From: Cladocopium goreaui
Lineage: Eukaryota; Sar; Dinophyceae; Suessiales; Symbiodiniaceae
Reading direction: 5' to 3'
Assembly: GCA_947184155.2 (NCBI GenBank)
Contig: CAMXCT020002328.1
Location: forward strand, 33,501 to 97,500
Length of the DNA: 64,000 nt
The notes under the pieces: model-generated
What the model was told of the DNA's origin: nothing
The model's input: only the letters and a program-made list of their open reading frames with translations
Databases searched by the model: none
Shown here: positions 1 through 64,000 of the stretch, piece after piece
How positions within the stretch are numbered: the stretch's first letter is position 1
How the letters are laid out: each line of letters opens with the position of its first letter
Position numbers and translations under genes: made by a program

Positions 1-215
1 ATGAAACAAAAGTACGAATAAATCACATGTATTGTTGGTTAATAAGTTAATAAGGGATTCATAATTTATTTCATGACCATAAATCATCAAATAAATCACC
101 ATTCTGGGTAAATGATCATATTTTACTAACCTGAAACTTGCAGCCGTGGGGATGATTCCCCTTACATTCACCGAAAAATTCCAGGCTTCGGTGGCGTCGC
201 GACGTGATGTCCTGC

Positions 216-3200
216 CTCTTCCAGGGAGCCGGCGTTCCACACCAGGGTCGCTTGAACCAGTTCCGTGGAACGCTGCACGTCCAGCTTGACGTAGCGCAGG
301 TCCCCTGGCGCCGAGTCCGAAGGAGTCCGGATCTGATGGCTTTCCAATTGGCATCATATGGATGTTTCTATAGATGGGGGTACCCCAAAATTGATGGTAT
401 ATCATGGAAAATCCCAATCTAAAATGGATGATGAATAGGGGCACCCCCATTTTAGGAAACCTCCACATCCTTGTGTTGAAAAAACATAGTTGAAACCACC
501 ACCGAACAGTTTAGCTAGCTAGTCGATGTTCATCTAGGTGTCCACTGAGTTTGCAAGTCAAGCGGCCGTTGTGCCAAATCAAGGTTAATCCAAGGATTTA
601 TTTCATCGAAATGTGTAGATGATCGTGAGGACAAATACGGTGATAACAGAGGAAACATATCTTACCGAAATTGCGCATGTTTTTTCCCTTACAAAATCCG
701 TTTGGAACGAACAAACAAAAAGACTGCTTAAATTACCCCAACAATTTCAGCTTTGAATGGAAAAAACGGTTGCTAATCCGGGATGGGCATCAAAAAAGGA
801 TTTTGGTCGTGGACCTCTCAGGTTTACTATGGATTTTACTCTGGTCTACTCTGGTTTACGCAGTTAGTTACCTTCCAATTTTTGGGGAGCTCCTCCCTCA
901 TGCGCCTGTCCCCTTGTGCTCGTCGTAGCCGCGGATCTTCCGAGCCTTGCACGCAGACATGATGACCTGGCTGAGAAGGTGCACCTGGAAAGGGCCTTGA
1001 TTCAAACTATGTCCATCATAAAATGGGGATGATTAACATTGATTCACCATGATTCACCATGATTCCCTGTGGATCGATTCACCATTGTGACTTGTCGCAG
1101 AGGACCATTATCTGATGTGTTGGGAATCCATCACAGTTGCCATGAGTTGCCATGGGGCATCACCATCACGAAGAATGAGTTGGACAAAAACAAAACAAAG
1201 CTATCTGAAACCACCAAGATCCCCATTTACATAATCATACCCTCTGGTAAACTAACAGTTCACTATTGAAAATGGCCATAGAAATAGTGGATATACTCAT
1301 TGAAAATGGTGGATCTTTCCATCGTTTTTTGTAGGTTTATCAGAGGGTCTCTCTAGTTTTGATGCTTAAACCCAACATCTTCCGGCCTCCAGTGCTCTGT
1401 TGATGGCTGGATGATGGGCCGAACAGCCCATCACCGAGATGACGTCGTGGCTCTTGGGCAGAAACAGGCCGATCTTTGGGCCGTCGCTGCCTGAGGTGAC
1501 GATATGTGACGATTGCAACATATTGCAACCATGATCCAAGGAAATGATTTTTCCGTTGCATATTGGTTGATCCCATTCTATACCCCCATATTGGAAACAG
1601 AGAAATATTGGAAATACCTGGATTATTAGTGTTATATCTACGATTATGAATATATGATAATATAACACTATATCTATATTACAGTATTAATACCTGGAAA
1701 TGGAAATCGCAGGATATTTGTGTTTAAACAACTGAAGGCTTAACCGGCTTAACCTCAGCAAGCCTGCGCGCACCGCCAACTTTGCGGAAGAGCGCCAGCC
1801 TGCCAAAGGGCAAGAAAAAACGGGACGTTCAGCCAAACAAAAAGGAAATTCCTGGAACCTTGACCAACGAAAATGGTGGGTTTAAGCAAAGAAAATTGTG
1901 AGTTTTGTGGCTGACAGGTAGCAACTAATCATGCCTTTGCTGTCTCTGAGTTGGGACCCCGTTTCTTAGCCAACAACTTACCTCCTGGAAATCTAACTTG
2001 GAACACTCCAGTTTTGGCCACCTTTTGATTGATTCCGGCTGTTTTCAAATTAACCCTCTGGTAATTGAACAATAGACACATAGATATGGAAACACATGTT
2101 TAATATATATATATACATAAATATATATATATAAGTAAATCATCTATAAATGACCCTTTTTTCGATAGTTATATCACAAATATGCTGTGAATGATGATCC
2201 CGTGGCAAACCTGTCTTCTGCCAGTTGAGTCAGCGATACCAAACACATGGGGAATCACAGGTTCCAAACCATTCACTTGCCATCAACCAACAAAAGTTGT
2301 GGCGGAAAAAAATGATGTTGTAATTTTTGGAATGCCACAAAACTGTGGCAAAACAGCTGTTCCGTGGGTCGTATTTAGTTGCCATGATAACAGATATCCA
2401 TGACATCCAAATATAGCAACTAAAATGATTGCTGTCAAATCTGACTTGTAATATTATACCGACCTGAAAAGTTCGGCGAGTTTAAGAAAGTAACCCCAAT
2501 CCAATTCCCATCATCTACGTGACATCTTGACGTGAGGTCGCCAGATTGACAATTTTCCCAATTCACCATAGATAAATCTACTCTTGGTTGCATCAGAAAA
2601 ATTATTCCATATGCATCCCATAGTTGACTCAAAAATACACTTGATTATATACAATGTATTTACCATGAAATATCCAAAAATTAGTGTTGTTTCTGCTCTC
2701 TTGTCAATAAATCAACTATGATTCATGTGCATTTATTTGCGATGTTATATATCCCATGAAATATCCCCGTGTTGTCTGCTTATCTATTTGTGTTAATCTA
2801 TCTATCTATCTATCTATCTATCTATATCTATTCTATATCTATATCTATCTATATCTATCTATATCTATCTACATCTATCTATATCTATCTATATCTATCT
2901 ATATCTATCTATATCTATCTATATCTATCTATCTCTATCTATCTCTATCTCTATCTATCTATCTATCTCTATCTATCTATCTATCTATCGATCTATTCCA
3001 TCCATCTATCCATCTATGTATCTATCTATCCGTCTATCCATTTATTCATCTATCCATCTGTCCATCTATCTGCCTGTCTGTCTATCTATTTCATCCATCT
3101 TATCGATCTAATCGATCTGTCGATTTTATCGATCGATCGATATGTATGTATATATATATATATCTCTGTCTCTCTCTTGAACCGCCTGCCTTCAAACCTA

Positions 3201-4246
3201 TCTGCTTAATCTTCCCCTTTTCTCCATCCGATCAACATCCATTCCCGCCATCCCATTCATAACCTTCTGATAACAATTGGAAGACTTAATATGTTGGGTT
3301 TCCTGGTCCTTGAATTAAACCCGATGACTTGAAACCATGTATAAAACTTCCCACCCTATACGACAATCCCTGCTTAAAATGTATTCTAATCAAATCCACT
3401 CTGATCTAATCTAGTCTGAGCCATTTCAATTTACTTTGATACATCAAGCTAATCTACTCTATCTCATCTTCTCTTTCAGTCTGATCGATCTAATCTATCC
3501 ACCTATCCATCTATCTTATCTACCGAATCTATCTAATCTATCCATCTATCCATCTATTTATCCATCTATCTACCTTCCATATAAGTTATATCATCCTCCA
3601 GCTGGTTAAACCAACATTAAACCATTGAGCCCCCAACAAATATCCATATTCACTTGGCCATCCCGATCCGATGTTGTTTGTCATATATCCATGATAGTGG
3701 ATTGTTAACAAATATATCAACATATAGAATTACATGTAGAATATATCAGGGGTAGTTACTATATCCCAAATGTTTTTTCCATGAAAAATATCCTTGAAAA
3801 TAGAAAATCCAAAGGGTACATTGTTGTTCATCCCACGTCATCCCAAAGGGTAAATATTCATATCCACTCTTGTTCGTTCAAATACTATACCCCCCCCAAA
3901 AAAAATCATCCCATTGCCTAGGTTCTACCAGTTATATATATCCCAAATGTTCATTGCTTTAAACCTCATGTTCACCTGCCAGGTGCTTAAATCCACCATT
4001 CAACTCCCTATCGATAAATCATGATTATAATTCCCAACTTCTTCGGATAAAAAAAGATGGACAAATATATTCCTGGCCATATAATCTTGTGGTATCCCAA
4101 TGACATCCGTATCCCAGGGGCTGTTCACCCCACATCCAGCCGCCTTCTTTGCTCCGAAGCCGCAGGGGCAACGCCGGCAGCAGCTCCGCCAAGAAGCGCT
4201 GTGCCTCCAGCACCGTGGGCGCCTGCAGCGGGTCATCGATGTAGAC
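216..4246 (-). CDS. RumA/RlmD-like RNA (uracil-C5) methyltransferase, partial (3' end outside window)
   Basis: Five exons in consistent phase: 4144-4246, 1764-1799, 1387-1490, 906-984 and 216-304. Seen: the joined reading passes through SKEGWRSSAKLAVRAG, then GPKIGLFLPKSHDVISVMGC, SAHHPAINRALE, YDEHKGTGDLRYVKL and VQATLVWNAG. Known: this order (WR.RAKLAVR, IGL..+SHDVV, HHPxIN, GTGDLRYV, VSLVWN) is that of the plant and bacterial RumA-type family that methylates uracil C5 in rRNA or tRNA using S-adenosylmethionine. The SAM-binding and catalytic-cysteine region would follow the last exon and is beyond position 1. All four internal introns use GC donors, and the last exon also ends at GAG|GC. 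The second exon is only 36 nt. Exons upstream of 4246 (N-terminus, possible iron-sulfur cysteines) were not identified. Organelle or nuclear location cannot be judged. Confidence 0.85.
1238..1348. repeat. Palindromic MITE-like element, family 1
   Basis: Begins TACCCTCTGGTAAACTAACA. The right end (TTTATCAGAGGGT) is slightly decayed. It lies in an intron of the RumA-like gene. Confidence 0.7.
2780..3150. repeat. (TATC)n / TATATC microsatellite
   Basis: A long run of TATC and TATATC units with interspersed variants. A second, looser patch (CTATCCATCTATC) follows at about 3480-3580. It sits in the 2.3-kb intron between the first two recognised exons of the RumA-like gene. Apparent ORFs here (Ser/Ile/Tyr/Leu only) are artefacts. 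Confidence 0.95.
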
Positions 4247-7200
4247 CTAGGGGTGTGAGAGGCGGCGTTTGGGGAGGGAGTGGTAGCGGTTTTTTCGGGT
4301 CTAAGTTGCGTTTCATGTGCCAAACCTACCCTCTGGTAAACATACAAAAAACGATGGAAAATCACCATTTTTAATGGGAAAACTCACTCTAAATGGCCAT
4401 TTTCAATAGCCACGTTAAATTACCAGAGGGTAACAATACCAATGGTTTTACCTTTTAGGGTTTTGGGGTAGGGTGGGGTTTTATGTCACAGGCGACGAGA
4501 AAAACAGCGTCACAAGCGAACGCTTCACCGCTTTTCCTGGGGATAAGGGAAACAAAGCAAAACGCAAATTTGGGACAGAATATTCAAAAATCTTCAGCCA
4601 TCAAAAATGACTTTTCTGGGCTTTAAGTCATCAGCCCCTCAAAATCTGCAGCTCAGGTACTAGAGACGGATCAATTTGACGTTTCTGCACCTTCTCGCGC
4701 TTCTTCGCTGCGCGTTTCCTGTGTCGAAGTGGAGGCTATGATTTTGACCAATTGCCACAGGTTTTTGGGCCATCTTAGGAGTAAAAATGAACAATTTCTA
4801 GGTGAAATTACTGAATGAGGATCTTTCCACCTGAAATGCTGCACGTCGCCCAAAAACCGAATCACTCAATCAGCAGTAGATCGACCAGTTGCGACCGAAC
4901 CATTCCAGTGATTTTCTAGTGCGACCACCTTCATACGAAAATGCGCGACGCCTTCAAAAGACAATAAATTTGGCAAAGTATGTAACCTAGCAGTGAGATG
5001 TATGTTCAACGTTCTAGTAAATGGTGTCGAAATTTGCCGTGGTTGATCACTCAACTGGGAGCTGGAGCTGCAGGGCTTACTTCTGCAAAGCAACTAGTAG
5101 CAGCTGGGTGTTTTTTGCTTATTCACTGATTCCCCCAAGGATGCGATAATTCCATTTCCTAGGGCAATCAATAACCATTGCAAAACCGTGTCTTTACAAA
5201 TAATGTGGCTAAAACAATAATCAACCATCCCTCAGTCATCACCATTCTTATAGTTGCTATGGTTACCATTCCCAAATCGGTGGTTTATGACATTGTTTTA
5301 CCCACATCAATAATCATCAACCATCAATAAAAAAACGTGTTTAATCACCATTGTTAATGATGGTTTAATCACTAATCAACATTTAAGATAATAGTTATCC
5401 CATGATTTTACCATGATTGTCGTACTATGATCCCCTACCACGGAAATAACATGTCAATTGACATGACTATCCCCTATTATCTACTATTATTCCATGATTA
5501 TCCCCTATTATCCCCTATTATCCCCTATTACATTGACAACATTCAGAAAATAGGGGATATTTTCTGGGATTTTTATCCCCTATGATCTACTATTATCCCC
5601 AGAAAATCCATGAAAAAAACGTTCCCCCGGGTGCCTGGCGTTGCGCAGCTGCGTGGCGGATTTCGGCGACGCAGTCCGCTTTCGTTTGGCCATGGCTCCA
5701 TGGTCGTGGCAACTCTCAGGCCACGAAGTCCAAGGGAAGAGGATTTCAAGATAGTTGCAAGGTAGCCTGTAAACAGATAGAGATAGAAAGAAAAAAAGAA
5801 AGCTAGATCGATAAATAGATAGATATCTAGAACAATAGAACAATAGCACAATAGAACAATAGAACGATAGAAAGATAGAAAGATAGAGAGATAAAGAGAT
5901 AGATTAATAGATAGATAGATAGATGTGGAAATTTCATCATGCAAAGGATCATTTTCCCATGGGGAAACGATGGGTTTTCCACCACCAGGTTAGTTTATCC
6001 TAGGGTACTCCGTGATCATTCGATGCTGTTGGGCATTTTCATGGCATGTGTTTTTCGGTTTAATCTCGTAGGCTGCCTCAAAGGTAAGTCAGAAAAAGCT
6101 GGGTCCATCGGCCTGTTGACTCTGTATCAGTTGGAATCGTCATCCCGATGTCTAGGGTAGTCAAAAACCCTCCTCAGCCATAAGGCCAAATCCTGGAAAT
6201 ATTTATATAACTTCTGTTTTTTGGGATTTATTTCTGATTCAAACACGCGCCTGAGAAAAGATGTTCGAAAAAACATGGGAAAAATGAAACCTGAAAAAAC
6301 TGACGCAATACATCTGAAAACTCTTATTTTTTCTGAAAACTTTTCTGATGTATGCTTGCAAAAAAAAAGGATTTTGGAGAAAAACCTCCACTTTTTCCAC
6401 ATCCTGGCAAGGAAAAGGAAGAAAAACGAGGAAAACATTGGCAACATTTGCTTTTTTCCCCCAAAAAAAAACTTGGGGAGCAGCCCCGGCAGAAGTGAAA
6501 CAACAATTCCCCGTAAATACCGATAAATTTCTGAAAATTGTCTGAAATATTTCTGAAAAAAACAGAGAATCTGGAGCAAACCCTGCACTTTTTCCACATT
6601 TTGAAACGTTGCTAACTGTCAACGCAACAAGAAAACGTGCTCGTGGTATCACAAAAGGTAGCGATCCAGAAAAAGTTGAGAAATATTTCAGAAACAATTC
6701 AGGAATATTTCAGACCCAGAATCAAACAAATAGTGGGGTCTCAGAAAAAAAAACAGAAATTAAATATTTCTGGATATCTTCTCTTTAGGCTGGTGGGATT
6801 TCACTAATCTAGTGTTCAAAGCCAAAAAACATATGTGACACCGCCAACCAGTATTTTTTCATTGGCTATATACCCATTGATATCCCCATGATCCCCATTT
6901 AGATGGTGAAATCATGTTAAATCATGTGAAAAACCTCCCATTTCTCTGATATTTTGCATTCACCATCCCATCACCAGCCGGCACTTTTTGGTCAGGCGGC
7001 TTCACTTGGCTCAGGGTTTTCCTGGTGACAACTTGACCAAAGCTGACCACTTTGGGTGGAAGATGCTGGTTCCCAACTCTATCAGAGACACTAGCATCTA
7101 CCATCGGTTTTTGGCCGAGTATTGATGGCCTTTTTCATCCCCATATTTGAAGGTTACCCTTACCTTCCCGCAATCAAACGTGGCAATGGGAAGTCCCCTG

Positions 7201-7756
7201 CAAATGGAGGTTTAAGGATAAACACAAGGGGATGTTCCATGGCCACGTTACTGGAGGGTATCCAAAGAAACACACATCATCCTACTTGATGCTCAAGATC
7301 TTCTCGTGTGATTTCAACCCCTGGAACTAAAAATTGACCATTTGAAACCACCAAACAACAAGATGCCACAGTTCATAGCCGCTATTATCCAGTTATCTGC
7401 TGGTCAATTCTCTATTGATGGCCGGTAAACTACCAGTATTTGAAAGCACCACCCAGCAGTCCGTGGTGATATACCAGTCTGGTTCAATCCCTCTGTAAAC
7501 CATGTGCCATCCCCCCAACATGGACCGCACCAAATCGGGGGAAGACTCTGGTCAAACTCTTAGCTGGGAAGGGAATGGTAAATCATCAGTTTAATCATCA
7601 GTTGTTTTGGCCTGACTTTAGGTTTCTTGACACTCCACCATTTTTGTTGATGAGTCTCTCTCTATATGGTTGATGAATGTTGATGATATCCCATAAAATC
7701 TCCAATTTTCTCATTAAAATCTACTCAAACCCCATGAAATCCCAAAAGTCCACTGG
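4247..7756. other. Region between UTP23 stop and first recognised RumA-like exon
   Basis: No complete gene is recognised. It should contain the missing 5' exons of the RumA-like gene. Two exon-like patches stand out. About 5630-5760 is GC-rich and open on the minus strand in several frames, one starting MAKRKRTASPKSATQLRNA. About 6960-7100 is open on the minus strand and contains FGQVVTRKTLSQVKPPDQK. Neither could be placed by homology. The rest is AT-rich with TCCCCTATTA repeats (5450-5590), A-rich palindromic sequence (6200-6760) and one family-1 palindrome. Confidence 0.5.
4327..4432. repeat. Palindromic MITE-like element, family 1
   Basis: Both ends match TACCCTCTGGTAA / TTACCAGAGGGTA. 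The interior carries the mirrored ATCACCATTTTTAATGGG and ATGGCCATTTTCAATAGC blocks. Confidence 0.85.
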
Positions 7757-10700
7757 TCAACTCCCACCTTTTGATGGTAAAGCAGCTGTCAATTTGGCCG
7801 GTGCCCGCTCCTGCGCGCGCATGCGCCTGGAACGGACGCGCCGTTTCGGGTTCGCCTCTGGTGCAGGCGTGGGAACTCCAGCACCTGGGCATTGGCGCAG
7901 AATGGAAAAGAGGATCTAACCATCAATTTGCGATTTAAATCATGAAATGTTGTGAATTTCATAGCGGAATTCACGATGAATGGTGGTTTCATAGTTATAT
8001 TATATAGGGAAGTCGGGTTTTCAAGCATGAAATTTGGGAATATTTCATGGGGAAATATCGCAGCAATATTGGGATTTAATCGGATATCCACCGACCCCAG
8101 CCGACAGCAGGGGGAGCGCGTCAGAGAAGAGGGGACACGACACAAGGGGCAAGAATAAGAGAATAAGAACAAGGATGGCATAAGAGAAGATGATAAGAAT
8201 AAAACTGTCAGCGGCAAGAGTCAGAAGGCAAGAAGCCAAGGCGCCAGCACAAGAAGCCCATTGACGGAGCAGCGACGGGAGTTCCCCCCACCTTGGGGAC
8301 GTTGCAGTCCTCATGCCACTCCGTCTCCGAGGAAAGCGCCTCGGATGCCATGAGGCAGCCTTCGGCATGCCGCGAGACTTTCTTGTCCGATCGCGTGTTC
8401 TTTGCCTGCGGGACCTGCGACTCCTTCTCCGCGATCAGAAAGCAACGTTAGGCACTGACAAGAGGCAGCGGCAAGAGAAGGCAGCCTTGGAAGCCCGCGC
8501 CGTAGCTGGGTGGTGCTTGTATGTGTCCAAGGAAAAGTTTCGGAGGCCCGAAGCTGGCAAGTCTGGCGCTGGTTTCTTGTGGGTTCAGGAAGCAACGTGA
8601 GGCCCTTAGGCAGTGACAGGGGGCAGCTTTGGAAGCCCGTCCGTCCCGCGAAGGGGGTCTTGTCGGTTGAGAAAGCAACGCTAAGCAGTGGCAGGGTGTT
8701 TGTATGTGGCAAAGGGGACGTTTCGGAGGCCCGAAGCTGGCGAGTCTTTTGTCGGCTCAGGCACTGGCAGGTAGCAGCTTTGGAAGCCCGTCCGTCCCGT
8801 AGTTGGGTGGTGTTTGTATGTTGCGAAGGGGACGTTTCGGAGGCCCGAAGCTGGTAAGTCTGGAGCTAGTTTTGCAATGTCAAAAGAAAACGTGGAAGTT
8901 ACGAAGCAGTGTAAATAGCGGTGTTTTAGCAACTTTTGGACGCTGAAACATTGTTATCTACAAATTTGAGAAGCCTTGAAATCCCACGGGACTTGTCCAA
9001 GTCAAACGCGCCTGGTTTCGACTTTTTGGACTTCTTACAACTCAAGGGATTCGCTCCTGGCCGGAAAGCCATGGGAAAACCCAAGGGAAATCCTAGAGGC
9101 ATGGGGATTTTAATGGGAAAATGATGGAGGAAAACTATCTATAAAACTGATACCAAATAGGATTTCCCATATTATGAACAATTGTGCATATTTGCATGGG
9201 GATTTTAATGAGAAAATTATCATGAATTATCTACAACTGATGATTACCAGAGGGCACCTGACCAAAATCGTCTGAATGGCACAAGTTCAGCAGGAACATC
9301 CTCTCTCAAACGTGCTTTTTGAAAGTTCATTGGGATTCCATGTTTGTTTCATCAACCATATGGAAACCCACGCCCCAAACCACCAGTTCCGACCCATTTT
9401 TCCATGGCAAAATCCATGGCGAAAAATCCCCCATCTCTGGCTGCTTCGATTCGCCGCTGATCCGCCGTCCTTTCTTCTTCCTCACCTTCTTTGGCTGCTC
9501 CGCCAAGGCCTTCGCCTGGATCTCTTTCGCCTTCGAGACATTGATGTTGACAGGTGATCGTTAAAAACCGCCAGGTTTAACGACCATCACAAAGTTATCA
9601 AGGGCTGATTGGGGGGATATACCATGATATAACGATCTTTCCTTGGTTTCTAGGGTTGATTCGAGGGATATAATGAACTATAGTTAATAGATTTTTAAAC
9701 CAACAAACATACCTGGGGACCTTGTACAAATGTGCCCTGCAAATGTTCACCAATTCTGGAATCTCAAGCCCCCAAGGTTTGTTGGAAATGTCCCCATCCA
9801 TTCATCCATGTTTGTCACTTGCACAATCATTAATCACCGGTTGGCTTCTCCATCCAACCTCCAAAGGTATCCAACCACCCTGACGCCCTGCTTTAAATTG
9901 ATGTAAATGAGCAGGCCCCATTGTTCTACTACATCTATTACCCACTTACATCTGGAATCTCTCCATTTGTAATGTACCATTTTCTTCAAGTCCCCAAAAA
10001 AAAGAAAGTGAAATCTTACTAACCCTTTTCTATGTTTTTTGGCAATTCCTTTTCCAAAAAAAAAACACATCCAACAACGGTTCCACCATCCCAACCATCA
10101 GAGATGCCACCTTCAGCTTTGGCAGCTTGGGCTTCTCCCACTCTGCGGCGCGCACTTTCTGCGTTTCCAGCGACGCCTTTCGTTTCTGCGACGTCTTCGA
10201 AGGCTCCTCCAGCTGCGGCACGGGACCGTGCAGCCTGGCGTTGAGAGCTAGGGAAGGGACCAACTCCACAAAGAGATAGACTTAGATCGAAATCCACGGT
10301 CGAAAATAGCAAAAATCACTCAAAATCTATGTGAAATAGCAAAAATTGCTCAAAATCTATGTGCCATCTATCTGTTGTTTATCCTTTTTGGGGGATCCTA
10401 GCAATGTAGGCATGGAAACATGACACAGATCCGCGCCTGATGAGCGGCACGCCGGGGACGTCCCTCAACGTCTGCAGCAGCTCGGGATCTTGGGTGGCCA
10501 CCAATAGCCTCACCACAGGAAAACCATGGAGGGTTGGATCAGACCACAAAATCAATCATTTTTGGGAAATGTTGTGACCAATCATTACATGTTTGGGCAA
10601 TTTGTGCGGGAAAAACAGAACAAAGTGGCAAGGTGGAACAATTTTGGTTTTTCGATGTTTTTCTCATGGTCAGGGGTTTCCAGGTTTCCATGCCAAAAAT

Positions 10701-13700
10701 ATGGTGACCATCCGGTCGGCCCCATCGCATCCCATGGCCGCGGTGGCCTTCGCTCGTTCTGTTGGCCGATCTGTTGCGCGATGCACTTAGAGGCGACGAT
10801 GGGATCTTCATGGCCACACTTCAGGCGGTAGTACCTGGAGAGCCCCCTGGTCCAAAAAGACGGGAGCAGAATTTGCAATATCATGCAATATCACTGTTTT
10901 GGAGATGATGAAATATTGATATTGATGAAATATTGGTGGAGTTGTTAGAATGTTGGTTGATTCTTTCATGTGATGCAAAAAAAAACGAGTCTTATCATGC
11001 TTTGCCTGTCATTACGAGTTTGGCGTTGAACCTCTTCCCCTGTTCTTGGATAGAGTCGGCAGGAGAGCACCTGATCAGTAGTTTGAGATATCAGTAGTTT
11101 GAGATATATATATATATATATATATATACAATACATGCATATGGCTGTGGCTCAAAAAATGGCTATGAATCGTTCCGCGGTGATCCATATGGATCAAGAG
11201 TATGGATCGCCTGTGAATTTTAACCCTTGATCCTGACCTGGAATTTTGAGCCTTAGCCAGGTTGATCCAGACCATGCACAAGAAAGAAAGGGTGGAGTTT
11301 GCTCGCACGGCATCTAATCACCTGACTTTGTTACCTGACTTTGTTCATCACGAATCACGAATCACTTGGGAAGTCAACACTTCACCCAAGGATTTCCTCC
11401 AGAATAACCGACTCTATGGAGACGGTCGTCTCAATCTTTGGAAGCCCTGAATTTTGACCCAATACCATCCAATACCATCCAATTCTCTCCATTTTTGCAG
11501 ATGTTTCGTTGCTCAAACCAACCTGGCCAGGTCACCCCTTGGCGATGATGGCCGCCCCCAAGGCGCGATCTCCGAGGGAGCGGAGTTCTTCCAACACACA
11601 GTTGGTGACCATGGGAGTCGTTCTGCCTTCTAACATCTTGGGAAGTTGCTCCTGCCAGGGAAAACCCATGGGGAAAAAACGAACACCAATGATTTGGAGC
11701 CGGTGACGAAATTCATGGGATTTCATGGTGACTAAAAATTGGGAATACTGTATACAGAATGAGGTAGTAGATTATATATGCTGGTAATTCTTGTTGCAGA
11801 TTGCGAAGTGTGACATGGTGTCAAAAAATGCGACCTTTTCCATGGCTATGTTAGATCATAGGAGAGTATAGGGCCAGAAGAAAACAGAAATAGGCTGGAG
11901 AATTCCAAAACTGATACGAGAGGACAAAGCAACTTTAGTGGTGAAATGTTTTCCAAAGATTCCATGTCCATATCTGACTTCATCTGTTGACTTCATCTCC
12001 TGCTCTTGCTTGTGCAAGTCCCCCACGTGTTCGTCATAAAATCTGTGTTTATGTCCCCGACTTTATACTACATGATTATATGTCTCATGAAATATATGAT
12101 TATATGTCTCCATCAAATATATCATAACATATCATGACATATCATAACATCCCCGTCAACAAAAACAAACATGTCCCGCCTTCACATAGATGCGCTGCTG
12201 CAGTGCATGCGTCAGAAAGGTGCCGTCCACCAAAACATGATAAGGCTCCTGGCGCGGCTGGAGATTTCCTGGAGGATCATCCCACGGTCCATGGGATTAG
12301 TGAACGTAACTGGGGGTTAGTTCATCCATCAATGGGAAAATGCCACGAAGATTGGGACTTATTAACCATTACAAGGGTCATTAACCCTGGTTACCAGTGG
12401 TCCTCCAGGGTTATTAACCAGGCTTATTAATCCGTTGCGATCCGTGGGGATCGTCCAAGTAGCCATGCTGGATGGGGATGACCGATTCTTACAGCGGCTA
12501 CCCGTGGTTTCTGTTCATATCTGTTTATATACTGTGACTATGTAATGACGATGCAATGACTATGTAATGACTATGTAATGACTATGTAATGACTATGTAA
12601 TGACTATGTATTGTCATAATTTGTCATATAGTTACATAAATTCACATAACTGGTTGGTGGTTAACCTACCCCTCTGAAAATATGAGTTCATCAATTGGGA
12701 TGATGACATTCCCAATATATGGAAAATATAAGCCATGTTCCAAACCACCAACCAGATAATATCTCAATTTGTTTCAAGCAGGACTATGTAATGACTATGT
12801 AGTGACTATGTAATGACTATGTAGTGACTATGTAATGACTATGTAATGACTATGTAATGACTATGTATTGTCATAATTTGTCATATAGTTACATAAATTC
12901 ACATAACTGGTTGGTGGTTAACCTACCCCTCTGAAAAATATGAGTTCGTCAGTTGGGATGATGACATTCCCAATATGGAAAAATATAAGCCATGTTCCAA
13001 ACCACCAACCAGATAATATCTCAATTTGTTTCAAGCAGGACTATGTAATGACTATGTAATGACTATGTAATGACTATGTAATGACTATGTAATGACTGTG
13101 TAATGACTATGTAATGACTATGTAATGACTATGTAATGACTATGTAATGACTATGTAATGACTATGTAATGACTATGTAATGACTATGTAATGACTATGT
13201 ATTGTCATAATTTGTCATATAGTTACATAAATTCACATAACTGGTTGGTGGTTAACCTACCCCTCTGAAAATATGAGTTCATCAATTGGGATGATGACAT
13301 TCCCAATATATGGAAAATATAAGCCATGTTCCAAACCACCAACCAGATAATATCTCAATTTGTTTCAAGCAGGACTATGTAATGACTATGTAGTGACTAT
13401 GTAATGACTATGTAGTGACTATGTAATGACTATGTAATAACTATGTATTGACTATGTAATGACTATGTAATGACTATGTAATGACTATGTAATGACTATG
13501 TATTGTCATAATTTGTCATATAGTTACATAAATTCACATAACTGGTTGGTGGTTAACCTACCCCTCTGAAAAATATGAGTTCGTCAGTTGGGATGATGAC
13601 ATTCCCAATATGGAAAAATATAAGCCATGTTCCAAACCACCAACCAGATAATATCTCAATTTGTTTCAAGCAGGACTATGTAATGACTATGTAATGACTA

Positions 13701-16700
13701 TGTAATGACTATGTAATGACTATGTAATGACTGTGTAATGACTATGTAATGACTATGTAATGACTATGTAATGACTATGTAATGACTATTGTTACTGGAA
13801 AAATCATCATCGTTTTCAATGAAAAAGTCCACTTTTGCAATATCCAAGAAGAATTGGAATCATGGGATTCATAGGGATTTGTAGGAATCTAATGATTTAA
13901 TGGAATGTATAAGGATAAAAAATTGGGAAAGTAATGAGATAATAATAAGGATTACCAGAGGGTATAGGGATTTAACCATCTAGAGGAGTTTAGCCATGAT
14001 GTTTTTTGAGGGGATATTGGAAATGTGAATGAAATTTTTTAACCACTATTTATTTTGTCTGTTTAGCCCACTGGGGCAATATTTTATTGCGATGCCGATT
14101 GGCGGTACACCAGTTTGACCAGAATTTCTGCTCCCAATTCCAAAAACTGGATGATTTTTAGACCCATCCAATGCAGCGGCAGCGGCAAATATGTTTCATA
14201 TACAAGTAACCACAGGATATACGAGCATGGGCCTGTATATGGGAAACTGACAGCGCTGGCTTTGTCAATACTTGATATTGATCCCAGCTGTCATGAAGAC
14301 TGGGAAGATACCCCCAGGTAATCAAACGCAATGGAAAATCCCCCGGTACGGTACCCTCTGGTAAACGTTTACAAAAAATTAAGGAAAATCACAATTTTTA
14401 ATGGGTTAATCAACTATTTCGACTGGGCCATTTTCAATAGCGAACTGTTAAATTTCCAGAGGGTATACGTTTTTCCCATTAAAACCTCCATGACTCGGGG
14501 AGTATCGCCCTGATGGTTTTGAGGCATCGAGGCTAAAGGCGATTTTCTTTATCAGCTGGGACTTTATGGCTGTGGGTAAAACAATGCCATTTGCACCATC
14601 CCCCAGTCATCACCATTTTTAGAGGTGCTATAAACAAATCCCAAATGGGTGGTTTATGACATTGCTTTAACCGCATTACAACCTTTTGGGTAGCTGTAAC
14701 CATCCAGACATACGAGCCCAACGACTGTACCAAAATATGGCACAAATTCAACAAATTCACAACGAGCCGATCACGTTTTGACCTTTTAGTGCGCGTAACA
14801 TCTTAACTCGCGGCCAAATTTTGCTCTGTCCTCATAATCCACTAAACTCAATGGTGGTGTGGGTCGAACCCAGAACATCCCAGAATAGCCGAAGGGAAAT
14901 GTTACGGTTGAAACCCCTATACAGCATATACATATGGAGGTTTCCTAAAATGGGGTTACCCCCAAATCATCCAAGTCATTAGACCATTTTAGTATTGAAA
15001 CCCATGGTGACTTCGGGATCCCCCATTTTAAGAAACCCCCCATATATACCACGTATTGTTGGAGGTAAAAACCATGGTTTCCAGTTCATTGGGATCAACC
15101 ATGGATCAACCTACTCGTCTCGACCTAGCCAATTTGCTCGCCTTTTCAACGACACTTCCGAAAGCCAATCACAGGACTGTAGTTCTGGCCCAGTAAAATG
15201 CAACGTGGCTACACATATGCAAAGTGTGCTAAGAATGCTGAGCTGTCCCCACCAGAAGCTGGATTGCCCCAAGTCACCACGGACCCATCCGCCAAGATCG
15301 CAGCAAATGCGCTATCAGTTGCTTGAATCTGCTGCACACTCTTGAGCCGATCTTGGACTTCAGAGCTGTCACTACCATAATCTGGATCGCCCCAAGTCAC
15401 AACCGATCCATCTGACAGGATAGCAGCAAATGCCCTGTCAGTGGCTTGAACCTGCCGGACTCCCTTGAGCTGATCTTGTACTTCCCAGCTGTTAGCACCA
15501 CCATATTCATCGCCCCAAGTCACAACTGAGCCATCTGCCAGGATCGCAGCAAACGCGCGAGCACTTGATTGAACTTTCTGGACGCTCTTGAGCTGATCTC
15601 GGACTTCAGAACTACCATATACTGGATCCCCCCAGGTGACGACTGACCCATCTGCTAGGATCGCAGCAAACGCGCCAGCTTTACGATCTGATAGAACTGG
15701 AGTTCCTTGAACTTGCTGGACGCTCTTGAGCTGATCCTGGACTTCAGAGCTGTCACCACCAAAATCTGGATCGCCCCAGGTGACGACTGACCCATCTGCT
15801 AGGATCGCAGCAAATGCCCTTCCATTTGCTTGAAGCTGCTGGACACCTTTTAGCTGATGTTGGACGTGAAAGCTGTCACCACCATAATGCGGAAGGCCCC
15901 ATGTCACGACGGACCCATCGGTAAGGATAGCAGCAAATGCGCCATTGATTGCCTGAACCTGCTGGACACCCTTGAGCTGATGTTGGACCTGAGAGCTGTC
16001 ACCGCCAAAATGCGGACTGCCCCATGTCACGACCGACCCATCGGTAAGGATCGCAGCAAATGCCCTGTCAGTTGCCTGAACCTGCTGGACACCCTTGAGC
16101 TGATGTTGGACCTGAGAGCGGTCACCGCCAAAATGCGGACTGCCCCATGTCACGACCGACCCATCGTTAAGGATAGCAGCAAATGCGCCATAGGCTGCCT
16201 GAACCTGCTGGACACCCTTGAGCTGATGTTGGACCTGAGAGCTGTCACCGCCAAAATGCGGACTGCCCCATGTCACGACCGACCCATCGGTAAGGATCGC
16301 AGCAAATGCCCTGTCAGTTGCCTGAACCTGCTGGACACCCTTGAGCTGATGTTGGACCTGAGAGCGGTCACCGCCAAAATGCGGACTGCCCCATGTCACG
16401 ACCGACCCATCGTTAAGGATAGCAGCAAATGCGCCATAGGCTGCCTGAACCTGCTGGACACCCTTGAGCTGATGTTGGACCTGAGAGCTGTCACCGCCAA
16501 AATGCGGACTGCCCCATGTCACGACCGACCCATCGGTAAGGATCGCAGCAAATGCGCCATAGGATGCCTGAACCTTCTGGACACCCTTGAGCTGATCTTG
16601 CACGTGAGAGCTGTCACCACCAAGACCTGAAGGTCCCCAAGTGACAACCCGGTCACCTCCAGGGCAAAACAACGCAAAAGCTCGGTCTGTTGCCGCTAGC

Positions 16701-19700
16701 CTTGCCTCTACGGCAATAGCTGTCAGATGGTCTCCATCTTCAAGTCCTGCAGCTTGTAGAGACACTGCAGGATCCACCACGCTATGGTCTGCATCCACAA
16801 GCCTCAAGAAGCCACGTTGAAATGCTTTCTGCGCCAGAATCCTCAAGTCCCCTACTTTGGAGGACGGTTCAAGCGAAAATGTCTCACTTTGCCCGCTTGG
16901 CAAAGCTACAGTAACTTGAAGCATGCGTCAAGAAACTCAAATGCACCGGTTTCTCGACTTGATTTTGAGCCTAACTTCGGCACGTTCCAAGGTATCATAG
17001 AACTACCATCCTGGAAACACGTTTCTATCTTCTTGGGGGACCTTGGGAGCCTATAAATTTGGAAATTGATTGGAAGATTGGCTGATTTATCACCCACTTT
17101 GCCATCGAAAGCGCAATGCAACCAGCCAAAAGTATGATTTAAGCATCAAAAGTAGTGAAAAAATAGCCTTGGTTGATGAGTTTCTGAATGAGGATCTCCC
17201 CATCATTTATAGAGTTTTGATTCCAAAATGTAGCAGAAATCATCCAAAATCGATTGGAAAATCCTTAACTGTCAACCCTGGCTAGGATTGGTTTGCAGCA
17301 AATCAAAAACTGGAATTTGACCATCAAAAGTGGTTATAGAGCGGTGATTATTCAAATTTAACAATACTTCCAAATTTGGTCATATCCATTTTATGTATAA
17401 CCGCCAATTGATATCAAACAAATGTTTGGTGGATGAATTACTGATTTAACCTCTATTTTGTGGTTCATAAGAATATGGGGATATCCTTGAATGATTGATA
17501 AACGGCCGTTGGTTGATGATTAGTTCATTTGTTTGAAAAGAAACAAATAAAATTGGTTGCTACACGTATGTATACATGTAGACCATTTTTTGTGCGTAAC
17601 ATCTTAACTCGCGGCCAAATTGTTCTGTCCTCATCATCCCCTAAACTCAAAGGTGGTATGGGTCGAACCCAGAACATCCCAGAATAGCTGAAGGGAAAAG
17701 TTACGGTTGAAACCCCTATACAGCATATACATATGGAGGTTTCCTACAATGGGGTTACCCCCAAATCATCCAAGTCATTAGACCATTTTAGTATTGAAAC
17801 CCATGGTGACTTCGGGATCCCCCATTTTAAGAACCCCCCCATATATACCATGCATTGTTGGAGGTAAAAACCATGGTTTCCAGTTCATTGGGATCAACCA
17901 TGGATCAACCTACTCGCCTCGACCTAGCCAATTTGCTCGCCTTTTCAACAACACTTCCGAGAGCCAATCACAGGGTAGTTCTGGCCCAGTAAATGCAACG
18001 TGGCTACACATATGCAAAGTGTGCTAAGAATGCTGAGCTGTCCCCACCAGAAGCTGGATTGCCCCAAGTCACCACGGACCCATCCGCCAGGATCGCAGCA
18101 AAAGCGCTATCAGTTGCTTGAATCTGCTGCACACTCTTGAGCCGATCTTGGACTTCAGAGCTGTCACCACCACAATCTGGATCACCCCAAGTCACAACCG
18201 ATCCGTCTGACAGGATAGCAGCAAATGCCCTGTCAGTGGCTTGAACCTGCCGGACTCCCTTGAGCTGATCTTGTACTTCCCAGCTGTTAGCACCACCATA
18301 TTCATCGCCCCAAGTCACAACTGAGCCATCTGCCAGGATCGCAGCAAACGCGCCAGCTTCAAGATCTGATAGAACTCGAGTTCCTTGAACCTGCTGGACT
18401 CCCTTGAGCTGATCCTCGACTTCAGAGCTGTCACCACCAGAATCGTCGATTCCCCAAGTCACAACCGAGCCATCTGCCAGGATTGCAGCAAACGCGCTTC
18501 CATTTGATTGAACCTGCTGGACACCTTTGAGCTGATGTTGGACCTGAGAGCTGTCACCACCATAATTGGGATTGCCCCAGTTCACAACTGACCCATCTGC
18601 CAGGATCGCAGAAAATGCGCCAAAAGTTCCTTGAACTTGCTGGACGCTCTTGAGCTGATCCTGGACTTCAGAGCTGTCACCACCAAAATCTGGATCGCCC
18701 CAGGTGACGACTGACCCATCTGCTAGGATCGCAGCAAATGCCCTTCCATTTGCTTGCACCTGCTGGACACATTTTAGCTGATGTTGGACCTGAAAGCTGT
18801 CACCACCATAATTGGCACTGCCCCAAGTCACAACCGACCCATTCTCCAGGATGGCAGCAAACGCACCCTCAGTTGCTAATACGCCAAAGTTCCTTGAACT
18901 TGCTGGACGCTCTTGAGCTGGCCCTGGACTTCGGAGCTGTCACCACCAGAATCTTCATCTCCCCAAGTCACGACCGACCCATCGCTAAGGATAGCAGCAA
19001 ATGCGCCATAGGATGCCTGAACCTTCTGGACACCCTTGAGCTGATCTTGCACGTGAAAGCTGTCACCACCAAGACCTGAAGGTCCCCAAGTGACAACCCG
19101 GTCACCTCCAGGGCAAAACAACGCAAAAGCTCGGTCTGTTGCCGCTAGCCTTGCCTCTACGGCAATAGCTGTCAGATGGTCTCCATCTTCAAGTCCTGCA
19201 GCTTGTAGAGACACTGCAGGATCCACCACGCTATGGTCTGCATCCACAAGCCTCAAGAAGCCACGTTGGAATGCTTTCTGCGCCAGAATCCTAAAGTCCC
19301 CTACTTTGGAGGACGGTTCAAGCGAAAATGTCTCGCCTTGCCCGCTTGGCAAAGCTACAGTAACTTGAAGCATGTCAAGAAACTCAAATGCACCAGTTTC
19401 TCAAATTGATTTTGAGCCTAACTTCGGCACATTCCGAGGAAAATATCATCGAACTACCATCCTGGAAACACGTTTCTATCTTCTTGGGGGACCTTGGGAG
19501 CCTATAAATTTGGAAATTGATTGGAAGAGTGGCGGATTTATCACCCAGCCATCGAAAGCGTACAACCAGCCAAAATTTTGAGCATCAAAAGTAGTGAAAA
19601 AAACCGGTTGATGAGTTCCTGAATGAGGATTTCCCTATCATTTATAGAGTTTTGATTCCAAAACGTAGCAGAAATCATCCAAAATCGATTGGAAAATCCT

Positions 19701-22700
19701 TTAGAATGTGGAGATGCAAAAAGTGGAATCATCCGAGTTTCTTGGCTGTCAACCCTGGTTTGGATTGAAGCAGCAATTCAAAAATTGGAATTTGACCATC
19801 AAAAGTGGTTTTAGAGCGGTGATTATTCAAATTTAACAATACTTCCAAATTTGGTCATATCCATTTTATGTATAACCGCCAATTGATATCAAACAAATGT
19901 TTGGTGGATGAATTACTGATTTAACCTCTATTTTGTGGTTCATAAGAATATGGGGATATCCTTGAATGATTGATAAACGGCCGTTGGTTGATGATTAGTT
20001 CATTTGTTTGAAAAGAAACAAATAAAATTGGTTGCTACACGTATGTATACATGTAGACCATTTTTTGTGCGTAACATCTTAACTCGCGGCCAAATTGTTC
20101 TGTCCTCATAATCCCCTAAACTCAATGGTGGTATGGGTCGAACCCAGAACATCCCAGAATAGCTGAAGGGAAAAGTTACGGTTGAAACCCCTGTACAGCA
20201 TATACATATGGAGGTTTCCTAAAATTTCGGGTTCTCATTAGACCATTTTAGTATTGAAACCCATGGTGACTTCGGGATCCCACATTTTAAGAACCCCCAT
20301 ATATACCATGTATTGTTGGAGGTAAAAACCATGGTTTCCAGTTCATTGGGATCAACCATGGATCAACCTACTCCTCTTGACCTAGCCAATTTGCTCGCCA
20401 TTTCAACGACACTTCGGAAAGCCAATCACAGGGTAGTTCTGGCCCAGTAAATGCAACGCGGCTACACATATGCAAAGTGTGCTAAGAATGCTGAGCTGTC
20501 CCCACCAGAAGCTGGATTGCCCCAAGTCACCACGGACCCATCCGCCAGGATCGCAGCAAAAGCGCTATCAGTTGCTTGAATCTGCTGCACACTCTTGAGC
20601 CGATCTTGGACTTCAGAGCTGTCACTACCATAATTTGGATCGCCCCAAGTCACAACCGATCCATCTGACAGGATAGCAGCAAATGCCCTGTCAGTGGCTT
20701 GAACCTGCTGGACATCTTTTAGCTGATGTTGGACCTGAGAGCTGTCACCACCATAATTGGTATTGCCCCAGGCCACAACTGACCCATCGGTCAGGATTGC
20801 AGCAAATGCGCCAATGGTTGCTTGAACCTGCTGGACTCCCTTGAGCTGATCTTGTACTTCCCAGCTGTTAGCACCATAATATTCATCGCCCCAAGTAACA
20901 ACTGAGCCACCTGCCAGGATCGCAGCAAACGCGCCAGCTCCAAGATCTGATAGAACTCGAGTTCCTTGAACTTGCTGGACGCTCTTGAGCTGATCCTGGA
21001 CTTCAGAGCTGTCACCACCAAAATCTGGATCACCCCAGGTGACGACTGACTCATCTGCCAGGATCGCAGCAAATGCGCCATAGGATGCCTGAACCTGCTG
21101 GACACCCTTGAGCTGATCCTGGACCCCAGAGCTGTCACCACCAAAATCTGGATCACCCCAGGTCACGACTGACCCATCCGCCAGGATCGCAGCAAATGCG
21201 CCATTGGTTGCTTGAACCTGCTGGACGCACTTGAGCTGATCCTGGACTTCAGAGCTGTCACCACCATAATCTGGATTACTCCACGTGACGACTGACCCAT
21301 CTGCCAGGATCGCAGCAAATGCGCCAAAAGTTCCTTGAACTTTCTGGACACCTTTGAGCTGATGTTGGACCTGAGAGCTGTCACCACAATAATAGGCATT
21401 GCCCCAAGTCACAACCGACCCATCGGTAAGGATAGCAGCAAATGCGTCATAGGATGCCTGAACCTGCTGGACACCATTGAGCTGACCTTGGACCCGAGGG
21501 CTGTCACTTGCATGACTTAGAAAGCCCCAAGTCACAACCCGGTCACCTCCACAGCAAAATAAAGCAAAAGCTCGGTCTGTTGCCGCTAGCCTTGCCTCTA
21601 CGGCAATAGCTGTCAGATGATCTCCATCTTCAAGTCCTGCAGCTTGTAGAGACACTGCAGGATCCACCACGCTATGGTCTGCATCCACAAGCCTCAAGAA
21701 GCCACGTTGGAATGATTTCTGCGCCAGAATCCTCAAATCCCCTACTTTGGAGGATGGTTCAAGCGAAAATGTCTCGCCTTGCCCGCTTGGCAAAGCTACA
21801 GTAACTTGAAGCATGTCAAGAAACTCAAATGCACCAGTTTCTCAAATTGATTTTGAGCCTAACTTCGGCACATTCCGAGGAAAATATCATCGAACTACCA
21901 TCCTGGAAACACGTTTCTATCTTCTTGGGGGACCTTGGGAGCCTATAAATTTGGAAATTGATTGGAAGAGTGGCGGATTTATCACCCAGCCATCGAAAGC
22001 GTACAACCAGCCAAAAGTCGGATTTAAGCATCAAAGGTAGTGAAAAAAAACGGTTGATGAGTTCCTGAATGAGGATTTCCCTATCATTTATAGAGTGTTG
22101 ATTCCAAAACGTAGCAGAAATCATCCAAAATCGATTGGAAAATCCTTTAGAATGTGGAGATGCAAAAAGTGAAATCATCCGAGTTTCTTGGCTGTCAACC
22201 CTGGTTTGGATTGAAGCAGCAATTCAAAAATTGGAATTTGACCATCAAAAGTGGTTTTAGAGCGGTGATTATTCAAATTTAACCATACTTCCAAATTTGG
22301 TCATATCAATTTTATATATAACCGCCAATTGATATTCAAACAAATGTTTATGGGGATATCCTTGAATCATTGATAAACGGCCGTTGGTTGATGATTAGTT
22401 CATTCCCCACCTGCCAGGTGAGGGTTGTTAGCTTTTATCAGAGCTGTTCGCCTCCTCCTCCTCCTTCTCCTCCGCCTCCTCCTCGCCAACTCTTCGCCAA
22501 GCTCTTCGCCAACCCTTCGCCAAGCTCTTCGCCAAGCTCTTCGCCAACTCTTCGCCAAGCTCTTCGCCAATCTCTTCGCCAACTTCCACGCGCAGTGGGC
22601 ACTGCTGGACCTCAACCGCAAGGTTCTGAGCGCAGTGGGCACCGCTCGACCTCAACCCGGGACCGTCCGAGCCCAGTGGACCGCTGGACCTCAACCCGGG

Positions 22701-25700
22701 ACCGTCCGAGCCCAGTGGGCACCGCTGGACCTCAACCCGGGACCGTCTGAGCTCAGTGGGCACCGCTGGACCTCAGCGGCCAAATGGAATGCCAGAAGGT
22801 ATGCCAGATAGAATGCCAAAAGATTTGCGAGATAGAATACCAGAAGATTTGCCAGATAGAATGCCAGAATATGCCAGAAGATTTTCCAGATAGAATGCCA
22901 GAAGATATGCCAGGCAGAATGCCAGAAGATATGCCAGATAGAATGCCAGAAGATATGCCAGAACATATGACAGAAGATATGCCAGGTAGAATACCAGAAG
23001 ATATGTCAGATAGAATACCAGAAGTTTTGCCAGTAACAAAATGTATCATGGTGGGGATCACACGAAGTAAAGTATGTTTTTGAAAAGAAACAAATAAAAT
23101 TGGTTACTATACGTATGTATACATGTAGACCATTTTTTGTGCGTAACATCTTAACTCGCGGCTAAATTGTTCTGTCCTCATAATCCGCTAAACTCAATGG
23201 TGGCGTGGGTCGAACCCAGAAAATCCCAGAATCGCTGAAGAGAAAAGTTACGGTTGAAACCCCTGTACAGCCAATACAGCATATTATACATATGGAGGTT
23301 TCCTAAAATGGGGTTACCCCCAAATCATCCAAGTCATTAGACAATTTTATCCATTTTAGTATTGAAACCCATGGTGACTTCGGGATCCCCCATTTTAAGA
23401 ACCCCCATATATACCATGTATTGTTGGAGGTAAAAACCATGGTTTCCAGTTCATTGGGATCAACCATGGATCAACCTACTCGTCTCGACCTAGCCAGTTT
23501 GTTCGCTTTTTCAACAACACTTCCAAGAGCCAATCACAGGGTAGTTCTGGCCCAGTAAATGCAACGTGGCTACACATATGCAAAGTGTGCTAAGAATGCT
23601 GAGCTGTCCCCACCAGAAGCTGGATTGCCCCAAGTCACCACGGACCCATCCGCCAGGATCGCAGCAAAAGCGCTATCAGTTGCTTGAATCTGCTGCACAC
23701 TCTTGAGCCGATCTTGGACTTCAGAGATGTCACCACCACAATCTGGATCGCCCCAAGTCACAACCGATCCATCTGACAGGATAGCAGCAAATGCCCTGTC
23801 AGTTGCTTGAAGCTGCCGGACTCCCTTGAGCTGATCTTGTACTTCCCAGCTGTTAGCACCACCATATTCATCGCCCCAAGTCACAACTGAGCCATCTGCC
23901 AGGGTCGCAGCAAACGCGCCAGCTTCAAGATCTGATAGAACTCGAGTTCCTTGAACCTGCTGGACTCCCTTGAGCTGATCCTCGACTTCAGAGCTGTCAC
24001 CACCAGAATCCTCGATTCCCCAAGTCACAACCGAGCCATCTGCCAGGATTGCAGCAAACGCGCTTCCATTTGATTGAACCTGCTGGACACCTTTGAGCTG
24101 ATGTTGGACCTGAGAGCTGTCACCACCATAACTGGGATTGCCCCAGCTCACAACTGACCCATCTGCCAGGATCGCAGCAAATGCGCCAAAAGTTCCTTGA
24201 GCTTTCTGGACGCTCTTGAGCTGATCCTGGACTTCAGAGCTGTCACCACCAGAATCGTCGATTCCCCAAGTGACAACCGAGCCATCTGCCAGGATTGCAG
24301 CAAACGCGCTTCCATTTGATTGAACCTGCTGGACACCTTTGAGCTGATGTTGGACCTGAGAGCTGTCACCACCATAATTGGCATTGCCCCAAGTCACAAC
24401 CGACCCATTTTCCAGGATGGCAGCAAATGCACCCTCAGTTGCTACTACGCCAAAAGTTCCTTGAACTTGCTGGACGCTCTTGGGCTGGCCCTGGACTTCG
24501 GAGCTGTCACCACCACAATCTTCATCTCCCCAAGTCACGACCGACCCATCGCTAAGGATAGCTGCAAATGCGCCTATGGCATAGGATCCCTGAACCTTCT
24601 GGACACCCTTGAGCTGATCTTGCACGTGAGAGCTGTCACCACCAAGACCTGAAGGTCCCCAAGTGACAACCCGGTCACCTCCAGGGCAAAACAACGCAAA
24701 AGCTCGGTCTTCGCTAGCCTTGCCTCTACGGCAATAGCTGTCAGATGGTCTCCATCTTCAAGTCCTGCAGCTTGTAGAGACACTGCAGGATCTACCACGC
24801 TATGGTCTGCAGCCACAAGCCTCAAGAAGCCACGTTTGAATAATTTCTGCGCCAGAATCCTCAAGTCCCCTACTTTGGAGGACGGTTCAAGCGAAAATGT
24901 CTTGTCTTGCCCGCTTGGCAAAGCTACAGTAACTTGAACCATGTCAAGAAACTCAAATGCACCGGTTTCTCGAATTGATTTTGAGCCTAACTTCGGCACA
25001 TTCCGAGGAAAATATCATCGAACTACCATCCTGGAAACACGTTTCTATATTCTTGGGGGACCTCGGGACCCTATAAATTTGGAGACTGATTGGAAGATTG
25101 GCTGATTTGTCACCCAGCCATCGAAAGCGTACAACCAGCCAAAAGTCGGATTTAAGCATCAAAAGTAGTGAAAAAAAACGGTTGATGAGTTCCTGAATGA
25201 GGATTTCCCCATCATTTAAATTTAAAGAGTTTTGATTCCAAAACGTAGCAGAAATCGTCCAAAATCGATTGGAAAATCATTTGCTACAGTAGAATGTGGA
25301 GATGCAAAAAGTGAAATCATCCGATTTTCCTGGCTGTCAACCCTGGTTTGGATTGAAGCAGCAATTCAAAAATTGGAATTTGACCAAAAGTTGTTATTCT
25401 TGTGGTGATTATTCAAATTTAACCATACTTCCAAATTTGGTCATATCCATTTTATATAAATATACCAGTAGTACCCGCACGAGGCGGGGCGGAAGTTGCC
25501 TTAGGGATATATATATATATTAAAGAAAAAGACCTTTCTCATCTATAGAACTTGCATGCGCCGTGCGCCAGCCAAGCCCGTGCGTGCGTCCACTCTGCGA
25601 AAGTGTTGTCCTGTTTCACATGTCACATTTGAAGCTTCACTTCGCACTTCACACTTCTCACTGCGCTCTTCCCACTCCACACTTCACACTTCACACTCCA

Positions 25701-28700
25701 CACTTCACACTGCACTCTTCCCACTCCACACTTCACACTTCACACTCCACACTTCACACTTCACACTTCACAGTCCACACTTCACACTTCTCACTTCTCA
25801 TTGCTTTCTTCACACTCCACACTTCACACTTCACACTGCACTCTTCACGCCCCACACTTCACACTTTACTCTTCACACTCCACACTTCATCTCATCTGAG
25901 CTCTTCTCACCTTATCCCAGCTCATCTCTTCTCATCTCATCTCTTCTCATATGTCATCTAAGCTTCCATGAATCACTTCCCAGAGAACTTGCATGCACCG
26001 TGCGCCGGCCAGGCCCGTGTGTGCGTGCTTTGTGCGAAGCTGTTGCAGTGTTGCTGTCCAAGAACATGACTCGCGCGCGACCCCGGTGCAATGCAACGTC
26101 AAGCAAACACTTTCCTCGCACTTCACCTTGCACTCTTCACACCCCACACTCCACACTTCACACTTGCACTTCATCTCAACTCAACTCATCTCATCTGAGC
26201 TCTTCTCATCTCATTTCATGTCTTCCCATATGTCAGCTAAGTTCTTCTTGGCTAGTTTCACGCTATCTGAGCGCAGCTCAACCTTTCTCATCTCACCGAA
26301 GCTAGTCTCCACTCATCTCGGCACTTCTGCACGTCAGAAAGCTTGAGACACAGATGCATTTACACAGAACGGTCTTTACAAAATACTTTGTACTACAAAG
26401 CTTGCACAAAGCACGTCCCAGTACTACTTTGTTCTACAAAGCTTGCAAAAAGCACTTCTTTGTACTACAAAGCTTGCACTTCCAGTATTACTTTGCACTA
26501 CAAAGCTTGCACAAAACACTTCCCAGTACGACTTTGTACTACAAAGCTTGCACAAAGCACTTCCCAGTACTACTTTGTACTACAAAGCTTGCACAAAGTA
26601 TTTCCCAGTATTACTTTGTACTACAAAACTCGCGCAAAATATTTCCCAGTACTACTTTGTACTACAAAGCTTGCACAAACTACTTCCAGTACTACTGTGT
26701 ACTACAAAGCTTGCACAAACTACTTCCCAGTACTACTTTGTACTTCAAGGCTTGCACAAAGTATTTCCTCCCAGTACTACTTTGTACTACAAAGCTTGCA
26801 CAAACTACTTCCCAGTACTACTTTGTACTACAAAGCTTGCACAAAACACTTCCCAGTACTACTTTGTACTACAAAGCTTGCACAAAACACGTTCCAGTAC
26901 TACTTTGTACCACAGAGCTTGCACAAAACACTGCCCAGTACTACTTTGTACTACAAAGCTTGCACAAAGCACTTCCCAGTACTACTTTGTACTACAAAGC
27001 TTGCACAAACTACTTCCCGGACTACTTTGTACTACAAAGCTTGCACAAAGCACTTCCCAGTACTACTGTGTACTACAAAGCTTGCACAAACTACTTCCCA
27101 GTACTACTTTGTACTACAAAGCTTGCACAAAACACGTTCCGGTACTACTTTGTACTACAAAGCTTGCACAAAGCACTTCCCAGTACTACTGTGTGCTACA
27201 AAGCTTGCACAAACTACTTCCCAGTACTACTTTGTACTACAAAGCTTGCACAAAGCACTTCCCAGTACAACTTTGTACTGCAAAACTTGCACAAACTACT
27301 TCCCAGGACTACTTTGTACTACAGAGCTTGCACTCAGGACTACTTTGTACTACAAAGCTTGCACAAACTACTTTCCAGTACTACTTTGTACTACGAAGCT
27401 TGCACAAAGCACTTCCCAGTACTACTTTGTGATACAAAGCTTGCACAAAGAAAGCTTTTACACACAGCAAATTCTTTGACAGCTGAAGCTTTTACACGCA
27501 GCAAGCTTTTTAAACAGAGAAGCTTTTACACACAGAAGCTTTTACACGCAACAAGCTTTTACACAGAGAAGTTTTACTCCAAAGCGCTTCCCAGTACTAC
27601 TTTGTGATACAAAGCTTGCACAAAGAAAGCTTTTACACGCAGCAAGTTCTTTGACAGTTGAAGCTTTTACACACAGCAAGCTTTTTAAACAGAGAAGCTT
27701 TTACACACAGCAAGCTTTTACTCAGAGCAAGCTTTCACACACAGCAAGCGTTTATACACAGAACACTTACACACAGAGAAGCTTTTACACACAGCAAGCT
27801 TTTACACGCAAAATCTTTTACACACAGCAAGCTTTTACAGAAAGAAGTTTTTACACAGAGAAGCTCGTTTTGTACCTAATCACAACAAAAATTGCAGCTC
27901 CAAAACCGGGTCTCGACGCCAAAGCGACAAAAAGACGATTTTGAAGCACTTTTTAAAGTGATTCTTGAAAGGAAAATTACTAGCGCCAAAATTGAAGAAA
28001 TTTGCTGACAAATCACTTTCGCAGCCTGGATGCAGCCACTCCAATACGATTTACGAGATCCAGCTGCAAAAGACAATAGTATTACACATGCAGCCGCGGC
28101 ACCAAGCAACCTTGACGCAGCCATTACAACGCGATCTGCAGAGACTGAGTTGCAAAACACAATAGAACTACGCGCAACAGCGTCGGCAATAGCAGCTCCA
28201 AAACCGGATCTCGACGCCAAAGCAGAAAAAAAACGATTTTTAAGCACTTTTTAAAAGGATTTTTAAAAGGAAAATTAATAGCGCCAAAAGTGCGAAAATC
28301 TGCTCACAAATGACTACCGCAGCCTGGATGCAGCCACTATGTAATGACTATGTAAAAATGTAATGACTATGTAATGACTATGTAATGACTATGTAATGAC
28401 TATGTAATGACTATGTAATGACTATGCAATGAATGTAATGACTATGTAATGACTATGTAATGACTATGTAATGACTATGTAATGACTATGTAATGACTAT
28501 GTAATGACTATGTAATGACTATGTAATGACTATGTAGTGACTATGTAATGACTATGTAATGACTATGTAATGACTATGTAATGACTATGTAATGACTATG
28601 TAATGACTATGTAATGAGTATGTAATGACTATGTAGTGTCTATGTAATGACTATGTAATGACTATGTAATGACGATGTAATGACCATGTAATGACTATGT

Positions 28701-29561
28701 AATAACTATGTAATGACTATGTAATGACTATGTAATGACTATGTAATGACTATGTAATGACTATGCAATGACTATGTAATGACTATGTAATGACTATGTA
28801 ATGACTATGTAATGAATGTAATGACTATGTAATGACTATGTAATGACTAAGTAATGACTATGTAATGACTATGTAATGACTATGTAATGACTATGTAATG
28901 ACTATGTAATGACTATGTAATGACTATGTAATAACTATGTAATAACTATGTAATGACTATGTAATGACTATGTAATTACTATGTAATGACTATGTAACGA
29001 CTATGTAACGACTATGTAACGACTATGTAACGACTATGTAACGACTATGTAACGACTATGTAACGACTATGTAATGACTATGTAATGACTATGTAATGAC
29101 TATGTAATGACTATGTAATGACTATGTAATGACTATGTAATGACTATGTAATGACTATGTAATGACTATGTAATGACTATGTAATGACTATGTAATGACT
29201 ATGTATTGTCATAATTTGTCATATAGTTACATAAATTCACATAACTGGTTGGTGGTTGACCTACCCCTCGGAAAAATGATGGAGTTCGTCAGTTGGGATG
29301 ATTATTCCATTCCCAATATATGGAAAGTCATATAAGCCATGTTCCAAACCACCAACCAGATATCTCATTAACCATTATTCACCACTATTGAACCACTATT
29401 AACCAGATAAAAACCATGGTTACAAACCACCAACCAGATAATCTCTCAATCTGTTTCAAGCAGGAAATGACCCATCAGGACCCCGCCGCGGCCTGCACCC
29501 CGAAGGTCAAGCGAAAGAAGCGCAGGATGCGGCGATGGTTCTTGTTCCGCTTCACACGCAT
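7757..29561 (-). CDS. UTP23: UTP23, SSU-processome PIN-domain rRNA-processing protein (complete, nine exons)
   Basis: Exons: 29493-29561, 12180-12248, 11536-11651, 10748-10834, 10437-10508, 10111-10234, 9455-9530, 9012-9056 and 7757-7884. They total 786 nt, 261 codons plus stop, with phase kept at every junction. Seen: N-terminus MRVKRNKNHRRILRFF, then FGVQEPYHVLVDGTF, EQLPKMLEGRTTPMVTNCVL, LKCGHEDPIVASKC, LLVATQDPELLQ, DVPGVPLIRLHGPVPQL, GRRISGANPLSCKK and a basic tail. Known: UTP23 is a nucleolar U3 snoRNP-associated protein needed for early 18S rRNA processing. The PIN aspartates (VDGTF, ATQD), the Cys/His zinc motif and the ISGxNPLS tail separate it from its paralogue FCF1. Human UTP23 is 249 aa. 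Donors are GC in six introns and GT in two. Odd: intron 1 is 17.2 kb and holds the RCC1-like gene array on the same strand. Confidence 0.93.
8445..8880. repeat. Three imperfect ~170-bp tandem units in UTP23 intron 8
   Basis: The blocks GGACGTTTCGGAGGCCCGAA and GCAGCTTTGGAAGCCCGTCC recur, together with TGGGTGGTGTTTGTATGT. The neighbouring 8280-8440 patch is GC-rich and open on the minus strand (RHAEGCLMASEALSSETEW), but UTP23 splices cleanly across it. It may be an inserted gene fragment. Confidence 0.7.
12540..13792. repeat. 11-bp minisatellite (TAATGACTATG) interleaved with four palindromic elements
   Basis: Runs of TAATGACTATG, with TAGTGACTATG variants, alternate with four nearly identical spacers of about 170 bp that carry a family-2 palindrome. 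Spacers 1 and 3 share one variant and spacers 2 and 4 another, so a two-spacer block of about 0.6 kb was itself duplicated. Confidence 0.95.
12650..12755. repeat. Palindromic MITE-like element, family 2
   Basis: Ends CTGGTTGGTGGTT and AACCACCAACCAG. Near-identical copies follow at 12907-13012, 13241-13346 and 13542-13647 inside the minisatellite block. Confidence 0.85.
14352..14465. repeat. Palindromic MITE-like element, family 1
   Basis: Left end TACCCTCTGGTAAACG, right end CCAGAGGGTA, with the same inner blocks as the other copies. It is in UTP23 intron 1. Confidence 0.8.
14933..15047. repeat. Palindromic MITE-like element, family 3
   Basis: TATGGAGGTTTCCTAAAATG on the left mirrors CATTTTAAGAAACCCCCCAT on the right. 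The same element sits at 17732-17846, 20207-20303 and 23291-23411 in the other units. Relatives occur near 52,880-53,005, 57,675-57,776 and 58,142-58,229. Confidence 0.75.
15209..16924 (-). CDS. RCC1-like repeat protein with ubiquitin-like N-terminus, copy 1 (571 aa)
   Basis: An uninterrupted 571-codon ORF. Residues 1-80 (MLQVTVALPSGQSETFSLEP ... SLQAAGLEDGDHLTAI) have the shape of a ubiquitin-like beta-grasp domain. About twelve repeats of roughly 40 residues follow, each with AFAAILxDGSVVTWG and VQxQLKxVQQVQ. Known: the AAIL.DG.VVTWG core is that of RCC1/HERC-type blades, and such proteins are very abundant in Symbiodiniaceae. Here the repeats are shorter than classical 50-60-residue RCC1 blades. 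Function is unknown; a ubiquitin-related or binding scaffold role is only inference. The ORF is intronless and ends LAHFAYV like its sisters. A 120-bp unit is amplified at 15.96-16.58 kb. Expression is not shown. Confidence 0.75.
   Translation of the reverse strand: MLQVTVALPSGQSETFSLEPSSKVGDLRILAQKAFQRGFLRLVDADHSVVDPAVSLQAAGLEDGDHLTAIAVEARLAATDRAFALFCPGGDRVVTWGPSGLGGDSSHVQDQLKGVQKVQASYGAFAAILTDGSVVTWGSPHFGGDSSQVQHQLKGVQQVQAAYGAFAAILNDGSVVTWGSPHFGGDRSQVQHQLKGVQQVQATDRAFAAILTDGSVVTWGSPHFGGDSSQVQHQLKGVQQVQAAYGAFAAILNDGSVVTWGSPHFGGDRSQVQHQLKGVQQVQATDRAFAAILTDGSVVTWGSPHFGGDSSQVQHQLKGVQQVQAINGAFAAILTDGSVVTWGLPHYGGDSFHVQHQLKGVQQLQANGRAFAAILADGSVVTWGDPDFGGDSSEVQDQLKSVQQVQGTPVLSDRKAGAFAAILADGSVVTWGDPVYGSSEVRDQLKSVQKVQSSARAFAAILADGSVVTWGDEYGGANSWEVQDQLKGVRQVQATDRAFAAILSDGSVVTWGDPDYGSDSSEVQDRLKSVQQIQATDSAFAAILADGSVVTWGNPASGGDSSAFLAHFAYV
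15960..16580 (-). repeat. 120-bp in-frame repeat, alternating as a 240-bp higher-order unit
   Basis: Five near-identical copies encode VVTWGSPHFGGD plus QHQLKGVQQVQA. GGDSS/AAYGA and GGDRS/ATDRA variants alternate, so recent expansion went by pairs of blades. Sister copies lack this expansion. Confidence 0.9.
18004..19373 (-). pseudogene. RCC1-like gene copy 2, frameshifted
   Basis: Homologous to copy 1. Codons run from the ATG at 19373 to ...QQVQGTLAY and a stop at 18876. The same protein then continues in another frame through 18831-18004 to the common end LAHFAYV. Compared with copy 4 (GTFGVVATEG), an A-run of four has become three near 18,888, a 1-bp deletion. It could be a real lesion or a homopolymer sequencing error; the rest of the blades are intact. 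Either a recent pseudogene or a mis-called functional copy. Confidence 0.75.
20462..21814 (-). CDS. RCC1-like repeat protein with ubiquitin-like N-terminus, copy 3 (450 aa)
   Basis: Open from ATG to the common C-terminus. The ubiquitin-like segment occupies residues 1-80 and about nine VVTWG blades follow. First blades differ from copy 1 (VVTWGFLSHASDS, VVTWGNAYYCGDSS), one blade has VVTWSNPDYGG and one has VVAWG. Copy 3 lacks the 120-bp expansion of copy 1. Same strand and same flanks as the others. It may be a functional paralogue; no intron and no splice signal are seen. Confidence 0.72.
   Translation of the reverse strand: MLQVTVALPSGQGETFSLEPSSKVGDLRILAQKSFQRGFLRLVDADHSVVDPAVSLQAAGLEDGDHLTAIAVEARLAATDRAFALFCCGGDRVVTWGFLSHASDSPRVQGQLNGVQQVQASYDAFAAILTDGSVVTWGNAYYCGDSSQVQHQLKGVQKVQGTFGAFAAILADGSVVTWSNPDYGGDSSEVQDQLKCVQQVQATNGAFAAILADGSVVTWGDPDFGGDSSGVQDQLKGVQQVQASYGAFAAILADESVVTWGDPDFGGDSSEVQDQLKSVQQVQGTRVLSDLGAGAFAAILAGGSVVTWGDEYYGANSWEVQDQLKGVQQVQATIGAFAAILTDGSVVAWGNTNYGGDSSQVQHQLKDVQQVQATDRAFAAILSDGSVVTWGDPNYGSDSSEVQDRLKSVQQIQATDSAFAAILADGSVVTWGNPASGGDSSAFLAHFAYV
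22405..23074. repeat. 670-bp insertion made of three different minisatellites
   Basis: It interrupts the RCC1 unit exactly between GATTAGTTCATT and TGTTTGAAAAG, which are contiguous in the other units. It contains CTCTTCGCCAAG-type 12-bp repeats (22.43-22.58 kb), a GC-rich repeat of about 41 bp with GACCTCAACCCGGGACCGTC (22.59-22.77 kb), and a 24-bp repeat around GATATGCCAGATAGAATGCC (22.78-23.03 kb). ORFs in all frames are by-products of the periodicity. Confidence 0.85.
23570..24942 (-). pseudogene. RCC1-like gene copy 4, frameshifted after the ubiquitin-like domain
   Basis: The ATG at 24942 opens MVQVTVALPSGQ and runs through the ubiquitin-like domain. Near 24,708 four bases present in copies 1-3 are missing (GGTCTGTTGCCGCTAGCC versus GGTCTTCGCTAGCC). 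This shifts the frame before the first VVTWG blade. The remainder (24694-23570, 374 codons) stays open with about nine blades and the common end LAHFAYV. The open repeat part could still start at an internal methionine (MFCPGGDRVVTWG). Confidence 0.75.
25640..26225. repeat. CACTTCACA / CACTCCACA low-complexity repeat with duplicated leader
   Basis: Two blocks of CACACTTCACACTCCACA units are each preceded by a related segment (ACTTGCATGCGCCGTGCGCC near 25,551 and ACTTGCATGCACCGTGCGCC near 25,988) and followed by CATCTCATCTGAGCTCTTCT. So a unit of about 430 bp is duplicated. Confidence 0.85.
26380..27450. repeat. 43-bp satellite containing a HindIII-type AAGCTT core
   Basis: About 24 copies of a unit with TACAAAGCTTGCACAAA followed by CTTCCCAGTACTACTTTG. 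The absence of stop codons leaves long ORFs in all three forward frames. It shades into an AAGCTTTTACACACAGC repeat at 27.45-27.87 kb. Confidence 0.95.
27887..28340. repeat. ~150-bp direct duplication next to the minisatellite
   Basis: The blocks CTCCAAAACCGG, TCTCGACGCCAAAGC and GCAGCCTGGATGCAGCCACT occur at 27,887-28,040 and again at 28,187-28,340. The second copy runs directly into the 11-bp array. Confidence 0.8.
28335..29210. repeat. 11-bp minisatellite (TAATGACTATG), second block
   Basis: Roughly 75 units, including a short sub-array of the TAACGACTATG variant near 29.0 kb. It ends with the same TTGTCATAATTTGTCATA spacer as the block at 12.5-13.8 kb. Confidence 0.95.
29245..29359. repeat. 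Palindromic MITE-like element, family 2
   Basis: CTGGTTGGTGGTT at the left end and AACCACCAACCAG at the right, directly after the second 11-bp array and about 130 bp from UTP23 exon 1. Confidence 0.85.
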
Positions 29562-32500
29562 GGCTCGTTGCGAAGGCCCAAATGGCCGGCGCGGTGGTGA
29601 ACACTGGCAGTGCTGGTGAGGGGCCTGTGTCATGCTGCTTTCATGAAAGAATCTTGCACAAAGATGATCAAAGATGATGTTGAAGTTTGTGATGCCAATT
29701 GGGGTGTGGACCTGTATGCCCAATGCAAAGCTTGACTCGTCCAAAGCTTTGGAAGTCTGCGAACCAAACCCAGCTACGACAGGTGCCACTGCCAGTGAGT
29801 ATTCTTGGGCAACCCACACGTTGTAGGAAGGGGCTGCACCTGGCTGGGGTGGTAGCTGAAGACCCTGCAGCTCTAGTTCAAGTTGCGACTCTTGGAACGA
29901 TGGCCACGTTCTTGCTTGCAGTTATTCCTTCAGTGGACAGGAAGCTATAGCTACAATGCTTATACATTGTGGTTTGGGTTGGTGGTCTCGAATCCTAGAG
30001 ATACACCATACGGGTGACATATATTGACTTTTTTAGAAGGGAAAACTTTGGATTTCCGATGCTGCCTCCATTCCATGGAGGCAACAAACATTGCTGTCTT
30101 GAAGGCTTCAAGCATTGGGGTTGACCATCTACATCCAGAATGATGCGCAGAATCACCAACCATCATCATATAGTATTAACATGTATGAACCAACATTGTT
30201 AACCATGATTTTCCATTGTTAACCATACATATCTATTATATATATATATATATCACTGACCTGAAATAAGGCTATAGTGGGAAACAAAACTAAGAATGTA
30301 GCTGGAAGCTACCAACCTGACCCCCACATCCCAGCCGCCACGCTTGGAACTTTCTTCCAACCCAGGGCGAAACGGCTCGTGGTTGGTTCTGCTCTACCGG
30401 ACTTTGCGGATCTGGTTTTTTTCGGAAGTTGGTCTGAAGTGGGTCACTAGTTGCCCCCGTTCACCTCTGTATGGGGGCCATCTGTGGGCTTAAAATGCTC
30501 CTCTGCCGGACTGATCAAAAGCAACAGACCGAGATCTCACAGAAGATGGGGCAACAAAAGCACAACGTCTGTCATCTTCCAAGATATACTCTCTGGTAAA
30601 CTAACATAGCTATTGAACATGGCCATTTATAGTTGATTTACCTATTGAAAATAGTGATTTTCCACGGTCATGTTAGTTTACCAGAGGGTATATAACTGTG
30701 GGGCCCGCAAATCCAAATATTTATCACCGGGCAGAGCTTTTGATCAACCCATATCCATGGCAAATTTTGCACATGTTTAGCATAGGAATCAGAAACTCGG
30801 CAGGTCAGATTTCCGACAAGCTCGGGATGCATGGCTCTCTGTTTTCATCATGGCTTCGCGCTACGGAATCTTCTTCCAAGGTCTGTCAGATTTGGAGTTT
30901 AACCACCATTCGCAGATGGCCTGATCCATGGTGAAAACCTGGTACATGCGGTATGGTCATCCCCTCATTAAGGATTCCCTCTATTTATCTAATGGGGGAT
31001 GGCCATCTCCCAATCTGGGTATATTCAACTTTTGACCATGTCACACGTGCTTCTGGGTCAAAACCCTGTACCTCTGGAAAGTGTGCAAAAAGAGCGAACA
31101 GGATAGCCTTGTCCCCTGCCTTGGACGTTTACCTAGCCCTTTTGGGGGATAATGGGTGTCGGCCCACTGCATGGGTCGAACATGCTTTTTGCTTTCCCCA
31201 CCTCGATCAAGATCCTACAGTCTAACTATATCTCACTGTTTGGAGCTTCCAAACAGCCGAGTCGTCCAGCTGTTGAAAGCCTGCAATCCCCGGTCGAAAA
31301 TGTTCGACACCCTTTCCAGCCCTTCAGTTGAAGGGGCTGCCCAGGTGCAACCGGGCCGGCTGGGCCATGCAGACGCACCATTGGAGGGAAACACTTCAAG
31401 GCACGGCCTCAAACCCCCTGGAGAGGACATGTTTCACTAATTTGGCCTCAACTTTGTTTTTTGTTTGCCCGTGTCTAGGTAAGTCATGCATATTTCTTTG
31501 AGCCACCAATCCCTAAAGTAGAAAAGTCCATGATGTTGCCCCAAAATGTGCCTACTGTAGGGTCGATAGTTGAACCCGCCAAAGGATGTTGAAGTGTCAA
31601 AGTTGCAAACCTGTTTGCCCCCCAAACTCCGATACCTCCAAACCTCTCCGAGGAGCAAAGAGGTTGTATCCTCTACCCTATCTGAGACATACTTGGACAA
31701 AGGGAAAAAGCTTGCATGACAAATCCCTTGACACGCAGTGATACTCCGGTCCAAGTTGGATGTTCTAGAGCTAGTTTGCTCTTGAGTGGTGCCAGTTTAG
31801 GATTGCAAAATATCACAAAGACCTGAGGGATGATGCCTGGAAATCACTTTGAGATCAGGTGACATCTGCAGCCCACATTAAACAGCTGGCGCGACATCGA
31901 GCGCGCCGTTGCCCAAGACGCGTGACAGTGTAAGACTCCGACCCCTTCTGGTTAGAAGTGAAGGGTTAAAACTGAATATGTTGACAACAAGCTATGGGGA
32001 ACTGCAAAACATCGTGTTGTTGTAAAGAATTCACAAGCTTTCAATCCCTTGGTGCGAGGTTTTTTACTCGTACCCCTTTATAATATGGCACAAGCCTGTC
32101 CTCGATGAGCCTCGTCCCTGTGAGATAGAAGGCTTCCAAGGTATGTCCACTGAAGAAAAGATGCACGAACATGCACGAACACTTTCCGACATTTAGGATG
32201 ACTACAAGTTGCGAAAACCAATGCATCAACTTGTCACACTGGTGACTTGGAGACTTGGGGAAATCTGGCTCCTCTGAAACGACTCTCCCAGCATTGCTTT
32301 GCGGGAAATGTTAATGGAAACAAAAGTTCAAATCCATCGTTTTCCCAGATTGTGTTCCTTTCAATCCAGTGGTGGTTTTTTTGTGGTTGCTCATGGATTC
32401 TATCCACATGATGAGTTGCCTATTGCTATCTCCACTTGTCACGGCTAATCATAGCTTAGTCCAAAATGTTCATAGTGACAGGATGTGACAGGCTAAATTT

Positions 32501-32688
32501 CCCCATCAAAATTCCAAAAAGTGTGCCTTCCATTCACAAGCTGGACAGGGTTATAAGTAATTAGTCATATTTAACCACAGTTCTAAGGGTTATATCATAT
32601 ATCCCCACTTTACTAAAATATATGAAAGTCCCATGGTGATGTCCTGAAAACTTACTCGAACAACGCACCCCGAAGCAAGGCTTACCTG
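29562..32688. other. Intergenic region upstream of UTP23
   Basis: Lies between the amylase stop codon and the UTP23 start. The UTP23 promoter and trans-splice acceptor should be here, but no TATA-like or spliced-leader-acceptor motif can be assigned. It contains one family-1 palindrome (30587-30690) and short GC-rich patches near 30.33, 31.35 and 31.88 kb with no convincing coding frame. Confidence 0.5.
30587..30690. repeat. Palindromic MITE-like element, family 1
   Basis: CTCTGGTAAACTAACATAGC on the left mirrors GTTAGTTTACCAGAGGGTA on the right. Confidence 0.85.
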
Positions 32689-35600
32689 TCACCCGGGGCC
32701 ATCCATTGCCGCGGGCCGCGACTGGACCCGGGCTGTGGCGGACGTGACTAGCGAGACCTCAGGAGTTGTGGCTTCCACAGAGCTACTCGTGGAGGTCAAC
32801 GAGTTCACCCACTTTTGTTTATGGCATGTTAATGGGAGTTAATGGGATTTGAGTGGGATATGAAAATGTGATTTAATTGATATGTATGAGATATTTATGG
32901 GATACGTGTGGGATTTTATGGGATTGTAATGGGATTGTAATGGGATTTCATGGGATTCAATTGCATTATATGAAATGAATATCCGGAAAGTAACGGGGAT
33001 TTCATGGGGCTTCATGGATTCTACAATAGGATGGTCAAACGTGGCAAGGTGGGTTTTCTCCCGCACGAAATGGTGGATTTTCCCACCACGAATTGGGTTC
33101 AATGGAAATTGGTCTGTGCAAAAAAAGGGAAAGAACTTGGGGGTTGAACCAAAAAAATGTTGGGATAGTTTATGGGGATCGAGCTGATATCTATATACAA
33201 ATATACAAATGTATTTATTCGAAGTAATGCATACATGTATACATATATACATATATACATATATACATATATTCATATACTAAATATATATATATGTATC
33301 TTAATATCTCTATATATGTTTGTATCTATAAGTTGGGGACTCAATGACTAAAAATCCACGATTTCCAAAACAGAAACGGCCAAGTGGCCCGTTGGCCTTC
33401 CGATGCGCCAGCGCCATTTCGGTGGCATTCAGCAAGGCCTCCAGTGGTCGTCAGTTGGTGATCCAGATGGGGATGGAAAATGGGATTTTTTCGATGATTT
33501 TTGTAATGGGATTTAATGGGGAACCTAAGATCTAAGCCATCTATATATATATACCTATATATAATATATATATATATACCTATATATACGTATGTATGTG
33601 TATATATATATATACATATGTCTGGCTGAAATTAGAATTCACCACACAAAAAAATTCAAGATCATTGCGGGAAGGCTCCCCTGCTCCTAGCCATTATGGT
33701 CACCGACAGAATTATGGGAAAAAAAAAAAAACGTTCAACTTAGACAGGCGGCGCCTGCGTCCGATTTTTCCATAATTAGGTTTTTCCCCATAAGGGTTCA
33801 AAATATCCCGGAAGTGATCCGAACCTTTTTTTTTCCATAATTCTTGGAGGTGGCCATTATTTCCATAATTGTTTTTTCCTGTAAAATCAGGGGGCTAGGG
33901 CAGATTGACCGGTTTTTCCATAATTATTTTTTTCCATAATTATTTTTTCCATAATTATTTTTTCCATAATTAATGTTTGGGGCTCCACCTGTTGGACATG
34001 TCATGGATCCACAATTCAAACCCCTTTTTTTGGGGGGTTATGGAAATATGTATGCAAATGCAAGTATGTAGTATCAACCCAATTGGTGGCTTGGCAAAAG
34101 GATACATCCCGCATATGTATGTACGTACAACAATGAGTTTTGGTGGTGCAATTGTTTTTCCTTTGTTGGTACCACTATGGAAGACTTAGGGGCATATACC
34201 AGATCTTTAGACACATATTTTCTATAATTCAATATTCCCCCTTAAAATGCATTCAAATTGCGAATCGATGGACATACAGTCACCGACAGAATTATGGAAA
34301 AAAAAATAATTATGGAAAAAATAAGTATGGAAAAAAAAAAGGTTCGTAACTTTTCTATCATAGACAGGCGGCGCCTGTAAATTGAAATGTTTTTTTCCCA
34401 TAATTCTGTCGGTTCCTGTAGGGCTATCTTTCCAAAGACTTTCATTGGCTCAGCGCCTGCAAAAACAGGATCTCATGATGTCATCTCGGGCAAATGTTGC
34501 GGGAAACCTTGCCTGCAAGCGTTCCTTGAGCTTCTGCAACTGGGGTGCGTCCATGATCTTCCTGGGTCAAGATTGGCTTTCAATCTTGACCCATACCAGG
34601 AAGAAAGACTTAAAGAAGGGTGCTAACTCGAACTTAAAAGACAAAGGACAAAAACGTGTTTATCACGTTTTATCATATAAACTCATACTCCACAACTGTG
34701 TTTCCTTTAGAAGAACCCCATCGTGCATTCTAAGTTTCAGATGCTCCCGAACTGGAGAAAAAAACATGAAAGCCACTACGGCCAAAGTCACTTCATCCTA
34801 GCTCCCCGTAAATTCCCAGCCAGCCACCTGTCTGGGGGGCTATTCTTGGAGGATCACCCAGTGTTCACTTGCTAAATGCGGCATGCTGCCCCAAGTACAA
34901 TCTGGTAATCAAACATGTCTGGGATATCACCATTCATTGAATATGTATATGTTGTTGACATGATTTATTTAAAATAGTTATTCATTGATTTGTTCATTAT
35001 ATGGCTGAAAATTGGGGGTGATCCTCGTTTTGTGATCTCTAAATCGTCTGTCAACATACATCTATAATATGGATATACAGGTATGTGTACATATATTTAT
35101 GTATATATATATATATTATGTATATATGTATATTTATATATATATATAGTTATAATGTATGTATATGTATAAATAAATTGCATATGTTTCAGGACGTTCC
35201 ATCCAATCTGACCCAAATATGTGCATCAGCACCAAGCGTCAGCGTGTCAGCGGTCAACATGTCTGGACCAAGCCCCAGGGCTTCTTCCCTCTTGGCGCGG
35301 CCGCGGGGAGATCCAATCGGCGTCGCCTCGTCGTTGCGCACGGTTGGTCGAGGCGCGGTGGGGTCCCAAGGATACGGAAAAATGGTGGTGTTAAGAAATG
35401 GATATAAATGTTGATGCATCAATGTTGAAGAGGTATAGAAACACCACCAAACAATGTGTCTTGTTTACTGATAGTTCTAAATTGAAAATGCCGTTGGATA
35501 AAATCAACTAAGTCCAGAAAAGGCCCTCCAGCAAGTTCACCTGGCATAGGAAAATGCTCATGTTCTGAGAGGTCAAAGTGGTTTTAGGGCAGGTGTACCG

Positions 35601-36071
35601 AGGGTGGAAAATAAACAAACAGAGTTGAAAAGCCACAGCAAAATCATCCCTTGAAAATACACAGCATTGATTGTTTATACCTCTTATTTATCTAGAGTAT
35701 TAGGTATCTTAAGTATCACATTATCCTTTGAAAATACCCAGCCACACGTACCATGAATCAGAGTCGGGAGTGTTCTGGTTTGTTGCCATATACTCTTGAT
35801 TCTCCATGCTCAATGGGAAAATGGTAATTTGACAGGTAAAATCCACCTGTTTGATAGGTAGAATTCCTATCTTGATATATCTTGATAAGTAAAATCCCCA
35901 TTTTTCAGGGGTCAAATTCACCATTTTTCGGGGTGAATGATCCCTGGCAAGACCCATCCCCCAGGAAAGTCCTCAGGCGAGGCGGTCAGGGAGGTGTACT
36001 TGGTACTGGAAGCGCTTCGCTTCACCCAAATGCGCCAGCCGTGGCCGCTGGGGCCGTTGCTCCAATAGTTC
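32689..36071 (-). CDS. Amylase C-terminal end: last beta strand plus short helical tail (exons 27-30)
   Basis: Exon 36024-36071 reads [15 protein letters not shown], matching the final strand of the amylase C-terminal sheet. A GA donor (TGGGT|GAAGCG) joins it to 34513-34561 ([16 protein letters not shown]). Then come 33397-33438 ([14 protein letters not shown]) and 32689-32757, which ends in a stop after AAMDGPG. Phases agree throughout. If the GA donor were not used, the frame would instead stop at 35918 after a 35-residue extension. The tail has no recognised homology. The 5' to 3' order and AG|GC donors support real exons. Confidence 0.75.
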
Positions 36072-39000
36072 CTGGCTTTAATAGCTGGGATTTATCAGCT
36101 GATTTGGATGAAAAAAGTCACCCCAAATATGGTATGTAGAGGGTTGATCTATCCCCATGTGTCTCTATTTCATCACTATTTTTGGATATTTTTGGATATT
36201 TTTGGATTGTTTGGTAACGTTGCAACAACCCGTGTTCGGTTCGCTTGGTCTAGCTCAATGATGTTTCAGAATGTTTCAGATACCTCTGGTCTGATCCCAG
36301 TCACAGAGTTGTCCTGAAAGCTGTAATCTCATCGATACAACAGGATTGAGAATGAATGGGGAAGCAGAGCGCTGGAAAATCCAGTTGGGTATGTTGGGAA
36401 ACACACAGAAATCTGATAGGCAAAATCTTCAGCAAATGTTTGTTAACCCAAAGAAATTGTCATGTTTTCGGATCTGAATCCATCCATTTCTATGCCGCAT
36501 AGGGATATTCCCCTATTTTGTTCGATGATTTTCTCATTTTTCCCGCAGCTGATTGCCGGAGGGTATCCCACAAGTTTGACCGGAAAGGACCAGAGGTGTT
36601 CAACAAAAAGCAGTTGATACCTCCAACCTAAGTGGCATCGTGTTCCCAAACCCGGCATTGAAAGCCGTTTTGTTGCCATTCATTCGACCCTGCATTCCAA
36701 AAAAGTTATATAATCTGGTTACCCTCTGGTAATTTAACGTAGCTATTGAAAATGACCATTTATAGTGGATTTTCCCATTAATAATGGTGATTTTCCATAG
36801 TTATGTTAGTTTACCAGAGGGTATTTAACAGTTCGCCATGGAAAATCCCTTCATTTTTCAGTTCGGTAAACCATCTATTTCTATGGGGCCATGGCTCTCC
36901 CATGGCTAGTCTATCCGCTGGGATTGGTTTAATATATCCCGCTGGGATCCATAGGATGCTGGTATATTAATGCTAACATGACTGGGCTATATATCCCATG
37001 GGATCCGAATGTTACCATAGATAGCAGCACCATGGATCCTATATATATATATATGGATCGTCATCTCATGCATGGTAGACTTCGAAAGTATCGATAGTTG
37101 GTGTCCTCAAAAGTTGGATCAGTTGGATTTGGTTTTTCAGCATTTTACCCATTGCCCTTTGGAACACTAACATAGCTATGGAAAAACACCATTCTTTCAA
37201 ACGGTAAATCATCGAACCAAATGGGCCGGCTATACCGACTAGCTGTCTTAGTTTACCAAAAGGGTACCCTCTGGTAATTTAACATAGCTATTGAAAATGG
37301 TGATTTATAGTGGATTTTCCGATTAAAAATTGTGATTTTCAATAGCTATGTTAGTTTACCAGCGGGTAACCTGGACTCCCAAAAATATATCCCATCGTTT
37401 CTAATCATCATTTGACCCATTGCCCTGTGGAAATCAAACATGGCTGGAACATCCACAATCTCTAGATAGAAATCTTCATTTAGTTGGGAGTATTCCATCC
37501 ACGTTTGATGACACCGGAGGGCACAGATAGATCATGATAGATCCACCATAAATATCCAAATAAAAATAATCCCATGATAGATGACAAACCACATTTTCAT
37601 CCGTTAACCATCATTAAGCTAATTTTTCTGGATGCTGGGTAACCATGGCTACCCTCTGGTAAACTAACATAACTATGGAAAATCACCATTTATGGTAGAT
37701 TTTCCCATGAAAAATGGTGATTTTCCATAGTTATGTTGGTTTACCAGAGGGTAACCCCATTGAAACCTGGGTTTCAACCACCAAGCGTCATATCCGGCTG
37801 CCCCGCCGGGCGCGGGCCCAGGGCCACCCGCAGCCCCGGTGGCGAGCCGATCTCCGCCAGGTAGAGTGTGTCGTCGGCGCAGTGGATGTTCACAGGGGCA
37901 TCCACCGGAATTCCTGCAGAGGCGTGGTGGAAGACATTGGAACACCACGAACTTGTGGTACCCTCTGGTAAACTAACATAGCTATGGAAAATCACCATTT
38001 TTAATGGGAAAATCAACTATGAATGGCCATTTTCAATAGCAAACTGTTAAATTACCAGAGGGTAACTTGTGGAGAAATGGTGCTGGTAGTTACAACTGGT
38101 TTTACCAAAAGGCGATTTGAGGATATTTTGAGTCACAGATGAGTGACTTCATGGAAAATCTGAACCAGAAACCATGATATTTACCCAATAAAGTTGGGGA
38201 GTTCCTGTACATTTTCCTAAATCAATGCTGTATTTGAGAGATTTAGATGGGGTCAGAACTACATTGTGGCTGGGGAAATCACCATGTTGATGTGGATTAT
38301 TATCCCGTTTGCAAGTATGAGGACTTTTGAGTTTTGTATCTATGTTGTGAATCCAAAATGTGCCAACTTATGCCAGGAACCTTTGTGTTTTACCACTCTT
38401 CATCGTCATGGGGCTTTGTCGTTTGAGGCCCTGTTTTTTCTGTTCCAGAATGAGGCCCTTGACCCAAAAATAGCATGGCCGCCGTCGCTCAGTGGAGCCA
38501 GAGGGGAGGTGTTGAGGTGTTGAGAAAGAGTGACACTGCGGCAGAGCATGATGCCGTAGAAATACAGTAAGCATAATGAGACATGATCTATACAACAAGA
38601 ATCAGCAAAAGCACCTTTAAAGTGCACCTGGATAGATAAATCCATGATAAATCCATTCGACCCGTCAAAAATGTGTACGCCATAGGCACGGAGACATTGA
38701 AGTAAAATCGATGCGACTAAACCACTTGACAGTACTGTAACCAACTGGAATGAGGACGTAACCGAAAAAAACATCGCTAACATAAAGCTCCCAAACATCC
38801 CACATTATATATATTGTTGATGCCTTACCACGAAAAAACAATGATGGTGGAATATTGAATATGAATATATCAACTCAACATAGAAAATGCATGAAAATGC
38901 ATCAACCAATCAATATTATCTGGATGACTTAGAAAAATTCACTCATCTAGAAAAAGTTCGGCCGTCGCATAGCCATACCCCAATCCACTTCCCGTCACCA

Positions 39001-42000
39001 GCGTCTCCTGAGTCGCGCCGGGCTTTCATCAGTGCGGAGATCTTCTTTTTCGGTTCGTCGCCCCAATCCATGATGTGATCCCAGAAGACCGAGGGAATTC
39101 CTCGGATTCCGCCGACGATCGGAATCCCATCCCTCAACACCCGAAACCACGATGTAGGGGATGAAATATGATCAAAGCCAACAAGGGATAGGTGAAGTGG
39201 CCGGGCACCCCATGGGTTGCTGCGTGTTTTTGCTCAAGACATTCCCAAAGTCTTTGTGGTTTTTGGATCTCTGATGATATAGGCAAATGGATATCCAAAT
39301 CAAATGATATAGACAAATGGTGAAAAAATGATGATATATCATATATATATATAATTATATATATATGATTATATATGTCATTTTGGATCTCAAATGATGA
39401 TCCTGAACCCATGTGATGTGGACAACAACCAACGGAAATGCATCGGAGAATGTCTGCGAAATACTACGGGGATTCCCCTTCGCTCAACTGCAGACCATGC
39501 TCCAGGATGGGTCAAGATGTACGCGTAGCCAATCAGGACCTTCCGGAAGATAGCGGATGGAAGAACAGGTGGTCGAGTCAAAAATTGGAAATGGCCATGG
39601 ATTTTTTTCGGTGATGTGCCTGTGCTTTAATGGTGATTCTCCGTAGCTATGTTAGTTCAACCAGCTGGTGTCCTCTGACAAAATTTGACCCAAGAGTCTG
39701 GGTCTGACCCTCATAGGTAGACCACATTCACTGTCATCCCTCAACTGATTGGATAACATGGATTAAAAAAAAGTCCCCAATCTATTGGACCCTACGAGTA
39801 CAATCATTACAATAAATACCATGATTTGATGAATGTCAACCATCTCCGCCTTTTTCTCCCCATATTATTTTGAATGCAGGGGAGAAAAGAACACCTGTAT
39901 GTATATATTATGGTTTTTTGAGATTGTTAAAATCGCAATAGGGTTTTGCAGCCAGGAGAATGGCCCCCTCTGCCGACCTTGTCATCTGGGAAGGGCCAGT
40001 GGCGTTGGGTGCTGCCGGTGTCGTGGTTGTCGATGAAGGTCACAGCGTACTGCCTCGGTTCCCGTGGGTTGGCTCGTTGGATGTTCATCTTCCCAAATGT
40101 GGTATTGCAATAATTAACCACCCACGACTGGCATGGTAAACATATACCACCTATAAAATTGGTTGACTGGGGGATGGTGTATTACCCTCTGGTGAACTAA
40201 CATAGCTATGGAAAATCACAATTTTTTATGGGAAAATCCACTATAAATGGCCATTTTCAATAGCTATTTTGACATAACCAGAGGGTACCCACCATGATTT
40301 CATAGGTTTTGATCCAAATCATTCCAGGTTTTGTCTGGTCATGTACCTCCTGGCGGACCCGACCCCAACTCTGCTGGGCTTCTGCGCACCATTTGGTGAA
40401 GCGCCCAGTGACCCCAACCCCCGAACCATCAAAATACGAAATCTTCATCTTCAAAATAGGATTTCAAGCATCAAACAACCATCAAACACTATCAAACTCC
40501 TGCATTTCTTCAACATCCCCAACCATCCCCACCATCCACAACATCCACAACATCTTCCCAACAAGCTCCCTTGGGACCCTCTCACCGTCACCGCATCCAA
40601 GCCACGGCAACCAGCCGATGAGTCCCGGCGGCTTGCCCTCGCGGTCCCTCAGACGCCAGAACTGCGTCAAACGACAGGCCTCCTGGAGGATGCCCTTCGT
40701 GGTGAAATCGAAGGCCTTGGGGAAGATGAAGATGAAATGCTTGGGGGTGAGATGCATGTGTGTTTGAGACTAAGCAAAGAAACATGTGTATATATATATA
40801 TATCATATATGAACTACTTCTTTAAAACATAGACAATATATATATATATATGTATATATGTATATAAAGAAAGAAAGAAAGAAATCGAGAAATAAATAAG
40901 TAAATAAATACATAAACAAATAAATAAATACCTAAATAGAGAAATATATTATTAAATATATATATATAGACACAGTAACAATATTTTAATGATGGCAAGA
41001 CATAAACAAATCTTGCTGGTGGTCCTCTGCAGAGATGTGCCATGGTCAAGTTGCTATTGGGTTTACGTACTATGCAACATAGTACCCTCTGGTAATTTAA
41101 CATAGCTATCGAAAATCACCATTGTTAATAGGTAAACCATCTATTTCGATTAGGGCCATCTATACCATAGCAAACTGTTAAATAACCAGAGGGTAGGATT
41201 TAACCAACAACATGTTTATTATTTTTAATGGGTACACAATGGGAATGCAATGGCCAAGATGCAACAATATGATAAATCGATGACATGGTCATCCATCCCA
41301 GCATGGAAATCCTAAAAAGTGGGTATATAATATAAATGCTTATTAATACCCAATATGGAAATTTTGCAGTGATTATTCCATAAATGAATTTATATTATAG
41401 TGGGTGTGTAGTGTATCATGGAAATCCATTAATGGATTGATGATCATCCCCCAATATATAGCTGTAGAATCAATCTTTTGACCATGGCACATATAGGTTA
41501 CAATAGGTTACAACGACTATCGGGATCCAACCAACCCCCCAGTGTGGCAACCCGCCCAATGATAGCTGCTTAAGATTTGCTCTGAAAATAAAAACGTCAA
41601 ACTTGTTGGTGGTTAAAATTCGCCCTTAATACACTTTTATTGTTGGGAATCCCTATGCCTACTATAAACTTTTGGGGTGCCAGAAAGGGATTGAGCCCAT
41701 AAACTACTATGAACTACAGGTGCAAGCGGACAAGTGCTTATTTTACCACGGGAATTTGGTTTCCCTCCACCAAACAAAGTGCTTGTGAGGGAACCGTGGT
41801 GCCGAGATAGTCAGGTCAGGCTTCCCATCAACAATAACAAAAAAACACCAACAATTAACAGCAACAAAGTTAGATATGTATATATATATCATATGTACAC
41901 ATGATGTTCATGTGTACATATATATATATAGGTTTCCTTAAAAAAATGGTGGGGTAACCCCCCATAGCTGGATGGTTTATTTCATGGAAAAAAGAAACGC

Positions 42001-45000
42001 AAGAAATGAGAGATTCCCAGGTCTTGCTCCAAGGGACCGAGGACTTCTTTCCGGTGGCGTTGATCCAGTCCACCAACTGCTGACGATGCTTGTTCTGGTC
42101 ATAGCCTGGACTTGGGACTTGGGGGATCTATCATGGAACAAACCAACCATGGTTATTCTATGGATATATAGTGGGAAGATATCATCAACAAGATGATGGG
42201 GCATCTTTTTTTTTGGCTGGATATTTCATGGATATTTCTAGTGGGTAGATATAACCATTTGATTGTGGGAAATGTGAACCAGGGGAGTTCCATTCCAGGA
42301 GGATTTGACCTTTTCGGGGGATAGAAAAAACCAGCCGGTCATGGTTGGAGATTCTATGGATCATGGGGAGATAGAAAACCAACAAGATGATTTTGAGAAG
42401 TGGCGACCCAGCATTTTTTGGATCGCGTTGATTCATAGCTGGAGAAGGCCATGTTGGTAGCGGCCTTCGAAGCCAGTTCTGACATGATGCGAGCATCACC
42501 AGCCGGGATCATTCCTTTTTTGGGGATGGATTTCAGGATTTCCAGGATTTCTGGAGATTTCATCGCCAGTTCTGGTGGGATTTCTGCGATGATGTTCCAT
42601 ATTTTTCCCATCATATATGGTTAATGATGATGGTTAATGATGATGGTTAATGATGATGGTTAATGATGATGGTTAATGATGATGGTTAATAATAATCTGG
42701 TTGGTGGTTTCAACCTACCCCTCTGAACAATGATGGAGTTAAAGTCAGTTGGGATGATTACATGCCCAATATGATGGGAAAAATAAAAGCCATGGTCCAA
42801 ACCACCAACCAGTGTTAATAAGTTTCACCAACGACAATGGTGTGCAGCAGTGATTCAAGTAGGAAAAAATCTAAGTAGGATTTCAGACATTCGAAATAAG
42901 GGTGCGAAGGGAAAAATGGTGATCCGAAGAATCATCAGGCGATTCATGGTGATCAGCGTTTCACTAAATAGAAGGCGGATTGGGCCGCATGATTTCCACA
43001 TATTTCCACTGCGTGCACACTCACATCAAAAGGTGTAGCTAGTTAAAGCCACTTGGTCAGGTAAATACCCCCCAAGCCACTGAAAGTGATTGGTATCGGT
43101 ATGGTTCACAATGACCGGCCCCAAGAATTATGGATTGTCCAAATGATAGTGACAAACCATTTCAGAACATCCAAATGGGGGATCCCCTAAAGTATAAAAA
43201 ATCATTTATTGTTGCCAAGATTGTCAACCTGAAGACCTGCGGGGCAGAGCCAAGTTTGAGACACACCCAGAAAATCACAGAGCCAGAGCCTCTAGCCAGA
43301 ACCAGGGAGCAGAGTCCGTGGCAGTCGTAGTGCATGTCCGTCCACAACTCTCCCACTGCCCAGGCGGGGTGGCTCTTGCTGCAATACTTTCCTGAAGGAT
43401 GGCGTGCTCCGCAAGGGTGGCGGTCATTAGATAAGTTGGTAAACAGAACAAAGTTAACTATGGTCTACAGCTAGTACAACGATGGTTAGATGGAACCAAC
43501 TTATGGCTAGGGGGGACTATAACTACGTATAGTTTGATGGTTCACGCCTACTGTAACTAGAGTTGGATGGTGAATTAAAACCGACAAGAGCGCGAATCAA
43601 CCAAAACAAACATTGAGATTTCACAAACACGAAAAAAGAGCCTTGGGATTTACACAACATAAACATTGGAATTCAACCGGCAAAACATCGAGAAGGTTGC
43701 CCCAATATCTTCTCATCATTTCTGATCTATCTCCACAAAAAGCAGGATTTCCAACCCAAGTTTTCTCATCTACTAGTACCCTCCTGTAAACGTTTACATA
43801 GATGTGGAAAACCCACCATTTGTAGATGAGTTTCCCAAGAAAACTATTGGTTTTCAACATGTCTATGCTAGCTTACCCCAGGGTATCTCATCAAAAATCA
43901 GGAAGTCCAACCCAAGTTCAGCCGCGTCTCCCACAAACTCCGCACCGTAACCCTTCACGAAATCAAAGCGCCATCCATCGAAACCCACCTGTGACGTTTC
44001 AAGCGAGGAAACTCTGAGCAGGTCTATCAGAGAAAAAAACAACCCTGCGCCATTGACCATGCTCCGTCGATATACATACATAACCATACATACATACATA
44101 CATACATACATACATACATACATACATACATACATACCATTACATTACATTACATTTCATTACATTTCATTACATTACATTACAATACAATACAATACAA
44201 TACAATACAATAAAAATACAATACAATACAATACAATACAGTACAGTACAATACAATACAATACAATACATACATACATTACATACATACATATATATAT
44301 ATGTAATTATGTGTGCATTTCTAATATGATATCATATATGTGTATAGCTCTATTTAGTCATTATATATCATTACATATTGTATAACAGATTGCTACAACA
44401 TATCTGAGAAAAATATCACACATTCAAAATCAGATCTTGGTGTGTTTTCAGTTAAAAAGACTGCCACTTTGTTTTGAAGCGCAACAAATGCAGCTGCCGC
44501 CTGCAAACGCAGCCAGCGCAGCCAGATGCTTATGGATTCCTGCACCTGGGCTCATTTTGCCGGCCGGTCTTGAGAAAGGAATGTTATGAAGCTAGCTAGA
44601 GAGATGCTATAGCTAAGTGTTTCTGAACAAGGTGTCATCCCCAAACCAAAGGTTTTGTTCTTAACGCGGACCATGCAAATGGTTTGCGTGCCTGGTTTCA
44701 ATGGACATGCCTTTCTTTTTGATGTGATTACTGTGTATCCCCATGGCCCTTTTGTTTCTTGGTGGATATAACATTTGCATTTTGCATTTTGCATTAGGAG
44801 CGATACTCTGAGTATTATCGTCTGTTGAACCCCGCATGTCACACGCCGCATGTCAGAGGGTCATCTCCTCTCTTGGCATTGTTCTCCTGAGTTAGTTTTT
44901 TCAATTTTATCCTCTTGCTTTTTGGAATTGATACACAACTTCCTTGGTTAAACAACCACTTCTAGCTTGAACATCTTATTTCTAGGGCCTTGCCGGCACT

Positions 45001-47751
45001 TAGGATGTAGTTTTGACAATCCTGCGTAGCAAGTCTCCTTTTTATCTAGGGTTACACCCACTCAATTCAACATGGTTGCCCCAACAATGCCCAAATCCAG
45101 GTGCAGAAAATCATCTTCCAGACCCCCAATTTTATCTGGTGAGTGGTTTCAACCCCTCTGAAAAATATTAATCAGTTGGGATCATTATTCCCATGTATTA
45201 TGGAAAGATAATCCAAATGTTCCAAATATACATATATATATATATTAGATTATTGGATGATGACTATTATCATTATTACTATCATTATCATTATATATCA
45301 TTATTATCCACATAGAACAGTACAACCAGGTACATTTTGCAGGGGGTACCCTCTATACGAATCCAACGATGGCTAGAAAATCCCCATTTATTTCGATGCT
45401 TTTTCCCATCAAAAAGCTCCATGAGCGGCTCGAGGATCTCCCGGTCAACCGTGTTTTTATGATCTTATTTTCTTCGTATGATTTCCCATGAAATCCCATA
45501 GAAAATCCCATGAAAATCCATTAAATCCAATTAAATCCCATTAAATCCCATGGAAAATCCCATGGAAAATCCATTAAATCCCATTAAATCCTATTAAATC
45601 CCATGGAAAATCCCATTGAAAATCCCTTGTTGGTTAAAAAGAAAAGGATTCACCGGACCCCGGAAACCGCCGCACCTTGGGGTTGCGATGATCAATGTCC
45701 GGTGCAGCATCGAAGCGACCGTCCAAGTGCCCCGGGCCGTGCATTCCTGGGCGAACCGATGAGGAAGCGATGGAGCCAAGTCGCGGGGAGTTCAACCACA
45801 TGGCTATCTGGTTGGTGGTTGACCTACCCCTCTGAAAAATATGAAAGTCAATGGGAAGGATGACATCCCATATATGAAGACCTGGGGGACCACTTTTTTT
45901 TGAGTCGATTCTTAGGACTATGTGGATCCAATTTTTCGTAGCGAAAAATATGACACCTATACCTTAGTTGAACAGCCCACTGCTAAAGAAACCAAACTTC
46001 TGAAATGATAGAGATCACAGTTCATCATCAAATGTGATATAGTCCTTCTGAATCGAGGCCCAGTGTCCTAAATTCACTGCGCCAAAGAAACCCTGTGACC
46101 ACCCCATCATTCCCAGTCAGATGCCGGCCCGGTGGATTGACCCCATCCATGAGGACCGGCTGACCCAGGTTTCCTCTTGACGACACCAAAAATCAGACTA
46201 CCCTCTGGTAATGACTAACAGTTTGCTATTGAAAATGGCCATTTATCGCGAATTTTACCATTAAAAATGGTGGTTTTCCATAGTTATGTTAGTTTACCAG
46301 AGGGTATCCAAAAAAATATCACCATAAAAGGCTTGGTTTCGACCCTAATAACCATGTTGCTGAAGCCACAAAAGGATTTTTTTTCCCATAAAAGGTCCCA
46401 TGAGGAGTGATCGCCCATCTATCTCATGAAATCCCTTCGTTCAGGTCCATTCTGGAGCATGTTTACCCTCCGGTAAACTAACATAACTATTGAAAATTGC
46501 CATTTATAGATGGTTTACCCAATAAAAATTGTGTTTTTCCATAGTTATGGTAGTTTACCAGAGGGTAACCCCAAATTTTCTACATGTTTCCATCCATCCA
46601 AAGCATAAACGAAAGCAACGAATTCTCCATGGGGATCACTGGGCCCGACACTTAAATTCACCCGGGAAATCTCCAAAAATCAGGGATTTTTTATATGATC
46701 AAATCATATCAAATCCAACAAAAAACTAAAAGATCAGAGATAAAATGTATTAAAATGTTATAAAATCCCACAAAAGTCCCTTGAAAATCTGGAAAAAGGA
46801 CCCTCCTGTTTCTCATCCAAAAAATGGACCACCGAGGCGCCACTGCCGTCCGAATACTGATCGCCCAAGGTCACGGCCCAGCCACCCCAGTCCGCCACGC
46901 CGGTGAAGCTGGGCCTTCAGGTCGTCGATGCACTTGATCTATCTATGGAATCTGTTTGTCAATGGTATCTATCGATTCATGGTATCTGATGCTAGCTATT
47001 AAGGTATCTGATGGTATCGATTAAGGTATCTGATGCTATCTGATGCTATCTGATGGTATCTGATGGTATCTGATGGTATCTATTAAGGCATCTGATGGTA
47101 TCTATTAAGGTATCTGATGGTATCTGATGGTATCTATTGAATCTATTAAGGTATCCATTAAGGTATCTATTAAGGTATCTATTAAGGTATCTATTGAGGT
47201 ATCTATTAAGGTATCTATTAAGGTATCTATTAAGATATCTGATGGTATCGATTAAGGTATCTGATGCTATCTGATGCTATCTGATATTATCTGATAGTAT
47301 CTGATGGTATCTATTGAATCTATTAAGGTATCTATTAAGGTATCTATTAAGGTATCTATTAAGGTATCTATTAAGGTATCTATTGAGGTATCTATTAAGG
47401 TATCTATTAAGGTATCTATTAAGGTATCTATTAAGATATCTGATTGTATCTATTAAGGTATCTGATGGTATCTGATGGTATCTGATGGTATCTGATAGTA
47501 TCTGATGGTATCTATTGAATCTATTAAGGTATCTATTAAGGTATCTATTAAGGTATCTATTAAGGTATCTATTAAGGTATCTATTAAGGTATCTATTGAG
47601 GTATCTATTAAGGTATCTATTAAGGTATCTATTAAGGTATCTATTAAGATATCTGATGGTATCTATTAAGGTATCTGATGGTATCTGATGGTATCTGATG
47701 GTATCTGTTTATCTACAGTATCTATCTATCCATCCATCCATCCATCTATCG

Positions 47752-47796
<45 letters not shown>

Positions 47797-50700
47797 GATG
47801 TATATGTATATATATATATAACTATAACTGTACATAATTATAATTGTAGGCTTCTCCAACCCCTACAAACTGTGGACAGCATTTATATATATAGTACGAA
47901 GAGCAAACTCATGTTGACATCCCTGTCATGTCCTGGGGCGTTGGGGGTTGGGGCAATAACGTAGATCAATGATTTTCTCACTCTCTGCCTATTTTGTTTC
48001 AAACTTTGCCACGTTAAATCACTTTTTTTTCCTTCTACTTGTTTCGCACTCCTTGCAAATTGCAGCGATCCGGACATGGCTTGTTTCAGCTTGTTTTCAA
48101 GTAGCGCAACATGTTGTTACTGTGCGCATCAACACCACCTTGTCCATGCTCCGGGATCTGCTGGATGCCCATGGCACCCATGTCATGTCATTTGATTGGT
48201 ACCCTCCGGTAAACTAACATAGCTATTGAAAATGGCAATGTATAGTTGATTTACCCATTAAACATGGTGATTTTCCATATTTTTTTGTATGTTTACCAGA
48301 GGGTAATGTCCTGTCGCACAGAATAGGAGTAGGTTCCTGTTTCAAGGAAAATGACCGCAGCAGATGACTTTTTTTGAGCAGTTGATGCAAACATGTTGAG
48401 ACAATTTTTATCAATTTTTCGTCACAGGACCAGGTGAGAATATTCATACCCCAGTGAATATATGAGTCACTGGTAATTTCAATCGGAGAATGCATGGAAA
48501 AGAAGGGGAAAATGATCTCTGGGGAATCTTCTGTCGCCTCAAATGTTTACCAATAGCTGTATCACATGTATCACGGCTAACCTGACATACTAATGTGACT
48601 GCGAACATAGTATGTGGAAAATGAGATGAAAAAAAAATCGTATGGATTGAGGTGCGCATGATCATAATTTTAAGGACCTCCATGAGTTTTTCCGCAGGTT
48701 CTCCATGATTTGCCCATGGCTTTCCCCATGGCTTTCCCCGGCCTGTTCTGCATCCCACTGGAGAACTGGTTCCAGCGCCCCTGGGCGTCTTGACGATCCC
48801 CACACCTGGACGGCGTTCTAGCGGTTTTTGGCACCCATGGATTGGATGCTGAAAAATGGTGGAAAAATGATGGAAAAACCTACAATAAGTGGCTGAATTA
48901 ACTATGGTTTATGGATGTAAAAATGGTAGATATTTCACGAACTGTTGTTAACGGGGCTTATAAACCAACTTATAACATCTTGGGGGCACCAAGATGTAAG
49001 ATAGTCATAGATATTCAGGATTTTTCTTCAAACGGAAAGTCTTCACTTCGAAGCCAGGTCTCCGATAATTATGTTTGTAGTAGCTTCTATCTTTGAGTCC
49101 CGGGGTCCCCGGTTATATTTACTGGGATGCAACCAACCATACGTCAGGATTTGGCTTTGTCAATGGGGAATACCACCATTTCACGATGCTGAAATACGTG
49201 AAATCCATGAATCGAATGAGAGTGCAATTTCTCCCCAAAAAGATGCTGAAAGAGTGAAAACTTGAAGCTGTTCGATCTTTTTATTATAATTACAACATTA
49301 TGACACATGTATATAGGTTCATGTATGTTCATGATTGGATTCCTGGACCCATCAAGAATTGGGATGCAAATCTACAAGACCATCTTCTCAAGTTAAGCCA
49401 TGAAAACTACCCCCTTTTGTTTCATGAGTTTTCCCATCCCATTGGTTCAGTGAATGGGTATGCCTATGGATCACAATCCCAAACCAGTTTTGACCAATCA
49501 ACGGTGACATTTTTCATGGATCGCTTGGGGATCACCAAGCTCCAGGTCCCCCATCAGCGCCTGTGATTGATGACGATGTCGGCGAGGCATCGGATGCCGT
49601 TCTTGTGACACTTTTCCAACCTGGGCCCAGCTTGACTCGCCACCCCGAGGCGTTGGAGAACCCAATGATTTTTTTCACCAGTGGAGAACCCGGTGTGCCT
49701 TGGGGAGTGTCATGTTCCAGACATCGTTGGGGGATCGGAACGGGACAGATTCGCCATCCATGTGTTTCGGTGGGTCAAGTCATTGGGTAGAATATGTTTC
49801 ATAAAATGCCCATCTGCAGTTCATCTTCATCCCAGCACCCAAGCGTTCCCATCATCTAAGCCACAGATCTTCCAGAGCTTGTTGTGATCCATACTTCGAG
49901 CCATCCAAGTTGAAGAGTTGCGAGGGCAAATATCCCTGGCCACAGGGAAACAGAGCCAAGTCCTGAAAGAATCTGCCACTTGACTAAGCCTTACTAGCGT
50001 TGTTTTGGTCACGTCTCCTGCTCTAAAGTGTCCATCACTCAGGGCCTTGGACAAATTGTTCGAAGATCATTCTTCCGCTTGGCAATAAGCATCTTTGAGG
50101 GTTTTACTTCGGTTTTTCAGGTATAGTAACGTCATCAAGTTTGCCTGAGCCACTCACTCCAAAAAGATTCCAGTTAGACAGGATAACCATCCCATTCTCT
50201 AGAAGTGGAAATCGACAAAAAAGATAGCCGGACAAAATGACGCAATGGTTTTCGAAACTACCAACCATGTCATATCTACAATTCTTTTCCTTGGCGTTTC
50301 ATCCACAATTTTTGATGGCAAACGTCCCATTTTCCACGCTCAAGCCTTCCATCTGTGTGATCAACATCCATCGTTGGGATTCTTCGATCATCCCAAAAAA
50401 AAAAACAGGGATGAAATCTCCACTCAAAAAAACTACATCAATGATCACTGGCAATGATCATGAACCAGTGCTGGTGTTATTGTTCTTATAATATCGCTAT
50501 AGCCAATCACAATTAATTACCAGTATGGTTGTCTATGCTTGCTAACAACCAATCACAATTCGTGGTTAACTAACGATCAACCAACAGTTTTGGGGAACTA
50601 ACAACCAATGATGTGTTAACTAACGACCAAGCAACGTCGCAACGTCAACAGCGTTGGGATCTGCCTGCGGAGCCACTGACTGTGAGCACGGGGGAAGCCA

Positions 50701-53700
50701 CAAATCGGTGAAGCCCATCTCCTTGGCCAGGAGCTCGACGGTCAAGGTTTTCTTGGTAAAAGCCCTAAAAAAAGATAGAAAACTGGATGATGACTTAAAG
50801 TTTAGCAAAATCTTTGCTTTTTCAAATGTTTGATTCTCTTTGGGGTTGCTATATCTCAATGATTTTCTCATGAGTTCATAGTCATGTCCTTTGTTTCTTG
50901 GTCTTGGCATGTTTTGTAGCGGTAATTGCGATAGACAATTGTAGCTCTGTTTTCCCGGGATGTCCCAATTCCTAGTCATCGAACCCTTTCCGATCATCTG
51001 CAAATTGGGTAGTACGTGATGTTGTTCATTCCATGAAATACGGGTTGCTTGAGAACGGGATTCCCATACATGTCCGTGTCCTGTATGTAATATATATATA
51101 TATATGTCTGCATTAATGGTTCTATTTATATATATACTGGATTATGATCATCCACAACATACAACGGGGAGAACACCCGAAAATCAATCAGCGTGTGTCG
51201 CAGCCAAGTCACATGGAAGAGCTGCACCTTCTTCCCCACTGCCTCGGCCAAGTGGGTCAGAGTCAAAACACTGGTTCCCTACCCTAAAATATCTGGTTTC
51301 TGGATGGTTAATGATGGGAATAGTTGGGTTAATGATGGTTAATAGCTGGTTTCTGGATGTTCATTCCCCCAACTATGGCAATAGGAAATGGTTAATAGGT
51401 GTTGAACCATCCCCATTTTGATGAAATGAGGAATGTCATGGGGATGTCATGGGGCACCCTCTTTCCAAACCCGTATTGGATGTGTTGGATCTAAGAAATG
51501 AAACAGGATGGTGCCCCCCAGTGATGTTTGTTGGTATATAAACCCCATGAATACTATAGTTATATCTACCATAAACCATAGTTATGGGAGTTATGTGCAC
51601 CAACTTAGCTAACTATGGGGCACCACCTTGTAGAGATCAACTGTGATTGGGATCAGACTAGCAGCGAAACTGAGATATATTGGTCATGTTCAGCCAGGAT
51701 TCATAAACAACTGTTGCGTTAGTAATATGCCCAAACAAACTGATGGTCATTACATGTAACCAACAAAAAAAACACACATTTTTGGCCATGGGCAATCATT
51801 GTCATCCACTTGGATGCCTCACTGGTTGTATCATTTAGATTGATGGCTACCCTGCAATAAATTAACATATATAGATATGGAAAACCCACCATGAATGTGG
51901 AACATTTTGGGAACAGGAAACCATGGTTGTGTTCCATATCTACGGCAGTTTGCATCCATGATATTCCATAGTCTCCCATGATGTTCTCTTGAAGTAGTTG
52001 GATTTATACCCATCAATAACCCAGTGACTCCCATACGGTCATATATGGCTGGATATTATACATAAACATATAAATATATATATATATATATCACGACTCC
52101 CTTAGTACCTCGGGGCCCCAAAAATGTACTGTAAATGTTTGCTTGCTCCACACCTGCATTTCAGAACAACGCAAGAATTGAGCTCTCCCAATCGTCCGCA
52201 GGTTGTTGGGGTCCCCATTGTATCCCATTATTGTTGCTGATACTGCAAAATCAGCAGCCCAGTGGCGCTGTAGAAATCCCCTCCGCCGGCGCGCCAGCTT
52301 TCCCAGTTGAAGCCTGGCTCTGGATGGTATGAAAACTGTCATCTATCATGTGAATATGTATAAAGAACATGAAGAGAATTCAACAAAACCAACATGAAAC
52401 TGAAAGACATTCCATATTCAGAGTTTGTCCAACTCTGTGCTTTGGAGACCTAACATGAAACCTTCGTGACCATGAAAGTTTCACAAGCAGCGACCCTGCC
52501 ACGTCACTCTTGGCCGCTGGCAGGATCCCCCAGCAATGAAACGGTAGCATCACCACAGCGCAGGAGCCGAGCCTTGTAGCATGACCATCTTGGATGGGTC
52601 CACTGTGTCCTGCGCCGACACGAATTTTGGGCGAAGCAGAGTCAGGGCCTATAGTTTTTCAATGGGACTTTGACCCACATGGCTATGGGTCAAAACCCTG
52701 GTACCTAGTGAACCCCAAAATAGCTGGTAAATGGATGTTCATCCCACTAAAAATGTATCTATAGTAGGTATTGACCCATACCCACATCCATCTCGAATGA
52801 CAATCCCGGATTGATCAAACTCTAGTTGATTTTTGATCAATTAGGAGGTGTCTCCCCCCAAATAGTGACATAATCCGCTATTCAAATGGGGGTTTCCAAT
52901 CCATGGGGGTACCCCGAAATCATCCAGTCGTCATGGATGACCATGACTTAGTATTGAAACAACCATGGTTTTTTGTTTGGATCCCCCATGACTCAAGAAC
53001 CCCCCATGAATTCCTATTGTATTCCCATCATCTTCCCATGATCTTTCCATTAATAAATCCCATTAAATCCCATTAAATCTCATGATTAATTATTTTCCCA
53101 TCACATTCCCATGAATTCCCATGATCTTCTCATTTATAAATCCCATAAAGACCCATCAAAACCCACTACATCCCATGCAAATCCATTAAAACCCATTGAA
53201 ACCGATTAAATCCCATGCAATTCCTCATTAAAACCCATTAAATCCCATGATCTTCCTATTAAATCCCATTAAACCCCCTAATGGTACCCCCCCCTCCCCA
53301 AATGGTAGATCAACAGCCCAGCCGTAAACGCGTCCGTAATTTTGGCCATCCGCTCGATGAGCTGGGTGCTCTTCATCTTGCGCTGCAACCTGCGCCAAAA
53401 ATCTGGAGAAGTGGGGGATAGGTGTACTTTACAATATGTATATATATATATATACATACTGTATGCATGTATGCATGTATGCATGTATGCATGTATGCAT
53501 GTATGCATGTATGCATGTATGCATGTATGCATGTATGCATGTATGCATGTATGCACGTATGTAGGTATGTAGGTATGTAGGTATGTAGGTATGTAGGTAG
53601 GTATGTAGGTAGGTATGTGTGCGTGCACATGCATGCATGCATGCATGCATGCATGCATGCATGCATGCATGCATGTATGTATGTATGTGTGTATATATAT

Positions 53701-56700
53701 ATAATAATTATACATGTAATTGTACATATACTTGACTCCAATGTAGACCATAACTTGCTATACCCCTTTAATGCTAATAACTTGCAGGCCAAAGGGAGCG
53801 GCAACGCCTGCGGCAGAAATTCAGAAATTGTGGGTCAAAATAGCGGGCCACCCTCCAGCCACTTTTCCCCGAACTAACTTTTGCAGCTCGGGCGGGTTCC
53901 GGGATGTCCTGGGAGAACCTGGGTGGTGTTTTCTGCGGTTTTGTGGGGGTTTCCGGGATTCTGGGTGGTGTTTTCTGCGGTTTTATGTGGGTTCCGGGAT
54001 TTCCTGGGAGAACCTGGGTGGTATTTTCTGCGATTTTGCGGGACTTCCGGGAATTCCTGGGAGAACCTGGGTGGAAACGGTTGGAGATTTCCTGGGCCTG
54101 GGAGAACCTGGGCGGACTTAGGCGGACCTGGGCCGACCTGGACGGGGTTTTCCTGAATAAACCACGCATATGTAAACCAGAGCAGAATTGTATAAAACAC
54201 CACTAACGAATAGTGCTGAGCGAACACCGTTTTGATATGTATCCTGCACCATTCAAAAACCAATTTTAACACCCAGAAACCCTCAAAAAATTAACCCCCA
54301 GGCCCCAGAATCCTGATTTATATTATATGCATTAGAGGGGTTGATCAAACCATAACTTTAATGTATAGAAATAGGAAAGTAGCTTGAGACTTCAAACACA
54401 AAGAAAGGAACACGTCGCTCCTGTGCCTTTGTTGGGGGGGGCCCACCACACGTTGTTCCGCTGCGGCCTGTTCAACTTGGCTCGTTCTTCAATGGCATCC
54501 AACTCCTGGCTCAAAAATAAAAAACATACCCTCTGCTTATTTAACAGTTTGCTATTGAAAATCTCCCATTTATATGTGATGCTTGCTATTAACATTGTGA
54601 TTTTCTATAGTTATGTTAGCTTGCCAGATGGTATATGTTCTTGGGGGAGTAACACATATTTGCGAACCATACAAGTGATGGTGTTTCTAATTTTAGGGGG
54701 ATGGATCCCTTTTGAAAAATCGGTTGGTAGAACCTCAATCTCTAAACATCTCGGTATATGATTTATGTCAACCAATCCCATTACCCTTGGACCAAGCATC
54801 TAAATTCATATTGGTTGGTATGACCATCCCCAATCCAGGCAATTTACATCAATTTAGTCGAGTTTTGACCATTGCACATATTGATATATATTGTATTATT
54901 GTGGCAATATTTAAAATTAAAAAAATGGCAAAACTCACTGTTGACAAACGAACACCAATCTGAAATGATAGGAGTAGATCGGTACCGCGACCCATTTTTG
55001 GGGGCATTGGCCAACCAATAGAGGGGACGGGACCCATTTTTATTCAACACAGCAGAGGCGAGACTGTGGTAAACCTAATGCCATTTATGCCATCCCCAAT
55101 ATTGTTATAAAATGTTACAAATGTATGGGGCAATAGACCCCAAATGTTTATGGCATTCGGTTTACCACATCAATGTAACTAAAAAAATGATACCATATAT
55201 TTGCTGATTCCGCCAAGTACCATTTTGCGGAGGGAAGAACAAGAAGCAGATTGCAAATTTAAACGTAGTAAGTATTTAGTTCACCGATCAGTTGCAGTTC
55301 CCACCAAGCCCTCCAACGAAAATATCAACCCAGGCCAAGGACTCAAAAATGGATCGCTGCAGTTCTTTTGAAAGACATATCCATTCATGGTGGTCGAGGG
55401 GAAATTCTTTGAATGGCCCTGGCAAACTCGCACCCCGTGGACTCAAAGAATAGTTTCAAATACAGGTGACCAAACCTCAGGTGTTCCCATATTTTCATCC
55501 CATATTTTCATCAGATTTCATCAGTTCCATGAGTTCCATTCCCAAGAAAATGTATCAACATGTCGTGACCTTCCCTTGCTGCCAGATGCGAGATCCTTTT
55601 CATGCTCCACGGCGGATTCGTGGAACTGGCGGAAGTCGATCAGCAACAAGCTGGGCGTCCTGGCGGAGGTTTCAGGGGGATGGAGGTTTCATCCTGGGGA
55701 AAACAGTCAGAAATGCCTGGGAAACGCTAACGATGAACATCCATAGGAAACTCAACAACCACCATTTAGGAATCCAAAAAATGTATGAAAATGTGTGTTT
55801 TTTATCAATGATTTAACATGATTTAGCTGTAACACCACGGGAAAATTACATGTTTTTTGTGGAATTCGACATATACCATAGTGGGTTTGGCAGGAACCAG
55901 CCAGCCACATCCGGCCATGACTTCCTAAGAACCATGGCTTATTCTTGTGCTAATATGGGTGTCTTGAATTAGCGCACCCCATTCCATCCACTGTTCGAAA
56001 ACCTCATGTTCCCTGTTAAGATCCTATAAATTGGGTTATACCCATTTTCACACACATCAATATAACTGAGAATGTTATTTTGTCCATTCTGTTCCCAACT
56101 ATAGTGGGCTGGCTAGAAGTGATAAGCAAATATTCATAGTGCCATACAGTGTATAATTATATATGAACCACTTACCAACTGCTACTAACTGTGATGTACA
56201 TCCAATTCAGATGGAAAAGCTTACGATATTTGTGAAGCCGCCAGCCATGGTTGACCAGTAAAAAAAGATTGTGTTTTCACCAACAAACATATCGGGTAGT
56301 TGACCGACAAAAATGGAGTTTAATTCACCAAAGAAAAAGTAAGACTTACCAACACTCTAATGAGGTTGGTGGAATAACTTCAACTCAACGACCATCTTAC
56401 AATCATCCGCAGATAGAATCTCCCAAGTGGGGCCTTCACAAACCGTGAAATCCCTGTGACACACTCCTCCCAAACTATAGATACACTCTTGAAGTGGGAC
56501 ATTTGCCAACCCAATAGGGCGCAGCAAAAAGCGTCACCAGGGTTTCAAATATGTTTATCGAGGGTATCACGCATGACACAGGCAGATGAGGTCGATATGT
56601 GAGCTGAAACTAACTTCGATAAGGGGAGATGGGACCCCTCTGTCGCTTGAAGGCTCCATGGCCATGGAAAAATCCATCGTGAATCGTCCCTTCAGGATGG

Positions 56701-59700
56701 AAACTCCCAAAAAAAACGGCGCCAGTATGCCAGAACTCGCAAAAATATCCGAAAATCCATGAATATCTTGCAACAAAAAAAACTACTCAACTACTTAACA
56801 GCAAAATCCAAGTGAAATCATGGTTCTTGATTCAAATCTTCTATCTTTGTTCATCCCAAACAAAATAAGCCCAGTTTACCATGGCCCCCAGGAGGTCCCG
56901 TCCCACCGCACCTGGACATCTCTTCATTCACCAAGCCGTTACGGGTCTTGCAGAGGTGCCGGCTGCCGCGGCGGTTCATGGAGGATCCCGTCTCCATCAT
57001 CCTGGCGGCCGGCGGCCTTTTTAAAAGTGCCGCAATGGCTGATACATATCATGAATGATCTGAGTGGCCAAGGTGATGTTATATATAATATAGTGTGTAT
57101 ATATATATATATGTATATGTATGTGTCTATATATATATACATACATAATAACAGGTGTGTATATATATATTACAGCCAGGAAAACTTTGCTCTTCTGGTG
57201 GATATGTCTAATAATTATATTACTATACATAATTATGTATATATACGGATATATATATATATAGAGGAAAACTTGAGATTTATATTACCTACCACGTTGA
57301 TAAACAAATGCCACTGACGCAATTGATGATGACCAACTGTGGATTTGGCGTTGGAATCCCATCTTTTGTTGGCAAAGTTGGCATTGCTGATACCCTCTCC
57401 CGGAAAGAAATATGACATATAAATACCCTCTGGTAATTTAACATAGCTATTGAAAATGGCAATTTATAGTGAGTTGTCCCATTAAAAGTTGTGATTTTCC
57501 ATAGTTATGTTAGTTTACCAGAGGGTACATATTGAAATGAACAACATCAAAGCCAAACAGCTTGGTAGGAGAATCGGCCAAACCAAAAACAAGCTCATAT
57601 TGTATGTGGTTCAACGCCTCATCCACTTCCAATTATCTTTTCCTAGAACTTCTGAACACAGGGAGTTCATTTATTTATATATGGAGGTTTCCTGGAATGT
57701 GGGTACCCCTAAATCATCCATTTATAATCGGATAATCCATATTGTTGGGGTACCACCCGTTTATGGAAACCCCCATATTATTACGTATATCATCCGATTA
57801 TTATCCCATTGTCCCATTCTATCCCATTGATTACCATTTATAGATGATTTTCCACTATTAAATATATATATAATATACCACTAATCTGAAATAAGGCTAT
57901 AGTGGGAAAATTCCCGCTACTAGCCATGATTGTTTAAAAAAAAACAGAAAACCCATTCATATCCCATTTATAGATGATTGTCCCCTATTAATAATATATA
58001 CATATATATATATATATCAATCACTAACCTGAAATAAGGCTATAGTGGGATCATTCCCCTTACTAACCATGTTTGTTAAAAAAATATCCAGAAAACCCAT
58101 TCATATCCCATTTATAGATGATTTTCCACTATTAACATACATCTGGGGGGGTCTTAAAATGGGGGAATAGGTTTCAATTTGTCTAATTTTGGATGATTTA
58201 GGCCTACTTCTAGTTTCGGAAACCCCCATAGAACTATGATTCTTACAAAAAATCCCAGAAAAAATCCCCCAAAAATATCCCATTGATAGAATATGTTTTT
58301 TTCCACTCTTAACCCTATATATACAGTACCCTCTGGTAATTTGTTACATAGCTATTGAAAATGACCATAGAAATAGTGAGTTTTCCCATGAAAAATGGTG
58401 ATGTTCCATAGTTTTTTTCTATGTTTACCAGAGGCTAAATCCTATAAATCCATAGTTCAACCCCATATATTTCCATATATTTCCATAGGATTTCTCATAT
58501 TTTCCATATATTTCCCATTGTAGCTGGTGGCTACCCCAAGCCGTCCATCCGTGCCTCGTCAGCGGCCCATCCCTCTCCGAGCCGCCGGAGCTGGCGCGGC
58601 GGAACTGGGCGAAGCCAGGCCACTGCTGGGGATGAAGCTGGCGGAAAGCCATGGGAAAGCCATGGGAAAATGGTGATTTAATGGTGATTTAATGGGATTG
58701 AATGATGATTTACCATCTGGTTATGATGATGGTTAATAATCATAATGGTTGATATATATATATGGTTATGAGGATGGTTTTCATGATGGTTAATAATGAT
58801 CTGGTTGGTGTTATATAATGTTACCATCTGGTTATTACTAACAGTTTGCCATGGAAAGATCCACCATGCTATTAGTAGGTAAACCATCTATTTCTATGGG
58901 CCATCTATACCATGGCTATGTTAAATAACCAGAGGGTAACTATTTTAGCCACAAAAAAAATAGGACAAATAGGGGTTTCATGAAATTGATCGCTGATTTC
59001 TAATAGCTACGTTGATGCTTATTTGCCTTGGTTAACGTTTGGGTTGATTAGGGGTGGCTCAGCTGGGAGATCCACGGGCAAACTGAGACTCCCAGACGTC
59101 ACCAGGCAGCTCCCCTACACGGTCGCCATCTTCCTTGGTGATGAAACATATTAAAAACACCACAGTAAATCAGAATATGTCAGAATATGTAACTGAATAT
59201 TAGTGACATTGTCATTTCGCCAGAGTTTTAACTGTTTGCCGATTCTTTGATTTTATTGGTGATGTTCAGTGATGTTTCAGAATATGGTGCCCCTCGCCCA
59301 GGAGCTTACAAACTAAAGATCAGGCACAACCGGGCGTCTTAACGGGAACCCTGCCTGTGACCAACCATGACCCACCCAAAAACCATTTGGAATCATTGGA
59401 TGGCTTGAAGGGAAAATGTCGAAAAAACTGATGGGAAAGCTGCATTAAAAAAGACATGGTTTCCTGTAGATGTTCCCTTCAACCAATCCAATAAGTCGAT
59501 CACCCAGTTAAAAAACACAGGAATCCAAAGTGCAAGGTCCGTGTCAATGATGTGAACATCACTTTTTGCTGGTGGTTAAAACTTCATGAATCCGTGGTTC
59601 GAAACTCCACTTCCGATTTCCTGGATCATCCGATTTTGGAGTTGAACGGAACATCAAAACTTAAAAGTCCCTATGTTTGATAGTAAAGCCAGCCAGTTTC

Positions 59701-62700
59701 AACCGCAGATTTTCCCAACAAAACGATAACCCATTGATCAACCGCTGAAAAAAACCCAAAACCAGGATTGAAAAGTTCTGGTGCCCCTGATTTTTTCCAG
59801 TACCCTCTGGCAATCAAACATTGTTTTTTTTGTTCAATCCCCTACATGGAAATCGAGGTAAAAAACGCTGGGAAAATCAACGCTGACCGTCACGATTTTC
59901 GGCGGAATTTCCAGCCATTTCTTTGATTCCCAGAGGGTAACCAAACATGGATTTCATGGGTTTCTCTCTCAGAGGGAGACTTTATTGAGGAGATTTTATG
60001 GGATATGATTGATATCATGGACGATATCGAGATATTTACTGGGATTTCACCAACAAAAAACATTGCTTTGTAATGAAGAAACATGGGGGACACCCCAAAA
60101 AAACTGCTGGTCAATCCCATCCCTTCCCACGGTCAATCTTTGTCCACAAAAACTGAAAAATCATCTGCTAGCTGGTGATTCAGTTTAATTCTCCAAATTT
60201 TTATAGCAAAAAAAAACATATTCAGAAAAACTAATGTTCTCAATCCAAGGTCGGTTATATGTTTGATACCTATAATTTTTATAATAAACTAAAGGATTCA
60301 ACTACCTATCCAAGGTCCTAGCTATGTTCTCAACATTGCCCAAAAGAATTCCAAAATGGCATCGAGGATGCCACTCAGCCCAGAAGCGTTGAAGCCAGGC
60401 TGACCCCAACAACAATTCACCGACATCTTTACCTCGGTACTGTGAATGAGGCAGCTATGCAAATGGGGGATATACATCTTATTATTGGCGGATATGAGGC
60501 TATGAGGTGATATTAGTTGATGTTAGTTGATATTAGTTGGATGTTAGTTGATATTAGTGGGATGTTAGTTGGTGTTAGTTGGATATTAGTTGATGTTGGT
60601 TGGTATTAGTTCATGTTAGTTGATATTAGTTGATATTAGTTTATTTTAGTTGATATTCGTTGATATTAGTCAATGTTGATGTTAGTTGATCTTAGATTAT
60701 GTTAGTTGATGTTAGTTGGCACTAATTATTAATTGATATTAGTTGGTCTTAGTATGTCTTAGTCAATATTAGTTGTATTAGTTGATGTTGGTTGATATTA
60801 GTTGATATTGGTTCAAACATGAGCCATGGGGGTATCAACCAACATCCACCAACGATGAGAGACTTGGATAAACTGTTCCCATGTTCCCAGACCGATTGGA
60901 TTTAAACCACGTAAATTGGAAACAACTTGGATGATACCTTGGGGCCCCCCAACTATTGGATCTATTGGGGTTTAAACCACCCATCTGTGATGAGTAAAGC
61001 CTCATCTTTTCGGTCAAATCAGCATAGATTTCATCGTTTTTCATGGTGAAACAAGCGCGTTTTTGATGGTGAAACCCACGATCACCAGGATCCATCATGG
61101 TAGGAACCCAGATCCCCAGTGGGCCCAGATCCCGATGGATCTCGATGGATCCAGATCCGGCCTCCTTGGTGGACACTTCCAGGAGCCGGTTCTGGCCGTG
61201 CTCCCATTTCTTGCCGCCGGGACCGCGGATCACCATCTTGAATTCACTCCTGCCGGGTCAACCGGGGGAACCGGGGGATAGAATGGTGCCATGACCAAAT
61301 AGTGGCTTCAGAAGAGGAATAACAACAATCATATGGAAGTTGTTCGGTAAGAAACATAGTATCAATGACGGAAAATTGACAATTGTTGAGTCATGGTTGT
61401 AGTTATAGTACAGTAGCGGTAATGATGAATCATTTTATATCATTTTATGGTATAATGAACCCAATGCCGTAAATGATAACCATGAGCCGCTGGTCATTCT
61501 TTACTGTGGCCAAGCAGCCGAAAGGACCCGGCTCGGAGCTGATTTTGCCTTCTGTTGGATAGATCCCACCAGCGGTCCATCAGAAAAACATCGAAAAACA
61601 TCGAATATATGGGTATGGATCAAGACGTTGATGGGTCCTGGTTCACTGGTTCTCATACCAAAATTTCAATAAAATATCATTCAAGAAATATTCAGAAATC
61701 ATATCCCCATTTCTCGGACAGATACACCCTGAATCTCATCGCTTGATCCTCTCAAGTCCAATTTTTGCACCTTGGTGATGCGTCGACGCCGCCTCCAGAA
61801 GCATCAGCCTTTTTCGCGTAGCACCCGGTCTTCATGCCACAAGTCGCACTCAACTTCCGGTGGTGCATCATGTTCGTCATCCTTGTCCAAGACCTCGGGC
61901 TTAGTTTCTTTATCCTCTGTGACCTTCTCGGGTTCGGTCAACTCGGGCTCCTGTGGACAGCCATCTGCTGCGGTGATGTGCCGCGGCGGCCCTTCTGAGC
62001 GATTTGGGACCCTGCCTGCACCAGGCAGGGGTCCCAACAAGCTCAGAAGGGCCAGGAAGCAAACAACTCGAATCATCTTTGGAAAATCGTTGAGCCAACC
62101 TCTCGCAACATCTCGAATCATCTCGCAACTCGAGTCAATCCGCACGTTGCAGCTCAAGGCCAATCTTGAATTTTGTTGCTGCTTAGGAAGTTTAGGATTG
62201 ATATATCCCCATTTATTTATATCCATTTATAGCAACAGATTAATTGCGGATTAGACTCCCGTCCAGCTGGTTTCTCGAGATCTGATCTGGTTAAATCCGC
62301 GTTTTCGATCGTTAAATCACCAGTTTCACTGCTTCAATCCGTGTAAAATCGGTCATTTCACCTGGGAACCCCCCGGATCTTTGGGTCCGTCCTGCTGCCA
62401 TTGGGCAGATTCACCGGACTGGACGTCCATCGGGGGAAGCGGTCCGCGCTGGTGGTGCAACGAAGAGCCTGGCGAGAAGTTCAGGACACGGCGGACACGG
62501 TGCCAGTGGATGGGATGTGTTTGATGACTTCGGTGAAATGTGGAAAACCCATGGGGCAACCGGAAAATGATCTACATTCATGGTTTCATGATGGATAAAC
62601 ATGGATAAACTCCATGGGGATGGTGCTATGGATGAAGTGGTTTGATATTTTACGGGCCTGGATCATGGGGAAATTGATGATGAACCCTTGCAACAAAATA

Positions 62701-63341
62701 TTGCCATAAGCAGTGAAGAAACGATTATACCAGACTAGATTCGAATCTAGACATCCCATGTTACTACTCTCTTGTAATTTGACTTCACTATGGACAAACA
62801 AAACGTTTTGAATATGTGAATATATGTGAATGATCTACATAATTATAAAATGGGCCGTCTGTACGATAGCAACTGCAAGAAATTGAGTGTCCTTGGTCTA
62901 TACAATTTTATATACCCATCATTACCCATCTAACTATACGTATTCTACCACAGACCCAACAGTTCACCTCGTTATGTTTACCAGCTTAGCAAACATAGAT
63001 CAGCTATATATATATATATATCAAGTCCCTAAGTCCCTGTTCTGGCTGAATTCTAATGCGTCACTGACCTGAAAATAGCTGAAATCAGGCCACCCGTCTT
63101 CGCATTCGGCCCGTCCCCCACGATGCAAGGAAGATGATGTTTCCACCATTTATAGTGAGTTATCTTAGTTATTTTCCATAGTTATGTTAGTTGTCCATTT
63201 ATTGTCCCATCTTCCATTGGCATTTCTCTTCGGCGCGTTTCGCCGCAACGAGCGCCTCGTTGGGATCCCAAGCGCCCAAGCGCTTGTGCGAACCCACCAC
63301 ATAGACCTCCTCACCTGCCATCTCGGGGCTGGGACTTGCCA
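32689..63341 (-). CDS. CBM20-containing GH13 alpha-amylase, ~30 exons
   Basis: Exons (3' to 5'): 32689-32757, 33397-33438, 34513-34561, 36024-36071, 37802-37913, 39008-39100, 39503-39539, 39978-40053, 40606-40715, 42038-42105, 43323-43391, 43931-43988, 44501-44545, 45676-45746, 46841-46914, 48743-48805, 49561-49620, 49865-49935, 50665-50733, 51228-51242, 52267-52313, 52573-52609, 53335-53389, 54468-54505, 55596-55659, 56912-57001, 58555-58637, 61162-61249, 62392-62468, 63256-about 63314. Every junction keeps phase, giving about 645 codons. Known: GH13 alpha-amylases hydrolyse internal alpha-1,4 bonds of starch; CBM20 binds raw starch. All four GH13 motifs are present, with the nucleophile Asp ([10 protein letters not shown]), acid/base Glu (VGELWTD) and second Asp ([10 protein letters not shown]). 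The closest type is plant/algal amylase. The true 5' end is unknown; [16 protein letters not shown] at the first exon may be a start or part of an upstream exon. Starch in dinoflagellates is cytosolic, so a cytosolic role is plausible inference. Confidence 0.9.
33699..33790. repeat. MITE-like element, family 4 (partial)
   Basis: Starts GTCACCGACAGAATTATGGG and contains GACAGGCGGCGCCTG, both shared with the fuller copy at 34279. It is followed by several TTTTCCATAATTATTT repeats up to 33,975. Confidence 0.7.
34279..34415. repeat. MITE-like element, family 4 (complete)
   Basis: Inverted ends ACCGACAGAATTATGG and CCATAATTCTGTCGGT enclose A-rich arms and a central CAGGCGGCGCCTG. It is in an amylase intron. 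Confidence 0.8.
35200..35400. other. Unassigned GC-rich, exon-like island
   Basis: It lies inside the amylase intron 36024-34561. It is open on both strands. Minus reads [20 protein letters not shown]; plus, after a TTTCAG|G acceptor-like site, reads [19 protein letters not shown]. Amylase exons on either side join in phase without it. It could be a skipped exon, a gene on the opposite strand or an inserted exon relic. Confidence 0.35.
36720..36823. repeat. Palindromic MITE-like element, family 1
   Basis: Left TACCCTCTGGTAATTTAACG, right GTTAGTTTACCAGAGGGTA. Confidence 0.88.
37265..37368. repeat. Palindromic MITE-like element, family 1
   Basis: Left TACCCTCTGGTAATTTAACA, right GTTAGTTTACCAGCGGGTA. 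It is preceded by a decayed half copy at 37,150-37,260. Confidence 0.88.
37650..37753. repeat. Palindromic MITE-like element, family 1
   Basis: Almost perfect palindrome. Inner ATGGAAAATCACCATTTATG mirrors ATGGTGATTTTCCATAG. Confidence 0.9.
37802..52609 (-). CDS. GH13 catalytic barrel and C-terminal sheet of the amylase (exons 9-26)
   Basis: From VMLQGFNWESW (52.6-52.3 kb) the chain reads [44 protein letters not shown] (motif I), [52 protein letters not shown] (motif II), [11 protein letters not shown] (motif III), [41 protein letters not shown] (motif IV), [18 protein letters not shown] and [10 protein letters not shown]. This is collinear with barley-type alpha-amylase over its whole length. 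Aspartate, glutamate and aspartate catalytic residues and the motif-IV histidine are all kept. Loop lengths are close to those of the plant enzyme, which supports the splice choices. Confidence 0.93.
37959..38064. repeat. Palindromic MITE-like element, family 1
   Basis: Left TACCCTCTGGTAAACTAACA, right AAATTACCAGAGGGTA. It is only 46 bp from an amylase exon. Confidence 0.88.
40183..40287. repeat. Palindromic MITE-like element, family 1
   Basis: Left TACCCTCTGGTGAACTAACA, right ATAACCAGAGGGTA. Confidence 0.88.
41083..41195. repeat. Palindromic MITE-like element, family 1
   Basis: Left TACCCTCTGGTAATTTAACA, right AAATAACCAGAGGGTA. Confidence 0.85.
42435..42464 (-). CDS. Candidate optional 30-nt amylase exon
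   Basis: It lies in the intron between exons 43323-43391 and 42038-42105. Start AG|GC and end T|GA match the intron phase, inserting [10 protein letters not shown] before CYDQNKHRQ. Algal amylases often have a short extra loop at this point, so inclusion is possible. Skipping it also gives a sensible protein. Confidence 0.35.
42697..42812. repeat. Palindromic MITE-like element, family 2
   Basis: Left CTGGTTGGTGGTT, right AACCACCAACCAG. It is preceded by a short GGTTAATGATGAT tandem array (42,620-42,690). A left half copy occurs at 45,808. Confidence 0.85.
43777..43885. repeat. Palindromic MITE-like element, family 1 (diverged)
   Basis: Left TACCCTCCTGTAAACG, right CTTACCCCAGGGTA. It ends 46 bp from the amylase exon that encodes the catalytic nucleophile. 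Confidence 0.75.
44075..44290. repeat. ATACATAC / TACAT / ATACA microsatellite
   Basis: Tetra- and pentanucleotide runs in an amylase intron. Frames here (Tyr/Ile/His/Thr) are artefacts. Confidence 0.95.
46199..46306. repeat. Palindromic MITE-like element, family 1
   Basis: Left TACCCTCTGGTAATGACTAA, right GTTAGTTTACCAGAGGGTA. Confidence 0.88.
46464..46567. repeat. Palindromic MITE-like element, family 1
   Basis: Left TACCCTCCGGTAAACTAACA, right GTAGTTTACCAGAGGGTA. It lies 158 bp from the previous copy. Confidence 0.88.
46935..47800. repeat. GGTATCTATTAA / GGTATCTGAT minisatellite running into (TATC)n
   Basis: About 65 units in higher-order blocks: a stretch of GGTATCTATTAA followed by GGTATCTGATG recurs three times. 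The right end degenerates to a pure TATC run at 47,715-47,795. Confidence 0.95.
48200..48305. repeat. Palindromic MITE-like element, family 1
   Basis: Left TACCCTCCGGTAAACTAACA, right ATGTTTACCAGAGGGTA. Confidence 0.85.
53335..58637 (-). CDS. Linker between CBM20 and amylase barrel (exons 4-8)
   Basis: Exons 58555-58637, 56912-57001, 55596-55659, 54468-54505 and 53335-53389 join in phase. The chain passes from [15 protein letters not shown] through [38 protein letters not shown] and [19 protein letters not shown] to the barrel. It is highly charged and probably helical in its second half. No family is recognised. Start of 58637 and end of 53335 (GA donor, or a GC donor 12 nt further on) are the weakest calls. 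Confidence 0.65.
53455..53700. repeat. ATGCATGT / AGGTATGT microsatellite
   Basis: Pure ATGCATGT tracts flank a GTAGGTAT tract. It is in an amylase intron. His/Met/Cys ORFs on both strands are artefacts. Confidence 0.95.
54527..54633. repeat. Palindromic MITE-like element, family 1 (diverged)
   Basis: Left TACCCTCTGCTTATTTAACA, right GTTAGCTTGCCAGATGGTA. It starts 22 bp from an amylase exon. Confidence 0.78.
57424..57527. repeat. Palindromic MITE-like element, family 1
   Basis: Left TACCCTCTGGTAATTTAACA, right GTTAGTTTACCAGAGGGTA. Confidence 0.9.
58327..58437. repeat. Palindromic MITE-like element, family 1
   Basis: Left TACCCTCTGGTAATTTGTTA, right ATGTTTACCAGAGGCTA. Confidence 0.82.
58822..58938. 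repeat. Palindromic MITE-like element, family 1
   Basis: Left TACCATCTGGTTATTACTAA, right AAATAACCAGAGGGTA. Confidence 0.78.
59801..59939. repeat. Palindromic MITE-like element, family 1 (long, diverged interior)
   Basis: Left TACCCTCTGGCAATCAAACA, right TTGATTCCCAGAGGGTA, with an interior unlike the usual one. Confidence 0.6.
60490..60830. repeat. Degenerate GTTGATATTA minisatellite
   Basis: Roughly 30 imperfect units of TTAGTTGATA/TTAGTTGATG in an amylase intron. Confidence 0.9.
61162..63341 (-). CDS. CBM20 starch-binding domain of the amylase (exons 1-3)
   Basis: 63256-63314 reads [22 protein letters not shown] donor joins it to 62392-62468 ([20 protein letters not shown]). A GA donor then joins it to 61162-61249 ([25 protein letters not shown]). 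Known: CBM20 has exactly this order, with V.V.GS...LG.W, a central W, then EFK.VI and WE...NR.L; the tryptophans stack on starch helices. All are present. The first exon may begin a little upstream, and its 5' partner was not found. Confidence 0.88.
61804..62076 (-). CDS. Intronic ORF with signal-peptide-like N-terminus (90 codons)
   Basis: The ATG at 62076 opens [20 protein letters not shown], a textbook hydrophobic signal sequence. An acidic stretch follows ([17 protein letters not shown]). It lies wholly within the intron between CBM20 exons 2 and 3, on the same strand. A GT donor after DLWHEDR (phase 0), or a GC donor after LREK, would allow splicing; the phase-0 site fits the exon at 58637. 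So it may be an alternative first exon giving a secreted amylase without CBM20, or a small independent gene. The opposite frame is serine-rich shadow. Confidence 0.55.
   Translation of the reverse strand: MIRVVCFLALLSLLGPLPGAGRVPNRSEGPPRHITAADGCPQEPELTEPEKVTEDKETKPEVLDKDDEHDAPPEVECDLWHEDRVLREKG
61988..62053. repeat. 66-bp imperfect hairpin inside the signal-peptide ORF
   Basis: GGCCCTTCTGAGC...GGGACCCTGCCTG on the left pairs with CAGGCAGGGGTCCC...GCTCAGAAGGGCC on the right, leaving a loop of about 3 nt and one small internal bulge. Confidence 0.85.
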
Positions 63342-64000
63342 TGAAAATTGCTGGTCCCATCCTCATCTTGTAAAACATACTTGAAATTTCATGTGTTTGG
63401 GTTTCACCTGCTGCAAATTTCGGGTCACTTGTGGGATGGGTTCCGAACAGAACTCCCATCCCTTCGGTGAGGTCGCTGTGGAAACCAAGGAGATTTTCAG
63501 ATGCTTCACTGGTCCATATCCTGAAGGTTGGTTTGATGATGTTTGATTTATTTCCCATGTGATGTATGTTTCATGCGCCAATTTTCTTCACCTGTCAATC
63601 ACAAAAAAAATCGGGTCCACCGTGGCATCACCAAAAAAAAAAACGTGACCAGCGGTCAAAACATTTGGACCCATTGCATCCATCATACGAAATGATCATC
63701 TTTTTGAAGTGTGGCCATGTTGGTGGTCCATGTGTTTTGAACATTGACCCAAGCCCTAAATCATGATGCCCATGTGTGTATGTATATATATATATACAAC
63801 CGTACCCACTGATGGATTCACAATCAGATATTGTATCAAAATCCCACCGACTATCTCCATGTTTGTTGGTAAACATGCCATATCCCCTCCTATAATCAAA
63901 CAGGGTTCGCTGGGAAATCCCCTATAAAATCGCATTTGAACAGGAAAATCATTGAACTGAAGCAGCCATGCTTGATTGGCGGGTATGTTTGTTGCTCAAA
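63342..64000. other. Window end, no gene recognised
   Basis: Upstream of the first amylase exon. It may hold the true first exon or promoter. A minus-strand frame is open through 63,558, but nothing in it is recognisable. Confidence 0.4.

Follow-up and report, generated by a model that had tools for sequence, protein, structure and literature searches.

Four RCC1-like units lie head to tail within the first intron of UTP23, on the same strand as their host gene. The explanation which best accounts for this arrangement as a whole, and which we hold to be probable, is that the array was inserted into the intron as a block of DNA in the sense direction and that its units would be released separately. 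The window analyzed here, a stretch of 64,000 nucleotides, corresponds to positions 33501 to 97500 of contig C2328 in a genome of 1.17 Gb and 6,202 contigs. The exact DinoSL 21-mer occurs 172 times in this genome and its reversed control 0 times, which identifies the genome as that of a dinoflagellate.

The UTP23 gene and its first intron

UTP23, a PIN-like rRNA processing factor of ribosome assembly, is encoded on the minus strand of the window. Exon 1 (MRVKRNKNHRRILRFFRLTFGVQ) occupies positions 29561 to 29493, ends at a GC donor, and was found at this single place in the genome. Exon 2 (EPYHVLVDGTFLTHALQQRIYVK), which was located by both protein alignment and genome search, spans 12248 to 12180 and likewise has a GC donor. 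Exon 3 (11651 to 11536) and exon 4 (10834 to 10767, with the 3′ end accurate to within a few bases) come from the genome search, while the ends of exon 5 (10508 to 10424) were placed by eye. The genome-search matches extend down to position 8989 and indicate further coding segments at 8989 to 9060, 9447 to 9539, and 10108 to 10254, all on the minus strand. Exons 4 and 5, when joined mechanically, fall out of frame. The earlier note on this DNA had stated that exons 1 and 2 join perfectly, and this is borne out: the donor CAG|gccgcg and the acceptor gccag|GAG produce the in-frame junction FGVQ|EPYHV across a GC-AG intron of 17,244 bp (12249 to 29492). The GC donors and AG|G acceptors found here agree with a table presented in PMC9412976, and in its use of GC donors the genome is similar to Symbiodiniaceae such as Cladocopium. 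Compared with introns 2 to 4, which measure 528, 701, and 258 bp when exon 5 is set at 10508, intron 1 is unusually long.

The protein used in our searches was assembled by eye from the open segments of the gene, skipping uncertain ends. According to the Pfam search, the joined exons contain an Fcf1/PIN-like domain (Fcf1, E 4.6e-19) and narrowly pass the cut-off of the UTP23_sensor motif, with 15.3 bits against 15. The product of exons 1 and 2 aligns without gaps to the solved UTP23 from residue 1 with an E value of 0.0044, the match to FCF1 being weaker (0.14). When the five-exon query is considered alone, related FCF1 chains score somewhat above UTP23. On the basis of its N terminus and its C-terminal motif, the predicted host gene is assigned to UTP23 rather than to FCF1/UTP24.

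The search of the whole genome with the UTP23 protein returned 12 matches. UTP23 appears to be a single-copy gene for which there is one exon 1 candidate, since all 8 of the matches with an E value below 1e-4 are located on contig C2328 and the best match on any other contig has an E value of 0.47. We also considered whether UTP23 starts elsewhere, either from a cryptic first exon at about 12.3 kb, which the earlier note had named as a possible objection to the join, or by addition of a spliced leader straight onto exon 2. The AG|G acceptor of exon 2 could indeed receive a spliced leader, and short exons are easily missed. Nevertheless, the exon 1 peptide starts with Met and is the top scorer against the yeast UTP23 N terminus among the 47,096 stop-free 23-mers on both strands of the window, with a score of 37 and a runner-up at 24, and no second exon 1 was detected in the window, by regular expression and fuzzy matching, or in the genome, by protein search. 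A start other than the predicted exon 1 is consequently very improbable.

The RCC1-like units and their family

The array with its spacers extends from 25458 to 14780 on the minus strand. The earlier note had placed all four units on the UTP23 strand inside intron 1, and each of them could be located there, wholly within the intron of a multi-exon gene, which makes them a nested intronic array. Unit u4 (24942 to 23570) is frameshifted, with a first stop at codon 123; u3 (21814 to 20462) is open over 450 codons; u2 (19373 to 18004) is frameshifted, with a first stop at codon 166; and u1 (16924 to 15209) is open over 571 codons. The description as a four-unit array thus holds for the number of units, but only u1 and u3 are predicted to encode a full protein, since u2 and u4 are frameshifted. 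In u1 and u3 the coding sequence forms one uninterrupted frame without introns, as is characteristic of DinoSL retrogenes. The RCC1_2 repeats of the units (PF13540; 107.4 bits and E 2e-31 for u3, 156.9 bits and E 5.3e-47 for u1, with a cut-off of 22) recur with a period of 123 bp, i.e., 41 codons, while WD40_RLD remained under its cut-off. From the stop codon to the next ATG, the spacers measure 1.1 to 1.8 kb; the one between u3 and u4 contains, at 22404 to 23079, about 675 bp that are extra relative to the other spacers and consist mostly of short tandem repeats.

The RCC1-like family to which the units belong is very large, with at least 228 matches at E values of 1e-20 or lower (94 of 1748 candidates scored). 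Same-strand arrays are a habit of this family, since, among the 16 contigs on which three or more family places lie, 15 are one-stranded, the contig of the window included and C5893 being the exception; this count is based on 150 listed family places, several of which may share one unit. A genome search with PF00415 gave at least 67 matches, none of them on C2328 among those listed (150 of 263 candidates scored). A separate array of PF00415-type RCC1 genes was observed at G000:C1975:33681-43369. Its four copies follow one another at intervals of about 2.7 kb and have equal scores in their repeat matches, so that the copies are perhaps near-identical.

Trees of the family are compatible with either one founder or several for the four window units. 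In the tree of the N-terminal 258 nt, a single clade of the four units was not recovered (3 changes, AU P value of 0.063). When 450 nt of 5′ flank were added, the window units and those of another array, on contig C4624, split with support of 96/96 (7 other rows uncounted), and a single window clade against all rows, with an AU P value of 0.09, was neither established nor rejected. In the tree of the 3′ flanks, the window units come together in the best tree with support of 72/86, which is not decisive.

Possible marks of reverse transcription were found in both the 5′ flanks and the 3′ ends of the family members. Of 47 family 5′ flanks, counted after removal of duplicates and of hits at locus edges, 15 match TTTTGGCTCAAG, the end of DinoSL, at 10 or more of its 12 positions, and the other 32 fall below this level; the matches begin 49 to 66 nt upstream of the ATG in 14 cases and 31 nt upstream in one. 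At the homologous site, the window units have a degenerate version that matches 9 of 12 positions, a score reached by shuffled sequences with a frequency of 0.055 to 0.08 per unit. In our reading by eye, the relic lacks four bases (CCAT) of the leader. It emerged as a lead only after the family flanks had been aligned: from the window alone, a DinoSL relic was rejected as not significant, since its edit distance of 7 is equaled or bettered at 179 minus-strand positions.

Concerning the 3′ ends, the motif AAAA[GC], reported as a dinoflagellate poly(A) site in a passage of PMC2488372, occurs at +42 to +143 in 29 of 37 unit ends; this count leaves out duplicates, all rows in which no stop codon is reached, and one window row that terminates at the stop inside u2, and it scores L034, with the motif at +40, as a miss. 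Between +42 and +120 it was observed 28 times, with a mean of 5.6 and a maximum of 14 in 500 shuffles, and about 24% of random 102-nt stretches on the minus strand of the window contain it. Among the window units, u1, u2, and u4 have the motif, and u3 does not. The 47 flanks and 37 ends are the best hits of the family, a nonrandom set which includes the four window units and in which related copies are not independent. Such marks are described as typical of DinoSL retrogenes (in the account of PMC12014239) and of reverse-transcribed copies (in that of PMC2488372). Hence, the RCC1-like family may be retro-derived, which bears on the origin of the family and not on the arrival of the array in UTP23.

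Two known systems resemble the array in these respects. As in the DinoSL-tagged retrogenes described in PMC12014239, the units are intronless and part of the family has a candidate leader remnant before the coding sequence; unlike in those genes, the window units have a relic in degraded form and the array itself appears to have moved as DNA. The tandem arrays of Amphidinium carterae, as presented in PMC2488372, likewise consist of head-to-tail copies with AAAA[GC] at about +60, and the AG acceptor candidates found here fall inside the 51 to 369 nt before the ATG given in that report. The Amphidinium carterae arrays, however, which were detected by PCR between copies, are not placed in introns in that account and are described as short-spaced, whereas the spacers of the UTP23 array exceed 1 kb.

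Repeats at the intron edges and probable entry of the array

Read from the donor, intron 1 consists of 28 nt, a satellite, a repeat block, the array, a linker of about 1 kb, a second satellite, and 286 bp leading to exon 2. The 5′ edge satellite (28336 to 29464, minus strand) is built of (ACATAGTCATT)n and a composite repeat and contains a 115-bp MITE at 29245 to 29359. The repeat block (about 25498 to 28335, with no strand assigned) comprises 41-bp and 17-bp tandem repeats at 26385 to 27865 and, at 27866 to 28335, a dispersed repeat with many genomic copies, which are mostly 87 to 93% identical to it (40 of 2018 candidates scored). The long open frames that run in all three plus-strand frames at 26271 to 27607 were considered as genes and rejected as a composition effect of the 41-bp repeat, which is stop-free. 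In the linker, two short dispersed repeats (14571 to 14680 and 14352 to 14465) have more than 10 listed places each elsewhere in the genome (40 of 3379 candidates scored). The 3′ edge satellite (12535 to 13789, minus strand) contains four composite units, 106-bp MITEs, and an 11-mer. A search of NCBIfam returned nothing informative.

The composite unit, which is made up of the MITE, its flanks, and the 11-mer, is 190 nt long and is common to both edges. At the 3′ edge its full length is matched at four places, and at the 5′ edge the match covers positions 25 to 190, with a second piece covering positions 1 to 57. All 37 listed matches on other contigs are confined to the central part, positions 14 to 157 (40 of 2457 candidates scored). 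Identity between copies of the composite unit is 87.9% when they are compared from one side of the array to the other and 93 to 98% inside the 3′ edge. We read the two edge satellites as a formerly continuous patch in the intron which the incoming block later split.

The same edges bear on the possibility, raised in the earlier note, that an assembly error joined the array to the UTP23 locus. The RCC1-like family has many copies, and satellites, where assemblers fail, are present at both junctions. Such an artefact would nonetheless take two separate errors, the edge repeat is matched in its outer parts at this locus alone among the same 40 of 2457 candidates, the UTP23 exons that were found all lie on a single contig and no second exon 1 was detected, and the window contains no N. 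Since both edges share the composite repeat and the searches gave no alternative exon 1, a misjoined assembly, like a wrong exon 1, is highly unlikely.

The MITE has a 13-bp terminal inverted repeat (the search tolerated as many as 2 mismatches), measures 106 to 116 bp, and is scattered through the genome. Its 4-bp target duplications, compared by eye, agree in 9 of 13 copies at other loci, a count in which the rows L032 and L033 are identical, and in 4 of the 5 intron copies. Another MITE copy lies in the window outside UTP23, at 42697 to 42812, and its flanking 4 bp disagree. Terminal inverted repeats combined with 4-bp target duplications are also features of the introners of Symbiodinium microadriaticum, as they are characterized in PMC9860276, and the likeness is one by description. 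Unlike those introners, the MITE does not provide the splice sites of intron 1: the composite repeat begins 28 nt inside the donor, the MITE of the 5′ edge begins at 29359, and the nearest MITE of the 3′ edge lies about 400 bp from the acceptor. On this ground, the idea that the MITE created intron 1 as an introner was rejected.

Evidence on how the array arrived comes from its 3′ flank (13790 to 15208, minus strand), which, as far as position 13789 and with gaps, is collinear with the 3′ flank of the array on C4624. Identity to C4624 is 83.9% over window positions 15910 to 14688 and 85.5% over the final 175 bp (13963 to 13789, matching C4624 233605 to 233432), where the match ends at 13789, the position at which the satellite begins. 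Between these two pieces there are in-order matches of just 22, 38, and 39 bp, while a repeat match of 116 bp breaks the order, which makes the collinearity of the flank patchy. C4624 continues past the breakpoint without satellite; the 11-mer was absent from the 4,000 bases that were read beyond this point, and for the 131 nt of C4624 that follow the breakpoint there is no other place among the matches listed (40 of 492 candidates scored). On the 5′ side, the homology between spacers stops at about 25497. Since the flank shared with C4624 breaks exactly at the satellite, the array with its 3′ flank, including at least one unit, is best understood as having been copied between the two loci as a block of DNA, in either direction; that the copying was directed into UTP23 is what we infer.

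The suggestion of the earlier note that the array expanded after landing is thus retained in part. Some later local duplication is suggested by the 98.5% identity of u2 to u3 in their 400-nt 5′ flanks and by the 93.7% identity of u2 to u4 across 2.4 kb, but the block would already have brought one unit or more, together with the 3′ flank, when it entered as DNA. In the explanation that we favor, single-exon RCC1-like genes arranged head to tail, members of a large family that is probably retro-derived, would have been copied as DNA, would have landed in the sense direction in a MITE and satellite patch in intron 1 of the single-copy UTP23, and would then have been duplicated in part and broken in part. 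The mapped breakpoint would make this locus a worked case of how an array enters an intron as DNA, in a type of genome known for its retroposed genes.

On C4624, directly past the shared flank, L056 (C4624:233201-233431, minus strand) is a GC-rich, exon-like open frame for which no Pfam match was found. The C4624 array, too, could end at or within another gene.

Proposed transcription across the nested array

Nested single-exon arrays have been reported for Polarella glacialis by Stephens et al. (2020; PMC7245778), and for this reason the arrangement is less exceptional than the earlier note held. The passages of that report considered here give 8.4% and 6.5% of genes as nested in two isolates, with up to 18 and 24 nested genes per host gene, and describe as an example a putative alanine-tRNA ligase with 15 nested genes in three introns, supported by full-length transcripts. 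Both cases involve a dinoflagellate in which genes of one family lie inside introns of a multi-exon housekeeping gene. The array described here differs from Polarella in that its members are RCC1-like, four of them share one intron, two are broken, and the insertion point is mapped; moreover, nesting in Polarella is backed by full-length transcripts, whereas the UTP23 array is predicted from sequence. The UTP23 locus is accordingly a further case of published intron-nested arrays, to which it adds the gene family, the broken copies, and the insertion point. PMC7245778 is the one report on nested arrays that we noticed, and others may exist.

If the block was inserted as we propose, RNA polymerase would traverse the array while transcribing UTP23, and the UTP23 mRNA would result from cis-splicing of exon 1 to exon 2 across the 17-kb array-bearing intron. 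The intact units would be freed by spliced-leader trans-splicing, each through its own 5′ acceptor, and their mRNAs would be cut at AAAAG-type poly(A) sites. A candidate acceptor, TTTCCAG|G, is present 86 to 88 nt upstream of the ATG in all four units, among other AGG sites. Counted against this explanation are that two of the four units are broken, that the open unit u3 lacks AAAA[GC], the state of the DinoSL relic, the patchy flank, the N-terminal tree (AU P value as given above), and the description of polycistronic mRNA in dinoflagellates as rare (PMC11453091) or without support (PMC7789003).

The array could instead be a decaying segmental copy which is transcribed just as intron sequence of UTP23 and never made into mRNA. 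This would fit the frameshifts in u2 and u4, the satellites and dispersed repeats that surround the block, and the many nonsynonymous changes in the first 74 codons of u4, where nonsynonymous and synonymous changes number 8 and 3 relative to u1, 8 and 1 relative to u2, and 6 and 4 relative to u3. Unit u4 carries more nonsynonymous change than the other units; u2, though broken, does not, and is equally conserved at its N terminus, the changes being few in this comparison. Conversely, u1 and u3 retain long open frames and differ in their N-terminal 80 codons by 5 synonymous but just 2 nonsynonymous changes, AAAA[GC] persists in three of the four units, and TTTCCAG|G persists in all of them. Taken together, we consider a silent array somewhat unlikely.

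A stronger form of the favored explanation, with which its probability overlaps, is that UTP23 and RCC1-like mRNAs derive from the same primary transcript, as in a nested operon in which cis- and trans-splicing compete. The shared strand, the single large intron, and the 5′ and 3′ processing-like signals which most units have of their own would suit such a precursor, and a review (PMC11453091) mentions that some tandem arrays give multi-gene transcripts resolved by DinoSL trans-splicing. On the other hand, each unit could have a separate start, the same review presents polycistronic mRNA as apparently rare in dinoflagellates, and a statement in PMC7789003 is that there is no evidence for it. 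In view of these two sources, we regard a precursor shared by UTP23 and the array as open rather than likely, and the nested operon as somewhat doubtful. It is quite unlikely that the locus forms one nested transcription unit whose precursor would be turned either into spliced UTP23 mRNA or into trans-spliced and polyadenylated RCC1-like mRNAs, and which the block could have entered without harm to UTP23 only in the sense direction. If this were true, use of the array would trade off against ribosome assembly. Co-transcription of neighboring genes in dinoflagellates is debated, and a conserved host gene that would be spliced across same-strand genes with processing-like signals offers a clean natural test of a shared precursor.

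Some features of the window were observed upstream of UTP23. Exon-like pieces on the same strand are located at 63200 to 63371, 37729 to 37969, and 39928 to 40104 (minus strand), and a 0.7-kb array of GGTATCTATTAA-type repeats occupies 46996 to 47730. The upstream pieces match the starch-binding domain CBM_20 with 27.1 bits (cut-off 23.3), and Alpha-amyl_C2 stays below its threshold with 17.8 against a cut-off of 27. They also include an 11-residue stretch which has no Pfam match and which looks amylase-like. Possibly, therefore, an amylase-like gene precedes UTP23 in a block of genes that all run one way.
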